A stretch of DNA of 64,000 nucleotides from Planctomycetota bacterium (GCA_018242625.1 JAFEBO010000006.1:405132-469131); one strand, 5' to 3'. Shown: positions 1 to 64,000, counted from the first letter of the stretch. Notes: generated by a model from the letters alone, not told the origin. Program-made: numbers and translations.

Positions 1-855
1 TCCGCGGGGGGCGTGCTGACCACGCTTGCCACGTTCGCGCCGAGCGCACGCAGCGGCTCGTACGGGCGCGTGGTGATCGGGGACGGCGGCGATCTCTACG
101 GCACAACCGTGGCGGGCGGAGTGCAAGGGGGCGGCACTCTGTTTCGCTACCACCAGGGCGTGCTCAGCACGATCGCGGAGTTTGCCTCGCCGATTAACCC
201 GCCGCTGAAGGGTTTTTCGCCGCAGGCGGGCGTCGTGCTTGGTTCCGCCGGGACCATCTATGGAACGTGCACAGAAGGCGGCACGTTTCTCGGTGGCACG
301 ATCTTTGAGTACGCGCCGAGCCTGCCGAATCTGAACGCTCTTGCTTCGTTCAAGCTGGAGACTTCGGGTCGTACGCCGCAGGGGGAACTGCTGAGAGACG
401 GGGCGGGGAATCTATTTGGCGCGACGTACGTGGGGGGCGCGAACGGATTCGGGAGCGGGGCGATTGTCAAGTATGTGAAGGGTCCGGGCGGGCTGGTGGT
501 GGTGGCGACGTTTGATGGAGTGAATGGCGAGAATCCGGTAGGGAGCCTGATCGCGGGTCCGGACGGGACGCTGTACGGCGTCACTTCGAGCGGCGGGAGC
601 AGTTACCTGGGAACGGTGTTCGCGGTGACCGCCTCGGGCTTTGTGGTGCCGCCGTCCTGCCCTGCGGATCTGGATGGGGACGGCGTTGTGGATGATGCGG
701 ACTTTTCGATCTTTGTTGTTGCGTATGAGGTGCTGGACTGCGCCGATCCGGCGATGGCTCCGGGCTGCCCTTCGGACCTGAACGCGGATGGGCTGGTGGA
801 CGACGCGGACTTCAGTATCTTTGTGGTGGCGTACGAAGCGCTGCTGTGCCCGTAG
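1..855 (+). CDS. Secreted GloVer-repeat protein with dockerin-like C-terminus (5' partial)
   Basis: The frame is open to the first base, so the N-terminus and any signal peptide lie outside the window. The visible part has about four repeats of the GloVer type (TIGR03803-like), recognisable by LYGTT, IYGTC, LFGAT and LYGVT, each followed by a Gly-rich turn and a hydrophobic strand. The last 65 or so residues are a Cys-bracketed pair of EF-hand/dockerin-like motifs (core DLDGDGVVDDADF, then DLNADGLVDDADF) ending in CP-stop. An extracellular, Ca-binding, beta-propeller-like protein is likely; the ligand is unknown. It converges on the sigma gene with 15 bp between the stops. Confidence 0.8.
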   Translation, partial: SAGGVLTTLATFAPSARSGSYGRVVIGDGGDLYGTTVAGGVQGGGTLFRYHQGVLSTIAEFASPINPPLKGFSPQAGVVLGSAGTIYGTCTEGGTFLGGTIFEYAPSLPNLNALASFKLETSGRTPQGELLRDGAGNLFGATYVGGANGFGSGAIVKYVKGPGGLVVVATFDGVNGENPVGSLIAGPDGTLYGVTSSGGSSYLGTVFAVTASGFVVPPSCPADLDGDGVVDDADFSIFVVAYEVLDCADPAMAPGCPSDLNADGLVDDADFSIFVVAYEALLCP

Positions 856-870
856 AGAGAGCTCGCTGTG

Positions 871-1497
871 TCAGGGCGGATCGGCCTGTTCGGCGGGGTT
901 GTCGGGCGCGTTCTGGATATCGCCGATCTGCTGAGAGAGCCACGCCCTGGCGAAGGTCCAGTGTCTGCGGACGGTGCGTTCGTTGATATGAAGGATCTCG
1001 GCGATGAGCGGGTCGGCGAGGCCGGCGAAGAAGCGGAGCTCGACGACGCGGGCGGCCTGCTCGTGTTCGAGCGCGAGGCGGGAGAGGGCCTGATCAAGAT
1101 CGACCGCATCGAAGGATGAAGGCGGGGTTCTCTGGTCGGCGATGAGATCGAGGGGGAAATGGGGAGAGAAGGAGCGGCCGCCCCCGCGTTTTTGCCTTTG
1201 CTTGCCGCGTGCGTGATCGACGAGGATGCGTCGCATGGCCTGGGCGGCGAGCGGAAAGAAGGTTGCGCGATCGAGCCGGGGCATTTCGCGTGCGGCGCTG
1301 GCCGACGTCAGCTTGAGATAGGTTTCGTTGACGAGCGCGGTGGCGCTCAGGGTGTGATTGACCCGCTCGGAGTCGAGTGCGGACTGGGCGAGAGCGCGAA
1401 GCTCGCTGTAAAGAGTTGTGATCCAGAACGCCCGATCCGAATCGGCGGGTGTGTTTTGGGCGCCGGAGGCGGGGAGCTCGTCGGACGGGCCGGACAT
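871..1497 (-). CDS. ECF-type RNA polymerase sigma factor (TIGR02999-like)
   Basis: The 208-residue product has sigma region 2 (HTLSATALVNETYLKL, then MRRILVDHARGKQRQKRGG) and region 4 (VVELRFFAGL with an HTH, INERTVRRHWTFARAWL), the pattern of the planctomycete/acidobacterial TIGR02999 ECF group. The frame runs 81 codons further upstream, but that stretch is low-complexity and crosses a repeat-like sequence, so I start at the ATG at 1497. That ATG sits 6 nt after a TATGCT box, which suggests a leaderless mRNA. No anti-sigma gene is adjacent. Its targets are unknown; control of nearby envelope genes is only a guess. Confidence 0.9.
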   Translation of the reverse strand: MSGPSDELPASGAQNTPADSDRAFWITTLYSELRALAQSALDSERVNHTLSATALVNETYLKLTSASAAREMPRLDRATFFPLAAQAMRRILVDHARGKQRQKRGGGRSFSPHFPLDLIADQRTPPSSFDAVDLDQALSRLALEHEQAARVVELRFFAGLADPLIAEILHINERTVRRHWTFARAWLSQQIGDIQNAPDNPAEQADPP

Positions 1498-1503
1498 GGT
1501 CGG

Positions 1504-1509
1504 AGCATA
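1504..1509 (-). promoter_or_regulatory. Putative -10 box of the ECF sigma gene
   Basis: TATGCT on the minus strand ends 6 nt before the ATG at 1497. The spacing puts transcription start at or next to the start codon. No clear -35 is seen. Confidence 0.35.
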
Positions 1510-1650
1510 AGGGGGCGGGGCGGAGTGCCGGGGAGGGATGCTGAGGTCCGGTGTGCGGGAGCGGGGAAGAAAACGGGCGGAAAAGGGGAGCGAGGTGTCA
1601 GAGCGGCGAGACTTCGCAACGTTCGATCGTGCGAGGAAAAAAGACGGGTC

Positions 1651-1680
1651 ACCACGGAGAGCGCAGAGGGCGCGGAGGGG
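1651..1680. repeat. Purine-rich ACCACGGAG-type intergenic element
   Basis: The segment is built of degenerate 9-10 nt purine-rich units (ACCACGGAGA, GCGCAGAGGG, CGCGGAGGGG). I recall similar 'CCACGGAG...CACGGAG' strings as dispersed intergenic elements in other bacterial genomes. There is only one copy here, so its repeat status rests on memory and not on this window. Confidence 0.35.
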
Positions 1681-2032
1681 AAGACGGACCTGGCGAAATG
1701 CGCGCGGCTGCCTTTGTCGTGTTGATGGATTAGGCATCATCGCGAAAACGGCAGCGATCTGGTGTCGCGCATCCTCCGACGATTACGAAATTGGCCGGGG
1801 TGAGCTACAGAAGAGGCGAGCACACTGCTGGGGGCGTGCATGAGAGTGGGGAGGTGTGTCTTTGTGCGGCGTGCGATGCTTGGCGTCGCCGCGGTTTCTT
1901 GGGCCTGGCTGAAGGATGGAAAGGAGTCGGTTGGACGGGGTTAGTGGCTGCTATAGTTGTGGATGGCGGTGGAGGTTGTGGTGTTGAGGCGTGGGGGTGG
2001 GTTGTGATGAAGGTGTGGGGCGGAGGTGTGTG

Positions 2033-2389
2033 ATGGTGAAGGCGGCGATTGGGATTTTGGGTCTGGTGTTTCTGGGCGGGTGCACTGTGGGGTACACGGT
2101 GGATGTGCGGAATGACACGGCGCAGCCGATCGGGGTGGCGCTTATGCGTGGAAGCGGGAGCGGTCAGCCGGGGACGCTGGCGGTGGAGCGGCTGGGGCCG
2201 GGGAGTCGGGGGCGGGTTTCGCGGTTTGGGTTGTCGGATGATTTAAAGGTGTATGTGGAGGTGGATGCGCAGGGGAATCCGGGGACGCCGCCGCAGATGG
2301 ATTTGAAGCCCGGGCTGACGGTGGTGCGGGTGACGCAGGATGCGGACTTGCCGACGGGGAAGATGCATATGACGCGGGTGGAGGAGTAG
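2033..2389 (+). CDS. Small lipoprotein, 'NDT' family
   Basis: A 118-residue lipoprotein of unknown function. Residues 1-17 are a lipoprotein signal peptide with lipobox LGGC (Cys17). The mature part opens with VDVRNDTAQPI and is predicted to be a small all-beta domain. The hydrophobic 'V-x-N-D-T/S' strand recurs in the lipoproteins at 3293, 3819 and 4300, which suggests a family. The start at 2033 is preceded by GGAGGTG. I do not recognise a named domain. Confidence 0.75.
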   Translation: MVKAAIGILGLVFLGGCTVGYTVDVRNDTAQPIGVALMRGSGSGQPGTLAVERLGPGSRGRVSRFGLSDDLKVYVEVDAQGNPGTPPQMDLKPGLTVVRVTQDADLPTGKMHMTRVEE

Positions 2390-2455
2390 AGAGGGGCGGG
2401 TTTGGGGCGATTGGGGGGCGATGTGGGAGCGATCGGCGGGGGCGGCGGCGATTCC

Positions 2456-2461
2456 TATGCT
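2456..2461 (+). promoter_or_regulatory. Putative -10 box of nuoE
   Basis: TATGCT, identical to the box before the sigma gene, ends 8 nt before the ATG at 2470. It favours that start and a near-leaderless transcript. Confidence 0.35.
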
Positions 2462-2469
2462 TGGCACCT

Positions 2470-3009
2470 ATGGCATGGATCGTGAAAGACTCGGCTGGGA
2501 TGAAGGTGGAGCGGCGTTCGGAGCCGTATCTGACTGGCGCGATGCGGGAGCATCTGACGAAGCAGATTCTGCCGCGGTATGAGCAGAAGAAGGGGGCGCT
2601 TTTGCCGTGCCTGCACGAGGTGCAGCACGCGTATGGGTGGATCCCGGGGCAGGCGATGGAAGAGATCGCCTCGTTTCTTGGTGTGGCGCCGTCGGAGGTG
2701 TTGGACACGGCGAGTTTTTATGAGGAGTACTGGCTGAAGCGCAAGGGCGAGCACCTTGTGAGCGTCTGCCGCTCTATTGCCTGCGAGTTCTGCGGGCAGC
2801 CGGCGATCACGCAGGCGGTGAAGGATGCGCTTGGGATTGATGTGGGCGAGACGACGGAGGATGGGAAGTTCACGCTGATCGAGCTTGAGTGTCTGGGCTC
2901 GTGCGGGACGGCGCCGGCGTTATTGATTGATGAGACGCTGCATGAGAATGTGAAGCCGGAGGAGATCAGGGGGCTTTTGGAGAAGGTGGGTAGAGGCACC
3001 GGGCATTAG
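2470..3009 (+). CDS. nuoE: NADH-quinone oxidoreductase subunit E
   Basis: The 24-kDa subunit of respiratory complex I, carrying the N1a [2Fe-2S] cluster next to the NADH/FMN subunit NuoF. In the 179-residue product the four ligands are visible as Cys100 and Cys105 (VCRSIAC) and Cys141 and Cys145 (CLGSC), with the thioredoxin-like fold expected of the family. The ATG at 2470 follows a TATGCT box; an ATG at 2500 and a TTG at 2461 are alternatives. The gene stands alone among lipoprotein genes, and nuoF lies about 17 kb downstream at 20186. No other complex I genes are nearby. Confidence 0.93.
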   Translation: MAWIVKDSAGMKVERRSEPYLTGAMREHLTKQILPRYEQKKGALLPCLHEVQHAYGWIPGQAMEEIASFLGVAPSEVLDTASFYEEYWLKRKGEHLVSVCRSIACEFCGQPAITQAVKDALGIDVGETTEDGKFTLIELECLGSCGTAPALLIDETLHENVKPEEIRGLLEKVGRGTGH

Positions 3010-3050
3010 GAAGTGGGGACTGGGTATCTGGGTGTGGGGCTTGGTTTGAG

Positions 3051-3296
3051 ATGGCCATGGGAAACGACGAGAAGAAGTCGATTTCGCGGTCGCTTGGGGA
3101 GTTTTTCGGGCACATTTTGAAAGGGGTGAAGGAGCCGGTGGAGGACCGGAAGCTTGTGCTGCGCGCGGACCGGACGGAGGAGGTGCGGGAGACGGAGTCT
3201 GGTAAAGTGATCGTGCGGCGGACGGTGGTTGAAGAGATGGAAGTGGTGCGGGATGTGAAGGAAGAGGGTCGGGAAAACGAGAAGGGGAAGCCATGA
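3051..3296 (+). CDS. Small highly charged protein, unknown
   Basis: An 81-residue cytosolic-looking protein with no signal peptide. It is rich in Lys, Glu and Arg, and its C-terminal half reads as alternating Val and charged residues (VIVRRTVVEEMEVV), which could form a beta strand or amphipathic helix. Its stop overlaps the start of the next lipoprotein gene in ATGA (3293-3296), so the two are probably translationally coupled. An ATG at 3057 is an alternative start. Function not recognised. Confidence 0.6.
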   Translation: MAMGNDEKKSISRSLGEFFGHILKGVKEPVEDRKLVLRADRTEEVRETESGKVIVRRTVVEEMEVVRDVKEEGRENEKGKP

Positions 3297-3793
3297 AGCG
3301 GATGCTTGCGATGGTGATGGTGGGGCTGGTTGCGGGGGGCTGCTCGAGCGGGAACAAGAGCAATCAGTGGAGCGGCGGGGGGAACACGTATGGGGACGGG
3401 GTGTCGGGGCTGACAGAGACATCGCCGGCGCAGCCGTACTGGAGCGGGTCGGGCATAACGGTGAAGATTGTGAATGACAGCTATGGAGCGTTGAAGGTGG
3501 AGCCGTACGCGGCGACGGCGAGCGGGGAGCAGATCATGCCGCTCGCGGAGTTTTACATGGTCGGTGCGATGCGGGAGGACAGCCGGGAGTTGAGGCTGCC
3601 GCGTGCGAGCCAGCAGGACTATTCGTGGGACGGGCGGACGCTGTCGGTGACGGTGACGGCGCTTGGTCCGGAGGGCGGGTTCATCAATTCGTGGATTGTG
3701 CCGGGCCAGGGGAACCTGAATCTGCGGGCGGTGAGCGTGCAGAACGGGGGGATCCGGCTGTATTCGAACGGCGTTGAGGTGATGGGGCAGTAG
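3293..3793 (+). CDS. Lipoprotein, 'NDS/VEPY' family
   Basis: A 166-residue lipoprotein with lipobox AGGC (Cys17) and a Ser/Gly/Asn-rich linker after the cysteine. The mature domain (VKIVNDSYGALKVEPYAATASG, later VTALGPEGGFINSWIVPG) is clearly paralogous to the protein at 3819 over its full length. It is probably anchored in a membrane facing the periplasm. The start overlaps the upstream gene by 4 nt, and AAGGGGAAG precedes it. No named domain is recognised. Confidence 0.78.
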   Translation: MKRMLAMVMVGLVAGGCSSGNKSNQWSGGGNTYGDGVSGLTETSPAQPYWSGSGITVKIVNDSYGALKVEPYAATASGEQIMPLAEFYMVGAMREDSRELRLPRASQQDYSWDGRTLSVTVTALGPEGGFINSWIVPGQGNLNLRAVSVQNGGIRLYSNGVEVMGQ

Positions 3794-3818
3794 GGCTTGC
3801 TCAAAAAGGAATCGTGGG

Positions 3819-4274
3819 ATGAAGTTTGCGAACTGGGCGCCGGGTTTTTTGTGCGTGGTGGTTGCGATCGCGGGGGGGTGTGCTTCGGGCGGGGTGCCGG
3901 CGGGCGACTCGTTCGGGAGCGCGGTGTGGATCAAGAACACGAGCATTGCCAACTTGCGGGTGGAGCCGTTTGAGGCGGACGCATCGGGGAGGCTGTGGCA
4001 GCCGCTTGGCGAGTATTTTCATGTGATGCCGGGGACGACGGTGACGAAGACGATCGGGCTGCCGCCGGCTTCGCGGGCGAAGAGCGGATCGGATGCGCGG
4101 CATGTGGTGCTGTCGATCTGGGCGATGGGGACGGAGGGCGGGGTGTTTAATAAGTGGATGATTCCGGATACTGGGGAAGGGTTCCAGATCTACGCGGTGA
4201 CGAACGACCAGGGTTTTGTGCTGCTGCTCAAGGGGAGCGAGACGGGCGCGGTGATTGCTCCGCTTGGGAACTGA
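3819..4274 (+). CDS. Lipoprotein, paralogue of the protein at 3293
   Basis: A 151-residue lipoprotein with lipobox AGGC (Cys21). The mature part aligns with its neighbour: VWIKNTSIANLRVEPFEADASG against VKIVNDSYGALKVEPYAATASG, and MGTEGGVFNKWMIP against LGPEGGFINSWIVP. The match indicates tandem duplication. AAAAGGA lies upstream of the ATG. Function unknown; the conserved 'EGGxxNxW' and 'VEP(Y/F)' segments are good handles for a profile search. Confidence 0.78.
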   Translation: MKFANWAPGFLCVVVAIAGGCASGGVPAGDSFGSAVWIKNTSIANLRVEPFEADASGRLWQPLGEYFHVMPGTTVTKTIGLPPASRAKSGSDARHVVLSIWAMGTEGGVFNKWMIPDTGEGFQIYAVTNDQGFVLLLKGSETGAVIAPLGN

Positions 4275-4299
4275 GAAGTGATGGAGAGCGGAGGGCCGG

Positions 4300-4854
4300 A
4301 TGAAGAATGAAGAGAACGGCTTTGCGGGGCATGTGCGGGGGCATGTGCTGGCCGCCGGGCGGGGGGTTGTGGGCGGGTTTTTTCTTGCGTGCCTGGTTGT
4401 GATGCTGGGCGGGTGCGCCGGGGGCGGCGGGTCGGGAGCGCCATCGAATGCGCTCAAGGTGATGAACGACACACCCGGGGAAGTGGTGGCGATGGTGTGG
4501 TCGGGTGAAGCGTTGCCGAAGGATCCGGCGGAGCCGGTGAAGGAGAGCGCGGCGGTGACGCGGACGATCCCGGCGGGGGAGACGTGGGTCGTTGAGCTTG
4601 CGGAGTGGAAGACGGGGGCGAGCAGCGTGGTGGCGACGCTGGCGGCGCGTGGCTCTGGGCAGGATCTATCGGCGGCGCAGTGGATTGATGTGGAGGGTGC
4701 GCGGCCGTGGGCGGTGCGGGTGTATGGAGAGTCTCCGAACCTGCGGGTGATGCGGGTGTATGAGACGACGGATAGTGGGAAGATGGGAAGGACTTTGGGC
4801 CCGCGGCCGCCCCCTGTGGGGACAGCCGGCGGGCTTGTCGGTCCGCAGCGGTGA
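4300..4854 (+). CDS. Lipoprotein, distant 'NDT' family member
   Basis: A 184-residue protein whose long N-terminus carries a hydrophobic segment ending in lipobox LGGC (Cys39). The mature part starts with a Gly-rich linker and LKVMNDTPGEVV, matching the V-x-N-D-T strand of the three upstream lipoproteins, then diverges. The start at 4300 has GGAGGG 6 nt upstream; the extra 20 or so residues before the hydrophobic core are unusual, so a later start is possible. Unknown function. Confidence 0.7.
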   Translation: MKNEENGFAGHVRGHVLAAGRGVVGGFFLACLVVMLGGCAGGGGSGAPSNALKVMNDTPGEVVAMVWSGEALPKDPAEPVKESAAVTRTIPAGETWVVELAEWKTGASSVVATLAARGSGQDLSAAQWIDVEGARPWAVRVYGESPNLRVMRVYETTDSGKMGRTLGPRPPPVGTAGGLVGPQR

Positions 4855-5043
4855 ACGCTGCTGGCCCGGGGCTTCCTCACGAGACCCGGCGTGAAGGTAT
4901 TTTAATCTGTTGGCGGGACGATTGCAAGGGCAATTTGTCCGGTGGCGTGCGTGTCGGCGGGTGCGGGCGGAATTTTTACGAAATCGTGATGCCGCGGGTG
5001 AGGGTTTCTCGCTGGTGGCATGGGTGATCGAGGAGGCTGGAAC

Positions 5044-7164
5044 ATGAGGAATGGCATTTTTGGTTTTGGCGCGGTGGTGGTGCTGGTTTGCGGCTGTGCT
5101 CTGGGGGAGGGCTTGCGCATTACGGGCGAGCGGGCGGGGGCACCGGGGTTTGAAGACCGGTCGATGTCGAGCACTTACCAGTACGACCATGGCGGCTCGA
5201 CGTCGCTGCAGTGGACCACGGCATCGACATTGGAATCGTTTGAGATGCAACGATTCGATGCGGCGGCGGGGGGTGATGCGATCGAGTCGATCTCGGTGGC
5301 GTGGGGAAACGTTCCGGCGGGAGCCGCGGGGCGGGTTTTTGTATGGGGTAATCCGACGGGCGACGGGAATCCGACGCACGTGACGCTGTTGCACGAGCAG
5401 TCGGTGACGGTTGGGGCGACGGGATACGCCTTGAACACGTACACGCTGAGCAGGGCCATCCCGGTGAGCGGGGTATTTTTTGTGGGAATGTCGGTTGCGC
5501 AGCGCGGCTATTCGGATTCTCCGATGGTGATCGACACGACGACGGCGTATGTGGAGGGGCGGTCGTTCATCGGATATTCGACGGGCGTCTTTGACGCGGC
5601 GGATCCGGGGAACAACGCCTCGCCTCCTGCAGATATCAAGTCGAAAGGATTCCCGTATTACGTCGTGGTGCGTGCCGGCGGCTCGAACGCCGGGTTTTCA
5701 TATCAGGGGCGGCTGAGCGCCGGGGGCGCGAATTACACGGGGAGCGCGGATTTCAGATTTACCCTGTATGACGCGCCGAGCGGGGGCAACGCGCTGACTG
5801 GGGTGTATGAACTGAGCGGAGTCGCGGTGAGCGGGGGTGTGTTTAGCGTGCGGATTCCGGCGAGCAGCGGGACGTTTGTGAATCAGGCGGAGCCGTATGT
5901 GGATGTGGCGGTGGCGACGCCGTCGGGGAGCGGGAACTTTCAGACGCTGCTGCCGCGCGGGCGGGTGACGAGTGTTCCGTCGGCTTTGACGGTTCCCTGG
6001 GCGGGTGTGACGGGAGTTCCGGAGCATTTGTCGCCGTGGACAGAGGTGACCGGCGGTATCGGGTATGGGGGCATGGTCGGGATTCGGACCGGAGCGCCGG
6101 GGGCGGCGCTTGATGTGTGGGGGGGAGGATCGGGAACGCCGAGTTTTCCGCAGCTTCATGTCGCGGCGGAGGCGGCGGCGCCGTACGGATCGTTTCTGTC
6201 GCTGGATGCGCGGGCGATTCCGGGCGGCAAGGAGTGGCTTGTGTTTTCTTCGGGCGGGAGTGCCTTGGAGGGAGCGGGCAAGCTGATCTTCAAGAACCAG
6301 ACTTCGGCGGTGTACGGGCTGACGCTGGACGGGGGGCTTGTGGGGATCGGGAACACGAACCCGTCGGTTTCGCTGGACATTTTGCGGAGCACGAACGGGA
6401 ACATGCTGCGGATGACGTCGGACGCCACGGATGCGTCGATCCTGTCGCTGATCAACACGTCGGCGGGGGGAAGAAATTACTCGCTGCTGTCGCAGGGGAG
6501 TGCGCTGAATCCGGGGAGCTTCTCGATCCGGGATGTTTCGTCGAGCGCGGACCGGCTGACGATTTTTCCGAACGGGCGCATCGGGATGGGGAGCACATCG
6601 ACGCCTGCGGCCGTGCTGGACGTGACGGCGAACGGCGGGTCGACCACGGCGATCGCCGGGCGTGCGGGCCCCGGGCCGAGCGCGGTCGGGATTTATGGCT
6701 GGGCGACCGGGCCGGGCCCCAAGGCGGCGATCTTTGACGGGCCGGTGGTCGTGAACGGCACGCTGACGGTGAATGGAAGCGTGAGCAAGACGAGCGGGAG
6801 TTTCCGGATTCCGCACCCGCTGGATCCGGAGGGGAAGTGGCTGTACCACTCGTTTGTCGAATCGCCGGACATGATGAACGTGTACAACGGGATCATCGTG
6901 CTGGATGGCGAGGGGCGGGCGGTCGTGGAGCTGCCGGATTACTTCCAGGCGCTCAACAGCGACTACCGGTATCAGCTGACGGCGGTGGGGGCGTCGATGC
7001 CGGGTCTGTATGTGGCGCGTGAGATCGAGAAGAACCGGTTCGAGATCGCCGGGGGGAAGGCGGGAGCGAAGGTGAGCTGGCAGGTGACGGGGATACGCCA
7101 GGACGAGGCGGCCAAGCGGGAGCGGATCGTGCCCGAGCGTGAGCGGGCGGCGCTCGATCCCTGA
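5044..7164 (+). CDS. Secreted fibre-like protein, YQG module, no S74 domain
   Basis: A 706-residue secreted protein. It starts at ATG 5044 behind AGGAGG and has a signal peptide ending near CALG. A unique N-terminal beta domain (about 20-215) is followed by the YQG module (FSYQGRL, about 220-330) shared by eight proteins here. Next come three tail-fibre-like 'VGI(G/R)xxxPxxxLDV' units. The last 110 residues start at FRIPHPLDPEGKWLYHS and run through VESPDMMNVYNG and KVSWQVTGIR, a terminal domain I have seen in planctomycete secreted proteins. It lacks the S74 chaperone of later members. A surface fibre or adhesin is inferred. Confidence 0.8.
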   Translation: MRNGIFGFGAVVVLVCGCALGEGLRITGERAGAPGFEDRSMSSTYQYDHGGSTSLQWTTASTLESFEMQRFDAAAGGDAIESISVAWGNVPAGAAGRVFVWGNPTGDGNPTHVTLLHEQSVTVGATGYALNTYTLSRAIPVSGVFFVGMSVAQRGYSDSPMVIDTTTAYVEGRSFIGYSTGVFDAADPGNNASPPADIKSKGFPYYVVVRAGGSNAGFSYQGRLSAGGANYTGSADFRFTLYDAPSGGNALTGVYELSGVAVSGGVFSVRIPASSGTFVNQAEPYVDVAVATPSGSGNFQTLLPRGRVTSVPSALTVPWAGVTGVPEHLSPWTEVTGGIGYGGMVGIRTGAPGAALDVWGGGSGTPSFPQLHVAAEAAAPYGSFLSLDARAIPGGKEWLVFSSGGSALEGAGKLIFKNQTSAVYGLTLDGGLVGIGNTNPSVSLDILRSTNGNMLRMTSDATDASILSLINTSAGGRNYSLLSQGSALNPGSFSIRDVSSSADRLTIFPNGRIGMGSTSTPAAVLDVTANGGSTTAIAGRAGPGPSAVGIYGWATGPGPKAAIFDGPVVVNGTLTVNGSVSKTSGSFRIPHPLDPEGKWLYHSFVESPDMMNVYNGIIVLDGEGRAVVELPDYFQALNSDYRYQLTAVGASMPGLYVAREIEKNRFEIAGGKAGAKVSWQVTGIRQDEAAKRERIVPERERAALDP

Positions 7165-7262
7165 ACTGCGGCGGCGATTGTGCGCGGGGGGCGAATACGA
7201 TGGGGCCGGCGCGCGGCGGCACGTGCGCCGGCCCGTTCATTGCCGCATTGGTTGGCTTACGC

Positions 7263-7766
7263 ATGCCCTCACTCGACATTGTTTCGAAACTGAATTTCGC
7301 CGAGCTCGACAACGCGATCAACAACGCCAAGAAGGCGGTGCTTGCGCGGTTTGATTTCCGGGGGAGCCACACGGAGATCGAGGTGGTGAAGGAGGCGGGG
7401 AAGAAGGAGCAGACGATCAAGCTGGTGGCGGATGACGAGAGCAAGATGAAGGGTCTGCAGGAGATGTTCGAGAGCGCGTGCATGAAGCGGGGGATCCTGC
7501 CGCGGAGCTTTGACTGGGGCGAGGTGGAGCCGACGATTGCGGGGAAGATGAAGCGGATCGCGAAGATCCAGAACGGGATTCCGCAGGAGAAGGCGAAGGA
7601 GATGGTGAAGCGGATCAAGGAGACGAAGCTGAAGGTGCAGGCTTCGATCCAGGGGGATGAGATCCGGCTGAGCGGGAAGCAGATCGATGATCTTCAGTCG
7701 GTGATGAAACTGCTGGAGGCGGAGGTGGAATTGCCGCTGCAGTTTGTGAACATGAAGAGGGACTAG
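7263..7766 (+). CDS. yajQ: YajQ-family nucleotide-binding protein
   Basis: A 167-residue cytosolic protein matching the YajQ/UPF0234 family along its length: MPSLDIVSKLNFAELDNAI at the start, ARFDFRGSH, and the C-terminal LPLQFVNMKRD. Family members bind c-di-GMP or other nucleotides and are linked to regulation, though the role varies by species. The ATG at 7263 gives the canonical N-terminus; an upstream GTG-type extension is not supported. It is one of only two housekeeping-type genes inside the fibre-protein array. Confidence 0.92.
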   Translation: MPSLDIVSKLNFAELDNAINNAKKAVLARFDFRGSHTEIEVVKEAGKKEQTIKLVADDESKMKGLQEMFESACMKRGILPRSFDWGEVEPTIAGKMKRIAKIQNGIPQEKAKEMVKRIKETKLKVQASIQGDEIRLSGKQIDDLQSVMKLLEAEVELPLQFVNMKRD

Positions 7767-7988
7767 GCGGGGAGGGGGGGCGGCTCCGGGTGCTTTGGGG
7801 ACCGTTTGAGCACGCGAAAAAATCGGGGTGAGCGCAAGCGTGCGGCGCGTGAAAGCCCGTGACCCTTGGGCGATTCGAGAAATTTTTCAAAGATTGTTTT
7901 CGGGAAGACCGCGTTCACGCTTGTGGAAGGGGTGACCCCACGCGCTTTGGGCGACTTCGGGGTGTGACGCCTGTTTTCCGGAGGTTTT

Positions 7989-9242
7989 ATGCGAATTGTT
8001 GTGGTCGCGTTGTTGTGCCTGATTTCGCTTGCTGCCCGGGCGCAGTCGCTGACGGCGTTCACTTTTCAGGGTGAACTCAAGAGCGATGGGGCGAATTACA
8101 ACGGCGCTGCGGACCTGCGGTTCCGGCTGTTCGATTCGGCATCGGGCGGCAGCGAGATCGGGCCGCAGGTGACGGTGCCGTCGGTGCCGGTGAGCGGGGG
8201 CCGGTTCACGACGATGCTGGACTTTGGATCGGTGTTCCGGGCTGGCGTGCAGGGCTATATCGAGATGGATGTGCGTACTCCGGCGGGGAGCGGGAGCTTT
8301 ACGACGCTGGCGGGGCGTCAGGCGGTGAGTTCGACTCCGCTGGCGCAGGGGATCGCGGGTGTGGTGCTGACGCCATCCGCGGAAGTGGTGGATCAGTTCC
8401 AGACTTCCGTGAGCGCGTTCGTCTCGCTCAACACGTCGGTGAATTACCAGGCTTTCGTTGCGGGTGTCTCGGGGACATTGACGGGCGTTGAGCTCTACGT
8501 GCTGGGGAATGGGTTGCCGGTCACCGTTCAGGTGTACGAGGGGAGCGGTGCGAGCGGGAAACTGCTCGCGTCCGTGACGAACGGGTCCGGACCGACGGGG
8601 GCACGGCGGTTTACCCTGCCGCCCGTGCAGATCCTGGCGGGGGCGACGTACACGCTCGGGATTTCCGGGGCGGGGTCGATCGGGTATTCGCAGAGCGCGA
8701 GCTACGCGATTCCGGGCGTGCCGTACAACTGGTACTTTCGCACGTTTGTGACGCCGATGCCCGCGCTCAAGGTCAAGGCGCTGGAAGCGGACTCGGTCAA
8801 ATGGTCGAACGTGGCGGGGGTACCGGCGAATGTCGCGAATCCGCCGCTGGTCTTCAGCTTTGTGCGCGAGTCGCTGACGCCGCAGAATTCGTCCGAGACG
8901 TCGCCGTCGCTGATCTCGGGCGCGAGCGCGGACTTTACCCTCCAGAAGGGGGTCGCGATCATCAACTGGTCGCTGAGCTGCTATACAAACTTCGGGTCGA
9001 CCGCCTTTGCGTTCCGTGTGCGGGTTATCAATCAGGATGGAATCGCGACGTATTCGCCCCTGAAGCAGTTCTACTTCAACACGCCGGGGCAGCACCAGTC
9101 GATCTCGGGCACGGTCACGATGAATGTCGAAGCGGGAACGCAGTCGGTCGCGCTGGTTCAGAACCGTACCACCGGCGTAGGGGCGTTCTCGGTGGACTCG
9201 TTCGACAGTCTGTCGTTCACGATTCTGAATGTGAGGCAGTAG
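7989..9242 (+). CDS. Secreted YQG-module protein with QSFTAG-like module, no S74 domain
   Basis: A 417-residue secreted protein with a signal peptide cut near ARAQ and GGAGG before the ATG. It has the YQG module (FTFQGEL, about 25-120), then a second module (about 150-265, NYQAFVAGVSGTLTGVEL ... FRTFVTP) that is also found in the proteins at 14024, 15787 and 17451. A 'WSNVAGVPANV' linker is typical of tail-fibre-like proteins. The C-terminal 120 residues form a different, probably beta-rich domain instead of the S74 chaperone. The 222 bp upstream of this gene holds no other feature I can support. Confidence 0.77.
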   Translation: MRIVVVALLCLISLAARAQSLTAFTFQGELKSDGANYNGAADLRFRLFDSASGGSEIGPQVTVPSVPVSGGRFTTMLDFGSVFRAGVQGYIEMDVRTPAGSGSFTTLAGRQAVSSTPLAQGIAGVVLTPSAEVVDQFQTSVSAFVSLNTSVNYQAFVAGVSGTLTGVELYVLGNGLPVTVQVYEGSGASGKLLASVTNGSGPTGARRFTLPPVQILAGATYTLGISGAGSIGYSQSASYAIPGVPYNWYFRTFVTPMPALKVKALEADSVKWSNVAGVPANVANPPLVFSFVRESLTPQNSSETSPSLISGASADFTLQKGVAIINWSLSCYTNFGSTAFAFRVRVINQDGIATYSPLKQFYFNTPGQHQSISGTVTMNVEAGTQSVALVQNRTTGVGAFSVDSFDSLSFTILNVRQ

Positions 9243-9270
9243 CGCGGCGTCCTCGGGCGTCGTGCCGGCG

Positions 9271-9276
9271 TAAGGT
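9271..9276 (+). promoter_or_regulatory. Putative -10 box of the osmC-like gene
   Basis: TAAGGT ends 5 nt before the ATG at 9282. It is a weak match to TATAAT but fits the leaderless spacing seen elsewhere. Confidence 0.25.
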
Positions 9277-9281
9277 GCGTC

Positions 9282-9686
9282 ATGGTTGAGATCGGGGCGA
9301 CGTACCGAGGGAACAAGAAGTGTGAATTGACCCATCCGGGCGGAGCGACGCTGCGCACCGATGCGCCGAAGGACATTGGCGGGGATGCGAGAGCGTTCTC
9401 GCCGACGGACCTGGTGGCGGCGGGATTGGCCTCTTGCATTTTGACGACGCTGGCGATGTATGGGGAGCGGCACGGGATCGATGTGAGCGGGGCGAGCGCG
9501 GTGGTGGAGAAGCACATGAGCGCGGATTCGCCGCGGCGGATAGCGCGGCTGCCGGTGGTGGTGACGCTGCCGGCGAGCGTGCCGGAGGAGATGCGGGAGC
9601 GGGTGGAGCGTGCGGGGCGGACGTGTCCGGTGCATGCAAGCTTGCATCCGGGGGTGGATGCGCCGATAAGTTATCGGTATCTGTGA
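9282..9686 (+). CDS. OsmC/Ohr-family protein
   Basis: A 134-residue OsmC-like protein. The two family cysteines are present: Cys52 in AGLASCILTTLA and Cys115 in GRTCPVHASL. In this family they reduce organic hydroperoxides with thiol help. The short length and the FSPTDLVAAGLASC segment fit the YhfA/OsmC branch better than classical Ohr, so the substrate is uncertain. It is cytosolic and unrelated in function to the secreted array around it. Confidence 0.9.
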   Translation: MVEIGATYRGNKKCELTHPGGATLRTDAPKDIGGDARAFSPTDLVAAGLASCILTTLAMYGERHGIDVSGASAVVEKHMSADSPRRIARLPVVVTLPASVPEEMRERVERAGRTCPVHASLHPGVDAPISYRYL

Positions 9687-9830
9687 TCGTTCGGGATCTG
9701 CCGCGCGAGGGGTTCGGGGGCGTGCCGGGGGGCCCGATTTGCTCTTGGGTCGTGGGTAGGGGTGCGTTCTGCTGATTCTCCGCGTGTGGCGTCTGTGAGC
9801 GCTGCTTCGTGACGTTGCGTGGAGTTGATT

Positions 9831-10433
9831 ATGAAGAAGTCGGTCTTTGTGGCGGCGTTGGTTGCCTTGATGTCGGGCACGGCGCTTGGGCAGACGGGGT
9901 CTGCATTTACTTATCAGGGGCGGGTGACGAGCAATGGTGCGCCTGTCTCCGGGCTGGCGACGGTGCAGTTGTCGCTCTGGAAGGATGCGTTTTCGAACAA
10001 TGTTGCGGACCGGATCGGGAGCGTGCAGACGCTGAACAACGTTGCTGTGAGCAACGGCGTTTTCACGGTGATCGCGAACTCGCTTCTGGAATTTGGGGTC
10101 AATCCGTTTAATGGTGAGGCGCGGTGGCTGCAGGTGGCGGTGAATGGCGTGGCGGTGTTGCCGGGGGGGGGCAGCACTTTCGCGTTTTTCAAGATCGAAG
10201 AGATGACGTCCGGCAGTGGAGTTCAGCTTGTGGAAGTCGGTGCGTGGTCCAGCGTCACCGCGTCGGGGGCCGTCGTCCGAAACGGTCAAACGCTGACAAT
10301 TTCCTGGGTGGTGCCGGTGAACGGTGCCGGAGCTCGCAGCTTTCGGACGGTGCTGACCAACTCGAGCACATCGACGACGGTGCTGTATTGGACGTCAACG
10401 CTGAATGCTCTGTACCTGCCCAAGACGTATTGA
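9831..10433 (+). CDS. Short secreted YQG-module protein with poly-G tract
   Basis: A 200-residue secreted protein. The signal peptide ends near ALGQ, and GGAG lies 8 nt before the ATG. Residues 24-115 are the YQG module (FTYQGRV ... RWLQVAVNG), but the usual 'LxPRxxxxxAPxA' end of the module is missing. It is replaced at a run of nine G (10163-10171). The remaining 85 residues are a compact, probably beta domain unlike the other members. The G run invites length variation, either real (phase variation) or as a sequencing artefact; neighbouring frames do not restore the family sequence. Confidence 0.7.
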   Translation: MKKSVFVAALVALMSGTALGQTGSAFTYQGRVTSNGAPVSGLATVQLSLWKDAFSNNVADRIGSVQTLNNVAVSNGVFTVIANSLLEFGVNPFNGEARWLQVAVNGVAVLPGGGSTFAFFKIEEMTSGSGVQLVEVGAWSSVTASGAVVRNGQTLTISWVVPVNGAGARSFRTVLTNSSTSTTVLYWTSTLNALYLPKTY

Positions 10434-10684
10434 GGGGTGCAAGGCGGAGAGCAGGAAGTCGGTCGGACGGCTTTCGATCCGGGTGAAAAGTATTCAACGA
10501 GTCGCCGGACTCGTGAGGGCGAAGGCCGCCGGTTCTCGCCCTAGGTGCTGCGGTGCGGAGATTCCGTGCCCGGGAGAATCCAGAGTGCCGGATGGGTGAC
10601 GCGGCGACGCGTGTTGTCTTTGTGCGTCATTTGGGCTTGCTCTGGGAGCCCCCCTGTGCGAAAGTAGCAGGCGGAGGTGTTGCT

Positions 10685-12052
10685 ATGCGGTGGAATCTGT
10701 CTGCTGTTGCGAGTTGTGCGATCGTGTGTGCCGGTGTCTTCGGGGCGCCGGGTGGGATCAATTCCGCGCCGATCACGATCGGCGATAATTCGAATGCGAG
10801 TCCGTATCCGAGTCAGATCGTGATTGGTTCTCCGCTCACGATTACGAATATCTCTGTCGGGCTGCGCGGTCTTTCGCACGCGCGATTGAGCGATCTTTCG
10901 GTTCTCCTGGTTTCACCCACGGGCAAGAAGATCATGCTTCTTGCGAATGCGCCGGGGAGCGCGTCGGCGCCCATCGATCTGTTTCTTGCTCCGGAAGGCC
11001 AGTTGATTCTCGCGGAACCGCTTAGTGGCGAGAAGCTTTATCGGCCGACGGTGATCCCTGCTCCCGTTGCCATGCCCGCTCCAGCCCCTGGGCTTCCGTA
11101 CGAAACATCGTTTGCATCGCTGATCGGTGAGGATGCCGCGGGCACGTGGTCGCTGTACGTCCGGGACAATGTTGCGGGGGTGGCGGGCCAGATCGCATCG
11201 GGATGGTCGATCACTCTCAACGCTCCGAGTGGGGCCCTGGTGAGCAGCGAGTTCGGCTATCAGGGCGTGCTGAAGCAGAACGGCGCGGCGTTGAACGGGA
11301 CCTTCGATATTCGCATGCGGCTGTTTCGCTCGCCGCTGTTTGTCGGCACGCCGGCGGGAACGGCGACCGCTTTCGCTATTCCGGTTGAGAACGGCGTTTT
11401 CTCGACCAGTTTTACGGTGCCGGATTCGGTGATCGAGGCCGGGCAACAGCTTTGGGCGGAGATCGCGGTCAAGGGCGCCGGCGATGCGGACTTTGTAACG
11501 ATTGAGCCTCGGCAGATGCTGATGTCGGCACCGTTCGCGACGTACGCCAACGTGGCAGCGCGGGCGAATGTGGCGGACACGATCGTGTCCGTGGACTGGT
11601 CCCAGGTTCAGAATGCGCCCTGGGCGGCGCAGGCATCCAGCGCTATTTCCAACACCAACAGCGGCAACGTGCTGATCGGGACCACAACCGGGACTTCCAA
11701 GCTCACGGTGAACGGAACCATTGAGTCGCTTTCGGGAGGAGTGAAGTTTCCCGATGACTCGGTTCAGACCACGGCCGCCACAACTTCGGTGATCGGCAGC
11801 CGATCGGTTCTCACGACGCTCGGCGCGATTGCTGCCGATAGCCAACTCTCGGTCGGGGTTTCCTTCACCGGCACGTCGTTTCAGACAACAGACGTCGTCG
11901 TTGTTTCTCCCAGTGAAGCGCTCCCGAGCGGAGTTGGCATTCTGTACGCGCGTGCTTCGAGCGCGTTTCAGGCTCAGTTCGTGGTACGGAATTTCAGCGC
12001 TTCGCCTGTAAACATCCCGCAGATGACGTGGACCGTGAAAGTGATCCGATAG
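10685..12052 (+). CDS. Secreted protein: P-domain-like + YQG module
   Basis: A 455-residue secreted protein, ATG at 10685 behind GGAGG. After the signal peptide, residues 25-180 resemble the beta-jelly-roll P/Homo-B domain found behind subtilisin-like proteases (LSDLSVLLVSPTGKK ... AAGTWSLYVRDNVAG), but no protease domain is present. The YQG module follows (FGYQGVL, about 190-300). It continues with a VDWSQVQNAPW linker and one fibre-type unit ending FPDDSVQTTAA, common in tail-fibre-like proteins. The C-terminus is a beta domain, not S74. A surface or extracellular role is inferred. Confidence 0.75.
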   Translation: MRWNLSAVASCAIVCAGVFGAPGGINSAPITIGDNSNASPYPSQIVIGSPLTITNISVGLRGLSHARLSDLSVLLVSPTGKKIMLLANAPGSASAPIDLFLAPEGQLILAEPLSGEKLYRPTVIPAPVAMPAPAPGLPYETSFASLIGEDAAGTWSLYVRDNVAGVAGQIASGWSITLNAPSGALVSSEFGYQGVLKQNGAALNGTFDIRMRLFRSPLFVGTPAGTATAFAIPVENGVFSTSFTVPDSVIEAGQQLWAEIAVKGAGDADFVTIEPRQMLMSAPFATYANVAARANVADTIVSVDWSQVQNAPWAAQASSAISNTNSGNVLIGTTTGTSKLTVNGTIESLSGGVKFPDDSVQTTAATTSVIGSRSVLTTLGAIAADSQLSVGVSFTGTSFQTTDVVVVSPSEALPSGVGILYARASSAFQAQFVVRNFSASPVNIPQMTWTVKVIR

Positions 12053-12350
12053 CGGGATGATGTGGGGTGAGGTGGGGGTGAGCAAAAGTCCGGGGTTTTC
12101 TTTGCGCGCGTCGGTGGAGTGGCCGCTGGCCTTGGAGGCGAGCGGGATCGGGGTGTGAGGACCGAGAACCCGGACTTTGAGAGCGGATGGCGATGTCAAA
12201 TGGGAGTGGGTGCGCATTGGAAATGTGGCCATCGGTTAGCATGGCGTGCGAGGTGATGTGATTGGGCGTCGCCGCCGTCAAGCGGTGGCGGAGCCGTTTG
12301 TCCGTGGTTGAAGCCTGTGGGGGTGATCGAGTCCCCAGTGGAGAAGATCC
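12053..12350. other. 298-bp intergenic region inside the array
   Basis: Apart from the Shine-Dalgarno (GGAG) just before 12351, I see no gene, strong promoter or terminator here. Confidence 0.4.
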
Positions 12351-13925
12351 ATGATCCGCTGCGTTGCCGCTGTGATTTGGAGTGGGTTGCTATTGGTCTC
12401 TCAGGCGGCAGCCCAAGTGACGTACACCGCACCATTCCGCACGATCAAGGCGTCGACGGGTCAGCCGGGCGGCGTGAATGAAGCCTCGGCGCCGGGGCTT
12501 GACGACTGGAGCCAGTCAGTGTCGTCATCTGCAGGTGCGGGCGGAGCGTTTGCGTCGCAGGCGTCCTCGCTCGGCGCCATGGGCGCATCGCTGACCCTCA
12601 ATGCCAACGCGACGGGATCAACCTTTGCATCGAGCGTGTGCAGCTTTTCGTTCGTCCCGGCCGCGGCGATGTCCGTGCAGATTGTGGGAGAAGGAGATGG
12701 AGATGATGTGACGTTCTCGCTGAACGGTCCGGGTGTCTCGCTCTCCCGCGTCGCGAGCGAGAGCGGATCAAACTGGAACCTCACGGCGGTCCTGCAGGCT
12801 GGCCAGAGTTACACATTTGCCTCTTCCGCCACGGACGCAGGAACGATGTCGGCCGGTTTTCTGCAGCTGTCGTTGACCTTTGCGTTCGTGCCTGTGCCGC
12901 AGGGGCGCGGCTTTTCGTATCAGGGCGTGTTGCGTGATGCCTCCGGTCAACCGATCACGACGCCGACGGACATGGAGTTCCGGCTTTTCTTCAATCCGAC
13001 TATGGCGGGGACACAGGTGGGACCGACGATTACGGCCAACGCCGTCACGCCGGAGCGTGGTGTGTTGACGCGGGTACTTGACTTTGGCGACGTGTTTGAT
13101 GGCGACGCGTTGTGGCTCGAGGTGAGCGTTCGCAATCCGGCGGGCAGCGGATCGTTCGCTCCCGTTCTGCCGCGGACCCCCATCGCGAGCGTGCCGTATG
13201 CGAACGATGCGCTGAGGGCCGCCGCGGCGGATTCGGCTGCGCTTGCGCAGAGCGTTCCTTGGAGTGGCGTAACGGGGATTCCGGCCAATGTATCCGGTGC
13301 GTTTTCGCCGTGGTCGGCCGCCGCCGGCGGGATCGCCTACCCCGGCGGACGGGTCGGAATCGGAACGTCGACGCCGGCCACAGCTCTCCATGTGGCGAGC
13401 GGGGCGGTGGGCACCGGCTGGCAGGTGCAGCTCACCAACTCCGCGGTGGCGCCGACATTCGAATCGGGAATGCGGCTGTCCGATAGCGGGTTCTTTGAGA
13501 TCACCAACCGCATCAACGGCTTTACCAAGTTCGCCCGCCTGGACAGCAATGGGGCCTGGACTGCGGTGTCGGATGAGCGGCTCAAGACAGATCTGACACC
13601 GTTTGATGGAGCGCTCGATGCGGTGCTTCGGCTGCGGCCGGTGCGGTTCAGGTGGCTCGGGGACGGCGTATCGGACTTTGGGTTTGTGGCCCAGCAGTTA
13701 CGAACGGTCGTGCCGGACGCGGTCGTTGGCGATGAGGCGAAGGGCTCGCTGACCGTGAATTACTCCAAACTGTCCACTGTGGCGATCGGTGCGATCCAGG
13801 AGCAGCAGGAAGAGATTCGGGCCCTGCGGGAAGAGAACGGGAAGCTGAAGACCGCCCTTGAACAGGTGGTTCGGCGACTCGAGCGCCTGGAGGCGGAGCG
13901 GATGGCGGAGAACGTGCGGCGGTAA
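12351..13925 (+). CDS. Secreted fibre-like protein with C-terminal S74 self-cleaving chaperone
   Basis: A 524-residue secreted protein. It has a signal peptide (cut near AAAQ), a unique N-terminal beta domain (about 25-185), the YQG module (FSYQGVL, about 190-300), the linker PWSGVTGIPANV and one VGIGTSTP unit. It ends in a peptidase S74/endosialidase-type intramolecular chaperone, with the Ser407 and Lys412 pair in SDERLK, then LRPVRFRW, GFVAQQL and LTVNYSKL. A C-terminal coiled coil (about 480-518) follows. In phage tailspikes this domain drives trimerisation and is then released by cleavage before the Ser. A signal peptide on such a protein points to periplasmic or extracellular maturation. 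Confidence 0.85.
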   Translation: MIRCVAAVIWSGLLLVSQAAAQVTYTAPFRTIKASTGQPGGVNEASAPGLDDWSQSVSSSAGAGGAFASQASSLGAMGASLTLNANATGSTFASSVCSFSFVPAAAMSVQIVGEGDGDDVTFSLNGPGVSLSRVASESGSNWNLTAVLQAGQSYTFASSATDAGTMSAGFLQLSLTFAFVPVPQGRGFSYQGVLRDASGQPITTPTDMEFRLFFNPTMAGTQVGPTITANAVTPERGVLTRVLDFGDVFDGDALWLEVSVRNPAGSGSFAPVLPRTPIASVPYANDALRAAAADSAALAQSVPWSGVTGIPANVSGAFSPWSAAAGGIAYPGGRVGIGTSTPATALHVASGAVGTGWQVQLTNSAVAPTFESGMRLSDSGFFEITNRINGFTKFARLDSNGAWTAVSDERLKTDLTPFDGALDAVLRLRPVRFRWLGDGVSDFGFVAQQLRTVVPDAVVGDEAKGSLTVNYSKLSTVAIGAIQEQQEEIRALREENGKLKTALEQVVRRLERLEAERMAENVRR

Positions 13926-14023
13926 GGAGTGGATTGTCGGATGTTGCGTACTCGGCGCGGGAATGGTGTTCTTTTCAGCGGCGGGTACGGGTAAACTGCG
14001 GTTTGTCTCCCGGAGATTTGAGC

Positions 14024-15613
14024 ATGAGCATCCGAGCGTGTGTTGCCGTTGCGTGGTCGGTGATGGCCTTTGCGGCGGTGGCCCAGACTTCGTTCACGTA
14101 CCAGGGCCGGCTGGAATCGGCCGGGGCGGCCGCAACAGGGAACGCGGACTTCAAGTTTCGGCTCTATGGGCAGGCCTCGGGCGGCCCGATGATCGGGAGC
14201 GAACTGACCAGGGCCAATGTGGGAGTGAGCAAGGGGGTCTTCGCGACCGATCTGGACTTTGGCGATGCGGCGTTTCTGCCCGGGTCTTCGCGCTGGCTGG
14301 AGATCGATGTGCGGATGCCGGCGGGAGGTGGGAGCTACGTCACGCTTTCGCCGCGGGCGGCTGTGAGTGCCGCACCGCTGGCGCAGGGGATTGCCGGCAT
14401 AGCGATGACACGCGCGGGTGCGCAGAGTGTGGACCAGAACCAGTTCGACGGTTTCTGGGGCGGAGCCGTGACGGACAGGATCGACTTCACTCCGACCTGG
14501 GAGTCATTCACGGCGGGCAAGACAGGTGCGCTCACCGGCGTTGCTCTCGATGGTTCCGGCGTCGTGAACGGCAGCGCGAGCGCGATGACGATTCAGATCT
14601 ATTCCGGTGTAGGCACTTCGGGGGCGATGCTCGGCTCGACGGTGGTGATGGTGCCGCAGGGCCAGAGCGGCAGCGTGCCGGTCGCTTCATTTCCCAACAT
14701 CACGGTGACGGCGGGCTCGAAGTACACCATTGCGCCAACGGGCACGGTCTTTCTCGTCAAACCCAACAACCTGATCGCAGGCTCGGTGGTCGGCCCGACA
14801 AACGCGAATCCGTTCCTGTTCAAGACGTACGTGACGCCGGAGGCGACCATTGCCACCAAGGCGAGCCGGGCGGGGTTTGCCGATGCGTCCGCGAAGGTGG
14901 ACTGGCTGGGTGTTGATAACGTGCCGGCGAATGTGCGGAACGCATTTTCGCCGTGGGTGGCGGATTCGACGGGCTGTCGCCTGACGGGGAGTTACGCGCA
15001 GATCGACACGGGCTCGCTGCTGCAGTTCGGAGGCGCAGCGGAGAATCTGGATCCGATCGCGCTCCGGCGTTTCAATTATACGTTCGAGCAATCGGGTCTG
15101 GAGCTGATCCTGGGCAACGATAACGGCATCAGCGGCGCGAACGACGCGTTCATCATTACCGCGAGCGGCGTTACGCTTTTCCAGTTCAACACGCAGAGCG
15201 GCGGGCAGGCGCTCAAGGCCGGCGGAGGATCCTGGGGCGTGCTTTCGGATGCGAGGGCAAAGCGCGACATCGAGCCGCTCGATGGAGCGCTCGATCGTCT
15301 GCTGCGGTTGCGTGGCCGGACGTACTTCTACAGCGATCCGTCGCTTGCCGGAGCGTCGGATGGGCGATGCACCGGGTTTGTCGCGCAAGAGGTGGAGCCC
15401 TTCTTCCCCGAGTGGATCGGTGAGAGCCGCGGCATGAAGACGCTCAATATCAAGGGATTCGAAGCGCTGACCGTCGAGTCGCTGCGGGAGCTGCGTGCGG
15501 AGAAAGATTTGCAGATCGAGAATCTCAAAGCCGAGAACCGGGACAAGCAGCGCGAGATCGACGATCTGAAGGCCCGGCTGGAACGGCTGGAGCGGGCGGT
15601 GCTGGCCAAGTAG
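14024..15613 (+). CDS. Secreted S74 fibre-like protein, divergent chaperone
   Basis: A 529-residue protein starting at ATG 14024 (CGGAGATTTGAGC upstream) with a signal peptide cut near AVAQ. The order is YQG module (FTYQGRL, about 22-125), QSFTAG-type module (TWESFTAGKTGALTGV ... FKTYVTP, about 150-270), linker VDWLGVDNVPANV, a variable region, then S74 (SDARAK with Ser408 and Lys413, GFVAQEVEPFFPEW, ALTVESLRELR). A heptad-rich tail (about 485-525) follows. Its S74 differs from the other three by an insert (SDPSLAGASDGRC) and by ending in a different strand order, so it is an older branch. Confidence 0.84.
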   Translation: MSIRACVAVAWSVMAFAAVAQTSFTYQGRLESAGAAATGNADFKFRLYGQASGGPMIGSELTRANVGVSKGVFATDLDFGDAAFLPGSSRWLEIDVRMPAGGGSYVTLSPRAAVSAAPLAQGIAGIAMTRAGAQSVDQNQFDGFWGGAVTDRIDFTPTWESFTAGKTGALTGVALDGSGVVNGSASAMTIQIYSGVGTSGAMLGSTVVMVPQGQSGSVPVASFPNITVTAGSKYTIAPTGTVFLVKPNNLIAGSVVGPTNANPFLFKTYVTPEATIATKASRAGFADASAKVDWLGVDNVPANVRNAFSPWVADSTGCRLTGSYAQIDTGSLLQFGGAAENLDPIALRRFNYTFEQSGLELILGNDNGISGANDAFIITASGVTLFQFNTQSGGQALKAGGGSWGVLSDARAKRDIEPLDGALDRLLRLRGRTYFYSDPSLAGASDGRCTGFVAQEVEPFFPEWIGESRGMKTLNIKGFEALTVESLRELRAEKDLQIENLKAENRDKQREIDDLKARLERLERAVLAK

Positions 15614-15786
15614 CAGGATCAGCACACCGGGGACGGCGGCACAAGGACGCCCGGACGATTGTCAACCTGATTTTGCAAACTGCCCGGTCGGCTGAGGGCC
15701 GCCGGGCGCGGTTCTCGCTTGCCTTGCGGGTCCATCCGGCTGGATGGGCGGGACTCCGGCGGATTGCAGAATCAGGGAGCGCAAGC

Positions 15787-17382
15787 ATGAAGACGATATC
15801 TCGGTGGGCGAGAGTGGCGGGCATCGCGATGTTGCTGGGCGGTGCGGGAACCACCGCATGTGCGCAGTTTCAGCCCACGCTACAGGGACAATTGCGGACA
15901 GATAGTGGACAGGCGCTGACAGGCACTGTGGATCTGCGCTTGTCGCTGCACACCGCCCCGACCGGAGGCACCCCGCTGCAGCAGTTTGTGCAGAACGGCG
16001 TTGCGGTCTCCGGTGGTGTCTTTTCGCTCAAGCTGCCGTTTGATTTGTGGAAGTACGGCAACGCTTCGGGGCTCTACGTGGGGATTGAGGTGAAGAACCC
16101 GTCCAACTCCTGGGTCGAGCTGACGCCCCGACAGCCGCTGGGGGCGGCGCCCGTGGCGCTCACGCTGCCCGGAGTCACCATCAGTTCGGACGAGGTGGTG
16201 AATGTGAACATCTCGGTTTCGGCCGGCAACAACGCCGTGGTGCGTCAGGGTGGCTGGCAGTCTTTCACCTGCACCGCGAGCGGCGAGCTGCGGGCTGTCC
16301 TGCCGGCGCTCTCGAACCTGGGGACCGGGCTTGTCACCGGGACTGTCAACATCCGTCCCGGCGAGGGCATGACGAACCCGCCAATAGCCACGACGACTTT
16401 CACGATCCTGCCGAACTCCAGTGTCGGCAAGATCATTCTTCCGACGGCTGTTGCGATCAGTGCCGGAGATGTCTACACCGTCGAGGTGGAGCCGTACCCG
16501 AACAACAATCTTGTCTGGTACGGGGCCTACGGCGATGTGTACTCGGGCGGCACATCGGGCGCTTCGACTCCCCCGATCGCTTTCAACTACGACCGCGCCA
16601 TGCAGACGCTTGTGACATCGCACAATGGCGCCCGCAACTACTTCTTCGGGGGCGATGTTCGGGCGTACAACCTGTTCACGGAGGGCACCGTGTCCATGGG
16701 CACGGCCAGTGTGAACGAGCTGACGGCGGACGTCGCGAGTGTTACCGGCGTCCTGACCGCGGGCGGGGCCGTTATCAACGGGCCAGTCTCCGCCACCGAC
16801 GCGATCGTCGGCGGGAAAGTCGGGATCGGTGCGACGCTCCCCACGGCGCAGCTTCAGGTGCGGTCGCCCAGCGTGCCTTCGGGATTCCAGGTCCATCTCA
16901 CCAACGACGCTGTCGCCAACGCCAACTTCCGCACCAGCGGGTTGCGGGTCAGCGACGCGGGTTTTTTCGAAGTTTCCAATTCGATCTCCGGTCCCAACTT
17001 CGCGAGGCTGTCGAGCACCGGCGTGTGGACGGCTGTGTCGGACGCGCGGCTCAAATCCGACGTCGCCCGTGCGGATGGTCTGCTCGACGCGGCTCTGAAG
17101 CTGCGGCCCGTGACCTTCCGCTGGAACGCGGACGGCTTGAGGGACACCGGCCTGATCGCGCAGGAGGTTCGGGACGTCCTGCCGTCGTTCGTGCTGGGTG
17201 ATGAGTCGCGCGAGATGCTGACGGTGGACTATCCGCATCTGTCCGTCGTCGCGATCGGCGCGGTGCAGGAACTCGAGGCCCGGGTTGCCACCCTGGAACG
17301 GGAGAACCGCCGGCTGCGAGAGCAGGTCGCACGGATTGATGCAGCTCTTCAGAGCATCGCGCGCACGCAACAGCTCAAGTGA
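15787..17382 (+). CDS. Secreted S74 fibre-like protein, paralogue A
   Basis: A 531-residue protein, ATG at 15787 behind GGGAG. It has a signal peptide (cut near ACAQ), a YQG-type module (PTLQGQL, about 28-135), a QSFTAG-type module (GWQSFTCTASGELRAV), a VGIGATLP unit, then SDAGFFEVSN and S74 (SDARLK with Ser418 and Lys423). A coiled coil of about 35 residues ends it. From SDAGFFEVSN onward it is very close to the next gene, down to shared DNA, while the N-terminal half is much more diverged. This fits tandem duplication with a conserved maturation module and a variable head. Confidence 0.85.
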   Translation: MKTISRWARVAGIAMLLGGAGTTACAQFQPTLQGQLRTDSGQALTGTVDLRLSLHTAPTGGTPLQQFVQNGVAVSGGVFSLKLPFDLWKYGNASGLYVGIEVKNPSNSWVELTPRQPLGAAPVALTLPGVTISSDEVVNVNISVSAGNNAVVRQGGWQSFTCTASGELRAVLPALSNLGTGLVTGTVNIRPGEGMTNPPIATTTFTILPNSSVGKIILPTAVAISAGDVYTVEVEPYPNNNLVWYGAYGDVYSGGTSGASTPPIAFNYDRAMQTLVTSHNGARNYFFGGDVRAYNLFTEGTVSMGTASVNELTADVASVTGVLTAGGAVINGPVSATDAIVGGKVGIGATLPTAQLQVRSPSVPSGFQVHLTNDAVANANFRTSGLRVSDAGFFEVSNSISGPNFARLSSTGVWTAVSDARLKSDVARADGLLDAALKLRPVTFRWNADGLRDTGLIAQEVRDVLPSFVLGDESREMLTVDYPHLSVVAIGAVQELEARVATLERENRRLREQVARIDAALQSIARTQQLK

Positions 17383-17450
17383 CGCTCGGACGATCTGGTG
17401 GCCCCGTTGTTTGGTCCCGAACGCATTGCACATTCTTTGGAGGTGACGGC

Positions 17451-19193
17451 ATGTTGCTCAACAGCTTCAGGTCCGGTTCGCGATTGCTGGCGGCGGCCGC
17501 TCTGGCGGCGTGCGTCGCGGGTGAGGCGCGGTCCCAGACGTCCACTTCGGTGCAGGGCGTGCTCCGATCGGAGAACGGCCAGCCGGTGAGCGGGCCGAGC
17601 GTTCTTCGGTTCTCGCTCTACTCGTCGCCCACCGGTGGCACACCTCTGCAACAGACCCAGCAGGCCGTGGATGTGTCGCAGGGGGTGTTCTCGGCGTCGC
17701 CCGGCTTCGATCCACAGCTCTTTGGCGCCACCGAGGAGCGCTGGCTGGAGTTTGGCGTAGAGACCGCCCCCGGTGTGTTCCAGGCTTTGACCCCTCGGCA
17801 ACGCATCGGTGCCGCACCGTTGGCACTGACCATCCCGGGATTGCAGGTAACGCCCAAGCTCGTGATCGACCAGTCGGTGCCCAATTCGAATTCGTTCGCG
17901 ATACCGCTTCTGAACGATGGCATCCATTGGCAGTCGTTCACGACGGGCGGCGCCGGCGAAGTTCGTGCGGTGGAGGCCGGGCTTCAGAACACGTCCAGCG
18001 CCGATGCGACCATTACCGCCACGCTGTACCGAGGGCTCGGCGTCGAGGGGGTTCCCGTTGCGGTCACAACTGCAATTCTTCCCGCTGTGTCGGCAACGGC
18101 GCTCCGATTCACGTTCCCGGCGGCGGCGGCAGCCGCGGCGGAGGATGTTTTCACTGTCCAGCTGAGCTCGCCCGCACCCGTTATCTGGTTTGTGCAACGA
18201 AACAGCGGCTATTCCCGCGGCAGTTCGAACTTTGAGCCGAACGCGGATTACGCCATCACAACCTACCTCTCCAATCGTGCCGCGAGCTCCGAGTTTGAGT
18301 TCAAGGGCTCGGTCACCGCCACGACGGTCCGCGGCAGCTACGCGTTTTTCAACGAGATCGCTCAGGCGACGACCCTGATCGGGGTCAACGCGAACATCAC
18401 CGACACCCTGACCGCCGGCGCGGTGAGCGCCGGCACCATCAGCGCCAACAGCATCAACGCGAACACCTTCAACGTTCCCACGCTCACCAGCAGTTTCTTC
18501 TCGGGCCAATCGATGGCCCTGACCACCAACGCGGGAATCGGTCTGGCAAACCCCAGCCCCGATGTACGCCTGGAGATCAGCAAACAGAGCGTCGGCAGCG
18601 GATGGCACATGTACGTCTCGAACCCCGGCGCACCCGCCCAGTTCAATCGAACGGGCATGCGGGTCAGCGACGCCGGGTTCTTCGAGGTCTCGAACGCCCT
18701 TGCGGGTTCCAACTTCGCTCGGCTTTCCGGGACGGGTGCGTGGTCCGCCGTCTCCGATGCGAGGCTGAAGTCCGACGTCTCGCCCGCCGAGGGGCTCCTC
18801 GATGCCGCTCTGAAGCTGCGGCCCGTGAACTTCCGCTGGATCGCTGACGGCAAGCCCGACATGGGGTTCATCGCCCAGGAAGTCCGGGGCGTCCTTCCCG
18901 GCCTGGTCGTCGGCGATGAGAAAAGCGAGATGTTGACCGTCGATTACTCCCACCTGTCGGTGGTGGCGATCGGCGCGCTGCAGGAGCTGGCACGGGATCT
19001 TCGCGCTGAAAACCAGAGGCTGCGAGCGGAGATTGAGCAGATCAATACGAGCAGAGTCCGGGAACACGCGGCGGCCGAGACGGAAATGTCAACGCTCCGG
19101 ACGCGCCTGGAACGCCTCGAGGCGGCCATGGTTCGGGCCCAGAGCGGTGGGATCATCGGGGCCGCAAACGTACGCCGCGAAGCCCTCAAGTAA
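17451..19193 (+). CDS. Secreted S74 fibre-like protein, paralogue B
   Basis: A 580-residue protein, ATG at 17451 behind GGAGG. It has a signal peptide (cut near ARSQ), a YQG-type module (TSVQGVL, about 30-135), a QSFTAG-type module (HWQSFTTGGAGEVRAV), then a stalk-like stretch rich in TxxAGxxSAxxISAxS repeats (about 300-360). It ends in S74 (SDARLK with Ser435 and Lys440) and the longest coiled-coil tail of the set, about 65 residues. It is the closest relative of the gene at 15787. The 68-bp gap between them holds only the Shine-Dalgarno. Confidence 0.85.
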   Translation: MLLNSFRSGSRLLAAAALAACVAGEARSQTSTSVQGVLRSENGQPVSGPSVLRFSLYSSPTGGTPLQQTQQAVDVSQGVFSASPGFDPQLFGATEERWLEFGVETAPGVFQALTPRQRIGAAPLALTIPGLQVTPKLVIDQSVPNSNSFAIPLLNDGIHWQSFTTGGAGEVRAVEAGLQNTSSADATITATLYRGLGVEGVPVAVTTAILPAVSATALRFTFPAAAAAAAEDVFTVQLSSPAPVIWFVQRNSGYSRGSSNFEPNADYAITTYLSNRAASSEFEFKGSVTATTVRGSYAFFNEIAQATTLIGVNANITDTLTAGAVSAGTISANSINANTFNVPTLTSSFFSGQSMALTTNAGIGLANPSPDVRLEISKQSVGSGWHMYVSNPGAPAQFNRTGMRVSDAGFFEVSNALAGSNFARLSGTGAWSAVSDARLKSDVSPAEGLLDAALKLRPVNFRWIADGKPDMGFIAQEVRGVLPGLVVGDEKSEMLTVDYSHLSVVAIGALQELARDLRAENQRLRAEIEQINTSRVREHAAAETEMSTLRTRLERLEAAMVRAQSGGIIGAANVRREALK

Positions 19194-19325
19194 GGGCGAC
19201 TGCAGGGCTTGGGGGCGAGCGGCGTGTGATCTGAAAAAAAGCGGTCGGAAAAGCAACTTTCTCATTTTCTCAACGGTGCTTCACGCTTGTGGGTGAGAAG
19301 GCGCGAGTAATGAAAGGGGCGGACG

Positions 19326-19766
19326 ATGCGAAGTATGTTCAGGCTGGACGGTCTGCTGGCGGGGATCGCGATTGGAGCCTGCGTGGCGGCGTCCGCGATG
19401 GCGGGGTATTCGCTCAAGGCATTCGTGATTGCGGGCGGGGGCGGCAGCCTCTCCGCCCCCGGCTACTCGTGCACGATGACCATCGGCCAGGCGGTCGCGA
19501 GTGCACCGGCCGCGTCCACGGGCGGGGGGTATGAGTTTCGGAGCGGGTTCTGGGTGATGGTGAACGGATGCCCGGCGGACCTGAACGGTGACGGACAGGT
19601 AGACGACGGCGACTTTGTGCTCTTCGCTTCGGCCTACGACCGGTTGATGTGCGAAGACCCGGCGATGCCTGCTGGATGCCCGGCTGATTTCAACAGGGAC
19701 GGGCTGGTGGATGATGCCGACTTTGTAACGTTTGCAGAGGCGTACAACCTCCTGATGTGTCCCTAG
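19326..19766 (+). CDS. Small secreted protein with dockerin-like twin motif
   Basis: A 146-residue secreted protein. The signal peptide is cut near AMAG. Residues 28-78 form a short beta module of the type 'GGGSLSAPGYSCTMTIGQA ... GGGYEFRSGFW' that is common in planctomycete and Bacteroidetes secreted proteins. The last 65 residues are the Cys-bracketed EF-hand pair (DLNGDGQVDDGDF, DFNRDGLVDDADF) ending CP-stop. It closes the secreted array before nuoF. Cell-surface attachment via the tail is inferred. Confidence 0.8.
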   Translation: MRSMFRLDGLLAGIAIGACVAASAMAGYSLKAFVIAGGGGSLSAPGYSCTMTIGQAVASAPAASTGGGYEFRSGFWVMVNGCPADLNGDGQVDDGDFVLFASAYDRLMCEDPAMPAGCPADFNRDGLVDDADFVTFAEAYNLLMCP

Positions 19767-19876
19767 TCGTCGCTGCCGGAACTGAAGTCCGGTTTTCTGT
19801 CGGAGACGGGACATCAGCCGGCCGGTGCGAGTTGCCCGGGCCGCTATCTGAGCGCTCGACGATCCTGGCAGAATCG

Positions 19877-20059
19877 TCACGAACGAGACTTCGCAGGAAC
19901 CTTTCCCCCGGCCCGGCGGGCCTCGGAGAGGCCGATGGCGATCGCCTGCTTTTTGCTGGTGACTTTCTTGCCCGAGCGTCCGCTCCGCAGCGTGCCTTGT
20001 TTTCTTTCCCGCATTGTCTTTTCAACCTTCTTGGACGCGGTTTTCCCGTACTTTGCCAT
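19877..20059 (-). CDS. Small basic DUF6496-like protein
   Basis: A 60-residue, very basic protein (MAKYGKTASKKVEKTM ... KKQAIAIGLSEARRAGGKVP) matching the small family I know as DUF6496, present across many bacteria. The function is not established; the charge suggests nucleic-acid binding. The ATG at 20059 follows GGAG at suitable spacing and gives the family's usual N-terminus. The longer frame from 20170 is not supported. It is the only minus-strand gene between the sigma gene and 24388. Confidence 0.75.
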   Translation of the reverse strand: MAKYGKTASKKVEKTMRERKQGTLRSGRSGKKVTSKKQAIAIGLSEARRAGGKVPAKSRS

Positions 20060-20171
20060 GTCGAGATGCTCCTTTTTCGGCGCGCTCGTACGGATGAAGG
20101 GTTGCGACAAAGGGGCAAGGAAGGGTGAGCGGGGGCTGAGGAATGGCTCACGCGCCGAACCCCCAAACACC

Positions 20172-20177
20172 TACACT
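20172..20177 (+). promoter_or_regulatory. Putative -10 box of nuoF
   Basis: TACACT ends 8 nt before the ATG at 20186. No -35 is evident. It predicts a leaderless or nearly leaderless mRNA. Confidence 0.35.
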
Positions 20178-20185
20178 CTGACCTC

Positions 20186-21625
20186 ATGTCCTTCCCCCCC
20201 ATCAACCCGAACCTTGCCGCCCCTGTCCTTACGCAGCGCATCCCCTGCTGGCCCTACGCCGACCCCAAGGGCAGGCACATCGTCAGCTACGAGGAATACA
20301 CCCGTCCGGGGCCCAACGGCGCGGGGTATGAGTCGCTTCGCAAGGCGATCTCGATGAAGCCCGACGCGGTGACCGAAGAGGTCAAGAAGAGCGTGCTGCG
20401 CGGGCGCGGCGGCGCAGGATTCCCGACCGGCCTCAAGTGGACGTTCCTGCCCAAGCTCAAGACGAGCGAGGCGGGCCAGGAAGAGGATCCCGGTCAGCGC
20501 TATCTGGCGATCAACGCGGACGAGTCGGAGCCGGGGACGTTCAAAGACCGGCTGCTGATGGATTTCGATCCGCACCTGATGCTCGAGGGCATCGCGATCT
20601 GCTGCTATGCCTGCCGCATCAAGACGGCGTACATCTTCATCCGCGGCGAGTACCACCACCAGGCGAAGGTGCTCGAGAACGCGCTGAAAGAGGCGTACGC
20701 GAACGGCATTTTCGGCGGCAAGGGGCTGCTCAACGGCGCGAACACGGCGCGGGGCGGCAGCTTTGTCGTTGACTGCTACGTGCACCGGGGCGCGGGCGCG
20801 TACATCTGCGGAGAGGAAACGGGCCTGCTCGAGGCGATCGAGGGTAAGCGGGGCTGGCCCCGCATCAAGCCGCCCTTCCCCGCGATCAAGGGCCTTTTCG
20901 GCAAGCCGACGATCATCAACAACGTGGAGACGCTGTCGCACCTGCCGAGCATCATCCATCACGGCGCCGAGTGGTTCATGAAGCAGGGAAAGGTGAGCAC
21001 CTTCCCGAATACGCCGCCCAGCCACGGCACCAAGCTGATGGGCGTCTCCGGGCATGTGAACCGTCCGGGTGTTTTCGAGCTCGAGCTCGGCATCACGCTG
21101 CGTCAGCTCATCGAAGATCCGAAGCTCTGCGCGGGCATGCGCAACGGCAAGAAGTTCAAGGGCGCCATCGCCGGCGGCATCAGCATGGGCATCCTCGGCC
21201 CGGACCAGATGGACGCCGAGATGGATTTCGACATCGGACGCAAGAACAACGTGCTGGGCCTAGGCACCGCGTGCCCGACGGTCTTCGACGAGGACACCGA
21301 CATGGTGGCCGTGGCGCGCAACATCGCCCGGTTCTTCAAGCACGAAAGTTGCGGCCAGTGCACGCCGTGCCGCGAGGGGAGCGGCTGGCTTTATCAACTG
21401 CTCACGCGGATCGAAGGCGGCGACGGGCGCACGAAGGATCTGGATCTGGCGCTCGAAATCGCGACCAGCATGGGCAGCATGCCGGGCACGACGATCTGCG
21501 GCCTTGCCGACGGCAACAACTGGGCCGTTCGCACGATCATGAACAAATACCGCGCGGAGTTTGAGAAGCGTGTGAAGCCGACGAGCGTGGCGGTAAAGAT
21601 GACCGTGGGGGCGGGGGCGAGGTAA
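20186..21625 (+). CDS. nuoF: NADH-quinone oxidoreductase subunit F
   Basis: The 51-kDa flavoprotein subunit of complex I, which binds NADH, FMN and the N3 [4Fe-4S] cluster. In 479 residues the FMN/NADH loop (RGRGGAGFPTGLKW, 72-85), GAGAYICGEETGLLEAIEG (203-220) and the cluster ligands Cys389, Cys392, Cys395 (CGQCTPCREG) and Cys438 are all present, so it should be functional. There is no Shine-Dalgarno; a TACACT box lies 8 nt upstream. It is followed directly by a damaged lipoprotein gene instead of nuoG, and nuoE is about 17 kb upstream. Confidence 0.96.
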   Translation: MSFPPINPNLAAPVLTQRIPCWPYADPKGRHIVSYEEYTRPGPNGAGYESLRKAISMKPDAVTEEVKKSVLRGRGGAGFPTGLKWTFLPKLKTSEAGQEEDPGQRYLAINADESEPGTFKDRLLMDFDPHLMLEGIAICCYACRIKTAYIFIRGEYHHQAKVLENALKEAYANGIFGGKGLLNGANTARGGSFVVDCYVHRGAGAYICGEETGLLEAIEGKRGWPRIKPPFPAIKGLFGKPTIINNVETLSHLPSIIHHGAEWFMKQGKVSTFPNTPPSHGTKLMGVSGHVNRPGVFELELGITLRQLIEDPKLCAGMRNGKKFKGAIAGGISMGILGPDQMDAEMDFDIGRKNNVLGLGTACPTVFDEDTDMVAVARNIARFFKHESCGQCTPCREGSGWLYQLLTRIEGGDGRTKDLDLALEIATSMGSMPGTTICGLADGNNWAVRTIMNKYRAEFEKRVKPTSVAVKMTVGAGAR

Positions 21626-21627
21626 GA

Positions 21628-22878
21628 GTGCGAGCAATACGCCAGTTTGCCGCCGCGATTGTCGTTGTGGCAATTGCTTCGTGCGGGCGATCCGAGCCGG
21701 CGTCCGGGAAGCCTGTTCCGAAAAATGCTTCCTTGCCTGGCAGCGTTGTGCACGCCGGAAGCGCCGTGGAAGATTTTCGCGCAATCTGGTACTCGCTTGA
21801 TCGCACGCGGCTTATGCCCCTGATGGCTGTGCGCCCGCTCGAAACCAAGCTTGTCTTGGATGAGTCGATGCCCCAGTTTGGGACGAAGGAGGAACTGACG
21901 GCCTATCTGGAAGAGTTGGAGCCCACAGTCCTTTCTCTCGCGGACATAGCAAGTCGCCCCACGGAACAATTTGGAGTGCCACCGGAAGATAATGACGAGT
22001 TTCCGGATGCGCACATGCAATACCCACGAGCGTGGATTCAGAATTTCTCCCGCTTGCTGCAGGCCGACGCGTCGTGGCAATGGGAGCTTGGCCGGGCAGA
22101 TGCCGCGGAAAAACGGATTACAGCGAATTTGCATTTGAGCCGCTGGTTGCTCGAACAGAAACAAGATTCGTGGTCACCGACGACAGGAGTCGGAATTCTG
22201 ACACTGCAGTGCCGGCACATCGAGATTTTTTTGCCGATGGGATTGGGCCGAAACTCTCCCCGAACGCTGTCGCGGATCTGCGCCAGGCGCTTGCGAGTTT
22301 TGATGCCGCCGATCCGGGCGATCTGCTCTCGGGCTGGTCGTCCAAAGCAGAGGCAAACGCCCGGTGGTTTCGGCAGGAGCTGTCTGGAGCCGATGCTGGC
22401 AGACGGTTTGCAGAGTATCTGGAAGAGAACGGCATGTATCGGGGTGTATCCAAGAAACTCGTCGAGGATAACCCGAAATTGGCGGCAGACCTGTCCGCGT
22501 TCGACGAGTCATATCCCGAAAAAGAAGCCGCTACTGATGTCCGGTCGCTTACGACTGAGCAGTTGAATGCCGCGATTGACAAGGCGGAAGGGCTCATTGA
22601 GCCGATGGGAAAGGCGCTACGGGCACAAAATGCCACTGCGATTCAGGAACTGTCCTCTGCCGTCGCGTCCGATCCAACCCAGATGGCTCGGTGCGTCATC
22701 GGACCTGTGTTGCCGGTGCTGGACTTGTCGAAATCCGCACGCAAAGCACTCGCGGGAGCGCGGGAGCGAGTGGACGATCTGGTCAAATACCGTGCAGGAC
22801 GTGGCATCGTTGGCAGGTCGCCTGGAACACGCCGTCGCCTGTTCGGCACGCAGTCTTACGGAAAGATCGGACGGTTGA
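21628..22878 (+). pseudogene. Lipoprotein gene interrupted by a frameshift
   Basis: It starts at GTG 21628, 2 nt after nuoF, and encodes a lipoprotein signal (lipobox IASC, Cys19) and a mainly helical protein of no recognised family. Coding character stays in the first frame to about 22222, then moves to the -1 frame (FFADGIGPKLSPNAV...) at a run of seven T (22226-22232). One extra T would join the two into a continuous reading: HIEIFFADGIG. The second frame stays coherent to about 22790, after which the first frame again looks better and stops at 22878. The cause could be a real mutation, slippage on the T run, or a sequence error. Confidence 0.6.
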
Positions 22879-22913
22879 CTACTAGAGGGTCGATGCACAG
22901 GCCTCGAGCCACC

Positions 22914-22919
22914 GATAAT
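22914..22919 (+). promoter_or_regulatory. Putative -10 box of the class V aminotransferase gene
   Basis: GATAAT matches TATAAT at four of six positions (a and taat after the first base give a strong 3' half) and ends 5 nt before the ATG at 22925. Confidence 0.4.
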
Positions 22920-22924
22920 CCGGC

Positions 22925-24373
22925 ATGCCAGACCCTCTTTACCTCCTCCCCGCCATCCGCTCCCACTTTCCCGGCCTCTCCAGCGGCACGATCATGCTCG
23001 ACAACGCCGGCGGGTCGCAGCTCCCGCGTTGCGTGATCGATGTGATGCGCGAGTACATGGAGAAGTCGTTCGTGCAGCTCGGCGGCGACTATCCGCTCTC
23101 CAAGTGTGCCACCGCCGTCATCCCGCGGGCGCGCGAGGTCGTGAAGGTCTTTCTGGACGGCCACGAGGCCGCGGGCGGAAGCGTCGCTGGCTCCGGTATC
23201 GGCGCGGGGTTGGGCGAAGTATTTTTCGGTTCGTCGTCGACCGTCCTTTGTTATGAACTTGCGGCGGCGTACGCGGATGCTCGCGATGCCTGCCGCAATC
23301 TGGATGCGGCGCCCGCGGACCTGCGTGATCACTTCGCGAAAGCCGGGGACAGCCACGGCACGCTCCGCGATCGGCTCCTCTCCCGAGATCAGATCGTCGT
23401 CTGCACCGCCGGGCACGAAGCCAACGTCGGCCCTTGGATGCGGCTCGCGCTCCGCGGCTACACCATCGTGCCCTGGCATGTTGAGCCGGTGCGAGACACC
23501 GGCCCGCACGGTGCCGAGACCAACTGGCGTCCCTCGCTCGACACCCTGAAAAAACTCGTGAACAGCCGCACGCTGCTGGTGCTGATGCCGCAGGTGTCGA
23601 ATATTCTGGGCGAGGTCTGGGACGTTCGCGGGGCGGCGGAAATCGCCCACCGTGCGGGCGCTCGAATCGTCGTCGACGGCGTCGCCTACGCACCGCACCG
23701 CGCGCCGCGGATGAGCGAACTCGGCTGCGACTGGTACGTCTACTCGACGTACAAGGTCTTCGGCCCGCACATGGCCGCGATGTTCGGCACGCACGAGGCG
23801 ATGGGCGAACTGGTGGGGCCGAATCACTACTTCCTCGACAGCAAGGTGCCGTACAAGTGGGAGCTGGGCAACGCGAGCCACGAGGCCGCGGCGGGGGTGG
23901 CGGCACTCTGGGATTTCATGTGCCAGCTCGCGGCGCTCGACGGCGGGCCGGCCAGCGGCGCGATGAGCAAGCCGCGAGACTGGTCGACGGCCCCGACGCG
24001 TGATGTCTTCGATCGCGCCTTCGCTCTCGTGCGAAGCCTTGAGGACCACCACACCGCGCAGCTCATCGACTACCTCAAAGGCAAGCCGAGTGTCCGGATC
24101 GTCGGCCCGCGCCACGCCGAGTCGAGCCGTGTCGGCACCATCTCATTTACAAGCACAAAGGCGACACCGGTGCAGATCTCGCGGCATCTGGGCGAGCGCA
24201 ACGTCGCGATGCGTCAGGGACACGCGTATTCCAAGCGCCTGGTGGAGCAGCTCGCGACCGACAGGGAGCTCCACATCGACCCCGCCGTCGGCGTCGCACG
24301 GCTGAGCATCCAGCATTACAACTCGCCGGAAGAGTTAGCGTTTGTATGCAAAGCGCTCGATGAGATTCTGTAG
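22925..24373 (+). CDS. Class V aminotransferase, cysteine desulfurase-like
   Basis: A 482-residue PLP enzyme of fold type I. The expected PLP-binding features are visible: His164 (CTAGHEANV), Asp251 (VDGVAYAPH) and the Schiff-base lysine Lys277 (YSTYKVFGPHMA). The N-terminus (LDNAGGSQLP) and 'YKVFGPH' fit the cysteine desulfurase-like group related to TIGR01976 more than housekeeping IscS or SufS. The active-site Cys loop of true desulfurases is not obvious, so the substrate is open. The size is somewhat above the family norm because of an insert around 115-160 and another around 340-365. Confidence 0.85.
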   Translation: MPDPLYLLPAIRSHFPGLSSGTIMLDNAGGSQLPRCVIDVMREYMEKSFVQLGGDYPLSKCATAVIPRAREVVKVFLDGHEAAGGSVAGSGIGAGLGEVFFGSSSTVLCYELAAAYADARDACRNLDAAPADLRDHFAKAGDSHGTLRDRLLSRDQIVVCTAGHEANVGPWMRLALRGYTIVPWHVEPVRDTGPHGAETNWRPSLDTLKKLVNSRTLLVLMPQVSNILGEVWDVRGAAEIAHRAGARIVVDGVAYAPHRAPRMSELGCDWYVYSTYKVFGPHMAAMFGTHEAMGELVGPNHYFLDSKVPYKWELGNASHEAAAGVAALWDFMCQLAALDGGPASGAMSKPRDWSTAPTRDVFDRAFALVRSLEDHHTAQLIDYLKGKPSVRIVGPRHAESSRVGTISFTSTKATPVQISRHLGERNVAMRQGHAYSKRLVEQLATDRELHIDPAVGVARLSIQHYNSPEELAFVCKALDEIL

Positions 24374-24387
24374 CCCGGCGAGTGCAG

Positions 24388-24984
24388 TCAGAGTTCAACT
24401 TCTTCTTGCGAGCCATCTGCGAGGCTCGGGGTTCCTGTTCGGTAGACCATCCAGGCCCAGAGAATGAACGGGCCGAAGAGAGCGCCGGCAACGCTCCAGA
24501 CGGCGCCCGGCTGAATGCTTGTGAACGAGTTCAGTGCCGCCGGCACGCACCAGTAGATCAGCAGCGCCGGCACCACAATCCACCGCGGCGTGCGGTCGAC
24601 AACGTGCCGCGCGGCATTTTGGAGAGGGGTTGTCCTCCTGCCGATTTCCTGCTGGAGCTTTCGCGCCCAGGCGAATTCGGTCGCAAGGATGCCAAAGCCG
24701 ACTGGCACGAGCAGGACCGGCCCCGGGCCCGGCAGCGGCGCAATCAGTATCCCGAAGACGATGACGCTTGTTCCCGCGATGAGAATCCAGAGCCGGCGAC
24801 TGTTGCGTCGCAGCACCTCGAGCGCGGCGGCACCCGTCGCCGCGGCCAGCCGCAGGCGGGTTTCGAAGATGCCGTAGATGAGCAGGCATGCCAGGATCGC
24901 CAGCAGGATCAGCATCGCCCAGAAAAGGGGTGTGCGCGGATCCTGCTCAGCGGACGGAGTTGGCGTTTGTCCGAGCAGGTTCAT
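24388..24984 (-). CDS. PGPGW-type integral membrane protein
   Basis: A 198-residue membrane protein with about four hydrophobic segments (about 20-40, 70-97, 140-160, 165-185). The loop APLPGPGPVLLVPVGFGILATEFAWARK is the signature of the small PGPGW transmembrane family, with the final W replaced by P. The family has no firm function. It ends 15 bp from the convergent aminotransferase gene, with no clear terminator between them. Confidence 0.8.
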   Translation of the reverse strand: MNLLGQTPTPSAEQDPRTPLFWAMLILLAILACLLIYGIFETRLRLAAATGAAALEVLRRNSRRLWILIAGTSVIVFGILIAPLPGPGPVLLVPVGFGILATEFAWARKLQQEIGRRTTPLQNAARHVVDRTPRWIVVPALLIYWCVPAALNSFTSIQPGAVWSVAGALFGPFILWAWMVYRTGTPSLADGSQEEVEL

Positions 24985-25298
24985 GCGGTGGCGAAAGGGA
25001 GGGCCATCACTCTTTGGGATTCACGCCGGCGTCATTGCGGCGAGCTACTCGGACCTTATCCCGGCGTTGACGCATCAATCGTTGGCCCGACAAACAACCC
25101 AGGAGTTGAGGCGGCGGCTTCCGGATGTGCGGGGCGAGTTCTCAGTGACCGGCGCCGTTGAACCGTGCGCCGCATGCCAGGAGGGCGCAACAAATGTTGC
25201 GCACCGATGCACTTTGTGCGCGGATTTCAATCGGGCGGCTGATTGTGCAGGTGCGCGTGGCCGGGACTCGATTCTTTGGATGTTCATTGGAGCACGAC
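24985..25298. other. 314-bp intergenic region with overlapping dyads
   Basis: It separates the membrane-protein gene from the first beta-helix gene. The only structure I see is the pair of inverted repeats at 25187-25223. Confidence 0.5.
25187..25223. promoter_or_regulatory. Overlapping inverted repeats, possible operator
   Basis: GCGCAACA-AA-TGTTGCGC (25187-25204) is a perfect 8-bp-arm dyad. A second dyad, GCGCAC with GTGCGC (25201-25206 and 25218-25223), shares part of its right arm, so the two structures are mutually exclusive as hairpins. They lie about 75-110 bp before the start at 25299. There is no T run, so a terminator is unlikely. Confidence 0.35.
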
Positions 25299-26954
25299 AT
25301 GAGCATGAACGGGCCGGAGCGCGTCGAGGCGGCGAAAGGAAAAAGCGGGCATATAGCGACGAGTCTTCGGGCGCTCGGTGTTGCCGCGGCGATCGCGGCC
25401 CCTGCGCACGCGCAGACGCGCGTCGTTTACGTCGATAAGGCCGCCCCGGCGGGGGGCGACGGGAGCAGCTGGCACCGGGCGTTCAGGGATCTGCAGGAGG
25501 CGCTGCGAGCTCCGAGTGTCGAGAACGCGACGGTGGAGATCCGTATGGCTCAGGGCGTTTACACCCCGGATGAAAGCACGGGGGATCGCTCGCGCATCTT
25601 CAATTTCAACGCTGGCGCGTGTCTATCGAGTGCGGTGAGCCTTTCGCTGCTTGGCTCCTTCGCGGGAGTACAGGGCTTGGACCCGGACACGCGCGACTAC
25701 GTCTCGACGCGGACGGTGCTCTCGGGGGATTTGAACAACGACGACGGCCCGGGCAACCAGAACCGGAGCGATAATTCGTACTGCATCGCGATGGTCGGTG
25801 CAAAGGAAAAACTGATCATTGACGGCATCGCTGTGCGGGGAGCGGATACGGCGGGCGCTCCGCCGGGGTTCATCCAAGGCGGAGGCATGCTCGCGTGGAC
25901 GAGGGCGATCGGTACCGCCTCGAGCATTGAGGTCATACACTGCGTGTTCGAAGACAACCATGCTTCGAGTGCGGCCGCCGGAGGATTGAGCGCATCGTCC
26001 GGTTGGGTTCGGATACTTGCCTGCGATTTCATGGAGAACTCGATCCAGGTGGACGGCCAGGGCGGTGGCTTGGCGTGCTGGGGTCCCGGGGTCGTTGACA
26101 ACTGCCGCTTTGTCTCGAACCGCGCGCCCTTCGGGGGCGGTCTCGCAACAGATACCGGAAACGGCGTTGATGTCTTTCAGTGCGCGTTCCTGGAAAACGA
26201 GGCAGAATTTGATGGCGGCGCGGTCTTCGGCCCGGGGCGATTCGCCAGCAGCCTCTTCGCCGGCAACAAGGCGGGGATTTCGGGAGGCGGGATGGCCTCG
26301 ACCGTTTGGTGCTGGATCGAGAGCTGCACGATTGCGGACAATGTCGCTTCGACTGGCGGCGGAATTTCTTCGGTGTACGGCTGGGTGGATATCCGAAGCT
26401 CGATTGTCTGGGGGAATCAGCAGGCCCATGGCGAACCGGCGATCGGTCTCTTCAGCAACCGGCATCACGGGGAGATTTCTCGGAGTGTGGTGGAGGGCGG
26501 GCCGGATTCAATCGAGTCGACAGGGGTTCCATTTGCAGTCGGAGAGGGCGTGATCGGACAGGATCCGCGCTTCATTCGCGCCGCTTCGGGCGGCAGCCCG
26601 AGGGATAACTGGAACTATCGCCTCCGCCCGGGATCGGCCGCCATCAGCGCGGGAGGAGACGGGGTAAATCTTGATCTTGACGGTCTGACGTACGTGTATT
26701 ACTCCGGAGCCCCAAAGCCGGATGCGGGTTGCTATTTCACGACTTCCGCGGAATGCAAAGGTGATCTGAAAGATGACGGGCTGCGCCAGGTGGACGATGC
26801 GGACTTCACCGAGTTTGTGAAGGCGTACGAGCTTTCTGTTTCGCCACCTGCGAATCCGCAAGTCGACCTCAACCGCGACGGCCTCGTAGATGACGCGGAC
26901 TTTTCTATCTTCGCTCAGGCATACGACAGCATGCTCTGCCCGCCGTTGTATTAG
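25299..26954 (+). CDS. Secreted parallel beta-helix protein with dockerin-like tail (copy 1)
   Basis: A 551-residue protein starting at ATG 25299 behind TTGGAG, with a signal peptide cut near AHAQ. It begins with VVYVDKAAPAGGDGSSW, typical of pectate-lyase-like/right-handed beta-helix proteins. Repeated GGGL, GGGM and GGAV turns then alternate with 'CxFxxNxA' coils (about 210-400). 'DPRFIRAAS...WNYRLRPGSAAI' closes the helix. The C-terminus carries two dockerin-like motifs, but the first lacks its trailing Cys and the link is SPPANP. Binding or cleavage of a polysaccharide is possible; no catalytic set can be assigned. Confidence 0.8.
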   Translation: MSMNGPERVEAAKGKSGHIATSLRALGVAAAIAAPAHAQTRVVYVDKAAPAGGDGSSWHRAFRDLQEALRAPSVENATVEIRMAQGVYTPDESTGDRSRIFNFNAGACLSSAVSLSLLGSFAGVQGLDPDTRDYVSTRTVLSGDLNNDDGPGNQNRSDNSYCIAMVGAKEKLIIDGIAVRGADTAGAPPGFIQGGGMLAWTRAIGTASSIEVIHCVFEDNHASSAAAGGLSASSGWVRILACDFMENSIQVDGQGGGLACWGPGVVDNCRFVSNRAPFGGGLATDTGNGVDVFQCAFLENEAEFDGGAVFGPGRFASSLFAGNKAGISGGGMASTVWCWIESCTIADNVASTGGGISSVYGWVDIRSSIVWGNQQAHGEPAIGLFSNRHHGEISRSVVEGGPDSIESTGVPFAVGEGVIGQDPRFIRAASGGSPRDNWNYRLRPGSAAISAGGDGVNLDLDGLTYVYYSGAPKPDAGCYFTTSAECKGDLKDDGLRQVDDADFTEFVKAYELSVSPPANPQVDLNRDGLVDDADFSIFAQAYDSMLCPPLY

Positions 26955-27047
26955 TGCGCAACGCGACTCTGGTGCCTGCCGATCGCCGCCGATTTGTGTC
27001 GCCGCCTATTCAAATCGCCCGATGCTTCCCGCCTCCAGGAGGTTCTC

Positions 27048-28667
27048 TTGCGCGGATCAACCAACGGCCGTCTTCACACAAGTCTGGCCGCATTGGGCGT
27101 CGCCGCCACGCTCGCATCCGCAACTGCTGGCGCAGGCGACACCCCGCTTGTTCTGTATGTCGACAAGACCGCACCCGCCGGCGGCGATGGCACCACGTGG
27201 CAGAAGGCCTTTAACGATCTGCAGACCGCAATCCAGTCCGTCGAACGGAATTACTCAATCGATCGCTCGCACATCGAGTACCGCGTCGCCCAGGGCACCT
27301 ACACGCCCGACCAGGGCACCAAGAACCGCAATATGCGGTTCAGCATGGACGGTGTCGGGAGCGCGATGACCCTTTCGCTGATCGGCTCCTTCGCCGGCCT
27401 CCAGGGCGCCAATCCGGACAAGCAGGATTACGTCTCAACCCGCACCATCCTCTCGGGCGACATCAACGGCGACGACGGCCCGAACTTCACCAATCGCGCA
27501 GACAATTCCTTCAGCATCGCGATCCTGAGCGCGCGAAGCTCGATCACCATCGACGGAATTACCGTGCGCGGCGCCGACTCGACGGGCGGCGGTTACTACT
27601 ACGCGATTCAGGCCCTCGCGACCGACTACTTCAACGGCCCACCGACAACGACTCTGACCGTCTCGAATAGTGATTTCGAGGACAACCGCAGCCCGAACGG
27701 GAGCGCCGGTGGACTGACCGCCATGGGCGATCTTGTTTACATATCCCGCTGCCGTTTTCGCGGGAACGTCTCGATCGGCGGAGGAAGCGGCGGGCTCATA
27801 ACCCTCACCACTGATCCGATGTCCCTTGTCGAGGACTGCCTCTTCGAGTCGAATTCGTGCACCGGATACGGCGGCGGAATGAAATCGGAAGGTCCTTCAA
27901 GGGTCGAACGCTGCATCTTCGTGAACAACTCCGCCGGCACCGGCGGCGGCCTTGCCGGCACATTTGCCGTCCGTGCGTCGCTCTTTGTCCGCAACACTGC
28001 CAAGAGTTACGGCGGTGCGATCAACGGCGATCACAATTGCCTCATCCGCAGTTGCACGATCGCGAACAACACGTCCAAGTACGGCGCGATCGACATCTCC
28101 GATGGCACCATTGTCTCCAGCTCGATCATCTGGGGCAACACCATGACCGGCGCCGCGCAAGCCCTCTGGGTAAGCAATGGCTTGGCGACGTCCACCGTCG
28201 ATCACTGCACAATCCAGAACGGTGCCGCGGGCATCTTCACGTCCGGCCTGCCCACTGTCGTTGGCGCCGGCATCAAGAGCACCGACCCGCGGTTTATCCG
28301 TCCCGCTCTTCCGGCTGATCCTGCTGCGGGCTGGCAAAGCTGGAATTACCGGCTCAAAGCCGGCTCTCCCGCCATCGGTGCCGGCGGCGATCTCGTCGAT
28401 TTCGATCTTGACGGCAATCTGTACTCCCCTTCTCTCGGCCCGCCCGACGCCGGCGCGTACTTCATCACCTCGACAGTCTGCGCCGGCAATCTCTCCCACA
28501 CCGACAGCGTTGTGAACGACGACGATTTTGTGATCTTTCTGCGAGCGTACAGGCTGATGGTCTCCCCGCCCGCCGACCCCGCCGCCGACTTGAATCACGA
28601 CGGCCTTGTCAACGACGCCGACTTTTCGATCTTTGCGGCGGCGTACGACCGGCTCATCTGCCCCTGA
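27048..28667 (+). CDS. Secreted parallel beta-helix protein with dockerin-like tail (copy 2)
   Basis: A 539-residue paralogue of the preceding gene: VLYVDKTAPAGGDGTTW, LSLIGSFAGLQGANPD and DYVSTRTILSGD line up with the first copy along the whole length. I start it at TTG 27048 because a perfect AGGAGG lies at 27037-27042, 5 nt upstream, and the resulting N-terminus (MRGSTNGRLHTSLAALGVAATLAS) is a plausible signal peptide. The frame upstream of it lacks one. It ends in the same variant dockerin-like tail (SPPADP link). Tandem duplication is clear. Confidence 0.8.
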   Translation: MRGSTNGRLHTSLAALGVAATLASATAGAGDTPLVLYVDKTAPAGGDGTTWQKAFNDLQTAIQSVERNYSIDRSHIEYRVAQGTYTPDQGTKNRNMRFSMDGVGSAMTLSLIGSFAGLQGANPDKQDYVSTRTILSGDINGDDGPNFTNRADNSFSIAILSARSSITIDGITVRGADSTGGGYYYAIQALATDYFNGPPTTTLTVSNSDFEDNRSPNGSAGGLTAMGDLVYISRCRFRGNVSIGGGSGGLITLTTDPMSLVEDCLFESNSCTGYGGGMKSEGPSRVERCIFVNNSAGTGGGLAGTFAVRASLFVRNTAKSYGGAINGDHNCLIRSCTIANNTSKYGAIDISDGTIVSSSIIWGNTMTGAAQALWVSNGLATSTVDHCTIQNGAAGIFTSGLPTVVGAGIKSTDPRFIRPALPADPAAGWQSWNYRLKAGSPAIGAGGDLVDFDLDGNLYSPSLGPPDAGAYFITSTVCAGNLSHTDSVVNDDDFVIFLRAYRLMVSPPADPAADLNHDGLVNDADFSIFAAAYDRLICP

Positions 28668-28674
28668 TTCACCG

Positions 28675-28962
28675 ATGGCCATGATCCAGCAGCAAGGCGA
28701 CGACTGCCTGCTCCTCCTGAAGGTGGTACCGGGGAGCTCGCGCGACGCGGTCGCGGGTGTTCTGGGAGATCGGCTGAAGATCAAGGTTGCCGCCGCACCC
28801 GAAGCGGGCAGAGCGAATGCGGCTGTCTGCGAGCTTCTCGCCCGTGCGCTCGGGATCAGGCCGCGCGATATCTCGGTCGAGGCCGGCGCCACTTCGCCGG
28901 AGAAAACGGTCCGCGTCCGGGGGCTTACGGCTGGGCAGTTGCGGGCGGCTCTCGATCTTTAA
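28675..28962 (+). CDS. DUF167/YggU-family protein
   Basis: A 95-residue protein of the YggU/UPF0235 family: LLLKVVPGSSRDAVAGVLGDRLKIKVAAAPEAG, then GRANAAVCELLA, the family's most conserved part. It is a small cytosolic protein of unestablished function. The ATG lies 7 nt after the stop of the beta-helix gene without a clear Shine-Dalgarno, so translational coupling is possible. Confidence 0.9.
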   Translation: MAMIQQQGDDCLLLLKVVPGSSRDAVAGVLGDRLKIKVAAAPEAGRANAAVCELLARALGIRPRDISVEAGATSPEKTVRVRGLTAGQLRAALDL

Positions 28963-28990
28963 GAATGTGGGCCGCCGGTCGCAGCGGCGC

Positions 28991-29018
28991 TTGCGGTCGT
29001 GCGCGAATCTCCTAGACT
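28991..29018 (+). promoter_or_regulatory. Putative purE promoter
   Basis: TTGCGG (28991-28996) and TAGACT (29013-29018) are separated by 16 bp. The -10 box ends 9 nt before the ATG at 29028, so the leader would be 2-3 nt. Confidence 0.45.
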
Positions 29019-29027
29019 CGTGCCTCG

Positions 29028-29564
29028 ATGGCCAAACGCAGCAATAGCGCCCCGCTTGTCGGCATCATCATGGGCTCAAGGAGCGACCTTGAAACGATGC
29101 GGCACGCCGCCGACGTGCTCGATGAGCTGAAAATCCCGTACGAGATTCTCGTGGTTTCCGCCCACCGCACGCCCGATTGGCTTTTCACCTATGCGCAGGG
29201 TGCTCAATCCCGCGGGCTGAAAGTGATCATCGCCGGGGCCGGCGGCGCGGCGCATCTTCCGGGCATGGCCGCCAGCAAGACCGTGCTCCCGGTCCTGGGA
29301 GTGCCGGTTGAGAGTCGTGCGCTGAAGGGCCTTGATTCACTCCTCTCTATCGCGCAGATGCCCGCGGGAATCCCCGTCGGAACTCTTGCGATAGGTAAAG
29401 CGGGCGCCGCGAACGCGGGCCTGCTCGCCGCCGCGATCCTCGCCACGGGCGACAAGGCGCTGAGCGGCCGGCTGGCGGCGAAGAGGTCGAAACAGACAAA
29501 GTCTGTTCTGAAGGACAGGCAACTCAAGGATCAACTCCGCAGTCTCCGGCGCAAGGAGCCCTGA
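29028..29564 (+). CDS. purE: N5-carboxyaminoimidazole ribonucleotide mutase
   Basis: PurE moves the carboxyl group of N5-CAIR to form CAIR in purine synthesis, taking its substrate from PurK, encoded 37 bp downstream. The 178-residue product shows the class I signatures [24 protein letters not shown] with the catalytic His, and [12 protein letters not shown] Lys/Arg-rich tail of about 25 residues extends beyond the usual end. The purE-purK pair indicates the bacterial two-step route. Confidence 0.96.
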
Positions 29565-29601
29565 TCGGGCCCGGCGCACTGTCCGATTTTTCGGGTGAAG
29601 C

Positions 29602-30753
29602 ATGCTCATAGGTGTCCTGGGCGCAGGCCAACTCGGGATGATGCTGGCGCAGGCGGGCAAGCCGCTCGGCATGCGCTTTCGCTTTCTGGACCCGGCACCG
29701 GATTCTCCTGCCGCCTCGTGCGGCGAGCACGTCATAGCCCCTTATCAGGACGCGGGCGCCCTTGCCGCATTCTCGCGAGGGCTGAACTTTGCGACCTGGG
29801 AGTTCGAGAACGTGCCGTGCGAAGCGGTCCGGCGCCTCGCCGATCGTGTTCCGGTCCGCCCCTCGGTCGGCCTGCTCGAACTCGCCCAGGACCGCCTTCT
29901 GGAAAAGCGGGCATTCGCCGAAGTGGGCCTGCGCACCGCCCGCCACCTGCCGATCTCTTCGCGCCTCGACCTGCGCGAAGCACTCCGCGAGATCGGCGTT
30001 CCGAGCATCCTCAAGACGCGACGGATGGGCTACGACGGCAAGGGGCAGTTTTTCCTCCGGGCAATGGAAGACGCGGACCGGGCCTGGAGTGAACTTGGCG
30101 AGGGCAGGCAGGAGCCCGAGCTCATCCTTGAGGGCTTCGTGGAGTTTGAGCGCGAGGTCTCGCTCATCGCCTGCCGCGGCGTGCGCGGAACCGCGGGCGA
30201 AAAAAACGCCATCGTGTTCTATTCCATGCCGACCAACACCCACCGGGCGGGGATTCTGCGTGTCTCAAGGGTGGGGGCCGGGGCCGAAGTCCCCGCGGAT
30301 CTGGAGGCGGCCGCCCGTTCCGCGATGACCAGCCTTCTTGAGGCGTTTGACTACATCGGCGTGCTCGCGATCGAGTTTTTTGTGGTCAACGGCCTGAGCG
30401 GCCGTGTGCTCGTGGCCAATGAAATGGCTCCACGCGTGCACAACAGCGGGCACTGGTCGATCGAGGGCTGCAAGGCGAGCCAGTTCGAGAATCACTGCCG
30501 GGCCGTGGCAGGCATGGATTTGGCCTCCCCTTCCATGATGGCCCCCGCCGCGGCAATGGTGAACATCGTGGGGCAGGAGCCCGACGCCGCAGAGCTCAAA
30601 CGCATACCCGGGGCGACAGTCCATATGTACGGCAAGGCCCCCAGGGCCGGCCGCAAGCTGGGTCATGTGACGATTGTGGGCGAGGCGGAAGAGGTGGACG
30701 AGGGCGTTCGGCTGGCCACGCGCCTGGCGGGCATGCGTCCGGATCGAGTTTGA
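29602..30753 (+). CDS. purK: N5-carboxyaminoimidazole ribonucleotide synthase
   Basis: An ATP-grasp ligase that makes N5-CAIR from AIR, bicarbonate and ATP. The 383-residue product starts with the family's pre-ATP-grasp domain (IGVLGAGQLGMMLA). It continues with LKTRRMGYDGKGQF for nucleotide binding, EGFVEFEREVSLI and NEMAPRVHNSGHW, all classical PurK motifs. GGGTGAAG precedes the ATG. It is probably co-transcribed with purE. Confidence 0.96.
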   Translation: MLIGVLGAGQLGMMLAQAGKPLGMRFRFLDPAPDSPAASCGEHVIAPYQDAGALAAFSRGLNFATWEFENVPCEAVRRLADRVPVRPSVGLLELAQDRLLEKRAFAEVGLRTARHLPISSRLDLREALREIGVPSILKTRRMGYDGKGQFFLRAMEDADRAWSELGEGRQEPELILEGFVEFEREVSLIACRGVRGTAGEKNAIVFYSMPTNTHRAGILRVSRVGAGAEVPADLEAAARSAMTSLLEAFDYIGVLAIEFFVVNGLSGRVLVANEMAPRVHNSGHWSIEGCKASQFENHCRAVAGMDLASPSMMAPAAAMVNIVGQEPDAAELKRIPGATVHMYGKAPRAGRKLGHVTIVGEAEEVDEGVRLATRLAGMRPDRV

Positions 30754-30871
30754 TGCGTATTTCTACCCGGACTTGCCCGGCACGAGCCGAAAAACCACAG
30801 AACTAGACTGTTGCTTACCCGGTATAAACCGGAAACCGCCGGCTGCCCGCCGGACACGGAAAGGAACCCTG

Positions 30872-33118
30872 ATGCTTCGGATTCGCGAGCGCGCCTGGAC
30901 TGGAACCCTGTCGGTCGTTCTTCTTGCCGGGGTTGCCGGTATGCCCATATCGGCCGTGGCTAGCGGCGGGGGTAGTGGGGGTAGTGGAGGCAGTGGGGGG
31001 AATGGCGGGACAGCGACCGAGCAGCTCAAGGACGAGCTGCGGGCGATGGTTCAGTCCGCCCGCGACAAGGTCTTCCCGGCTCTGGTCAACATCTCCGTCG
31101 TCACGACCAGCTTTGAGGGCGGCGAGGAATCCAAGGGTGGCGCGACCGGCAGCGGAACGATTATCAGCAAAGAAGGTCACATCCTGACCAATCAGCACGT
31201 CGTCAACGACGGCAAGAAGTTCAAGGTCACGCTTGCCGATCGCACCATCGTCCCCGCCAGGCTCATCGGCGAAGACCCGCTCACCGACCTGGCAATCCTC
31301 CAGATCGATGTCAAGGACCTGCCGCCGGGCACGAAGCTCGCAGTCGCCGAGTTTGGCGATTCGGACAAGCTGGCCATCGGCGACACGGTGATGGCGATGG
31401 GTTCGCCCTTCGCGCTTTCCCGCAGCGTCACGCTGGGGATCGTCTCCAATACCGAGCGGGTTTTCACCAGCGGATTCCTCCGGGAGGAATTCGAGGAGAT
31501 GCAGGGCGAAGCGGGAACAACGGGCACATTCACCCGCTGGATCCAGCACGACGCGGCCATCAACCCCGGCAATTCCGGCGGCCCGCTCGTCAATCTCGAG
31601 GGCAAGGTCGTCGGCGTGAACACGCTGGGCGGCAGCAACATGGGCTTCGCCAGCCCGGGCAACCTCGCCCGCCAGGTCGCCGACGCGATCATCAGGGACA
31701 ACGAAGTCATCCGTTCGTGGATCGGCGCGAGTTTCAAGAACATCCGCGACACCGGATTCGACAACGGCGTGCTCATCAATTCGGTGATTGATGATTCGCC
31801 CGCGTACGAAGCAGGCCTGCGAGCCGGCGACCGGATCGTCGAAATCGACGGCAATCCCATCACGATTCGCTTCGTCGAAGAAGTGCCGCCGCTGATCAAG
31901 AGCTTTGCCGACCGGCCGGTGGGCAGTCAGGTCAAGGTGGCCTATGTGCGCAACGGCGAGAAGAAAGAAGCGACTGTTACAACCAAAAAACTGCTGCGCG
32001 AGCGGGGCGATCGGGCCGCTCTTCGGCTCTGGGGTGTCACGATCGCCGAGATCACCGAGAAGCTCGCCGAGGATCTTCATCTGACCAATCGCGACGGCGT
32101 TTTCGTCACGGGTGTTAAGGGTGGCAGCCCGGGCGAACTGGCCGAACCCTCCCTGATGGGCGGCGACATCATCAAGACCATCGGCGGCAAGCAGGTTAAG
32201 ACCGTGCATGATGCCATCGAGGCGTACAAGTCCGTGATGAGCCCCGAGAAGAAAGAGGGCGAATCGAGCGCCGAGACCGCCGCGAAGATCCCCGAATTCC
32301 TGCTCATCGAATTCGATCGCAAGGGCAAGAGCCAGGCGACACTGATCAAGCCCCGGCCCGAAAAGAAGGAAGATCCGCCGCGCGAACTGGCCAAGGCCTG
32401 GCTCGGCGTGGCGACGCAGCCCGTGCTCCGCGACCTGGCGAGGGAGATGGGCCACGAAGGCCAGACCGGATACAGGATCACCCGCATCTATCCCGGCACG
32501 CTTGCAGAAAAGAGCGGCCTCAAGGTGGGCGACGTGATCATCGCGATCGACAGCGACAAGACGTCCGTCAAGGGAATGCAGGATGCCGGGGCGCTCCAGC
32601 GCAAGATCCGCACGCTCAAGGTGGATGGCGAAGTCAACGTGAAAGTGCTCCGGCGCGGCAGCGACGGCAAGGTCGCGCCTGAAGATATCAAGGTCACTCT
32701 CGAACGCACGCGGCTTTCGCCGGAAGAGTCGCGTCGCGACAGCAACAAGGACTTCGAAGTGACCGTCCGCGAACTGACATTCTTCGATCGCGACGACAAC
32801 CGCTGGGAAGAAACCGTGCAGGGCGTCATCGTCGCCGGCGCCGAGCCCCTCGGCTGGGCCGGGGCCGCGGGAGTGCGCTCCGGAGATCTCATCCAGCGCA
32901 TCAGCGTTCCCAGCGATGCGACCGGTGCGGAGAAGTGGAGCGAGGTCATCACCGACCTGGACAGCTACCGCAAGGTCATGGAACGCCTCGCCAAGGAACA
33001 GCCCGCTCGGGTCACCATGGGAATACTCCGCGACAACCGGGCTTTGTACCGGTATCTCGAGCCCGAATGGAAACCCACGGTCCAGTCCGACGGCTCCAAG
33101 GAATCGCCGGCCAAGTAA
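30872..33118 (+). CDS. HtrA/Deg-type periplasmic serine protease with four PDZ domains
   Basis: A 748-residue exported protease for envelope protein quality control. The signal peptide (about 1-30) is followed by a Gly/Ser linker (about 31-46). The trypsin-like domain has the full triad His109 (LTNQHVV), Asp139 (PLTDLAIL) and Ser235 (NPGNSGGPL). I see four PDZ-like units, at about 288-370, 375-460, 500-600 and 620-720; two is the usual number, so this is a long form. AAAGGA precedes the ATG at 30872. An inactive relative follows 78 bp downstream. Confidence 0.92.
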   Translation: MLRIRERAWTGTLSVVLLAGVAGMPISAVASGGGSGGSGGSGGNGGTATEQLKDELRAMVQSARDKVFPALVNISVVTTSFEGGEESKGGATGSGTIISKEGHILTNQHVVNDGKKFKVTLADRTIVPARLIGEDPLTDLAILQIDVKDLPPGTKLAVAEFGDSDKLAIGDTVMAMGSPFALSRSVTLGIVSNTERVFTSGFLREEFEEMQGEAGTTGTFTRWIQHDAAINPGNSGGPLVNLEGKVVGVNTLGGSNMGFASPGNLARQVADAIIRDNEVIRSWIGASFKNIRDTGFDNGVLINSVIDDSPAYEAGLRAGDRIVEIDGNPITIRFVEEVPPLIKSFADRPVGSQVKVAYVRNGEKKEATVTTKKLLRERGDRAALRLWGVTIAEITEKLAEDLHLTNRDGVFVTGVKGGSPGELAEPSLMGGDIIKTIGGKQVKTVHDAIEAYKSVMSPEKKEGESSAETAAKIPEFLLIEFDRKGKSQATLIKPRPEKKEDPPRELAKAWLGVATQPVLRDLAREMGHEGQTGYRITRIYPGTLAEKSGLKVGDVIIAIDSDKTSVKGMQDAGALQRKIRTLKVDGEVNVKVLRRGSDGKVAPEDIKVTLERTRLSPEESRRDSNKDFEVTVRELTFFDRDDNRWEETVQGVIVAGAEPLGWAGAAGVRSGDLIQRISVPSDATGAEKWSEVITDLDSYRKVMERLAKEQPARVTMGILRDNRALYRYLEPEWKPTVQSDGSKESPAK

Positions 33119-33196
33119 AGCTTCCTCGCCCCCTGGGCTTACTATTGAACTCGCACCCGCCACCGTATCAGCGGACGGCGCCTATTGGAGTCTCGC

Positions 33197-34051
33197 ATGC
33201 TCGGTTCTTTCTCAAGCGTCCGCACCCTCTTCGCCTCCTTCGCAATCCTCGCGGTCTCGGCCGCCTCGGTCGCCCGGGCTGGTGTCGATCCTGTCTTCAC
33301 CAAGCTCGTCGAGGCCAGGAGCCCCGCGATCGTCACCATCAAGTTTGTGCTCAAGATCAGCATGGGCGGGAGCGACGAAGAGCGCGAAACCGAGATCGCC
33401 GGCGTCATGATCGATGAGGGCGGCATGGTCATGGCCAGCAACCTTCAACTCGGCGGCGTCTCCGAGGCGATGCGTTCCTTCATGTCCGCCGGCATGAGCA
33501 TGACCCCCAAGGACATCAAGGTCCTCGTCGGCGAAGACACCGAGGGTGTCGAGGCCAAGCTTGTTGCCCGCGACAGCGAGCTCGATCTCGCCTGGGTGCA
33601 GATCACCAAGAAGCCCGAAAAGCCCTACGCCGCGGTCGATTTCTCCGCCGGCGGCAAGGCCACGCAGGGACAAACCCTTTACAGCCTCGAGCGCCTCGGC
33701 AAGTTCTTCGATCGCACCCCGACTGTGAACAGCTTCGAGGTCGGCGCGGTTGTTGCCAAGCCCCGCCGCCTGTTCGTCCCCAGCGAACGCCTCGGCGCTG
33801 CCCTGGGAACTCCGATCTTTTCCGGTGAAATGACCCCGGTCGGCGTTACCGTGCTTCAGCTCCCGAGCAAGGAAGAACTCGAAGCCGAGCAGGGCATGAT
33901 GGGCGCGAGCCGCGGCGTGGGCGAAGTCATCCTGCCCGCCGAGGATGTTGCCAGCGCGATCAAGAAGGCCAAGGAAGCCGCCGCGAGCGGCAAGCCCGTG
34001 GATGAGCCCGCGCCGGCTCCCGCCGCCGAAGAGAAGAAGGAAGGTAAGTAA
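33197..34051 (+). CDS. Inactive HtrA-like pseudoprotease
   Basis: A 284-residue exported protein with a signal peptide cut near ARAG. It follows the protease domain of the upstream HtrA: EIAGVMIDEGGMVMASNLQL against GTIISKEGHILTNQHVV, LVARDSELDLAWVQI against LIGEDPLTDLAILQI, and LGAALGTPIF against GNSGGPLV. Only the Asp survives (Asp130); His is replaced by Leu83 and Ser by Leu203. No PDZ domain is present, and the tail is Pro/Ala/Lys-rich. A regulatory partner or substrate adaptor of the active protease is plausible. TTGGAG precedes the ATG at 33197. Confidence 0.8.
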   Translation: MLGSFSSVRTLFASFAILAVSAASVARAGVDPVFTKLVEARSPAIVTIKFVLKISMGGSDEERETEIAGVMIDEGGMVMASNLQLGGVSEAMRSFMSAGMSMTPKDIKVLVGEDTEGVEAKLVARDSELDLAWVQITKKPEKPYAAVDFSAGGKATQGQTLYSLERLGKFFDRTPTVNSFEVGAVVAKPRRLFVPSERLGAALGTPIFSGEMTPVGVTVLQLPSKEELEAEQGMMGASRGVGEVILPAEDVASAIKKAKEAAASGKPVDEPAPAPAAEEKKEGK

Positions 34052-34072
34052 ATTTCCCTTCGATCCGACCCC

Positions 34073-34100
34073 AAAGGGCCCGCATAAGCGGGCCTTTTTT
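34073..34100. terminator. Rho-independent terminator
   Basis: A 7-bp GC stem (GGCCCGC with GCGGGCC) with loop ATAA is followed by TTTTTT and preceded by AAA. It ends the htrA pair. The T run meets the stop of the convergent epimerase gene at 34100. Confidence 0.85.
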
Positions 34101-35104
34101 CATGGACGGAGAGTGCCCGCCGACCGACCGAGCCACTCCCACTGCCGGCCGAGCCCATCCTCGAAGGACACCTTCGGCACATACCCAAGTTCGGCCGCGG
34201 ATCGTGCCGGATCCGCCCAGGTCGCCATGACGTCCCCCGCCTGCATCGGCGCCCGCTCCACGATCGCGTCTCTCCCGACAACACGGGCAATCGCGCTCAC
34301 CATCGAGTCCAGGCTCGTCGGCTTGCTGTTGCCCAGATTCCAGATCCGATATCCAAAGCGCGGGACGCGGTCGAGCGCCGAAAGAATTCCGTCCACCGTA
34401 TCCGCCACATACGTGTAGTCGCGGCTTGTGTTGCCCTCGCCAAAGAGTGTGATCTTCTGGCCGCGTGAGATCTTGTCCATGAACAGCCGGATCGCAAGGT
34501 CCGGCCGTTGCCGCGGCCCAAAGACGGTAAAAAACCGCAGCATCGCCACCGGCTGACCCGTCAGGTGATGATGGGTAAAACCGATCAGTTCGCAGGCGCG
34601 TTTCGTGGCCGCGTACGGGCTTATGGGCCTTTCAACGTTCTCGTCTTCGCGGAACGGGCGCGGCTTTTCTCCCGGCGCCAGCGTTCCGTAGACCGAGCTC
34701 GAGGAGGCGACGACCACCCGTTCCAGACCATGCCTCGCGCACTGCTCGAGCAGCACGCTCGTCCCCGTCACATTCGCGTGGGCATAGCCCGCCGGGTCCG
34801 CGATGCTCGGACGCACCCCGGCCTTCGCCGCGAGGTGGATCATGCCTTCCGGGCACGTGCGTTCGAACAACGATGACATCGCGGCACGGTCGGTGATGTC
34901 GGCCTGGATGAACTCAAACCCCGCGCGCAGCCGCGATGCGCTCTCCTGAACCTCCGACAGATTGGCTCGCTTCTGCTGCTCGGGGTAGAACGGATCGAAG
35001 TTGTCGACTCCGACAACGCGACGGCCGGCACGCAGGAGCGCCTCGGCCGTGTGCGAACCGATAAAGCCCGCGACGCCGGTAATCAGGATCGGTCGGTCTT
35101 TCAC
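34100..35104 (-). CDS. UDP-glucuronate 4-epimerase-like SDR enzyme
   Basis: A 334-residue extended short-chain dehydrogenase. The NAD-binding GVAGFIGS, VDNFDPFYP, SSSSVYG, the catalytic YAATK and the FFTVFGPRQRPDLAI segment fit UDP-glucuronate 4-epimerases (CapI/LpsL type) best; a UDP-glucose 4-epimerase is the alternative. Its product would feed envelope polysaccharide synthesis, though no glycosyltransferase is nearby. I use GTG 35104, which gives the normal N-terminus behind AAAGG; the frame extends 22 codons further. Confidence 0.85.
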   Translation of the reverse strand: MKDRPILITGVAGFIGSHTAEALLRAGRRVVGVDNFDPFYPEQQKRANLSEVQESASRLRAGFEFIQADITDRAAMSSLFERTCPEGMIHLAAKAGVRPSIADPAGYAHANVTGTSVLLEQCARHGLERVVVASSSSVYGTLAPGEKPRPFREDENVERPISPYAATKRACELIGFTHHHLTGQPVAMLRFFTVFGPRQRPDLAIRLFMDKISRGQKITLFGEGNTSRDYTYVADTVDGILSALDRVPRFGYRIWNLGNSKPTSLDSMVSAIARVVGRDAIVERAPMQAGDVMATWADPARSAAELGYVPKVSFEDGLGRQWEWLGRSAGTLRP

Positions 35105-35427
35105 GCGGTGAACCTTTGCACGCGCCGGCCGTCTCTTCCACACCCGCCCCAACCAGAGATCAACCGCCAATTTCGCGTCAAGAGAAAACTCGCAACTTCT
35201 TCAATTCTCAACAACGAAGCAGGGCACTATCGCTAGACAGTGCCCCGCTGGAGGAGAGAGAGATCAGATGAGTATACAGTTTTATCGGTCCACGCCCGTT
35301 TTCTGTTCGAATTCCAACAAGACCCGGGTCGGGAATTTTCCGATTCCGGACCTCATTTCTCATTGTGTTCGCACTATGTAAGGAAAAACCCGCTCGGTGA
35401 GCGGGTTTTTGAGTCGCGCAGCTTTTT
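35105..35427. other. 323-bp intergenic region with hairpin and terminator
   Basis: It lies between two minus-strand genes and should hold the epimerase promoter. It contains a perfect 7-bp-arm hairpin at 35222-35245 (GGGCACT, AGTGCCC, 10-nt loop) without a T run, and the terminator at 35384-35410. I see no gene. Confidence 0.5.
35384..35410 (-). terminator. Bidirectional-looking Rho-independent terminator
   Basis: AAAAACCCGCTC-GGT-GAGCGGGTTTTT forms a 12-bp stem with A and T tracts on both sides. It lies 17 bp past the stop of the minus-strand gene at 35428 and would work in either direction. Confidence 0.9.
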
Positions 35428-36537
35428 TCAGTTTCCCGGCGGCGGGGGCGGGGCGTCGTTGCCATTTTCCGGGGGCTTGGGCTTGCGAGGGGGAGGCGGA
35501 CGGTCGCCCGGGATCCGCTCGCCGTTTTCCGCGGCACGTTCGCGCAGCTTGTCCATAAGGAACTTGCGCTCTTCGGGGGTCATCGATTCCCACTGCTGCC
35601 GGAGATCCTCGGGCAGCGCGTCCGGACCGGGGCGCTTCTGGTTGGGTCCGCCAGGGCCTCCCTGGGGTCCACCCTGAGGACCGCCTTCGGGACGCGGGCC
35701 GCGATTCTGTGCCCGTTCACGGAACCGCGCGATCGCCTGCTCTCGCTCTTCAGGAGTCATGCTTTCGAAGCGCTCTTTGAGCTTGGGAGGCAGGTTGTCC
35801 GGATTGAACTGGCGCAGCCCGCCCTCACCGTTCTGCTTTGCAAGGCGGCGCCGCACTTCTTCATGCGCCTTTGGGCTCAGCGCACGTTCCGCCATGTCTT
35901 TCTTGATCGATTCGAGCCGCTCCTGCACGAGGGGCTTTTGAGCATCGGTGAGCACCGCGAAGATCTTGGCCTGAGCGTCCTTTGGGCTCGGGGCCTGCGC
36001 ACGCAGTTCTTCGAACTTCTGGCGGGCCGCTCCGTCGGGCTTGCCCTCGCCGGCCGGGGGCGGCGGCATCATCTGGTCACCATCGCCCGGCTGACCCTTG
36101 CCCGCCTGAGGCTCTCCGGGAGCGCCGTCGGGCCCGCCCGGACGCCGGGGAGGCCGACCGCGATCGCCAAACTGCCCGCGCATCTCCTCGAACTCGCCCT
36201 TGTGCTGTTCGCGGAAATCCCGCATCGACTGTTCGAACTGCTGGTTGATTGCACGGATCTGCTTCTGCTGCTCGTCGGTCAGGCGAAGGTTCTCAGGCGT
36301 GCTCTCATCGCGAAGAGCGCCAAGCGCCCGCATGAACTCCATCTGCGGCAGGGGCCGATCGGCCAGCCGCTGCTTGAGGTCCGTCGACTGCCCGTCGCCG
36401 AAGGGGCGGCGAACACCCGGCACGCCCCCGTCCTTCACCTTCGGACCCTGCAGCACAGGTTCACTCGCCGGCGCCTGGGCGAGGCACGTGCCCGCGATCA
36501 GGAGCATTGCGGCGGCGGTCAGGAGATTTGTTTTCAT
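35428..36537 (-). CDS. Exported LTXXQ-like, Pro/Gly-rich protein
   Basis: A 369-residue exported protein with a signal peptide cut near CLAQ. Two LTxxQ-type helices (NLRLTDEQQKQI, VLTDAQKPLV) recall the Spy/CpxP periplasmic chaperones. They alternate with Pro/Gly-rich linkers and two copies of MTPEER followed by a 'RERA' helix. Overall it is mostly disordered and charged. A periplasmic stress or metal-sensing role is suggested only by the LTxxQ resemblance. The start is ATG 36537. Confidence 0.7.
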   Translation of the reverse strand: MKTNLLTAAAMLLIAGTCLAQAPASEPVLQGPKVKDGGVPGVRRPFGDGQSTDLKQRLADRPLPQMEFMRALGALRDESTPENLRLTDEQQKQIRAINQQFEQSMRDFREQHKGEFEEMRGQFGDRGRPPRRPGGPDGAPGEPQAGKGQPGDGDQMMPPPPAGEGKPDGAARQKFEELRAQAPSPKDAQAKIFAVLTDAQKPLVQERLESIKKDMAERALSPKAHEEVRRRLAKQNGEGGLRQFNPDNLPPKLKERFESMTPEEREQAIARFRERAQNRGPRPEGGPQGGPQGGPGGPNQKRPGPDALPEDLRQQWESMTPEERKFLMDKLRERAAENGERIPGDRPPPPRKPKPPENGNDAPPPPPGN

Positions 36538-36764
36538 GTCAGATTCCACCCAAAGAGTGTTAGAAATCGAGTCCATCTACACCATCGGCAGAACGCTACT
36601 GCCACCCCTCTATTGCCGGAAGACCTCCCGGAGAACCTTGTTTTTTGGCCGAAATTCAGCGTGTGCGGGATATCGGGTCCGGAAGGGCTAGCATCCGAGC
36701 CGTACGGGTATTTCATTCCTTTGGGGCCCGGGAAGGCCCCTTCCAGAACCAGGGTTTGAACCGG

Positions 36765-37982
36765 ATGTCCCTGACCAAAGACTTTGTGACCAGCTGCCTC
36801 ACCGGCGTGCCCGACCCCATCCGCGGAAAGGACCTCGTCAGTTCGGGCGCGCTGCTGTGGGTGAGCGCGTGCGATACCTACGCCTCGGTGCGGCTGAACG
36901 CGGGTCCGCAGGCGGCGGCCCCCGTGCTTCAGCAGATTGCGCAGTTGGCGCACTCAAAAGTGGCCCAGATCGCGCAGCGCAACGGGCAGCAACTCGACTC
37001 GTTCATCGTCGAATTCGTCGATGACGCCGGCGGCGTTGTGCACACCGCGAAATTCGGGGGGATGCTGTCTGCGGGCGAATCTCCAAAGCCATCGCCTCCT
37101 CCGGGCAGCGCGGGGCACGAGCCCATCCCGGGCCTCAACAAGAGCGCCAAGCCCGCGGGCGCCGGGCCCCTCCCGGGCGTTCGCAACATCATCGCGGTCG
37201 GGGCCGGCAAGGGAGGCGTCGGCAAAAGCAGCATCGCGCTCAATCTTGCTGTGGGCCTGGCCCGTCGCGGCCACGCGGTGGGCCTGCTCGATGCCGATAT
37301 CTACGGACCTTCCATGCCCACGATGCTGGGACTGGCCCCGATGGAGCAGGCGGTGCTGGCGGGGCGTCTGCAGCCTTTCTATGTGCACGGGATCAAAGCG
37401 ATCACAATCGGGAAGCTCGTCGATGACGGCCGCCCGCTGATCTGGCGCGGCCCGATGGCCCACGGCGCATTCAAGCAGCTCGCCGAACAGACCGCGTGGG
37501 GAGAGCTTGATTACCTCATCATCGATCTGCCCCCCGGCACGGGAGACATCGCGCTCACCATGGCGCAATCGCTCACGCTCAGCGGGGCTGTTGTTGTCTG
37601 CACGCCGCAGAAGGTTGCGCAGGACGACGCGGTCAGGGCCGCGGGCATGTTCAAGCAGCTGGGAATACCGATCCTGGGCGTCGTTGAGAACATGAGCGCA
37701 TTCATCGGTGACGATGGAAAGTCCTACGAGATCTTCGGCAAGGGCGGCGCGGAGGTGATGGCGCAAAAACTCGGCGTCCCGTTCCTGGGCGCCGTGCCGA
37801 TCACGATGTCGCTCCGCGAAAACAGCGACAAGGGCGATCCCACGGCAAACTTTGAAGGCCAGCAGGCGGCCGGGGTCCGGCTCCGGGAGGCGCTCGAATC
37901 GCTCGCCGCCAATCTTGAATCGCAGGCGGCACTTGCCGCCATGCGAACGGGCGCCGCCAGGCCGGTGCTCACGATCACGTAA
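36765..37982 (+). CDS. Mrp/ApbC-family ATPase lacking the CxxC motif
   Basis: A 405-residue P-loop ATPase of the Mrp/NBP35 group, which carries Fe-S clusters to apoproteins. It has an N-terminal DUF59-like domain (about 1-105), a Pro-rich linker, the deviant Walker A GKGGVGKS (148-155), LDADIYGPSMP and DLPPGTGD. At the spot where most Mrp proteins have the cluster-binding CPxC (after ENMS), it reads ENMSAFIGDDGKSYEIFG (308-325) with no cysteine. The start ATG 36765 gives a standard N-terminus. Role in Fe-S delivery is therefore uncertain. Confidence 0.9.
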   Translation: MSLTKDFVTSCLTGVPDPIRGKDLVSSGALLWVSACDTYASVRLNAGPQAAAPVLQQIAQLAHSKVAQIAQRNGQQLDSFIVEFVDDAGGVVHTAKFGGMLSAGESPKPSPPPGSAGHEPIPGLNKSAKPAGAGPLPGVRNIIAVGAGKGGVGKSSIALNLAVGLARRGHAVGLLDADIYGPSMPTMLGLAPMEQAVLAGRLQPFYVHGIKAITIGKLVDDGRPLIWRGPMAHGAFKQLAEQTAWGELDYLIIDLPPGTGDIALTMAQSLTLSGAVVVCTPQKVAQDDAVRAAGMFKQLGIPILGVVENMSAFIGDDGKSYEIFGKGGAEVMAQKLGVPFLGAVPITMSLRENSDKGDPTANFEGQQAAGVRLREALESLAANLESQAALAAMRTGAARPVLTIT

Positions 37983-38033
37983 ACCGCGGCGATCCGCTCC
38001 AGGCACGAGGCAGAGAATTCGGAGATCAGATTC

Positions 38034-38540
38034 ATGGCAAAGAAATCCAAAGGCCGCAAGTCCAACACCAGGACCAATAGCAAAACCGGCTCCAAGCCCG
38101 CACGCAAGACATCGGGCAAGGCGAAGGCCAAGCCGGCGGCGGGTTCCGATCCGTCCGCGGGAAAGCCGGTCCGTACCGGCGCGGGTCTCAGCCCTCTCGA
38201 ACTCGGTCAGAAGCTCGTTGCCGATTTCAACCGAGGCAAGATGGAATTGAGCGACCTGTGGTCGCCGTCCATAGTCTCGATCGAGGGTGTCGGGGTCAGC
38301 ACGGCGTGGCACGGCAGAAAGGCCGTCGATGCCAAGAACAGCTGGTGGGCGAGCGATCACCGTGTGCACGGCGCCAGCGCCGAAGGGCCTTATGTCGGCG
38401 CAACCGGTTTCGCCATCAAGTTCGTCATCGATGTCGAGACCAGGAGCACCGGAAAACGCGACACGATGACCGAGATCGGCGTCTATACCGTAAAAAACGG
38501 CAAGATCGTGCAGGAAGAGTTCATGTACCGCGTCGGCTAG
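38034..38540 (+). CDS. SnoaL/NTF2-like protein with basic tail
   Basis: A 168-residue protein. Residues 1-45 are a Lys/Ala/Ser-rich, probably disordered segment. The rest looks like an NTF2/SnoaL cone fold: LADFNRGKM-type helix, LWSPSIVSIEG, TAWHGRKAVDAKNSWW and the C-terminal EIGVYTVKNGKIVQEEF strand pair. No catalytic residues can be assigned. GGAGATC precedes the ATG. Its 3' end overlaps the convergent gmk stop by 4 bp. Confidence 0.65.
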   Translation: MAKKSKGRKSNTRTNSKTGSKPARKTSGKAKAKPAAGSDPSAGKPVRTGAGLSPLELGQKLVADFNRGKMELSDLWSPSIVSIEGVGVSTAWHGRKAVDAKNSWWASDHRVHGASAEGPYVGATGFAIKFVIDVETRSTGKRDTMTEIGVYTVKNGKIVQEEFMYRVG

Positions 38541-39160
38541 CGCGTCTGCATCCGGCGGCGCTCACGCTCTCGCCCGATGGCCTTGAGCGCCTTGCCCAGC
38601 GATTCTTCCAGGTTCTCGTTTACGACGAACAGGTTGTACACCCCGCTCACGCGGGCGTGTTCGATCTCTGCTTTCGCCTGCGCGAAGCGCTTCTGGATCG
38701 CCGCTTCATCCTCACGCTTGCGGCTGCGCAGGCGGCTCAGAAGAACCTCTTCGCTGGGGGGCAGGACGAAGATCGCGAACGCATCGGGGATCTGCTTCTT
38801 GACCGTGATCGCTCCGACCACATCGATTTCGAGAATCACTAGCCGGCCGCGCTTCATCTGCTCCGCGACCCAGGCCTTGGGTGTGCCATACTTTTTGCCG
38901 TACACGCCCGCGGTCTCGAGGAAGCCGCCCTGGGCCTTCATCGCCTCGAATTCATCGTCGTTGCAGAAGTGGTAATCGACACCTTCAACATCGATGCCCG
39001 TCGACTTGCGCGTGGTCCAGGAGACCGAAAAGACCGCATCGGGTATGGAGCGCTCGATGCCCCGGGTGATCGTCGTCTTGCCCACCCCCGACGGTCCGGA
39101 GATGATGACGACCATCCCGTCGTCGGTATCCGTTGGAAGGCGATGGTCGAAGGGAGGCAT
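38537..39160 (-). CDS. gmk: Guanylate kinase
   Basis: It phosphorylates GMP to GDP. The 207-residue product has the P-loop SGPSGVGKTT (21-30), the GMP-binding VSWTTRK and VDYHFCNDDEF, GFLETAGVYGKKYGTP and LEIDVVGA, so it looks active. It follows pyrB by 12 nt on the same strand, but a TAAACT box overlapping the pyrB stop may give it its own promoter. An internal ATG at 39115 is an alternative start. Confidence 0.95.
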   Translation of the reverse strand: MPPFDHRLPTDTDDGMVVIISGPSGVGKTTITRGIERSIPDAVFSVSWTTRKSTGIDVEGVDYHFCNDDEFEAMKAQGGFLETAGVYGKKYGTPKAWVAEQMKRGRLVILEIDVVGAITVKKQIPDAFAIFVLPPSEEVLLSRLRSRKREDEAAIQKRFAQAKAEIEHARVSGVYNLFVVNENLEESLGKALKAIGRERERRRMQTR

Positions 39161-39169
39161 GAGGGGTCG

Positions 39170-39175
39170 AGTTTA
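39170..39175 (-). promoter_or_regulatory. Putative -10 box of gmk
   Basis: TAAACT on the minus strand ends 9 nt before the gmk ATG and overlaps the pyrB stop codon. Confidence 0.3.
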
Positions 39176-40165
39176 TGCCGCGGCGGTGCAGGCTTCGAGC
39201 ACGGCCATCCGGACGCCCACCCCGACGGTCACCTGCCTCAAAATCACCGATCGCGGCCCGTCGGCGACTTCGGGGTCGAGTTCCAGGCCGCGGTTGATCG
39301 GCCCGGGATGCATGACCACGGCGCTGGCCTTGAGCCTCTCGGCCCGCGCACCGGTCATGCCGAACAGTTCTCGATACTCCCGGACCGAGGCGATCGCCGG
39401 TGAGTTCTTCGATTCCCCCGCGCTGCTGTGACGCTCGAACTGAACCCGCAACATCATCACCGCGTCCGCCCTCGAAACGACGGAATCAAAGTCGTGGCTG
39501 ACGTGCACGCGCTCTCCGAGCGATTCAAGACTGCGGGGCGCGAGCCCCGCAGGGCCGACGCACACAACCGAAGCGCCCAGCGCCGTCAGGCCCGCGATGT
39601 TGGAGCGGGCGACGCGTGATGAGACGATGTCGCCGACGATGGCCACGGTCAGGCCCTTGAGATTGAAATCATCCAGGCGTCCGTGCGCCTCGGCGAGCGT
39701 GTAAAGATCAAGAAGTCCCTGCGTCGGATGTTCATGCCGCCCATCACCGGCGTTGATGACCGGGCACCGGACGTGATCGGCGATCAAGGCCGCGGCGCCG
39801 GCCTGCCGGGCTCGGATGACAAGCGCCATCGCGCCCATCGCCTCGACGTTGCGTGCGGTGTCGATCAGCGTTTCGCCTTTGGAGACGCTCGAGAAGGCGC
39901 CGAGCAGGTTGGAGACATGGGCACCCAGCCGGTGCGCCGCCGTGGTAAAGCTTGTCCGGGTGCGGGTCGAGTCTTCAAAGAACAGATTCGCAATCGTCCC
40001 GCCCGTGAGCGCCGAATCGACCGAACGCTCGGGGTTCTGTATGTATGGATGAGAAGCCGCGAGCAGGGCGCGCACGTGAGCCCCGGAAACACCCTGGAGC
40101 CCCAGAAGGTGTTTGAAGGGCCAGGCTCCGGCGGCCTTTCGCGACGGCTTCCGCTTGGTGACCAT
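39173..40165 (-). CDS. pyrB: Aspartate carbamoyltransferase catalytic subunit
   Basis: It condenses carbamoyl phosphate with aspartate in pyrimidine synthesis. The 330-residue product has the carbamoyl-phosphate loop FFEDSTRTRTSF, the K84-type loop (SSVSKGETLIDT), GDGRHEHPTQ and VMHPGPINRG. No pyrI regulatory gene is beside it, and no pyrC follows. I choose ATG 40165 because a TACGAT box ends 7 nt upstream; ATG 40174 overlaps that box. Confidence 0.95.
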   Translation of the reverse strand: MVTKRKPSRKAAGAWPFKHLLGLQGVSGAHVRALLAASHPYIQNPERSVDSALTGGTIANLFFEDSTRTRTSFTTAAHRLGAHVSNLLGAFSSVSKGETLIDTARNVEAMGAMALVIRARQAGAAALIADHVRCPVINAGDGRHEHPTQGLLDLYTLAEAHGRLDDFNLKGLTVAIVGDIVSSRVARSNIAGLTALGASVVCVGPAGLAPRSLESLGERVHVSHDFDSVVSRADAVMMLRVQFERHSSAGESKNSPAIASVREYRELFGMTGARAERLKASAVVMHPGPINRGLELDPEVADGPRSVILRQVTVGVGVRMAVLEACTAAA

Positions 40166-40172
40166 GCGCGGC

Positions 40173-40178
40173 ATCGTA
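40173..40178 (-). promoter_or_regulatory. Putative -10 box of pyrB
   Basis: TACGAT on the minus strand ends 7 nt before the ATG at 40165, predicting a leaderless mRNA and excluding the upstream ATG. Confidence 0.35.
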
Positions 40179-40201
40179 CCGGCCCGGACGGGCACGTGTG
40201 G

Positions 40202-40822
40202 TTACGAGCCCGGCGCGGGATCGGGTTTTGTGTTGATCGGCGCGCCGTAAGGGGCGGGCATCGGCTCGATTGTCGGATAAACGTCCGACGCCTGGTTGAT
40301 CGGGTGCAATGCCGGCGGTTCCAGCACGCCGATCTCGTACTCGCTCGAGCCCGTGACGTGCCAGGGCTCCCAGCCGCCCGAGAGACGGATTTCCGCACCA
40401 CGGTACACAGGCCCGCCGCCGGGCTTGTTCTCCACTTCAAAGACCGGACGCACAACGTCAATCCTCGCCACGGTGCCCCGCAGCCAGATGCGCGTGATGT
40501 GGTAGATCGGAAGCGACTTTTCGTTCTCTTCGCTGAGCGGGACCGCGCCGTTGCCCACGGCCTGAGCCACGGCCTCGTACGTCGCGGGCGTGACCCCCGG
40601 CGGGAGGTTGATGGCGAACGCGTTGCCCGGCGGGGGATAACGCAGCGCGGTCCAGCGCAGGGCCGCGGCCATCGCCGAACGCATGTTCTGGCTGTTCACG
40701 TTCTTGACCGCGAAATCATCGCCGGTGATGGGGGGGTAGTTGGCATATTCGCGGGCGCACGACCCGGCGCTCAGGGCCAGGAGTGTGGCGGCGGTGATCC
40801 GGGCGAGAATTCTGGTGTTCAT
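40202..40822 (-). CDS. Lipoprotein of unknown function
   Basis: A 206-residue lipoprotein with lipobox AGSC (Cys22); AAGGA precedes the ATG at 40822. The mature domain contains mixed alpha/beta-looking sequence (AAALRWTALRYPPP, VAQAVGNGAVPL) and ends in a Pro-rich tail. No named family is recognised. It lies 36 bp upstream of pyrB on the same strand, but function gives no link. Confidence 0.75.
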   Translation of the reverse strand: MNTRILARITAATLLALSAGSCAREYANYPPITGDDFAVKNVNSQNMRSAMAAALRWTALRYPPPGNAFAINLPPGVTPATYEAVAQAVGNGAVPLSEENEKSLPIYHITRIWLRGTVARIDVVRPVFEVENKPGGGPVYRGAEIRLSGGWEPWHVTGSSEYEIGVLEPPALHPINQASDVYPTIEPMPAPYGAPINTKPDPAPGS

Positions 40823-40929
40823 TCGGTCTTCCTTCGGTCGCTGGGGCTCTTCCGCGGGAATCGTTGGCGTGTTGCCGCAAGAAATCGCGTGGGTGAATCG
40901 TCCGGGCCCGATCCGGCGAAAGATGGGGT

Positions 40930-41601
40930 GTGCCAAAGCCTCGGGCCCAAGCCGGACGTGCGGGTGATGTGCGGTCAGCCAGACGCTTTGTCGTCGGTAT
41001 CTCCGGCGCTTCGGGGGCCTGGTACGCGCAGCGTTTGCTCGAAATTCTGCTCGGCCAGGGGCATGAAGTGCACCTGGTCGTCAGCGACTACGGCAAGCGA
41101 CTCCTCTTTGATGAATCGGGCGTCCGGGAGATCACGCTCGCCTCGCTCTGCCCGGCACTGGCCAAAGGCACCCCCCGCGCCCGGCTGGCGCAGATCGAAG
41201 CACGCCTTTTCATCCATCCCAACAAAGACGTCGGTGCCGTGATCGCCTCCGGCAGCTTCCTGCATGACGGAATGGTCGTCATTCCCTGTTCGAGCGCGAG
41301 CCTCGGAGCGATGGCCACCGGGAGCGGCAGCAACCTTCTCTGCCGCGCCGCGATGGTCACGCTCAAGGAGCGCCGGCCGCTCATCGTGTGCCATCGCGAG
41401 ATGCCGCTGAGCCTGATCGATATCCGCAACATGGAAACCTTGGCGCTCGCGGGTGCGACGATCTGCTCGCCGAATCCGGGTTTCTATCTGTTGCCGAAGA
41501 CCGTGGCGGAGATCATCGACTTCACGGTGGGCAAGGTGCTCGACCTCCTGAAGGTGGAGCACGATCTGAAGATACGGTGGGAGAGCGCGGCGGGGGACTG
41601 A
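40930..41601 (+). CDS. ubiX: UbiX/Pad1-family flavin prenyltransferase
   Basis: UbiX enzymes attach a prenyl group to FMN to make the cofactor of UbiD decarboxylases. The 223-residue product has VVGISGASGAWYAQRLLE (FMN-binding), VVSDYGKR, SGSFLHDGMVVIPCSSASLGAMATG and LIVCHREMPLSLI, all typical. No ubiD is adjacent. I start at GTG 40930; a later GTG near 40966 would remove a non-conserved N-terminal stretch of about 12 residues. Confidence 0.92.
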   Translation: MPKPRAQAGRAGDVRSARRFVVGISGASGAWYAQRLLEILLGQGHEVHLVVSDYGKRLLFDESGVREITLASLCPALAKGTPRARLAQIEARLFIHPNKDVGAVIASGSFLHDGMVVIPCSSASLGAMATGSGSNLLCRAAMVTLKERRPLIVCHREMPLSLIDIRNMETLALAGATICSPNPGFYLLPKTVAEIIDFTVGKVLDLLKVEHDLKIRWESAAGD

Positions 41602-41609
41602 TCGTCGGA

Positions 41610-44600
41610 TCAGTCATCCGATCCGCTCTTCGCAAACTTCTTCTCCCACGGCTTCTTCTCCGTGAGATCAACCGAGACGCCGCCGACGATCCGGGCGCAC
41701 GAAGGCCCGAGCGCGGTTTCGAGGTCGGCGAGCAGCTGCGGCTTCAGGCCGACCCGCAGCCCGGGCGCACTGAGGATCGCCGTGTGCGTCTGCGTGCCGA
41801 TCGCAAGTTCTACCGGGAAAGGCGTCAGCGACGCCCGCGCCAGGATCTGATCCAGCTCGTTGTCCTTGCCGTCTTCGGGCGACGGCTTGCCGGCGGCGTG
41901 CGCCCGCAGCACCCCCGCCAATGCCTCCACCGACGTCAAACTCGTCCCGTTCAGTTTCCGCTCGTCGATCAGTACCTGCAGCCGCCCCGGCGAAAGAGGC
42001 GAGCCCTCGATCGGCACGAGGCGGTCCGACACGATCTGCGGTTCGCCGCGGGAGAGATCCGCACGCCCAAGCACGAAGATGATCTTGTCGGTCTCGACGA
42101 GGTGGCTGAATCGGGTAAAGGCGTCGGCGAAAACAACGCACTCGATCGAGCCTGTCTGATCTTCGACGGTGATCACCGCCATCTTCTGCCCCGCCGAGCG
42201 CCCGTTCTTGACGATCAGCGTGCGCACGCCCTGCACTATTCCCGCGATGATCACGCGGGCGTCCTGCTGGCTCGCCTTGACGCCGGCAACGGTCGAAGTC
42301 GTGAACACGCCCGACCAGCGCTTCCACGAGTCCATCGGGTGGCTGCTGACAAAGAAGCCCAGGATGTCCTTCTCGAAGCGCAGCGTCTCGCCCTCGGTCC
42401 ACTTGTCCGCGCGGGCCAGCGTGATCGAAGCGGTGGTGGGGGTCCCGGTTGCAGCCGGCGGCTCCGAGCCGAAGCCAAAGAGAGCGCCCTGTCCCGCGGC
42501 ACGATCGGCCGCAATCTTCTGCCCGGCCGTGATCGCCTGCTCGATCGTCGCCACCATCGCGGCGCGGCCGTCCCGCCCGTGCACGCTGTCGAACGCGCCG
42601 CACTTGATCAGCGACTCGATCGCCGCCTTGGTGATCGTCCCCTGAGGCACGCGCTCGCAGAAATCAAACAGCGACGAGAACGGCGACCCCGCGCCCTTGC
42701 TCTGCTTCGTTCCGTCACCCGCCCGCTCCGCGATGATCTTCTCGATCGCCTTCTCGCCGATGCCCTTGATCGCCTTCAGCCCGAAACGCACGTGCCCGTT
42801 CCGCGCCGCCTGCGCTTCGTCTTTCGCAAACACCACCGCAAAGTCCGCATCCGACAGATTGATGTCCGGCGGACGCACCTCGACGCCCGTCTTGATCGTG
42901 GGACCGACCCGCGCGGGATCGCCCGTTGGCTCCACAAAGCGGCATTTCTTGCAGTCTTCGAGGTAGCTGATCCAGTCCGCGGCCTTCTGCGCCTGGCTCT
43001 CAAAGGTCAGGAACGCCGCCATGTACTGGTTGGGGAAGTAGGTTTTTAGATAGGCCGTCTGGTACGCGACGATGGCGTATCCCGTGGAGTGCGACTTGTT
43101 AAAGCCGTAGCCGGCGAATTTCAGGATCAGGTCGAAGAGTTCTTCGGCGCCCTGCTTTGTCAGGCCCTGCTTCTGCGCGCCATCGATGAACTTGGGGCGC
43201 TCCTTCTCGATCTTGTCGTGCTTCTTCTTGCTGATGTTCTTGATGAGCGTGTACGCATCGCGCAGCTTGATGCCGCCCAGGCCGTGCACGATCTGCATGA
43301 CCTGTTCCTGGTAGACCATGACGCCGTAGGTCTCGGCGGTGTACCGGTCGACGATCTCGTGCACCTTGGGCACCTGCTCGGTCCCGTGTTTGCGCCGGTT
43401 GTAATCGGGGATCAGGTCCATCGGCCCCGGGCGGAAGAGCGCGTTCGCCGCGATGAGGTCTTCCAGCCGGTCGGGCTTCATCTCGACCAGCAGCCGGCGC
43501 ATGCCCGGCGATTCAAACTGGAAAACGCCCGTCGTCTCGCCCCGCCTGAAGAGCTCAAAGACCGTCTGGTCGTTGAACGTCAGCCGGTCGAGGTCGAGCG
43601 GGTGGGGGCCGCCGTCTCCGGGCTTGCGCCCGACCGCCGCGTAGATCTCCCGCTCATCGAGCGCCTCGCGGATGAGCTTCTGCGCCCGCGCGACGATCGA
43701 GATCGTGCGCAGGCCCAGAAAGTCCATCTTCAGCAGGCCCATCTTCTCGCACGTGGGCCCGTCCCACTGGGTGACGATCTCGTGATCTTCGGCCTGCGGC
43801 TGCTTGTAAAGAGGAACGACCTCGTGCAGCGGTCGCGTCGCGACGATCACGCCCGCCGCGTGCACGCTCGCGTGCCGGGCCTGCCCTTCAAGCGTCCGCG
43901 CGTTATCCAGCAGCCGCGCGATCTGCTGGTTGTTCTCGTACAGCTTGCGAAGGTCCGGCTCCTTCTCGAGCGCATCCTCGATCGTGATGTTGAGCTGTTC
44001 GGGAATCAGCTTCGCGATCTTGTCGACTTCCGAGAGCGGCAGCCCGAAAACACGCCCCACGTCCCGCACCGCCGCACGCGCCTTCATCGTCCCGAACGTG
44101 ATAATTTGCGCCACGTGCCCGTACTTGCGGCGCACGTAATTAATCACGTCCGCGCGCCCGTCCTGGCACAGATCGATATCGATATCGGGATATTCCGACC
44201 GATCCGGATCGGTGAATCGCTCAAAGAGCAGCCCGTAGCGCACGGGGCATGCATTGGACAGCCCCAGCACGTAACCCACCATCGTGCCCACGCCCGAGCC
44301 TCTGGCCAGCGCGGGGACGTTGTTCTGCCGCCCCCAGTTCACGAAGTCCCACACGATCAGGAAGTACGCCGAGATGTTCTTGTCGGCCAGAATCTTGAGC
44401 TCGCGTTCCAGCCGGGCCGTCTTCTCCGCGCGGTCCGAACTCTTTTCCCCGCCGCCCGCCGCCCGCTGCTTCTCTTCGGGCCCGTACCGCCAGACAAACC
44501 CGGCCTCCGCCAGCAGCCGGAGCGCCGCATCGCAGGCCTTTTTCGATTCTTCGATCTGCTCTTTCGTCGGCTCTTTCTCGAACGGCTGCAATTCAAACTT

Positions 44601-45641
44601 GGAGCAGTAATCCCGATACCACGCCGACAGATCGCCCTTGTACTTCGCATCGTCGTGCCTGGGAATCTCTTTGGCCCCCGGCACCCGGATCTTCACCATC
44701 GGCGCGTGGTTCACGCCGAGCGGCAACTCCACGTTGCACCGCTCCGCGATCTCCACGGTCGCGTCGCAGGCCGCCTTGCCCACCGCGCCGTACTGGTCAA
44801 ACAGCTCCCGCATCTCCCGCGGGCTCTTGACGTACAGCTCCTCGGGGTAGCGCATCCGGTCCGTGTCGTTCTTGTTGCGCGCCGTCGAGATGCACACCAG
44901 CGTGTCGTGCGCATCATGGTCCTCGGCCTTGAGAAAGTGCGCGTCGTTGTCGCACACCAGGGCGAGTTTCAGCTCCTGCGCCAGCCTGATGAGATGCCCG
45001 TTGATCGAGTTCTGCTCGCGCACGTGGTGCTGCAGCTCGATGTAAAAATTCCTTCTGCCGAGCGCCCTGGCGTGCCACTCCGCGCTCTCGACCGCCAGGT
45101 CCCAGTACTTGCGGTCCCCCGACCGTTCAAAGTCCAGCAGGTGCTCGCCGATCTCGCTCCCCAGGTGGCCATTGATCGCGATCAACCCTTCCGCGTGCTT
45201 GGACAAAAGCTCCCGGTCGATCCGCGGCTTGTAGTAAAACCCGTTGAGATACGCCTCGGAGCAGAGCACCAGAAGGTTCTTCCAGCCCGCGAGGTTTTCC
45301 GCGAGCAGCACGAGGTGATACCCGCCCTCGCCGCCTCCCGTGTACGTCCGATCCGTCCGCGGCTTGCCCGGAGGCGTCACATACGCCTCGACGCCCAGGA
45401 TCGGCTTGATCCCCCTCTCCTTGCACGCCAGGTAAAAAGCAACGTGCCCGAAAATGTTCCCGTGGTCGGTGATCCCGACGCTCGTCATGCCGAGTTCCGC
45501 GACGCGCTTCACCAGCTTGTCGATGCGGTTCCCGCCGTCGAGCAATGAATACTCGGTGTGAAGGTGCAGGTGCGCAAACTGCTGCTCGCGCGGCAGCGCC
45601 GCGGGCTGGGCCGACCCGGGTTTGGTGACTTCCGTTCCCAT
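41610..45641 (-). CDS. dnaE: DNA polymerase III alpha subunit (DnaE)
   Basis: The 1343-residue replicative polymerase. The PHP domain starts at FAHLHLHTEYSLLDG (22-36) with ITDHGNIFG and GVEAYV, keeping several metal-type His and Asp. The palm has ARGSGVGTMVGY, PDIDIDLCQDGR with two catalytic Asp, and MDFLGLRT with the third. Fingers (STGYAIVAYQTAYLK), helix-hairpin-helix, and an OB-fold near 1090-1170 follow. It is full length. A TACGCT box lies 12 nt before the ATG with GAGAG between. It converges on the ubiX-type gene with 8 bp between. Confidence 0.97.
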   Translation of the reverse strand: MGTEVTKPGSAQPAALPREQQFAHLHLHTEYSLLDGGNRIDKLVKRVAELGMTSVGITDHGNIFGHVAFYLACKERGIKPILGVEAYVTPPGKPRTDRTYTGGGEGGYHLVLLAENLAGWKNLLVLCSEAYLNGFYYKPRIDRELLSKHAEGLIAINGHLGSEIGEHLLDFERSGDRKYWDLAVESAEWHARALGRRNFYIELQHHVREQNSINGHLIRLAQELKLALVCDNDAHFLKAEDHDAHDTLVCISTARNKNDTDRMRYPEELYVKSPREMRELFDQYGAVGKAACDATVEIAERCNVELPLGVNHAPMVKIRVPGAKEIPRHDDAKYKGDLSAWYRDYCSKFELQPFEKEPTKEQIEESKKACDAALRLLAEAGFVWRYGPEEKQRAAGGGEKSSDRAEKTARLERELKILADKNISAYFLIVWDFVNWGRQNNVPALARGSGVGTMVGYVLGLSNACPVRYGLLFERFTDPDRSEYPDIDIDLCQDGRADVINYVRRKYGHVAQIITFGTMKARAAVRDVGRVFGLPLSEVDKIAKLIPEQLNITIEDALEKEPDLRKLYENNQQIARLLDNARTLEGQARHASVHAAGVIVATRPLHEVVPLYKQPQAEDHEIVTQWDGPTCEKMGLLKMDFLGLRTISIVARAQKLIREALDEREIYAAVGRKPGDGGPHPLDLDRLTFNDQTVFELFRRGETTGVFQFESPGMRRLLVEMKPDRLEDLIAANALFRPGPMDLIPDYNRRKHGTEQVPKVHEIVDRYTAETYGVMVYQEQVMQIVHGLGGIKLRDAYTLIKNISKKKHDKIEKERPKFIDGAQKQGLTKQGAEELFDLILKFAGYGFNKSHSTGYAIVAYQTAYLKTYFPNQYMAAFLTFESQAQKAADWISYLEDCKKCRFVEPTGDPARVGPTIKTGVEVRPPDINLSDADFAVVFAKDEAQAARNGHVRFGLKAIKGIGEKAIEKIIAERAGDGTKQSKGAGSPFSSLFDFCERVPQGTITKAAIESLIKCGAFDSVHGRDGRAAMVATIEQAITAGQKIAADRAAGQGALFGFGSEPPAATGTPTTASITLARADKWTEGETLRFEKDILGFFVSSHPMDSWKRWSGVFTTSTVAGVKASQQDARVIIAGIVQGVRTLIVKNGRSAGQKMAVITVEDQTGSIECVVFADAFTRFSHLVETDKIIFVLGRADLSRGEPQIVSDRLVPIEGSPLSPGRLQVLIDERKLNGTSLTSVEALAGVLRAHAAGKPSPEDGKDNELDQILARASLTPFPVELAIGTQTHTAILSAPGLRVGLKPQLLADLETALGPSCARIVGGVSVDLTEKKPWEKKFAKSGSDD

Positions 45642-45924
45642 CTCTCAGACCGCAGCGTACCCCGCACACGCCCCCGTGGCGAGCCGCTTTTCCGGACTCT
45701 AAAAAACCCCTCAGATTCCGGACGTTCCGCCCCCGTCACACGCCTTCCCGTCGCCCGCTCCTCCGGCACAAACCGCGCGCCCGACGCTCCATCGGCCCGC
45801 GGGGCCCCAACGCACCGGCCATCCACCACTTCCCGTGTCATGTTTGAACTGCCGGGCCCGCCTCAGACAGCGGCCAATGGAATGCCGCAGTAGCAAAGCG
45901 ACCCGTACACGGAAGGGAAAAAAC
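45642..45924. other. 283-bp divergent region, dnaE / PEP-CTERM gene
   Basis: It should hold both promoters. Only the TACGCT box near dnaE and GGAAGGG before 45925 are visible. It is C-rich on the plus strand and I see no gene. Confidence 0.4.
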
Positions 45925-46644
45925 ATGAAGATCCGCAACTGCATCGCCTTCACCGCCGCCGCCGCCTTCGCCTCCATCGCCTCCGCAGGCCCGTCCATCA
46001 CCGTCAAGTACCTCGGCAAGGGCGCCGGCCAGGACGTCAACATCACCTTCAACGGCAACAGCACCAACGTCTTCGCCGGTCAGCTCAACCACCAGCTCAG
46101 CAACGCCGGCGGCGGCTACGGCTGGCTCAACGGCAACCACCTGACCTACTGCACCGACCTCTCGCAATACGTGACCAGCACCCCCAAGACCTACACCATC
46201 GAGGACGTCAAGGACATCCCCGGCAACGCTCCCATGGGCCAGGCCAAGGCCGACGCCCTCCGCGCCCTCTTCGCCGTCGCCGGCGGCAACCAGTCCGTCT
46301 CCACCACCTCCAACGACTACGCCACCGCCTTCCAGCTCACCGTCTGGGAAATCGTGACCGACTACAACAGCTCGTCCTTCGCCATCAACGCCGCCAGCTT
46401 CACCGGCGGTAATTTCCGCGCCAAAAAGACCGGCGGCAGCGCCCTCTCCAGCTCGATCGTCAACACCGCCACCTCACTCTACAACGCCGCTACCAGCTTC
46501 CTTCAGACCAACGGCTCGAGCACCGAACTCCTGGGTATCGCCAGCTCGAGCTATCAGGACCAGCTCGTCCGCGTCCCCGCACCGGGCGCGGCCTTGCTCG
46601 CCGGCTTCGGCGGCCTCATCGCCACCCGCCGCCGCCGCGCCTGA
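45925..46644 (+). CDS. PEP-CTERM-type surface protein with thioester-like Cys/Gln pair
   Basis: A 239-residue exported protein behind GGAAGGG, with a signal peptide cut near ASAG. Its core holds TYCTDLSQYV (Cys76) and, 61 residues on, AFQLTVWEI (Gln137, Trp141), the pairing seen in Cys-Gln thioester adhesin domains and in several PEP-CTERM proteins. The last 22 residues (VPAPGAALLAGFGGLIATRRRRA) are a PAPG-type sorting signal: short motif, hydrophobic span, Arg cluster. Removal of the tail and surface display are inferred. It has its own terminator at 46675. Confidence 0.78.
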   Translation: MKIRNCIAFTAAAAFASIASAGPSITVKYLGKGAGQDVNITFNGNSTNVFAGQLNHQLSNAGGGYGWLNGNHLTYCTDLSQYVTSTPKTYTIEDVKDIPGNAPMGQAKADALRALFAVAGGNQSVSTTSNDYATAFQLTVWEIVTDYNSSSFAINAASFTGGNFRAKKTGGSALSSSIVNTATSLYNAATSFLQTNGSSTELLGIASSSYQDQLVRVPAPGAALLAGFGGLIATRRRRA

Positions 46645-46674
46645 TTCAAGTCTTCCCGATTCCATTTCCGCAGG

Positions 46675-46708
46675 CGGCACGCCGGTCCCAAGCCGGCGTG
46701 CCGTTTTT
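46675..46708 (+). terminator. Rho-independent terminator
   Basis: An 11-bp stem (CGGCACGCCGG with CCGGCGTGCCG), 7-nt loop and TTTTT tail lie 30 bp past the stop of the PEP-CTERM gene. The tail reaches the stop of the convergent membrane-protein gene. Confidence 0.88.
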
Positions 46709-47108
46709 ATTTTCGCCCGCGAAAAACGATCGCCGCCATCCCCGGAATCCAGATGAGATCATTCACCACGGCCGTCACCGCAAACACCCCCGGCACGTTC
46801 TTCTCAAGAAAGCACCCGTTCATCGTCCCCAGGAACGCCAGCACCTTGCTCGCCAGCCCGATCACCAGCAGCCCGATGTGACGCTTCGGATCCGCGGCGG
46901 CAATCCAGTAGCCGATCCCGAACAGAGCCACGAACAGCCCCGTTCCCGACCACAAAAACATGTAATTCGGCCGCACCAGCCCCAGCATGTCCCACCACAT
47001 GTTGGGCGCCGCCATCATGAACGCGCCCCACGCCAGGTTGTAAACCGCCGCCACCCGCAGAAACCAGAACGCCCAGCCTTTGCCCGAAGCCGCGTCGGTC
47101 GTGTTCAT
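46707..47108 (-). CDS. Four-helix integral membrane protein
   Basis: A 133-residue membrane protein with four hydrophobic segments (about 13-34, 44-66, 76-92, 107-128), full of aromatic residues (WAFWFLRVAAVYNLAWG). It resembles small uncharacterised membrane proteins of the DoxX-like size class, but no signature is certain. The ATG at 47108 follows AACAAT by 5 nt and has no Shine-Dalgarno. Confidence 0.7.
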   Translation of the reverse strand: MNTTDAASGKGWAFWFLRVAAVYNLAWGAFMMAAPNMWWDMLGLVRPNYMFLWSGTGLFVALFGIGYWIAAADPKRHIGLLVIGLASKVLAFLGTMNGCFLEKNVPGVFAVTAVVNDLIWIPGMAAIVFRGRK

Positions 47109-47113
47109 GCGTG

Positions 47114-47119
47114 ATTGTT
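47114..47119 (-). promoter_or_regulatory. Putative -10 box of the membrane-protein gene
   Basis: AACAAT on the minus strand ends 5 nt before the ATG at 47108. A CTGACG 15 bp upstream matches the -35 consensus at four of six positions. Confidence 0.4.
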
Positions 47120-47159
47120 CCCACCCCGGATGTCCGTCAGAGCGGGCGGGAAATACTTC

Positions 47160-49766
47160 CTACTCACACCCCATCCTCGCATACCCCACCACGAACAGCG
47201 AAAAATCCGCATCATCCACAACGCCGTCCCCGTTCAGATCCGCCGGGCACCCCTCCGACATCCCGGCGTCCGCACACACCATGACGTCATACGCCGCGGC
47301 AAACAACAGATAGTCCGCATCGTCCGTCACATCATCCCCATTCAAATCCGACAGACACCCCTTCACCACCACCGCCGCCGTGCTCGTGGATCCTCCGCAC
47401 GCGTTGAAGAACACAACCGAATACTCCCCCGTGTCCGAAGTCTGTGCCCCCGTGATCGTCAGCACGCTCGCGTACGCCGCCGTCGGCGACTCCATCGTTC
47501 CGGCGGCACCGGCGACAATCCCCCCTTCGGCCGACGCCCCGCCCGGCCCATCAACAAGGTCCACCCCGTTCCGCCGCCACTGAAACGCCACGTTCTCATA
47601 TCCGCTCGCCGGCATCGCCCGGAGCACAAGCGTCGAGCCCTTGTTTGTTGACTTCGTTTTCACGGGCTGCGCCACCCACGGCGCGTTGTTGTCTGTCCAG
47701 CGGACAGTGCGCGTCACAGAAGTATTCTCCGAACCGGCAGCGACAAGCTCGCCCTGCGGCAGTGCCACCATCGCGCTGGGAACAAACGGACGCGATCCAC
47801 CCATCCGCGACCACTGCGTTCCGTCGAAACTCGCGAAGTTTGAAAGAGGCAAGACCTCGCCCGGCAACACGATCGAAAACCGTCCACCAACAGTGATGCG
47901 CCCATTCGCCCGCCGCACGATGGAATTCAGCGGATCCCCCCAGGAAGTCGTGTACTGCGGAAGTGGCCCGATCCACTCCCATCCGGCATCTCTCCGTGCA
48001 AACGCAATCGGGTTGTCCCCGAAAGAACCGAGCTTGCCCGTCGCAATCAGCCGCCCGCTTAAATCGTTCGCGAACGAAGTGGCATAGAGCAGCGAATAGT
48101 CCGACACGACCGACGTCCAAGTCGCCCCATCCCAGATCCAAGTGCTCACAAACGCGTCGCCCGCACGACCAAGCGGGCCACCCGCCACCACCGACCCGTC
48201 CGGCTGCCGGTAAAGGCAATTCACAGTTCCAGTCACGCCCGCCGGCCCAATGTCGGACCACGCAGTCCCATCCCAGCGCAGGATCTTGAAAACCTTGTTG
48301 AGGCCCACGTCAACTTTGCCCGCGGCAAGAACGCTCCCGTCCGGCAACGCGAGCACCGCCGAAACGACGCCCGTGATCTTTGGCTGCAGCGCAGCCCAGG
48401 TGTGCCCATCCCAGACAGCCACCGCCGTGCTGTTGTTCTTGCCTTCAAGCCTTGAAAAGGCGCCTCCCGCGACGATCTGCCCGTTCGGAAGTTCGGACAG
48501 CGAGTAGATGTCTCCGATAAAGGGGCCGCCCAGCGCAGTCAGCTCAGCACCATCGAATCGGTAGACGCAACTCGATCCGCTCCGCAACCCGCCGATCAGC
48601 ACCGCGTTTTCAGAAGTGCGGAGCGTGCACGTTGGCGTGAAGATGGTGCTGATTCCGAGCGCGGACCAGCCCGATTCTCTCCAGATCGCCAGCCCATTCG
48701 TAAGGATGCTCCCCGCTGTTGTAATCCCGCCGACGATCAGCGATCCGTCGGGGCGCTCGAGCAAACACGTTCCGGCGTTGGGGTCGTACGGACCCTCCAC
48801 CATCGGCCTCCACTTCGTCCCATCCCACCGCGCCACATCCGCTTCGCTGGTGCCCCCCGACCTTCCCGACCCCGCTGTCACAATCTGTCCGTCCCGCATC
48901 ACATGGACTGCTTTCACAACGCCAGATCTTCCCGCACCAAGCTGCTCCCAGGCGCTTCCATTCCAACGGGCGATGTAGTTCCCAGGCCCTCCCGTCGATT
49001 CCTTGAACGAACCACCGATGATCATCGAACCATTGCTCTCAAAGTCCACCGCGTTCGGTGACCCCGGACACCCCGGCGCGTACGGAATCCACAAACCGCC
49101 TTCACGGCGCAGCATTCCAAAGTTCTCACCCGCATTCGAGAAATCCCCGCCCGCGTGCAGGTGCCCATCAGGATGAAATGCCAGCGCAGAGACGCGGCTG
49201 CTTACCGGTAGATTGAAACTCGTCCACCCACTCCCATCCCACCGCGCCAACCCATACGCCGGCGTACCCCCCGCGGCAGTAAACAGCCCGCCCACGATCA
49301 GCGATCCATCCTCATCCTCGATCATCGCCTGAACGTTCCCGTTCACGCCGGTCCCGAGCGGCTTCCACGCCACGCCATCCCATCGCGCAATAAACGAGGC
49401 CGCCTGACCTCCAATCGATGTGAACGTGCCCCCCGCATAAAGCTCGCTCTTCTTCTTCGTCGCCGCCAGCGACAGCACCTTGCCGTTCGAATCCCCGCCC
49501 AGCTTCGTCATCCCCGGCCCGTCCAGCACCGCCACAAACGTCCCGCCCGCAACAGGCTGCGCCGTCTTCGGTCCCGGCCCGTCCGGGTCCCACATCGCAA
49601 GCGCCCATCCCGATTCGATGTTCCGTCCCTGGTCCCCCAGCCACCGGGGCTCACACTGCGCATCCGCTCGCGGCAAAGCTCCGAGCGCCGATGCGACCAC
49701 TCCCGCCATCCACGCGGCGCCTCCCCCAAACCGCAATCGGTGCGACACCGCACGAAGCCTTTTCAT
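47160..49766 (-). CDS. Large secreted WDG-repeat protein, Ig-like and dockerin-like C-terminus
   Basis: An 868-residue secreted protein (GGAG before the ATG; signal peptide cut near ADAQ). Residues 60-690 are about ten degenerate units of 45-60 residues with the plan 'GGxF...IARWDGxxWxxLGxGxxGxVxA', which suggests one or two beta-propellers. A region around 700-800 (NKGSTLVLRAMPASG, YSVVFFNACGG) resembles an Ig-like domain. The end is the Cys-bracketed dockerin-like pair (DLNGDDVTDDADY, DLNGDGVVDDADF). Extracellular; ligand unknown. Confidence 0.8.
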   Translation of the reverse strand: MKRLRAVSHRLRFGGGAAWMAGVVASALGALPRADAQCEPRWLGDQGRNIESGWALAMWDPDGPGPKTAQPVAGGTFVAVLDGPGMTKLGGDSNGKVLSLAATKKKSELYAGGTFTSIGGQAASFIARWDGVAWKPLGTGVNGNVQAMIEDEDGSLIVGGLFTAAGGTPAYGLARWDGSGWTSFNLPVSSRVSALAFHPDGHLHAGGDFSNAGENFGMLRREGGLWIPYAPGCPGSPNAVDFESNGSMIIGGSFKESTGGPGNYIARWNGSAWEQLGAGRSGVVKAVHVMRDGQIVTAGSGRSGGTSEADVARWDGTKWRPMVEGPYDPNAGTCLLERPDGSLIVGGITTAGSILTNGLAIWRESGWSALGISTIFTPTCTLRTSENAVLIGGLRSGSSCVYRFDGAELTALGGPFIGDIYSLSELPNGQIVAGGAFSRLEGKNNSTAVAVWDGHTWAALQPKITGVVSAVLALPDGSVLAAGKVDVGLNKVFKILRWDGTAWSDIGPAGVTGTVNCLYRQPDGSVVAGGPLGRAGDAFVSTWIWDGATWTSVVSDYSLLYATSFANDLSGRLIATGKLGSFGDNPIAFARRDAGWEWIGPLPQYTTSWGDPLNSIVRRANGRITVGGRFSIVLPGEVLPLSNFASFDGTQWSRMGGSRPFVPSAMVALPQGELVAAGSENTSVTRTVRWTDNNAPWVAQPVKTKSTNKGSTLVLRAMPASGYENVAFQWRRNGVDLVDGPGGASAEGGIVAGAAGTMESPTAAYASVLTITGAQTSDTGEYSVVFFNACGGSTSTAAVVVKGCLSDLNGDDVTDDADYLLFAAAYDVMVCADAGMSEGCPADLNGDGVVDDADFSLFVVGYARMGCE

Positions 49767-50025
49767 GCTCCAGCCTTCCCGAAGACCTCGTTTCCCCGCC
49801 GTCCAAAAACAGGCACAGAACCTGCCCGACCTTTGCGTTTCGTTTCACCTTCCGACCGGTTCCCCTGCATGCTCTCGAAAGCCAAAGCTGGATCCCCCTC
49901 ACCCCAATCGGCGACCTTGCAGCACCAACGGTCGGCAGCAGCCAAGTTCGAAAGACTTCTCCCTCCGAACCCAACCACCAGCACCGAAATCCAAACAAAA
50001 TTCTTACAAAATCGCCACTTTGCCC

Positions 50026-50053
50026 TTGCAATACCATCCAAATACCGTACAAT
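50026..50053 (+). promoter_or_regulatory. Strong promoter candidate, leaderless
   Basis: TTGCAA (50026-50031), 16-bp spacer, TACAAT (50048-50053). The ATG at 50061 begins 7 nt after the -10 box, so transcription should start at about the start codon. The surrounding DNA is unusually AT-rich for this window. Confidence 0.6.
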
Positions 50054-50060
50054 TGGCCCC

Positions 50061-50699
50061 ATGTGCTTTGATCTCGATCAATTCAACGCCGTGGCCGACA
50101 GCATCGTCTCCGACTTTTTGGACGGGCACCCCCTCCACAAGATCGCCGACGCCTTCCACGTGACGGTCCCCGCTCTCATCCAGTTTCTGTATTCCGACCG
50201 CGCCCGCATCCAGATCGAGCAGTTCGAACACCTCATGATCACGCAAAGCCGGATCGCCGCGCTCTCCGCCCGTGGAGCCGCCATCCGTGCACTTCAAAGC
50301 ACCTGCGTTGGCCAGGCCCCGACCAGCGAACGCCGCCTCGCCGCAACCCAAATCCTGCGCCAAAACGCCCATTCCCAGCCGACGCAGCCCGCCAGGAGTT
50401 CCGCCCAAACCAGAGCCGCCATCCAGGCACCAGCCCAAGCACCAACCCACACCACCGCGAACACTCCGCAAACGCGGCAGGCACAGCAAAAAACCGCGGC
50501 CTCGAGCAGCCAGCCCGCCCACGCAAACGGCCCATCAGAAGCCAAGCTCGATTCCGGCCCAAATCACCCGACAGTCCACCGCGCCGCCGATACTTTCCAA
50601 TCGCGCGACCCGGAGCCCCACACTCTCGAGTCGGTTTCGCCTCCGTCGAAACACGCCGAGGCAGCCCTCCCCGGGGTTCCAGCCCTGTCAACCGCATAG
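50061..50699 (+). CDS. HTH-like protein with long low-complexity tail
   Basis: A 212-residue protein of unknown function. Residues 1-95 are helical and look like a helix-turn-helix followed by an amphipathic helix (DFLDGHPLHKIADAFHVTVPALIQFL, then SERRLAATQILR). That layout recalls small DNA-binding proteins such as terminase small subunits, without a firm match. From about 100 it is Gln/Ala/Pro/Thr-rich and probably disordered. It is preceded by the best promoter in the window and followed by about 300 bp of empty C-rich DNA before gspD. Confidence 0.6.
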   Translation: MCFDLDQFNAVADSIVSDFLDGHPLHKIADAFHVTVPALIQFLYSDRARIQIEQFEHLMITQSRIAALSARGAAIRALQSTCVGQAPTSERRLAATQILRQNAHSQPTQPARSSAQTRAAIQAPAQAPTHTTANTPQTRQAQQKTAASSSQPAHANGPSEAKLDSGPNHPTVHRAADTFQSRDPEPHTLESVSPPSKHAEAALPGVPALSTA

Positions 50700-51006
50700 G
50701 CCGCACAAGGTGCAGTGCCACCTGCCGCACCTGCTCCGCGAGTGGTCCCGCCCGAAGCGAAAATTGTCGCGCGGCGTTCTCTCACCCAGCCGCGGCACCC
50801 GCGCGAGCCAGCCTCGCTCCATTCTCCATTGGCTCGAACTTTTCACCCCGTCGCCGCGCTGAAGCCCTCGGGAAATCCGGCCCCGAGCCGCCCGTGGTAC
50901 CGTACTGCACTTCTACCCTCTCCACCCGGTCGGCGGAGCCCGACATTGGTCCGCGCCCACCCGCCGAAAGAGCCCGGAACCAGCCCCAGCACGGAGTGCG
51001 ATCGAG
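50700..51006. other. 307-bp C-rich intergenic region before gspD
   Basis: Open frames here are high-GC artefacts without domain or coding character. I see no terminator, repeat or clear promoter. Confidence 0.45.
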
Positions 51007-53943
51007 ATGACCCGCTTGAGGCCCCACGCAAAACCAACGATCCAGCGCATCACAGGCCAAGCGCTCGTCTTCGCCGCAGGCCTCGCCTTGACAGTCGGTT
51101 CGCCCGCACTCGCCGTCCTGCTCGCTCAGCCAACCACAGCTCCCCAGAGCCAGACCACGCCGCCGCCGCCCGTGCGTCCGCCCGCCTCCGGTCAGCCCGT
51201 CACAGCTCAGCCCACTCCACCCCGTCAGCAGCAGATCACAGCCTCCGGCGCCGCCCAGCCGCGCCCCGATTCCAAAGCCCCTCCCGCCGGAACCCAGCCC
51301 GCCCCCCAGCCCGCCCCCCAACCCGGCGCCAAGCCCGCCGAAGGCCTCGTGCGTGAAAACGCCGGCGCGCCCCACGATGCGCCCGGCGACATGGTCGAAC
51401 TCGCCGCCTTCAGCGCCCCCGTCGAACTCTCCGCGCTTGTCGACATGCTCGTCAAGCAGCTCAACATCAACGTCGCCGTGAAGGGCAATCTCTCCGGCCA
51501 GGTCAGCTTCAACGCCCCCGTCGCCGTCCCCCGCGAGCGGTTCCTCCCGCTCGTCCGCGCCCTCCTCGAGCAGCAGGGCTTCACCATCACCTACGACAAC
51601 GAGACCAGCTTCTACCTCGTCCATCCCCTCAACGAGATGCAGGTCGAGTTCGGCGGAGACTCGCCCACCACCCGCGTCATCCCCACCCCCAACGTCCGCC
51701 CCAGCGCGCTCAAGGCCGCCATCGACGCCCAGTTCGGCGGCGGCTCCGCAACTCCCGGCGCCGGCATCAACCCCGGCGGTAATCCCGGCGGAAACTCCGG
51801 CATCTCCACCGGCGGCGCCATCGGCACCGCGGCCTACATCGACGAGCTCGGCGTCATCGTCGTCACCGCCTCGCCCCGCAGGCTCGACCTCGTCGAAGCC
51901 CTCGTCAAGCGACTCCTCAACGAATACGCCCGCGCCCAGTTCATCCGCTTCGAGCTCAAGTACGTCGCCGCCTCCATCGCCCGCGAACGCGCCCTGCAGC
52001 TCATCGGCCAGGCCCAGCAGTCATCCAGCCGCAACTTCAACAACAACAACGCCAACATGGGGGGCGACCCCAACGCCGCGCCCACCACCGGCAAGGCCAC
52101 CACCTTCGACAACCTCGCCGATCGACTCACCATCGACCCGCAGGGCAACGCGCTCATCTTCCGCGGCGTCGAAGACGAGATCGCCCGTGTCCGCCTCGTC
52201 CTCGACACCATCGATGCGCCGAGCGGCCTCATCTCCAAAAGCCACTATGTAGGCTCCGCCGCCCGGCAGATCGCCGACCTCGCCCGCCAGCGCGGCCTCG
52301 GCGAAGTCACCACCATCGCCAGCACCCAGAACCAGAACGGCAACAACCAGTTCCGCGGCTTCTTCAACGGCGACGACGGTTCCAACCGCCAGCAGCGACA
52401 GACCACCGTCAGCGCCGGCGGCCCGGTCATGGTCGTCGATGAAGACCGCGGCACCATCGTCTACTACGCCACCGAAGAGCAGCAGTCGCTCCTCGAACAG
52501 CTCATCAAGGGCATGAACCTCGACGACGACCTGGTCGTTGTCAAGGAGTACAAGCTCCGCTTCGCCAGCGCCGAGGACGTCGCCGAGATTATCAACGGCC
52601 TGCTCACCAACACCGCCATCGCCTCCGACTCGTCCCTGCTCCCCGGCTCAGGTTCCTCAGGCTCGTCGGGCTCTTCCGGTCAGCGAAATCTCAATAACAA
52701 CAACACCCGTCAGACCGGCCAGTCCAACCCCACGGTCATCCTCGGCCCCAACTTCTCCAACGGCTCGAGCGCTGCGGGAGAAACCGGCGTCGGCTTCGCC
52801 AGCGGGCCCAACGTCTTTGTCCTCGCCGACAAGGCCAACAACCAGGTCCTCGTCAAGGCCCCGGCACGCCAGCAGAAACAGTTCTCCGCCCTCATCGAAC
52901 GCATCGACCTCCGCCGCCCCCAGGTCTACATCAACGCCAAGATCGTCGCCGTCACCGCCGCCGACGACTTCCACATGGCCTTCGAAACCCAGGTCACCAA
53001 CCTCTTCGGCGAAGGCATCGACATCAACACCGCCTTCGGCCTCTCCACGCTCAGCAACATCGGCACCGCCAAGACCGTCTCGACCGGTCTCTCCGGCCTC
53101 ACCGCCGCCGTCGTCAAGAGCAGCTACGTCCCCATCATCATCAACACGCTCGAAACCACCACCGACACGCGCATCCTCTCCGAGCCGTCGCTGATGGTGA
53201 ACGACAACGAAAAGGCCACCATCGAGCGCGTCGATCAGCAGCCCACGACCACCAGCAATCAGGGCACCGCCACCACCACGACCAGCTTCGCCGGATACGA
53301 AGACGCCGGCACCAACCTCGACATCACGCCCCGCATCAGCGGCAACCTCGTCACCCTCGAGATCGCCGCCAAGCTCTCCGCCTTCGAAGGTCAGGGCTCC
53401 GGCGGCATCCCGCCGCCGCGAAACCAGGCGAGCATCGACAACAAGGCCGTCACCGTCCCCAGCGACATGACCGTCGTCATCGGCGGCATCACCCTCGCCA
53501 CCCGCACCGACACCGTCCGCAAGCTCCCCCTCCTCGGAGATATCCCCCTCCTGGGCTACCTCTTCCGCGACACCACCAAAAACTCCCGGAAAACCGTCCT
53601 CTACATCTTCATCACCCCACGCATCGTGCAGGACCCCAACTTCGAAGATCTGCGCCTCCTCACCACAGGCCCCCAGCACGAGACCGAGGTCGAGCCCCTG
53701 CTCCCCAAGCTCAAGCCCGTCCTCGTCGACTTCTTCGTGCCTCAGAAAATCCAGGAGCCGCCCCCCGCATCGCCCCCCGCCCCTGCCGGCGCCGAGCCCC
53801 AGCTCACTCCCCAGCTTGTCCCCCAGCCCGCGCCAAACTCCGCGCCCCGCCCGCCCGCAGAGCCCCCAGCCCAGATGCCCGCAAACGCGCAGCCGCAGTT
53901 TGATCCCGGCAACCCCTCCGCCATCTCCTCCCGGCCCCGCTAG
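51007..53943 (+). CDS. gspD: Type II secretion outer-membrane secretin (GspD-like)
   Basis: A 978-residue outer-membrane channel subunit. The exported N-terminus is followed by a Pro/Gln-rich linker (about 40-120). N0/N1-type domains follow (FSAPVELSALVDMLVKQLNINVAV, then a RALLEQQGFTITYD ring-forming fold). KYVAASIARERALQLI and KLRFASAEDVAEIIN mark further N domains, split by Asn/Ser/Gln-rich inserts. The C-terminal secretin domain has VPSDMTVVIGGI and LPLLGDIPLLGYLF. A Pro-rich tail of about 90 residues follows it. gspE starts 5 nt downstream, so the two form an operon. Confidence 0.9.
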   Translation: MTRLRPHAKPTIQRITGQALVFAAGLALTVGSPALAVLLAQPTTAPQSQTTPPPPVRPPASGQPVTAQPTPPRQQQITASGAAQPRPDSKAPPAGTQPAPQPAPQPGAKPAEGLVRENAGAPHDAPGDMVELAAFSAPVELSALVDMLVKQLNINVAVKGNLSGQVSFNAPVAVPRERFLPLVRALLEQQGFTITYDNETSFYLVHPLNEMQVEFGGDSPTTRVIPTPNVRPSALKAAIDAQFGGGSATPGAGINPGGNPGGNSGISTGGAIGTAAYIDELGVIVVTASPRRLDLVEALVKRLLNEYARAQFIRFELKYVAASIARERALQLIGQAQQSSSRNFNNNNANMGGDPNAAPTTGKATTFDNLADRLTIDPQGNALIFRGVEDEIARVRLVLDTIDAPSGLISKSHYVGSAARQIADLARQRGLGEVTTIASTQNQNGNNQFRGFFNGDDGSNRQQRQTTVSAGGPVMVVDEDRGTIVYYATEEQQSLLEQLIKGMNLDDDLVVVKEYKLRFASAEDVAEIINGLLTNTAIASDSSLLPGSGSSGSSGSSGQRNLNNNNTRQTGQSNPTVILGPNFSNGSSAAGETGVGFASGPNVFVLADKANNQVLVKAPARQQKQFSALIERIDLRRPQVYINAKIVAVTAADDFHMAFETQVTNLFGEGIDINTAFGLSTLSNIGTAKTVSTGLSGLTAAVVKSSYVPIIINTLETTTDTRILSEPSLMVNDNEKATIERVDQQPTTTSNQGTATTTTSFAGYEDAGTNLDITPRISGNLVTLEIAAKLSAFEGQGSGGIPPPRNQASIDNKAVTVPSDMTVVIGGITLATRTDTVRKLPLLGDIPLLGYLFRDTTKNSRKTVLYIFITPRIVQDPNFEDLRLLTTGPQHETEVEPLLPKLKPVLVDFFVPQKIQEPPPASPPAPAGAEPQLTPQLVPQPAPNSAPRPPAEPPAQMPANAQPQFDPGNPSAISSRPR

Positions 53944-53948
53944 CACTC

Positions 53949-55658
53949 ATGGCCAAAGGCATCCTCGCCAAGCCCGTCGAAGTGATCGCACCCGAGAACG
54001 GTTCGCACCTGGCCGTGCGCGAATGGTCCAAGGTCGCCGAAGCGTTCGGACCACTCCGCGTCACCGCCGACCAGCTCCGCGCCTTCCAGCAGACCGAAGG
54101 TTCCGATGAAGAGCCCTGGGACACGCTCCTCTCCACGCTCGCCATGGACGAGCACGCCGCGCTCGAACTGCTCGCCCGGCGCACCGGCATCCCCTACGTC
54201 AGCGAGCCGCGCCTGCAGGAAAGCGCCGCCAAGTTCTTCGAAACCATCCAGCCCGACATCGCGCGCCGCCACAGCGTCGCGGGCATCGAGTCCGACGGCG
54301 TCACCATGACCGTCGCCACGGCCCAGCCCTTCCAGCCCGCCGTCTTCAACATGCTCGAGGACCTGCTGCACATGCCCGTGCGACTGGTCCTCACCCCCCG
54401 CGCCAGCGTCGCCAACCTCATCAACCGCGCTTACGAACGCCGCCAGGACCTCGTCACCGAGATCATCGACGAGATGCCCCTCGACGAGCGCACCATCGCC
54501 AGCGTCGCCGGCAGCGTCGGCAACGCCACCGACCTCCTCCAGCTCGCCCGCCAGACGCCCGTCATCCGCCTCGTCAACATGATCCTCTTCGAGGCGCTCC
54601 GCCGCCGCGCCAGCGACGTGCACGTGCACCCCATGGAGAACAAGCTCGTCATCCGATTCCGCGTCGACGGCATGCTCGTCGATGCGTTCAGCCCGCCACT
54701 CTCGCTCGCGCCCGCCATCAGCTCACGCCTGAAGGTCATGACCGAGCTCGACATCGCCAACCGCCACAGCCCCCAGGACGGCCAGACCAGCGTCCGTATC
54801 GGCAGCCGCAAGATCGATATCCGCTTCTCCTGCATCCCCACCATCTACGGCGAACGCCTCGTCCTGCGCCTGCTCGACCAGAGCCAGACCCAGCTCAGCC
54901 TCGACGCCGTCGGCATGACCAGAACGATGCAGGCCGAACTGCTCGACCTCGTCGAACGCCCCACCGGCATCATCCTCGTCACCGGCCCCACCGGCAGCGG
55001 CAAAACCACCACGCTCTACGCCGCCCTCGGCCGCATCGACCGCGCCAGCCGAAACGTCATGACCATCGAAGATCCCGTCGAGTACCACCTCGACGGCATC
55101 AGCCAGATGCAGGTCAACGTCAAGCGCGGCGTCACCTTCGCCGCCGGCCTCCGCAGCCTCCTCCGCCAGGACCCCGACGTCATCCTCGTCGGCGAAATCC
55201 GCGACGCCGAAACCGCCCAGCTCGCCATCCAGGCCTCCCTCACCGGCCACCTCGTCCTCGCCACCCTCCACACCAACGACGCCCCCAGCGCCATCACCCG
55301 CCTCATCGACATCGGCGTCGAGCCCTACCTCGTCACCAGCACACTCCTCGCCGCCCTCGCCCAGCGCCTCGTCCGACGCACCTGCCAGACCTGCAAAGGC
55401 AGCGGCGTCGGCGAACACGTCGGCATGGGCGGCAAGTGCGAAACCTGCGGCGGCAGCGGATACAAAGGCCGCCTCGGCGTCTACGAAATCATGAAGATGG
55501 ACGATGAGCTCCGCAAGCTCACCCTCCGCAGCGCCGACGCCGTCGCCCTCTACGAAGCCGCCGTCCGCGCCGGCTTCCGCACCATGAAGGATGACGCCGT
55601 CGAAAAAATCGCCGCCGGCCTCACCGACGAAGCCGAAATCTTCCGCGTCCTGCACTAA
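53949..55658 (+). CDS. gspE: Type II secretion/type IV pilus assembly ATPase (GspE/PilB-like)
   Basis: A 569-residue cytosolic ATPase that powers pseudopilus assembly. It has an N-terminal MshEN/T2SSE_N-type domain (about 35-160), Walker A GPTGSGKTT (346-354), Asp box IEDPVEYHLDG, Walker B ILVGEIRDAET, His box LATLHTNDAP and the zinc tetracysteine motif Cys479, Cys482, Cys497, Cys500. It directly follows gspD. No gspF, gspG or gspC is adjacent, so the remaining machine is encoded elsewhere; a lone pseudopilin lies at 58467. Confidence 0.93.
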   Translation: MAKGILAKPVEVIAPENGSHLAVREWSKVAEAFGPLRVTADQLRAFQQTEGSDEEPWDTLLSTLAMDEHAALELLARRTGIPYVSEPRLQESAAKFFETIQPDIARRHSVAGIESDGVTMTVATAQPFQPAVFNMLEDLLHMPVRLVLTPRASVANLINRAYERRQDLVTEIIDEMPLDERTIASVAGSVGNATDLLQLARQTPVIRLVNMILFEALRRRASDVHVHPMENKLVIRFRVDGMLVDAFSPPLSLAPAISSRLKVMTELDIANRHSPQDGQTSVRIGSRKIDIRFSCIPTIYGERLVLRLLDQSQTQLSLDAVGMTRTMQAELLDLVERPTGIILVTGPTGSGKTTTLYAALGRIDRASRNVMTIEDPVEYHLDGISQMQVNVKRGVTFAAGLRSLLRQDPDVILVGEIRDAETAQLAIQASLTGHLVLATLHTNDAPSAITRLIDIGVEPYLVTSTLLAALAQRLVRRTCQTCKGSGVGEHVGMGGKCETCGGSGYKGRLGVYEIMKMDDELRKLTLRSADAVALYEAAVRAGFRTMKDDAVEKIAAGLTDEAEIFRVLH

Positions 55659-55737
55659 GGGGGAGGAACCCGCAGTGGGGGCCCGGAGTGAAGTGAATCA
55701 AGAACAGTCGCGCGCCGGCGCGCGAGCAAGCCCAATG

Positions 55738-55773
55738 AAAAAGGGGACTCCGCACAACAGCCGGAGTCCCCTT
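55738..55773 (-). terminator. Rho-independent terminator
   Basis: A 12-bp stem (AAGGGGACTCCG with CGGAGTCCCCTT) ends in a T run on the minus strand (AAAAA on the plus strand). It lies 25 bp past the stop of the PEP-CTERM gene at 55798. Confidence 0.88.
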
Positions 55774-55797
55774 GGGAAAGTCCTCTTGTCCGTTGAA

Positions 55798-56430
55798 TCA
55801 GCGCTTGCGGCGGGCGAGGATCGCTCCGAGGCCGGCGAGCGCCAGCGCGCCCGGGGCGGGAACGTCGGCGTACGTGCCGGGGTTGCCGACATCGCCGCTC
55901 GCGCTCGTGATCGAGCCCCACGAGTCGCCCGCGACCGAAGCGACACCGCTGGACGAGTCGTTCAGGCCGAGCTTGGAGAACTTGATGTTGTCCGAGATGC
56001 CCTGCGTGCGGTGGCCGCCCAGCGTCTGATCGTCATAGGTCAGACGATCGACAAGGTTGTTGCCCGCGTCGTAGATGTTGATCTCATCGGCGCGACCGAG
56101 GTTCTGGGTGCTGCTGCCCAGGATCTTGACCGCGGCTCCAAGGCTCCAGGCCGTGCGGAATGTGGCCGAGGCCTGCTCGCAGACGATCGCGCTCTCGCCC
56201 GCCGCGAGCGTTCCCAGCGAGCTCAGGCTCAGCGAGCCGGGCGTGCGGCTGTTGTCATCGAACGACCAGCCGGTCAGATCGACCGCCGGCCCGCCGACGT
56301 TGGTGATCTCAAAGAACTCGCGGTTGGTGCCGCCCGCGCCGTTGTACATCCACTCGGTAATGCGGATCGCCCCAAGCGACGAGCCCGCCACCGACGCGGC
56401 GCACAGCGCCGCCACACAGAACTTGTTCAT
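55798..56430 (-). CDS. PEP-CTERM-type protein with lamin-tail domain
   Basis: A 210-residue exported protein (AGGAGAG before ATG 56430; signal peptide cut near SLGA). Residues 20-180 are a lamin-tail-like Ig fold: IRITEWMYNGAGGTNREFFEITNVGG, VDLTGWSFDDN, then LVDRLTYDD. The tail VPAPGALALAGLGAILARRKR is a PAPG-type PEP-CTERM signal. An extracellular or surface-attached structural role is inferred. It has its own terminator. Confidence 0.85.
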   Translation of the reverse strand: MNKFCVAALCAASVAGSSLGAIRITEWMYNGAGGTNREFFEITNVGGPAVDLTGWSFDDNSRTPGSLSLSSLGTLAAGESAIVCEQASATFRTAWSLGAAVKILGSSTQNLGRADEINIYDAGNNLVDRLTYDDQTLGGHRTQGISDNIKFSKLGLNDSSSGVASVAGDSWGSITSASGDVGNPGTYADVPAPGALALAGLGAILARRKR

Positions 56431-56650
56431 GCTGCTCTCCTCAGCTTGCAAGCGGCCAATCCGCAGCCCGCGACACACGCCGCAAAGGCCCGGCCGGCGA
56501 CTTGCGGAATGAGGTTACAAGTCGCACCCTGTCCCCCGAGCAAAGAGTCCGTGAAGGATTCGTCAAGCTTTCGTCAAGGCCGCCCGCCAACCCCCTTTCC
56601 TGCAAAGCAATGGGGCGCCTTGCCGTTGCAACAAACAGGCGTCAGAGCGG

Positions 56651-56700
56651 TTGACTGATCATTCAAAATCGATTAGGTTGTATTTGAACGATCATTCAAA
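56651..56700 (+). promoter_or_regulatory. Promoter with TetR-like operator
   Basis: TTGACT (56651-56656), 17-bp spacer, TAGGTT (56674-56679). A near-palindrome TTTGAACGATCATTCAAA (56683-56700, two mismatched positions) overlaps the expected start site. Its right half GATCATTCAAA recurs exactly between -35 and -10 (56657-56667). This layout fits repression of the SRPBCC gene by a TetR-type dimer; no such regulator gene is in the window. Confidence 0.55.
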
Positions 56701-56719
56701 CAAGGAAAGGACCATTCAA

Positions 56720-57304
56720 ATGTCACGAGTTCATACGTTGGCGGCAGTCGGAGTTCTTGCATTGCTTGCGCTCGGAATGGGCATGGGAAAGCACGATGCA
56801 GCGCCTTTCGTCGGACCCACCGGCGAGCCGCAGGCCGTGGACGCCTCGATGTTCGTGGGCAAGGGGCGGGATGAGGTGGCGATCGACACGAGCGTGACGG
56901 TCGCCGCTCCCCGGGCGGAGGTCTACCGGCGATTCACAACGGGCGAAGGCTGGAAGCAGTTCCTGGGCGCCGATGCCGCCATCGATCTGCGCATCGGCGG
57001 CCCGTGGGAGATCTACTTCGACCCGGCAACGAAGATCGGCAGCAACGGCTGCCAGGTGCTGAGCTATGTCCCCGACGAGATGGTTTCGTTTTCGTGGAAC
57101 GCGCCGCCCAAGTTTGAACAGGAGAGGGCCCGGCGCACCTGGGTCGTCGTCACCTTCGCCGACGCGGGCCAGGGAAAAACCGCCGTCCGCCTGCGCCACC
57201 TCGGATTCACATCCGAGGGCAATTGGCCCACGGTGAAGGAGTACTTCGCAAAGGCCTGGCCCAATGTGCTCAAGGCGCTCGAGCAGTCGTACGGGACGAA
57301 GTAG
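56720..57304 (+). CDS. Exported SRPBCC/AHSA1-like protein
   Basis: A 194-residue protein. It starts at ATG 56720 behind AAGGAAAGG with a hydrophobic N-terminus, then a START/SRPBCC fold of the AHSA1 kind: VAAPRAEVYRRFTTGEGWKQFLG, GGPWEIYFDP, VSFSWNAPPKFEQE, WVVVTFADAGQGKTAVRLRHLGF. This fold binds hydrophobic ligands. An exported version is unusual, since AHSA1 proteins are normally cytosolic. The upstream palindromic sites suggest ligand-responsive control. Confidence 0.8.
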   Translation: MSRVHTLAAVGVLALLALGMGMGKHDAAPFVGPTGEPQAVDASMFVGKGRDEVAIDTSVTVAAPRAEVYRRFTTGEGWKQFLGADAAIDLRIGGPWEIYFDPATKIGSNGCQVLSYVPDEMVSFSWNAPPKFEQERARRTWVVVTFADAGQGKTAVRLRHLGFTSEGNWPTVKEYFAKAWPNVLKALEQSYGTK

Positions 57305-57306
57305 TC

Positions 57307-58323
57307 TTACGGGGCCGCGCCCACCTTGATCTTCTTTTCCTTCTTCGGTGCGGGTTCGGCCTGCCATCCGAAGGTCGTGTACTGGTGGCTGAACGTTCCG
57401 TCTTCGTAGAGGTCGATCAGGCCGTACCCCTCCGGCGTCTGGCGCTTCCAGCCCTTCCACTTGGCGCCGCTCACCGCCCCGTCGCATATATAGGTGATGC
57501 CGTTGTACACACACTTATCGAGCAGGTGCAGGTGGCCGGAGAGGCAGAGCTTGACGTTTTTGCTCGAGCGGAACAGCTCTTCCAGATCGCGGCAGTCGAC
57601 GTGCATGCGCTTGGCGGAAACCGCCAGGTCGGGCCCGTCGGTCTTCCACTCATCCTCATCCTTATCGAAGTAGTTGGCGACCGAGATGATGGGAGCGTGC
57701 GTCACAACGACCGTGGGGAGCTTCGACGCCGCCAGGTCGGAGCGGAGCCAATCGAGCTGTTCGCCGACGATGCGGCAGACAAACTCGTCGCCATCAGGAA
57801 GAAGATCGATCGAATCCAGGATCACAAAGTGCCAGCCGTTCTGATCGAACGACTGCCAGGTGCGCTCGTAACCGAAGTTCTGGAGGAACCACTTTTTGCC
57901 GTAGAAGGGCTCATTCCCGGTGGCTTTGCAGGCGACCTTGTCGCGCCCGAAAACGTCGTGGTTGCCCAGGGCGTACTTGATGGGAACGGACGCGGGCACG
58001 GTCCTGGCGAGAGTGGATTTGAACAGGTCCCAGTCGATGCGTGACTGCTCTTCGGGAGTTGAGCCCGTATCCATCGGCAGGTCGCCGCCGCAGATGATCA
58101 GTTCCGGCGGTTCGGCCAGGCTCATCATGTGCCGGAAGCAGGCGGCCATGCCCTCGCCGCCGCGGAGTTCGGGCTGGACGTGGATGTCCGTTGGGTGGGC
58201 GAAGCGGAGGGAGCGTTTGGCGCGGTCCGGAGCGGGAACGGTCGCCGCGGGAACGGCCGCCGCACCGAGTGTCAGGCCGGCGAGGGCCATGGCGCGCCGA
58301 CGCGAGAACTGCATCTGATTCAT
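57307..58323 (-). CDS. Tat-exported calcineurin-like metallophosphoesterase
   Basis: A 338-residue exported phosphoesterase with a twin-arginine signal (SRRRAMALAG, 7-16). The two-metal site is complete: Asp46 and His48 (TDIHVQ), Asp81 (GGDLP), Asn121 and His122 (GNHD), His209 (THAP), His264 and His266 (SGHLH). The substrate is unknown. The C-terminus has a Lys-rich tail. It converges on the SRPBCC gene with 2 bp between stops. Confidence 0.92.
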   Translation of the reverse strand: MNQMQFSRRRAMALAGLTLGAAAVPAATVPAPDRAKRSLRFAHPTDIHVQPELRGGEGMAACFRHMMSLAEPPELIICGGDLPMDTGSTPEEQSRIDWDLFKSTLARTVPASVPIKYALGNHDVFGRDKVACKATGNEPFYGKKWFLQNFGYERTWQSFDQNGWHFVILDSIDLLPDGDEFVCRIVGEQLDWLRSDLAASKLPTVVVTHAPIISVANYFDKDEDEWKTDGPDLAVSAKRMHVDCRDLEELFRSSKNVKLCLSGHLHLLDKCVYNGITYICDGAVSGAKWKGWKRQTPEGYGLIDLYEDGTFSHQYTTFGWQAEPAPKKEKKIKVGAAP

Positions 58324-58329
58324 GCGCCA

Positions 58330-58335
58330 AGGCTA
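58330..58335 (-). promoter_or_regulatory. Putative -10 box of the phosphoesterase gene
   Basis: TAGCCT on the minus strand ends 6 nt before the ATG at 58323. It is a weak consensus match, listed because the spacing fits. Confidence 0.22.
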
Positions 58336-58466
58336 CCCGCGGATCGGCACGCTCGGTGGCGGGTCCCGTTTCCTTCACGGAATCTTGATTCTTTGCACAC
58401 CGAACCTTCGCACTTCCTTGTCCGAAAGTGAACGCTCCTTCAGTTTCCTCCGGTCATCATTCCTCC

Positions 58467-59396
58467 ATGCGAAAAGGCCGGGGGTTCACGCTCATCGAAT
58501 TGCTGGTTGTAATCGCGATCATCGCGCTGCTGATCGGGATTCTGCTCCCTTCGCTGGGGAAGGTGCGTCAGCTCGCGCGCGAAACGATGTGCCAGTCCAA
58601 TTTCCGCCAGTACGGTCAGGCGGTGCATGCGTACGCGGGCCAGTTCAAGGATTTCGTTCCGCATCAGGGACTGGCCGACGGCTACAACTCGAACAAGACG
58701 ATCGGATCTTGGGGCGACAACGGCTTCTGGCCCAACGCGATCGCCACCACTCTGAATCCCGACGGCCGAAGCTATTACCAGATGGCCAAAGCGCACGCCG
58801 ACGGCGGCGCGCCGGTTCCATCCGCCAAGTCCAAGAGCATCTTCGTCTGCCCGAGCGCCGAGCCGGCGACGCCCGCGGTCAACAAGTCGGTCGAGATCTA
58901 TGACGAAGGGCACTTCAAGATCTGGGGTGTCAAGCCCGGCTATGTCCTTGGGGGACCAACCCTCGCTCTCCCGGCCTACTGGTGCTACGTCATCAACTCG
59001 GGGTACGACGCGCCCGTCGGCAACGACGACAAGACGTACACGACCAACCGCATCCGCGGAGTGCGAGATACCGACTGGAACATCCTTCGGCTCAAGCTCT
59101 CCGACTTTCAGTTCCCGGCGCTCGAGATCTACATGACCGAGGCGATGACCTCGCCGATCGAGGCTCCGGAGGCCGTTCCGCTGTACGGCTCGAAGGACTT
59201 TCTCAACTGCTCGAAAACCAAGGGCAACGCTCCCAAGGACTGCCGCGTCGCCGGGCGGCATCGCAAGGGCGGCTTTGTCATGTTTGTAGACGGCCACCTC
59301 ACGTGGCTCAGCCGGCAGGAAGCTACCAGCGACCCGGGTCCGAACCAGGCTTACAACCGGCCGAGCCGTTACTTCTGGCAGCCGGAATTTCAGTGA
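58467..59396 (+). CDS. Type II secretion pseudopilin (DUF1559-like)
   Basis: A 309-residue prepilin-like protein. The short basic leader MRKGRG is followed by [24 protein letters not shown], so cleavage should fall between Gly6 and Phe7 with Glu at mature position 5. The body has the planctomycete layout: [26 protein letters not shown], and [14 protein letters not shown] near the end. I use ATG 58467; a GTG at 58428 would give a longer leader. It may be a substrate or minor subunit of the gspD/gspE system. Confidence 0.88.
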
Positions 59397-59453
59397 CATG
59401 CGGGGCGGAGCGTTCCGTCTCTGTTTTTCGTTCGGAAGCGAGAGGAGTTCGTC

Positions 59454-60722
59454 ATGCGTATTTCAGGTGTGATGGGAATGCTTTGTGTGTGCGGCCTCGC
59501 GGCGTCGGCCGTCGCGGCTCCGCTGACCCCGGGAAACCTGGTGGTCATGAAGGTGGGCTCGATGGGCACGGGCTCGGGCGAGGTGGTGCTGTCCGAGTAT
59601 TCGAAGGCAGGCACGGCGCTCGGGAACGACATCGTGATCCCCTTCGCCGGCCCCAACGCCATCTCGATTCCGCAGATCACCAACCACGACCGGCACATCC
59701 ATCGCTCGGTCGATGGTCGCCTGATCTCCTTTGTCGGCTATAACGCTGCGCCCGACGCGACCGACCCTTCCTCGCTCACGGCTGCGAGCACGCCCCGCGT
59801 GGTCGGTCTGCTCGACTTCCACGGCAACGTTGATCTTTCTACGAAGCTGAACGCCAACTACAACGCCACGAGCATCCGCGGCGCCGCGACCACCGACGGC
59901 TCGCAGATCTGGACCGGCGGCGACAACGCCAGCGGCGCGACGCCCACCGGCGGCACGCTCTATATGACCCGCGGCGCCACCCTGGTGAACAACATCAGCA
60001 AGGTGCAAACCCTTGGCCTGACCAAGACCCCGGACAACATCCGCGACGTGGGTGTCTACTCCGGCCAGCTCTACAACTGCTCGGGTTCCAACAGCAGCGT
60101 CGGCAAGGCCACCTTCCAGGTGGGCATCGGGCTTCCCACCGTCGGCAACCAGTCGCTGACGACCCTGAACACCGACGGGGCTTCCACTTCGTCGTTCATC
60201 ATGCTCGACCTCGACCCCTCGGTCCCCGGCCCCGACGTCATGTACACCGCGGCCACCGTGCCGACGGACTGCTCGCACAAGTACGTCAAGTCCGGCGGCG
60301 TCTGGGTGCTCAAGGGTCAGATCGATCTGCCCGGCATCGACCAGATCACGGCCGAGGCCAACGTGGACGGCGGCGTGACGGTCTACATCGCGAGCACTTC
60401 CACCGTGTCGGTCTACCACGATCCGGCGCCCCTGACGGGCTCGATCACCGGTCTGACGCTCACCTCGATCATCACGCCCGACACCGGCTACACCCTGGGC
60501 GGCATCGCGCTCTCCACACAGTTCTGCGTCGGTGACCTCAACAACGACGGGCTGGTCGATGACGCCGACTTCGTTCTCTTCGCCAACGCGTACAACCTGC
60601 TGATGTGCGACGACCCGACCATGCCGTACCCCTGCCCCGCCGACTTCAACAGCGACGGAATGGTGGACGACAGCGACTTTGTTCTGTTTGTCAACGGATA
60701 CGACGCTCTTTTGTGCCCGTGA
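59454..60722 (+). CDS. Secreted protein with dockerin-like twin motif
   Basis: A 422-residue secreted protein (GAGGAG before the ATG; signal peptide cut near AVAA). Residues 25-350 look like a beta-propeller-type domain (LVVMKVGSMGTGSGEVVLSEYS, then repeated short strands), similar in style to other planctomycete secreted proteins. The end is the Cys-bracketed EF-hand pair (DLNNDGLVDDADF, DFNSDGMVDDSDF) finishing CP-stop. It has its own strong terminator. Confidence 0.8.
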   Translation: MRISGVMGMLCVCGLAASAVAAPLTPGNLVVMKVGSMGTGSGEVVLSEYSKAGTALGNDIVIPFAGPNAISIPQITNHDRHIHRSVDGRLISFVGYNAAPDATDPSSLTAASTPRVVGLLDFHGNVDLSTKLNANYNATSIRGAATTDGSQIWTGGDNASGATPTGGTLYMTRGATLVNNISKVQTLGLTKTPDNIRDVGVYSGQLYNCSGSNSSVGKATFQVGIGLPTVGNQSLTTLNTDGASTSSFIMLDLDPSVPGPDVMYTAATVPTDCSHKYVKSGGVWVLKGQIDLPGIDQITAEANVDGGVTVYIASTSTVSVYHDPAPLTGSITGLTLTSIITPDTGYTLGGIALSTQFCVGDLNNDGLVDDADFVLFANAYNLLMCDDPTMPYPCPADFNSDGMVDDSDFVLFVNGYDALLCP

Positions 60723-60750
60723 ATTTGTACCTTCATGGGTTTGCGCCGCG

Positions 60751-60786
60751 CCCGGCCCCGCTCAACGCGGGGCCGGGGCTGTTTTT
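60751..60786 (+). terminator. Rho-independent terminator
   Basis: An 11-bp all-GC stem (CCCGGCCCCGC with GCGGGGCCGGG), 5-nt loop and TTTTT lie 28 bp after the stop at 60722. Confidence 0.88.
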
Positions 60787-60794
60787 GGGATCGT

Positions 60795-60800
60795 TACACT
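60795..60800 (+). promoter_or_regulatory. Putative -10 box of the patatin lipoprotein gene
   Basis: TACACT ends 6 nt before the ATG at 60807, 8 bp after the upstream terminator. No Shine-Dalgarno is present. Confidence 0.4.
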
Positions 60801-60806
60801 CGGCGC

Positions 60807-62009
60807 ATGAGAAGAAGCGTCCTGGCCCTGATTCTGTGCGTCCTTTGTGTCGGGAGCGGGTGCGCCACGAGCCGCCCGAAGCTGAGCGAGCATCAGCTCG
60901 CGGATCTGCGGATGGAGACGATCCAGCAGATCAAGACCGATCAGGTGATCGCCGCCGCCAAATTTGTAAGGCGGATGAAGGCCGAGCAGGACGCGTATGC
61001 CGCGGCGGTTGAGAAGGGTGAACATCCGCCGGAGCCGGTTTTCAACGTGCTGGTGATCTCGGGCGGCGGCGACTGGGGCGCCTTCGGCGCCGGCGTGCTG
61101 AGGGGATGGGCCAACGTGCAGGGCGAGAGAGCGCGCCCGCAGTTTGATGTGGTGACGGGCGTGAGCACGGGCGCCCTGATCGCGCCCTTTGCCTTCCTCG
61201 GAGAGGAAAGGGACTACGAGGAGATCTGCGAGCTCTATCGCAATCCGAAGAAGGACTGGGTCGAGCTCAAGGACTGGCTCTTCTTCCTGCCGTGGCGCGA
61301 GAGTTTTACGACGACCAAGGGGCTGCGCCGGGATGTGGAAGCGCAGCTCAACCGCGAGCGGATAGAGCGAATCGCGAAATTGAGCGGCGAAGATCGATCG
61401 CTCATCATCGGGACGACCAACCTCGATATCGGCGTCAACCGGCCCTTCCTGCTCGGGGAGATCTGCGAGCGCGCGGTCGTGACCGGCAACGACACTCCGG
61501 TCTACGACGTGCTGATGGCCTCGAGCGCGGTGCCCGCGGCCTTTCCGCCCCAGATCATCGACGGCTCCCTGTACGTCGACGGGGGCACAACCGCGAACAT
61601 GCTGCTGGGCGCCAACATCCGCTCGGACAAGTCGCTCGTGGGCATGTGGAAACGGACCTTTCCCGACCGGAAGATGTCCAGGATCCGCATCTGGGTGATC
61701 GTGAACAACCAGATGGCGGACGTGCCCAAGATCGTGAGCCCGGCCTGGCCGAGCATTACCGGCGAATCGCTGACGACCATGACCCGCATGAGCAACATCG
61801 CCAGCATGCGGCTGCTCGATTACCAGACCGAACTCCTGCGCAAAGTGGACGGGCTCGACGTGGAGTACTTCTACCTGGCCGTGCCGGATGACTTCCGCGT
61901 GCCCGTGGAGGGGACCTTCCAGAAAGAGACGATGCGGGCGCTGTCGGACCTCGGGTACAAGCTCGGGAGCGAGCCCGAGAGCTGGCACACGACGCTGACG
62001 TTCGAATAG
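60807..62009 (+). CDS. Patatin-like phospholipase lipoprotein
   Basis: A 400-residue lipoprotein with lipobox GSGC (Cys19). The patatin fold has the oxyanion loop SGGGDWGAFGAG (85-96), nucleophile Ser120 (GVSTG) and Asp258 (VDGG), so it should be an active lipid acyl hydrolase in the envelope. An additional helical segment (about 25-70) sits before the domain. The ATG at 60807 follows a TACACT box by 6 nt. Confidence 0.92.
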   Translation: MRRSVLALILCVLCVGSGCATSRPKLSEHQLADLRMETIQQIKTDQVIAAAKFVRRMKAEQDAYAAAVEKGEHPPEPVFNVLVISGGGDWGAFGAGVLRGWANVQGERARPQFDVVTGVSTGALIAPFAFLGEERDYEEICELYRNPKKDWVELKDWLFFLPWRESFTTTKGLRRDVEAQLNRERIERIAKLSGEDRSLIIGTTNLDIGVNRPFLLGEICERAVVTGNDTPVYDVLMASSAVPAAFPPQIIDGSLYVDGGTTANMLLGANIRSDKSLVGMWKRTFPDRKMSRIRIWVIVNNQMADVPKIVSPAWPSITGESLTTMTRMSNIASMRLLDYQTELLRKVDGLDVEYFYLAVPDDFRVPVEGTFQKETMRALSDLGYKLGSEPESWHTTLTFE

Positions 62010-62062
62010 GGGCTGTCGCGGAAGGCGCTGGAAAAAGATTCCCGTGCCGGCGGAAATCGCCA

Positions 62063-62068
62063 TACAAA
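62063..62068 (+). promoter_or_regulatory. Putative -10 box of the GNAT gene
   Basis: TACAAA ends 6 nt before the ATG at 62075, again without Shine-Dalgarno. Confidence 0.33.
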
Positions 62069-62074
62069 TGCCTC

Positions 62075-62650
62075 ATGCAACTGCAGCCCATCACGCTTCG
62101 GGGCCGGTTCGTCGACATGGTTCCGCTGACGGAAGCCCACGCGCCGGATCTGCTCAGGCACACGGCGCGGGATTCGTTCACGTACTTCAAGCACGACGAT
62201 CCGGAATGGACCGTCGAGGGGATCAGGAAGTTCATCGGCGAGTGTCACGCCTTCCCCGGGCGCGTGCCGTTCGCAACGGTGCTCCGGTCGACGGGTGAGG
62301 CGATCGGCAGTTCGTCCTATTACGTCGCCGACCTGCCCAACAGGGGGATCGAGATCGGCTGGACGTGGATCGCCTCGGCGCACCGGGGGACCAGGGTGAA
62401 CCCCGAGAGCAAGCTGCTGATGATGAAGCATGCGTTCGAGGCCCTGGATTGCGTGCGCGTGCAGCTCAAGTGCGATGCGCGCAACGTGCGCAGCGCCGCG
62501 GCGATCGCCAAGCTGGGGGCCGTGCGCGAGGGTGTGCTGCGCCGGCACGTGATCGTGCGCGAGGGACACTTTCGAGATTCGATTGTGTTCAGCGTGCTGA
62601 AGGAAGAATGGCCGCACGTCAAAGAGGGGCTGGAGAAGCGACTGGTGTAG
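62075..62650 (+). CDS. GNAT-family N-acetyltransferase (RimJ/RimL-like)
   Basis: A 191-residue acetyltransferase that would move acetyl from acetyl-CoA to an amine. The order fits RimJ/RimL: LRGRFVDMVPLTEAH, the beta4 strand IEIGWTWI, then the CoA-binding region 'RGTRVNPESK', and NVRSAAAIAKLGAVREG with the typical helix before the last strands. The substrate is unknown. Confidence 0.9.
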   Translation: MQLQPITLRGRFVDMVPLTEAHAPDLLRHTARDSFTYFKHDDPEWTVEGIRKFIGECHAFPGRVPFATVLRSTGEAIGSSSYYVADLPNRGIEIGWTWIASAHRGTRVNPESKLLMMKHAFEALDCVRVQLKCDARNVRSAAAIAKLGAVREGVLRRHVIVREGHFRDSIVFSVLKEEWPHVKEGLEKRLV

Positions 62651-62703
62651 GGCAGGATGTCCCGTTCGCGCGGACGCCCGGAGACAGGGCCCTGGGAATG
62701 CGG

Positions 62704-62709
62704 TAATCT
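62704..62709 (+). promoter_or_regulatory. Putative -10 box of the MFS gene
   Basis: TAATCT ends 6 nt before the GTG at 62716; it supports the GTG start and a leaderless mRNA. Confidence 0.38.
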
Positions 62710-62715
62710 GAATCG

Positions 62716-63972
62716 GTGCAGCGAAGCACCTCTTCCACCAAAGCACTCATCGCGGCGTGGCTGGGCTGGGCCTTTGATGGGCTCGACGGCTACCTCTACA
62801 TCATCCTGGCGACGCCGCTCGTCACGCGGGTTCTGACCGAGCAGAACGGCACGGCGCCCGATCCGAAGGAAGTGGGGTGGCGGGCGGCGGTGATTCAGGC
62901 CGTGTTTCTTGTCGGCTGGGCGGTGGGCGGCGCCGTCTTTGGCAGAATCGGGGACCGGCTTGGTCGTGCGCGCACCCTCACGCTGACGGTTCTTACATAC
63001 GCCCTTTTTACAGGAGCGGTCTACTTCGCCACCACGTGGTGGCACCTGCTCATCTTCCGTTTCATCGCGGCGCTGGGGATCGGCGGCGAATGGGCCGCCG
63101 GCTCGGCGCTCGTGGCGGAGACGCTCCACACCCGCCACCGTGCGTGGGCGAGCGCGACGCTGCAGACCGGCTACATCGTGGGGTGCATCGCCGCGTCGTA
63201 CATAGCCAAGGGCATGTCGGGCTCCGATCCGCGGTTCGCGTTTCTGATCGGTGTCGCGCCGGCGCTGCTCACGCTCTGGATTCGGAGCGCCGTGCCCGAG
63301 CCCGAGCACTGGGTCAAAGCCTCGCGGGAGAGTGCCCCTGCGAAGCTGCGAGAGCTTTTCACCGGGCGTCTCGCGGGCACAACCATCCGCCTGACACTGC
63401 TGACCTCGATCGCGCTGACAACGGCCTGGGCCTTTCTCTTCTTCGGCCCGCAGCTGATCCTCCGCACGCCGCAGGTGGCGGCCATGCCGAAGCCCGATGC
63501 GCAGGTGCTTGTGTCCAATATCTCGATGCTCTACCTCGCGGTCAACATTGCCGCCAACTACTTCGCCACGTACCTGGCGCGATTCATCGGCTATCGGCGT
63601 GCCTTTACGCTCCTGATGGGCGCGGGGCTGGTTTCTTTCCTGTTCGCGTTCCGGACGCCGCCAGAGCTGAGCCAGATACCGGTGCTGTACAGCATGATCG
63701 CGTTCTTTGCGCTTGGGCTTTTTGCGCTCTTTCCGCTTTACATTCCGCCGCTCTTTCCGGTGCTGGTGCGCACGCTGGGCGCGGGCTTTACGTACAACGT
63801 CGGCAGGCTGGTTTCGGCCGCGGGGACGATGCTGGCGCTCTTCGCGGGGCAGAGCCTGGCGACGGCCGACGGAGTATCGCACGCGCTCTGGTGGATCGGG
63901 CTGCTTTTTATTCCTGGCGTGATCGTCTGTCTCACGCTCCCCGAGCCTCCGGGCGCGGAATCGCCGGCTTAG
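62716..63972 (+). CDS. Major facilitator superfamily transporter
   Basis: A 418-residue inner-membrane transporter with about 12 hydrophobic segments. WAFDGLDGYLY in the first helix, motif A GDRLGRART and RFIAALGIGGEWAAGSALVAE fit the metabolite/H+ symporter group (sialic acid, aromatic acid or dicarboxylate carriers). The substrate cannot be told. The GTG start at 62716 follows a TAATCT box by 6 nt. It ends 28 nt before the window edge. Confidence 0.9.
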   Translation: MQRSTSSTKALIAAWLGWAFDGLDGYLYIILATPLVTRVLTEQNGTAPDPKEVGWRAAVIQAVFLVGWAVGGAVFGRIGDRLGRARTLTLTVLTYALFTGAVYFATTWWHLLIFRFIAALGIGGEWAAGSALVAETLHTRHRAWASATLQTGYIVGCIAASYIAKGMSGSDPRFAFLIGVAPALLTLWIRSAVPEPEHWVKASRESAPAKLRELFTGRLAGTTIRLTLLTSIALTTAWAFLFFGPQLILRTPQVAAMPKPDAQVLVSNISMLYLAVNIAANYFATYLARFIGYRRAFTLLMGAGLVSFLFAFRTPPELSQIPVLYSMIAFFALGLFALFPLYIPPLFPVLVRTLGAGFTYNVGRLVSAAGTMLALFAGQSLATADGVSHALWWIGLLFIPGVIVCLTLPEPPGAESPA

Positions 63973-64000
63973 CCTTGAAGCCCGATGGCAGTCTCACCCA

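Follow-up and report, generated by a model that had tools for sequence, protein, structure and literature searches.

Between nuoE and nuoF on a planctomycete chromosome lies a run of genes for exported, fibre-like proteins, several of which end in S74, a domain of the kind found on phage tail fibres. Are these proteins left over from a phage, or do they build fibres for the cell itself? In the window (the whole 64,000-nucleotide stretch of DNA analysed), eight plus-strand genes at 5020–19193 share an all-β module of about 105 residues, here the YQG module (Table 1). All eight are linked through it by BLASTP (best pair E = 7e-45), and the eight modules align with a mean column identity of 44%, upholding the same-strand family with a common module that the original prediction described. 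Some of its details need amending. The LxPR...APxA end, expected in every copy, is missing from gene 3, and the chromosomal array of eight, although its same-strand genes do sit between nuoE and nuoF, is interrupted by YajQ-like and OsmC-like genes. Its boundary should also move rightwards to take in the companion gene at 19326–19766. The module directly follows the signal peptide in genes 2, 3, 6, 7 and 8; genes 1, 4 and 5 carry an extra domain of 150–200 residues ahead of it. Judged by inspection, Sec-like signal peptides are present at all eight N termini, as anticipated. That of gene 4 requires an internal Met at about 10685, the likely start, and for gene 1 the Met at 5044 (the start first proposed) is likelier than 5020. 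Promoter and terminator scans performed no better than chance level.

Table 1 Features of the array and its surroundings, in window coordinates.
Feature	Coordinates	Strand	Content
nuoE	2461..3009	+	2Fe-2S thioredoxin-like; left landmark of locus
Gene 1	5020..7164	+	Signal peptide, N-terminal β domain, YQG module 5680–6015; no S74
Gene 1, C-terminal half	6796–7161 (‘ct’ domain)	+	Shaft with VGIG..P...L motifs, then ‘ct’ domain
YajQ-like gene (DUF520)	7200..7766	+	Within run, outside fibre system
Gene 2	7989..9242	+	Signal peptide, YQG module 8040–8375, DUF4082-resembling middle domain
Gene 2 tip	8841–9239	+	Predicted TNF/C1q-like
OsmC-like gene	9282..9686	+	Within run, outside fibre system
Gene 3	9825..10433	+	Signal peptide, YQG module 9891–10256 with unconserved end, short C-terminal domain
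Gene 4	10553..12052	+	P-domain (PF01483), YQG module 11240–11566, short shaft and tip
Gene 5	12351..13925	+	N-terminal domain, YQG module 12900–13238, VGIG shaft
Gene 5 S74	13569–13724	+	Ser407/Lys412; then coiled coil
Gene 6	14024..15613	+	YQG module 14081–14416, gene-2-like middle domain
Gene 6 S74	15245–15415	+	Ser408; then coiled coil
Gene 7	15784..17382	+	YQG module 15862–16191, then middle domain
Gene 7 S74	17038–17196	+	Ser419; then coiled coil
Gene 8	17451..19193	+	YQG module 17529–17858, then middle domain
Gene 8 S74	18753–18908	+	Ser435; then coiled coil
Companion gene	19326..19766	+	Signal peptide; downstream of gene 8
Companion core	19404–19559	+	GGG..TIGQ..SGFW, about 50 residues
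Companion tail	19569–19748	+	GC-type dockerin-like, score just below cut-off
nuoF	20186..21625	+	Right landmark of locus

Genes 5–8 end in S74, scoring 44.9–52.7 bits against Pfam Peptidase_S74 (PF13884, cut-off 22), a domain absent by Pfam from genes 1–4. The Ser-Lys motif is intact throughout (SDERLK, SDARAK, SDARLK and SDARLK in genes 5 to 8) and coiled-coil-like sequence follows it, so that on these four genes the original prediction was correct. Solved domains of phages and of MyRF can be aligned with it; the MyRF ICA domain (PDB 7dc3) offers a precedent for an S74-type domain within a cellular protein, although MyRF is a eukaryotic membrane-bound transcription factor. Of 41 S74 sequences from several phyla that could be aligned, 40 conserve both Ser and Lys, the sole exception being a paralogue in the host genome (L040) with Cys replacing Ser; the Asp of SDxRxK is variable. 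Such a pattern suggests that selection likely acts on S74 cleavage. Module and S74 are linked far beyond chance, because all nine S74 domains of the host genome (which holds 16 modules) lie in module-bearing proteins and 25 of the 37 found in 40 other genomes of its family share an ORF with a module. Co-occurrence of the two across genomes was a check that the original prediction had proposed.

The S74 ends invite a phage explanation, in which the array would have been left behind by, or taken over from, phages or phage-like injection systems (as prophage tail fibres or eCIS fibres) and would have no surface role of its own. The final ~190 residues of the S74 members do resemble phage tail fibres (PHROGs, phage records), and the likeness to phage S74 tailspikes and fibres (K1F endosialidase, T5 L-shaped fibre, phi29 gp12) extends to the S74 sequence, the Ser-Lys pair, the coiled coil behind S74 and the shaft directly ahead of it. 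What sets the array apart is its signal peptides, which phage or eCIS fibres do not need and every array protein has, its YQG module and its lack of phage context. Gene 5 is matched by 296 phage records, among the matches listed through its C-terminal part only (residues 315–501), and none covers 80% of the query. A typical module (from L065), used as query for the phage, plasmid and viral-contig searches, matched none of 50,697 phage records and no viral contig; its one plasmid match is in Herpetosiphon. Scanning 2.9 million viral contigs with the module pattern returned a single locus, a host gene adjoining alaS and prophage-like genes. Around the array, G+C is even throughout the locus and the identified flanking genes (nuoE, nuoF, YajQ, OsmC, an aminotransferase and an ECF sigma factor) include none for phage structure, and a prophage tail fibre was rejected. 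An eCIS fibre was rejected on the missing contractile-sheath gene: PF04984 is absent from the 92%-complete host genome, and control genomes were positive.

Relatives retain YQG genes at the same place. Within the host's family, G156 has seven in tandem, with some 40 bases between the last one and nuoF; beside nuoF, G148 carries two and G158 one, and G181 has a single gene about 14 kb upstream of it, all in genomes that are kin and so do not represent independent events. No YQG gene was found within 20 kb beside nuoF in six other relatives examined. The nuoF-side site is an old, chromosomal one whose gene content turns over. The phage-relic explanation is therefore largely refuted and is the least probable of those weighed here; the prediction that no phage gene lies nearby holds, as does that of a cellular, Sec-exported fibre family with phage-type S74 ends.

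The module is not confined to this family. A genome scan gave 52 YQG loci in several phyla, including Planctomycetota, Chloroflexota, Acidobacteriota, Verrucomicrobiota, Armatimonadota (including Fimbriimonadales) and Gammaproteobacteria (Xanthomonadales), as well as a MAG named Leptolyngbya; most are metagenome bins, so single taxon assignments may be wrong. An even draw of Planctomycetota has the module in 25 of 147 genomes and S74 in 19 of 147. Very large module counts, 59 and 35, come from two genomes, and several genomes have YQG proteins and zero S74.

The closest known system to the array fibres is the mosaic adhesive trimer (MAT) family of Bdellovibrio bacteriovorus, which comprises S74 and non-S74 members and for which self-cleavage and surface display have been demonstrated (Caulton et al. 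2024, PMC10769870). The Bdellovibrio MATs share the plan of the array proteins, making the original idea less new than was assumed (PMC10769870). The NCBIfam model NF053851 (Bdello_MAT_N) is matched by 24 of 35 YQG modules (best E = 1.7e-9; gene 5's module, E = 7e-4, 19.4 bits), the front of the module falling on model positions 10–81 and its end on 116–161. A second set, mostly from other groups, gave 16 matches among 46 modules (best 9e-8). No YQG module reaches the curated cut-off of 60 bits, the top score being 37.6 bits in a relative; we thus term the array fibres MAT-like, not MAT members. These profile matches argue that the YQG module is a distant homologue of the MAT N-domain. A planctomycete YQG fibre also matches the crystal structure of the MAT protein Bd1334 (8OML) by sequence, in the shaft (E = 2e-5). 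A Bd1334 fragment had no match in the genome contigs, and in the MAT comparison the NCBIfam model represents the Bdellovibrio sequences. 

The structure of the module alone was predicted with a pLDDT of 91; in the gene 2 model the module (block means 84–98) and the middle domain are both confident. Structure searches with the module returned common β-sandwich matches only—the best, a type II secretion pilotin (Z 6.7), tied with many unrelated chains—and no viral match was found at E 0.001 or better, so we claim no fold relative for it. The MAT authors likewise report no clear fold relative for the MAT N-domain (PMC10769870).

Both systems have a signal peptide, a homologous (for the array, so judged by profile) β-rich N-terminal module, many paralogues per genome, a β-helical shaft whose capping-loop motifs are rich in glycine, subgroups with and without S74, and TNF-like tips (predicted for gene 2 of the array). 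The array differs in its far-diverged module sequence, which stays under the model cut-off, and in protein length (202–714 residues versus roughly 1,000 in MATs). Its genes are in tandem and have a companion gene, and genes 1, 4 and 5 place another domain between signal peptide and N-domain. The MAT host is a predator, whereas the array host has no known predation. Literature searches, largely without subscription papers, found nothing on MAT homologues outside Bdellovibrio or on S74 proteins of Planctomycetota. What is new here, with MAT as the published counterpart, is the breadth of the distribution, the companion, and an array of tandem genes beside nuoF whose tips have been swapped.

If S74 is one kind of fibre end, what do genes 1–4 carry? 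The C terminus of gene 2 is a predicted TNF/C1q-like jelly roll (model pLDDT mostly 67–88). Against TNF-like lectins, C1q and further jelly rolls the model scores Z 9.0–11.8 (Bc2L-C 10.6, PLTL 10.5, C1q 9.0), with lectin and C1q matches spanning 114–124 residues. The capsid projection of IBDV VP2 fits as well as the lectins do; the fold by itself is thus no proof of glycan binding. The ‘ct’ domain of gene 1 is widespread, ending about a quarter of the YQG proteins in the 52-locus scan, of which about a third end in S74. The C-terminal domain of gene 3 also terminates a 591-residue YQG protein of G148. Genes 2 and 6 have N-terminal parts that are 41% identical (272 aligned positions) and different ends, jelly roll versus S74; between genes 5 and 7, identity is 51% for the C-terminal part and 33% for the module. 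In another Phycisphaerales array (L112), the P-domain of gene 4 is fused with the tip of gene 2. Comparisons of this kind indicate that tips and N-terminal domains are exchanged between genes.

This bears on the suggestion, made in the original prediction, that the chaperone-less members are partners of the S74 members. The two would then assemble into hetero-complexes, S74 members donating the chaperone; the two sorts of gene are adjacent and equal in number. Several genomes that encode YQG proteins lack S74 entirely (for example G156, with 12 modules and 0 S74), which implies that non-S74 members need no S74, and those of the array have tips of their own, such as gene 1's ‘ct’ domain and gene 2's jelly roll. 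We consider hetero-complexes improbable, and alternative, exchanged tips a likelier account of genes 1–4 than partnership.

A different role could be structural: the proteins would help to build an extracellular matrix, stalk or surface layer, and their tips would join each other and not foreign targets. Very large families in some genomes (those with 59 and 35 modules) would suit this, as would the dockerin-like tail of the companion; TNF/C1q-like folds form spore appendages and exosporium too, and the gene 2 tip matches ExsF and BclA. That tips inside one array are diverse and exchanged speaks more for recognition than for assembly, and the constant part is the shared module, as in MAT fibres. 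We hold a structural role to be unlikely, if less so than hetero-complexes.

Our preferred explanation, which we consider probable, is that the array proteins are Sec-exported, most likely trimeric, MAT-type surface fibres with exchangeable tips. The YQG module would be the base common to all members, mounting the fibre on the cell; a β-helical shaft would come next, and the C terminus would serve as an exchangeable tip for outside targets, probably glycans. In genes 5–8, the S74 chaperone would assemble three chains, then cut at the Ser-Lys pair and leave, exposing the shaft end as a binding site, and in genes 1–4 other domains would act as tips. Duplication and tip exchange would give the cell a repertoire, and the companion (below) would retain the fibres. 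If this model holds, the products would be secreted trimeric adhesive fibres like the YadA-type trimeric autotransporter adhesins; unlike these, the array has no YadA anchor domain by Pfam in any of the eight genes, and membership of that class was rejected. MAT fibres have until now been described as a predator's tools. Should the same logic of module and tip extend to Planctomycetota, Chloroflexota, Acidobacteriota, Verrucomicrobiota, Armatimonadota and Gammaproteobacteria, fibres with phage-like or TNF-like tips that can be interchanged would be common among free-living bacteria as a means of touching cells and surfaces.

How might such fibres stay on the cell? No anchor was found on the array fibres, so the small secreted companion encoded downstream of gene 8 may hold them at the cell surface. 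There is no Pfam model for its core, whose consensus across homologues is GGG..TIGQ..GGFW. Among loci retrieved by the module from Chloroflexota, Verrucomicrobiota, Armatimonadota and Planctomycetota, most homologues begin no more than about 130 bases from where a YQG gene ends, and they frequently overlap its stop codon. One such pair, a YQG gene and a companion ORF, is present in the cultured Herpetosiphon aurantiacus (locus L141). Since these loci had been chosen for the module, whole genomes were counted for the companion. Among 41 genomes of the host's family, 27 carry module and companion together, 2 only the module, 0 only the companion and 12 neither (Fisher 1e-8, a value that ignores kinship among the genomes). 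Within 8 kb of a module lie 38 of the family's 56 companions, all 38 on the same strand, and 15 of 15 module-bearing genomes of other groups hold a companion. The other 18 of the 56 lie away from any detected module, and several of those examined follow other secreted proteins that themselves end in dockerin-like tails, so fibres are not the companion's only neighbours. The small lipoprotein genes on the left of the array were also tested as partners and rejected, their homologues in the loci at hand amounting to one weak match.

More speculatively, YQG/MAT-like fibres could be a general, multi-phylum surface-recognition system with a dedicated small secreted retention partner, whose core binds the YQG module and whose tail holds the fibre—an extension that we rate as possible but doubtful. 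The MAT authors describe a surface element still awaiting identification, and the companion would, if this is true, supply an element of that kind (PMC10769870). Its presence renders the question of how fibres are retained on the cell directly testable. The retention partner so envisaged pairs the GGG..TIGQ..GGFW core with a sorting tail, either dockerin-like or YLP-box; the tail of Chloroflexota companions resembles a YLP-box sorting motif (14 bits against a cut-off of 15). The dockerin-like tail in the window, together with the P-domain of gene 4, recalls the cohesin–dockerin surface scaffold (‘planctosome’) proposed for freshwater Phycisphaerae, a scaffold put forward for peptidases, unlike the fibres of the array (PMC6461901).

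The first gene of the array lacks the S74 chaperone and ends instead in a C-terminal "ct" domain, which has no match in Pfam or NCBIfam. About a quarter of proteins with the YQG module, the all-β unit common to the array genes, terminate in a domain of this type, across several phyla. Some genomes hold very large repertoires: 59 YQG modules and 21 S74 domains in G200 (source of loci L096 and L107), and 35 and 20, respectively, in G192 (source of L075).

At L040, the catalytic serine of the S74 domain is replaced by cysteine (LCDPRVK); this chaperone may remain attached or employ the cysteine. At L084, module and S74 part are read as separate adjoining ORFs followed by a companion (the small secreted protein found downstream of fibre genes), an arrangement that is a split gene or a frameshift.

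Coordinates of array-associated features
Feature	Location	Remarks
"ct" domain of gene 1	window 6796–7161	HPLDPEGKWLYHSFVESPDMMNVYNG
Three small putative lipoproteins	window 3293–4854	between nuoE and array
GC-type dockerin-like tail protein	window 13–855	one side of nuoE–array region
GC-type dockerin-like tail protein	window 19326–19766	opposite side
S74 protein, altered catalytic site	L040 5384–7435	window's own genome
Neighbouring module and S74 ORFs	L084 7364–8899	Akkermansiaceae MAG
nuoF-start-like fragment	L126 (G148) 3100–3303	68 codons
Companions matching CPR_pilus_PamT	L108 3079–3366; L097 9400–9705; L078 4511–5053	

None of the three putative lipoproteins left of the array has a Pfam match; the first and second are paralogous to each other (E about 1e-16). 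Sequence comparison shows that the tails of the two flanking dockerin-tailed proteins are closely alike (E 3e-27), and the companion core is present only in the one nearer nuoF. In the family relative G148, the nuoF-like fragment sits amid two YQG genes, adjoining full nuoF, a sign of local duplication there. Three companions weakly match the NCBIfam model CPR_pilus_PamT (E about 4e-4 to 6e-4), over positions 5–78 of 241.
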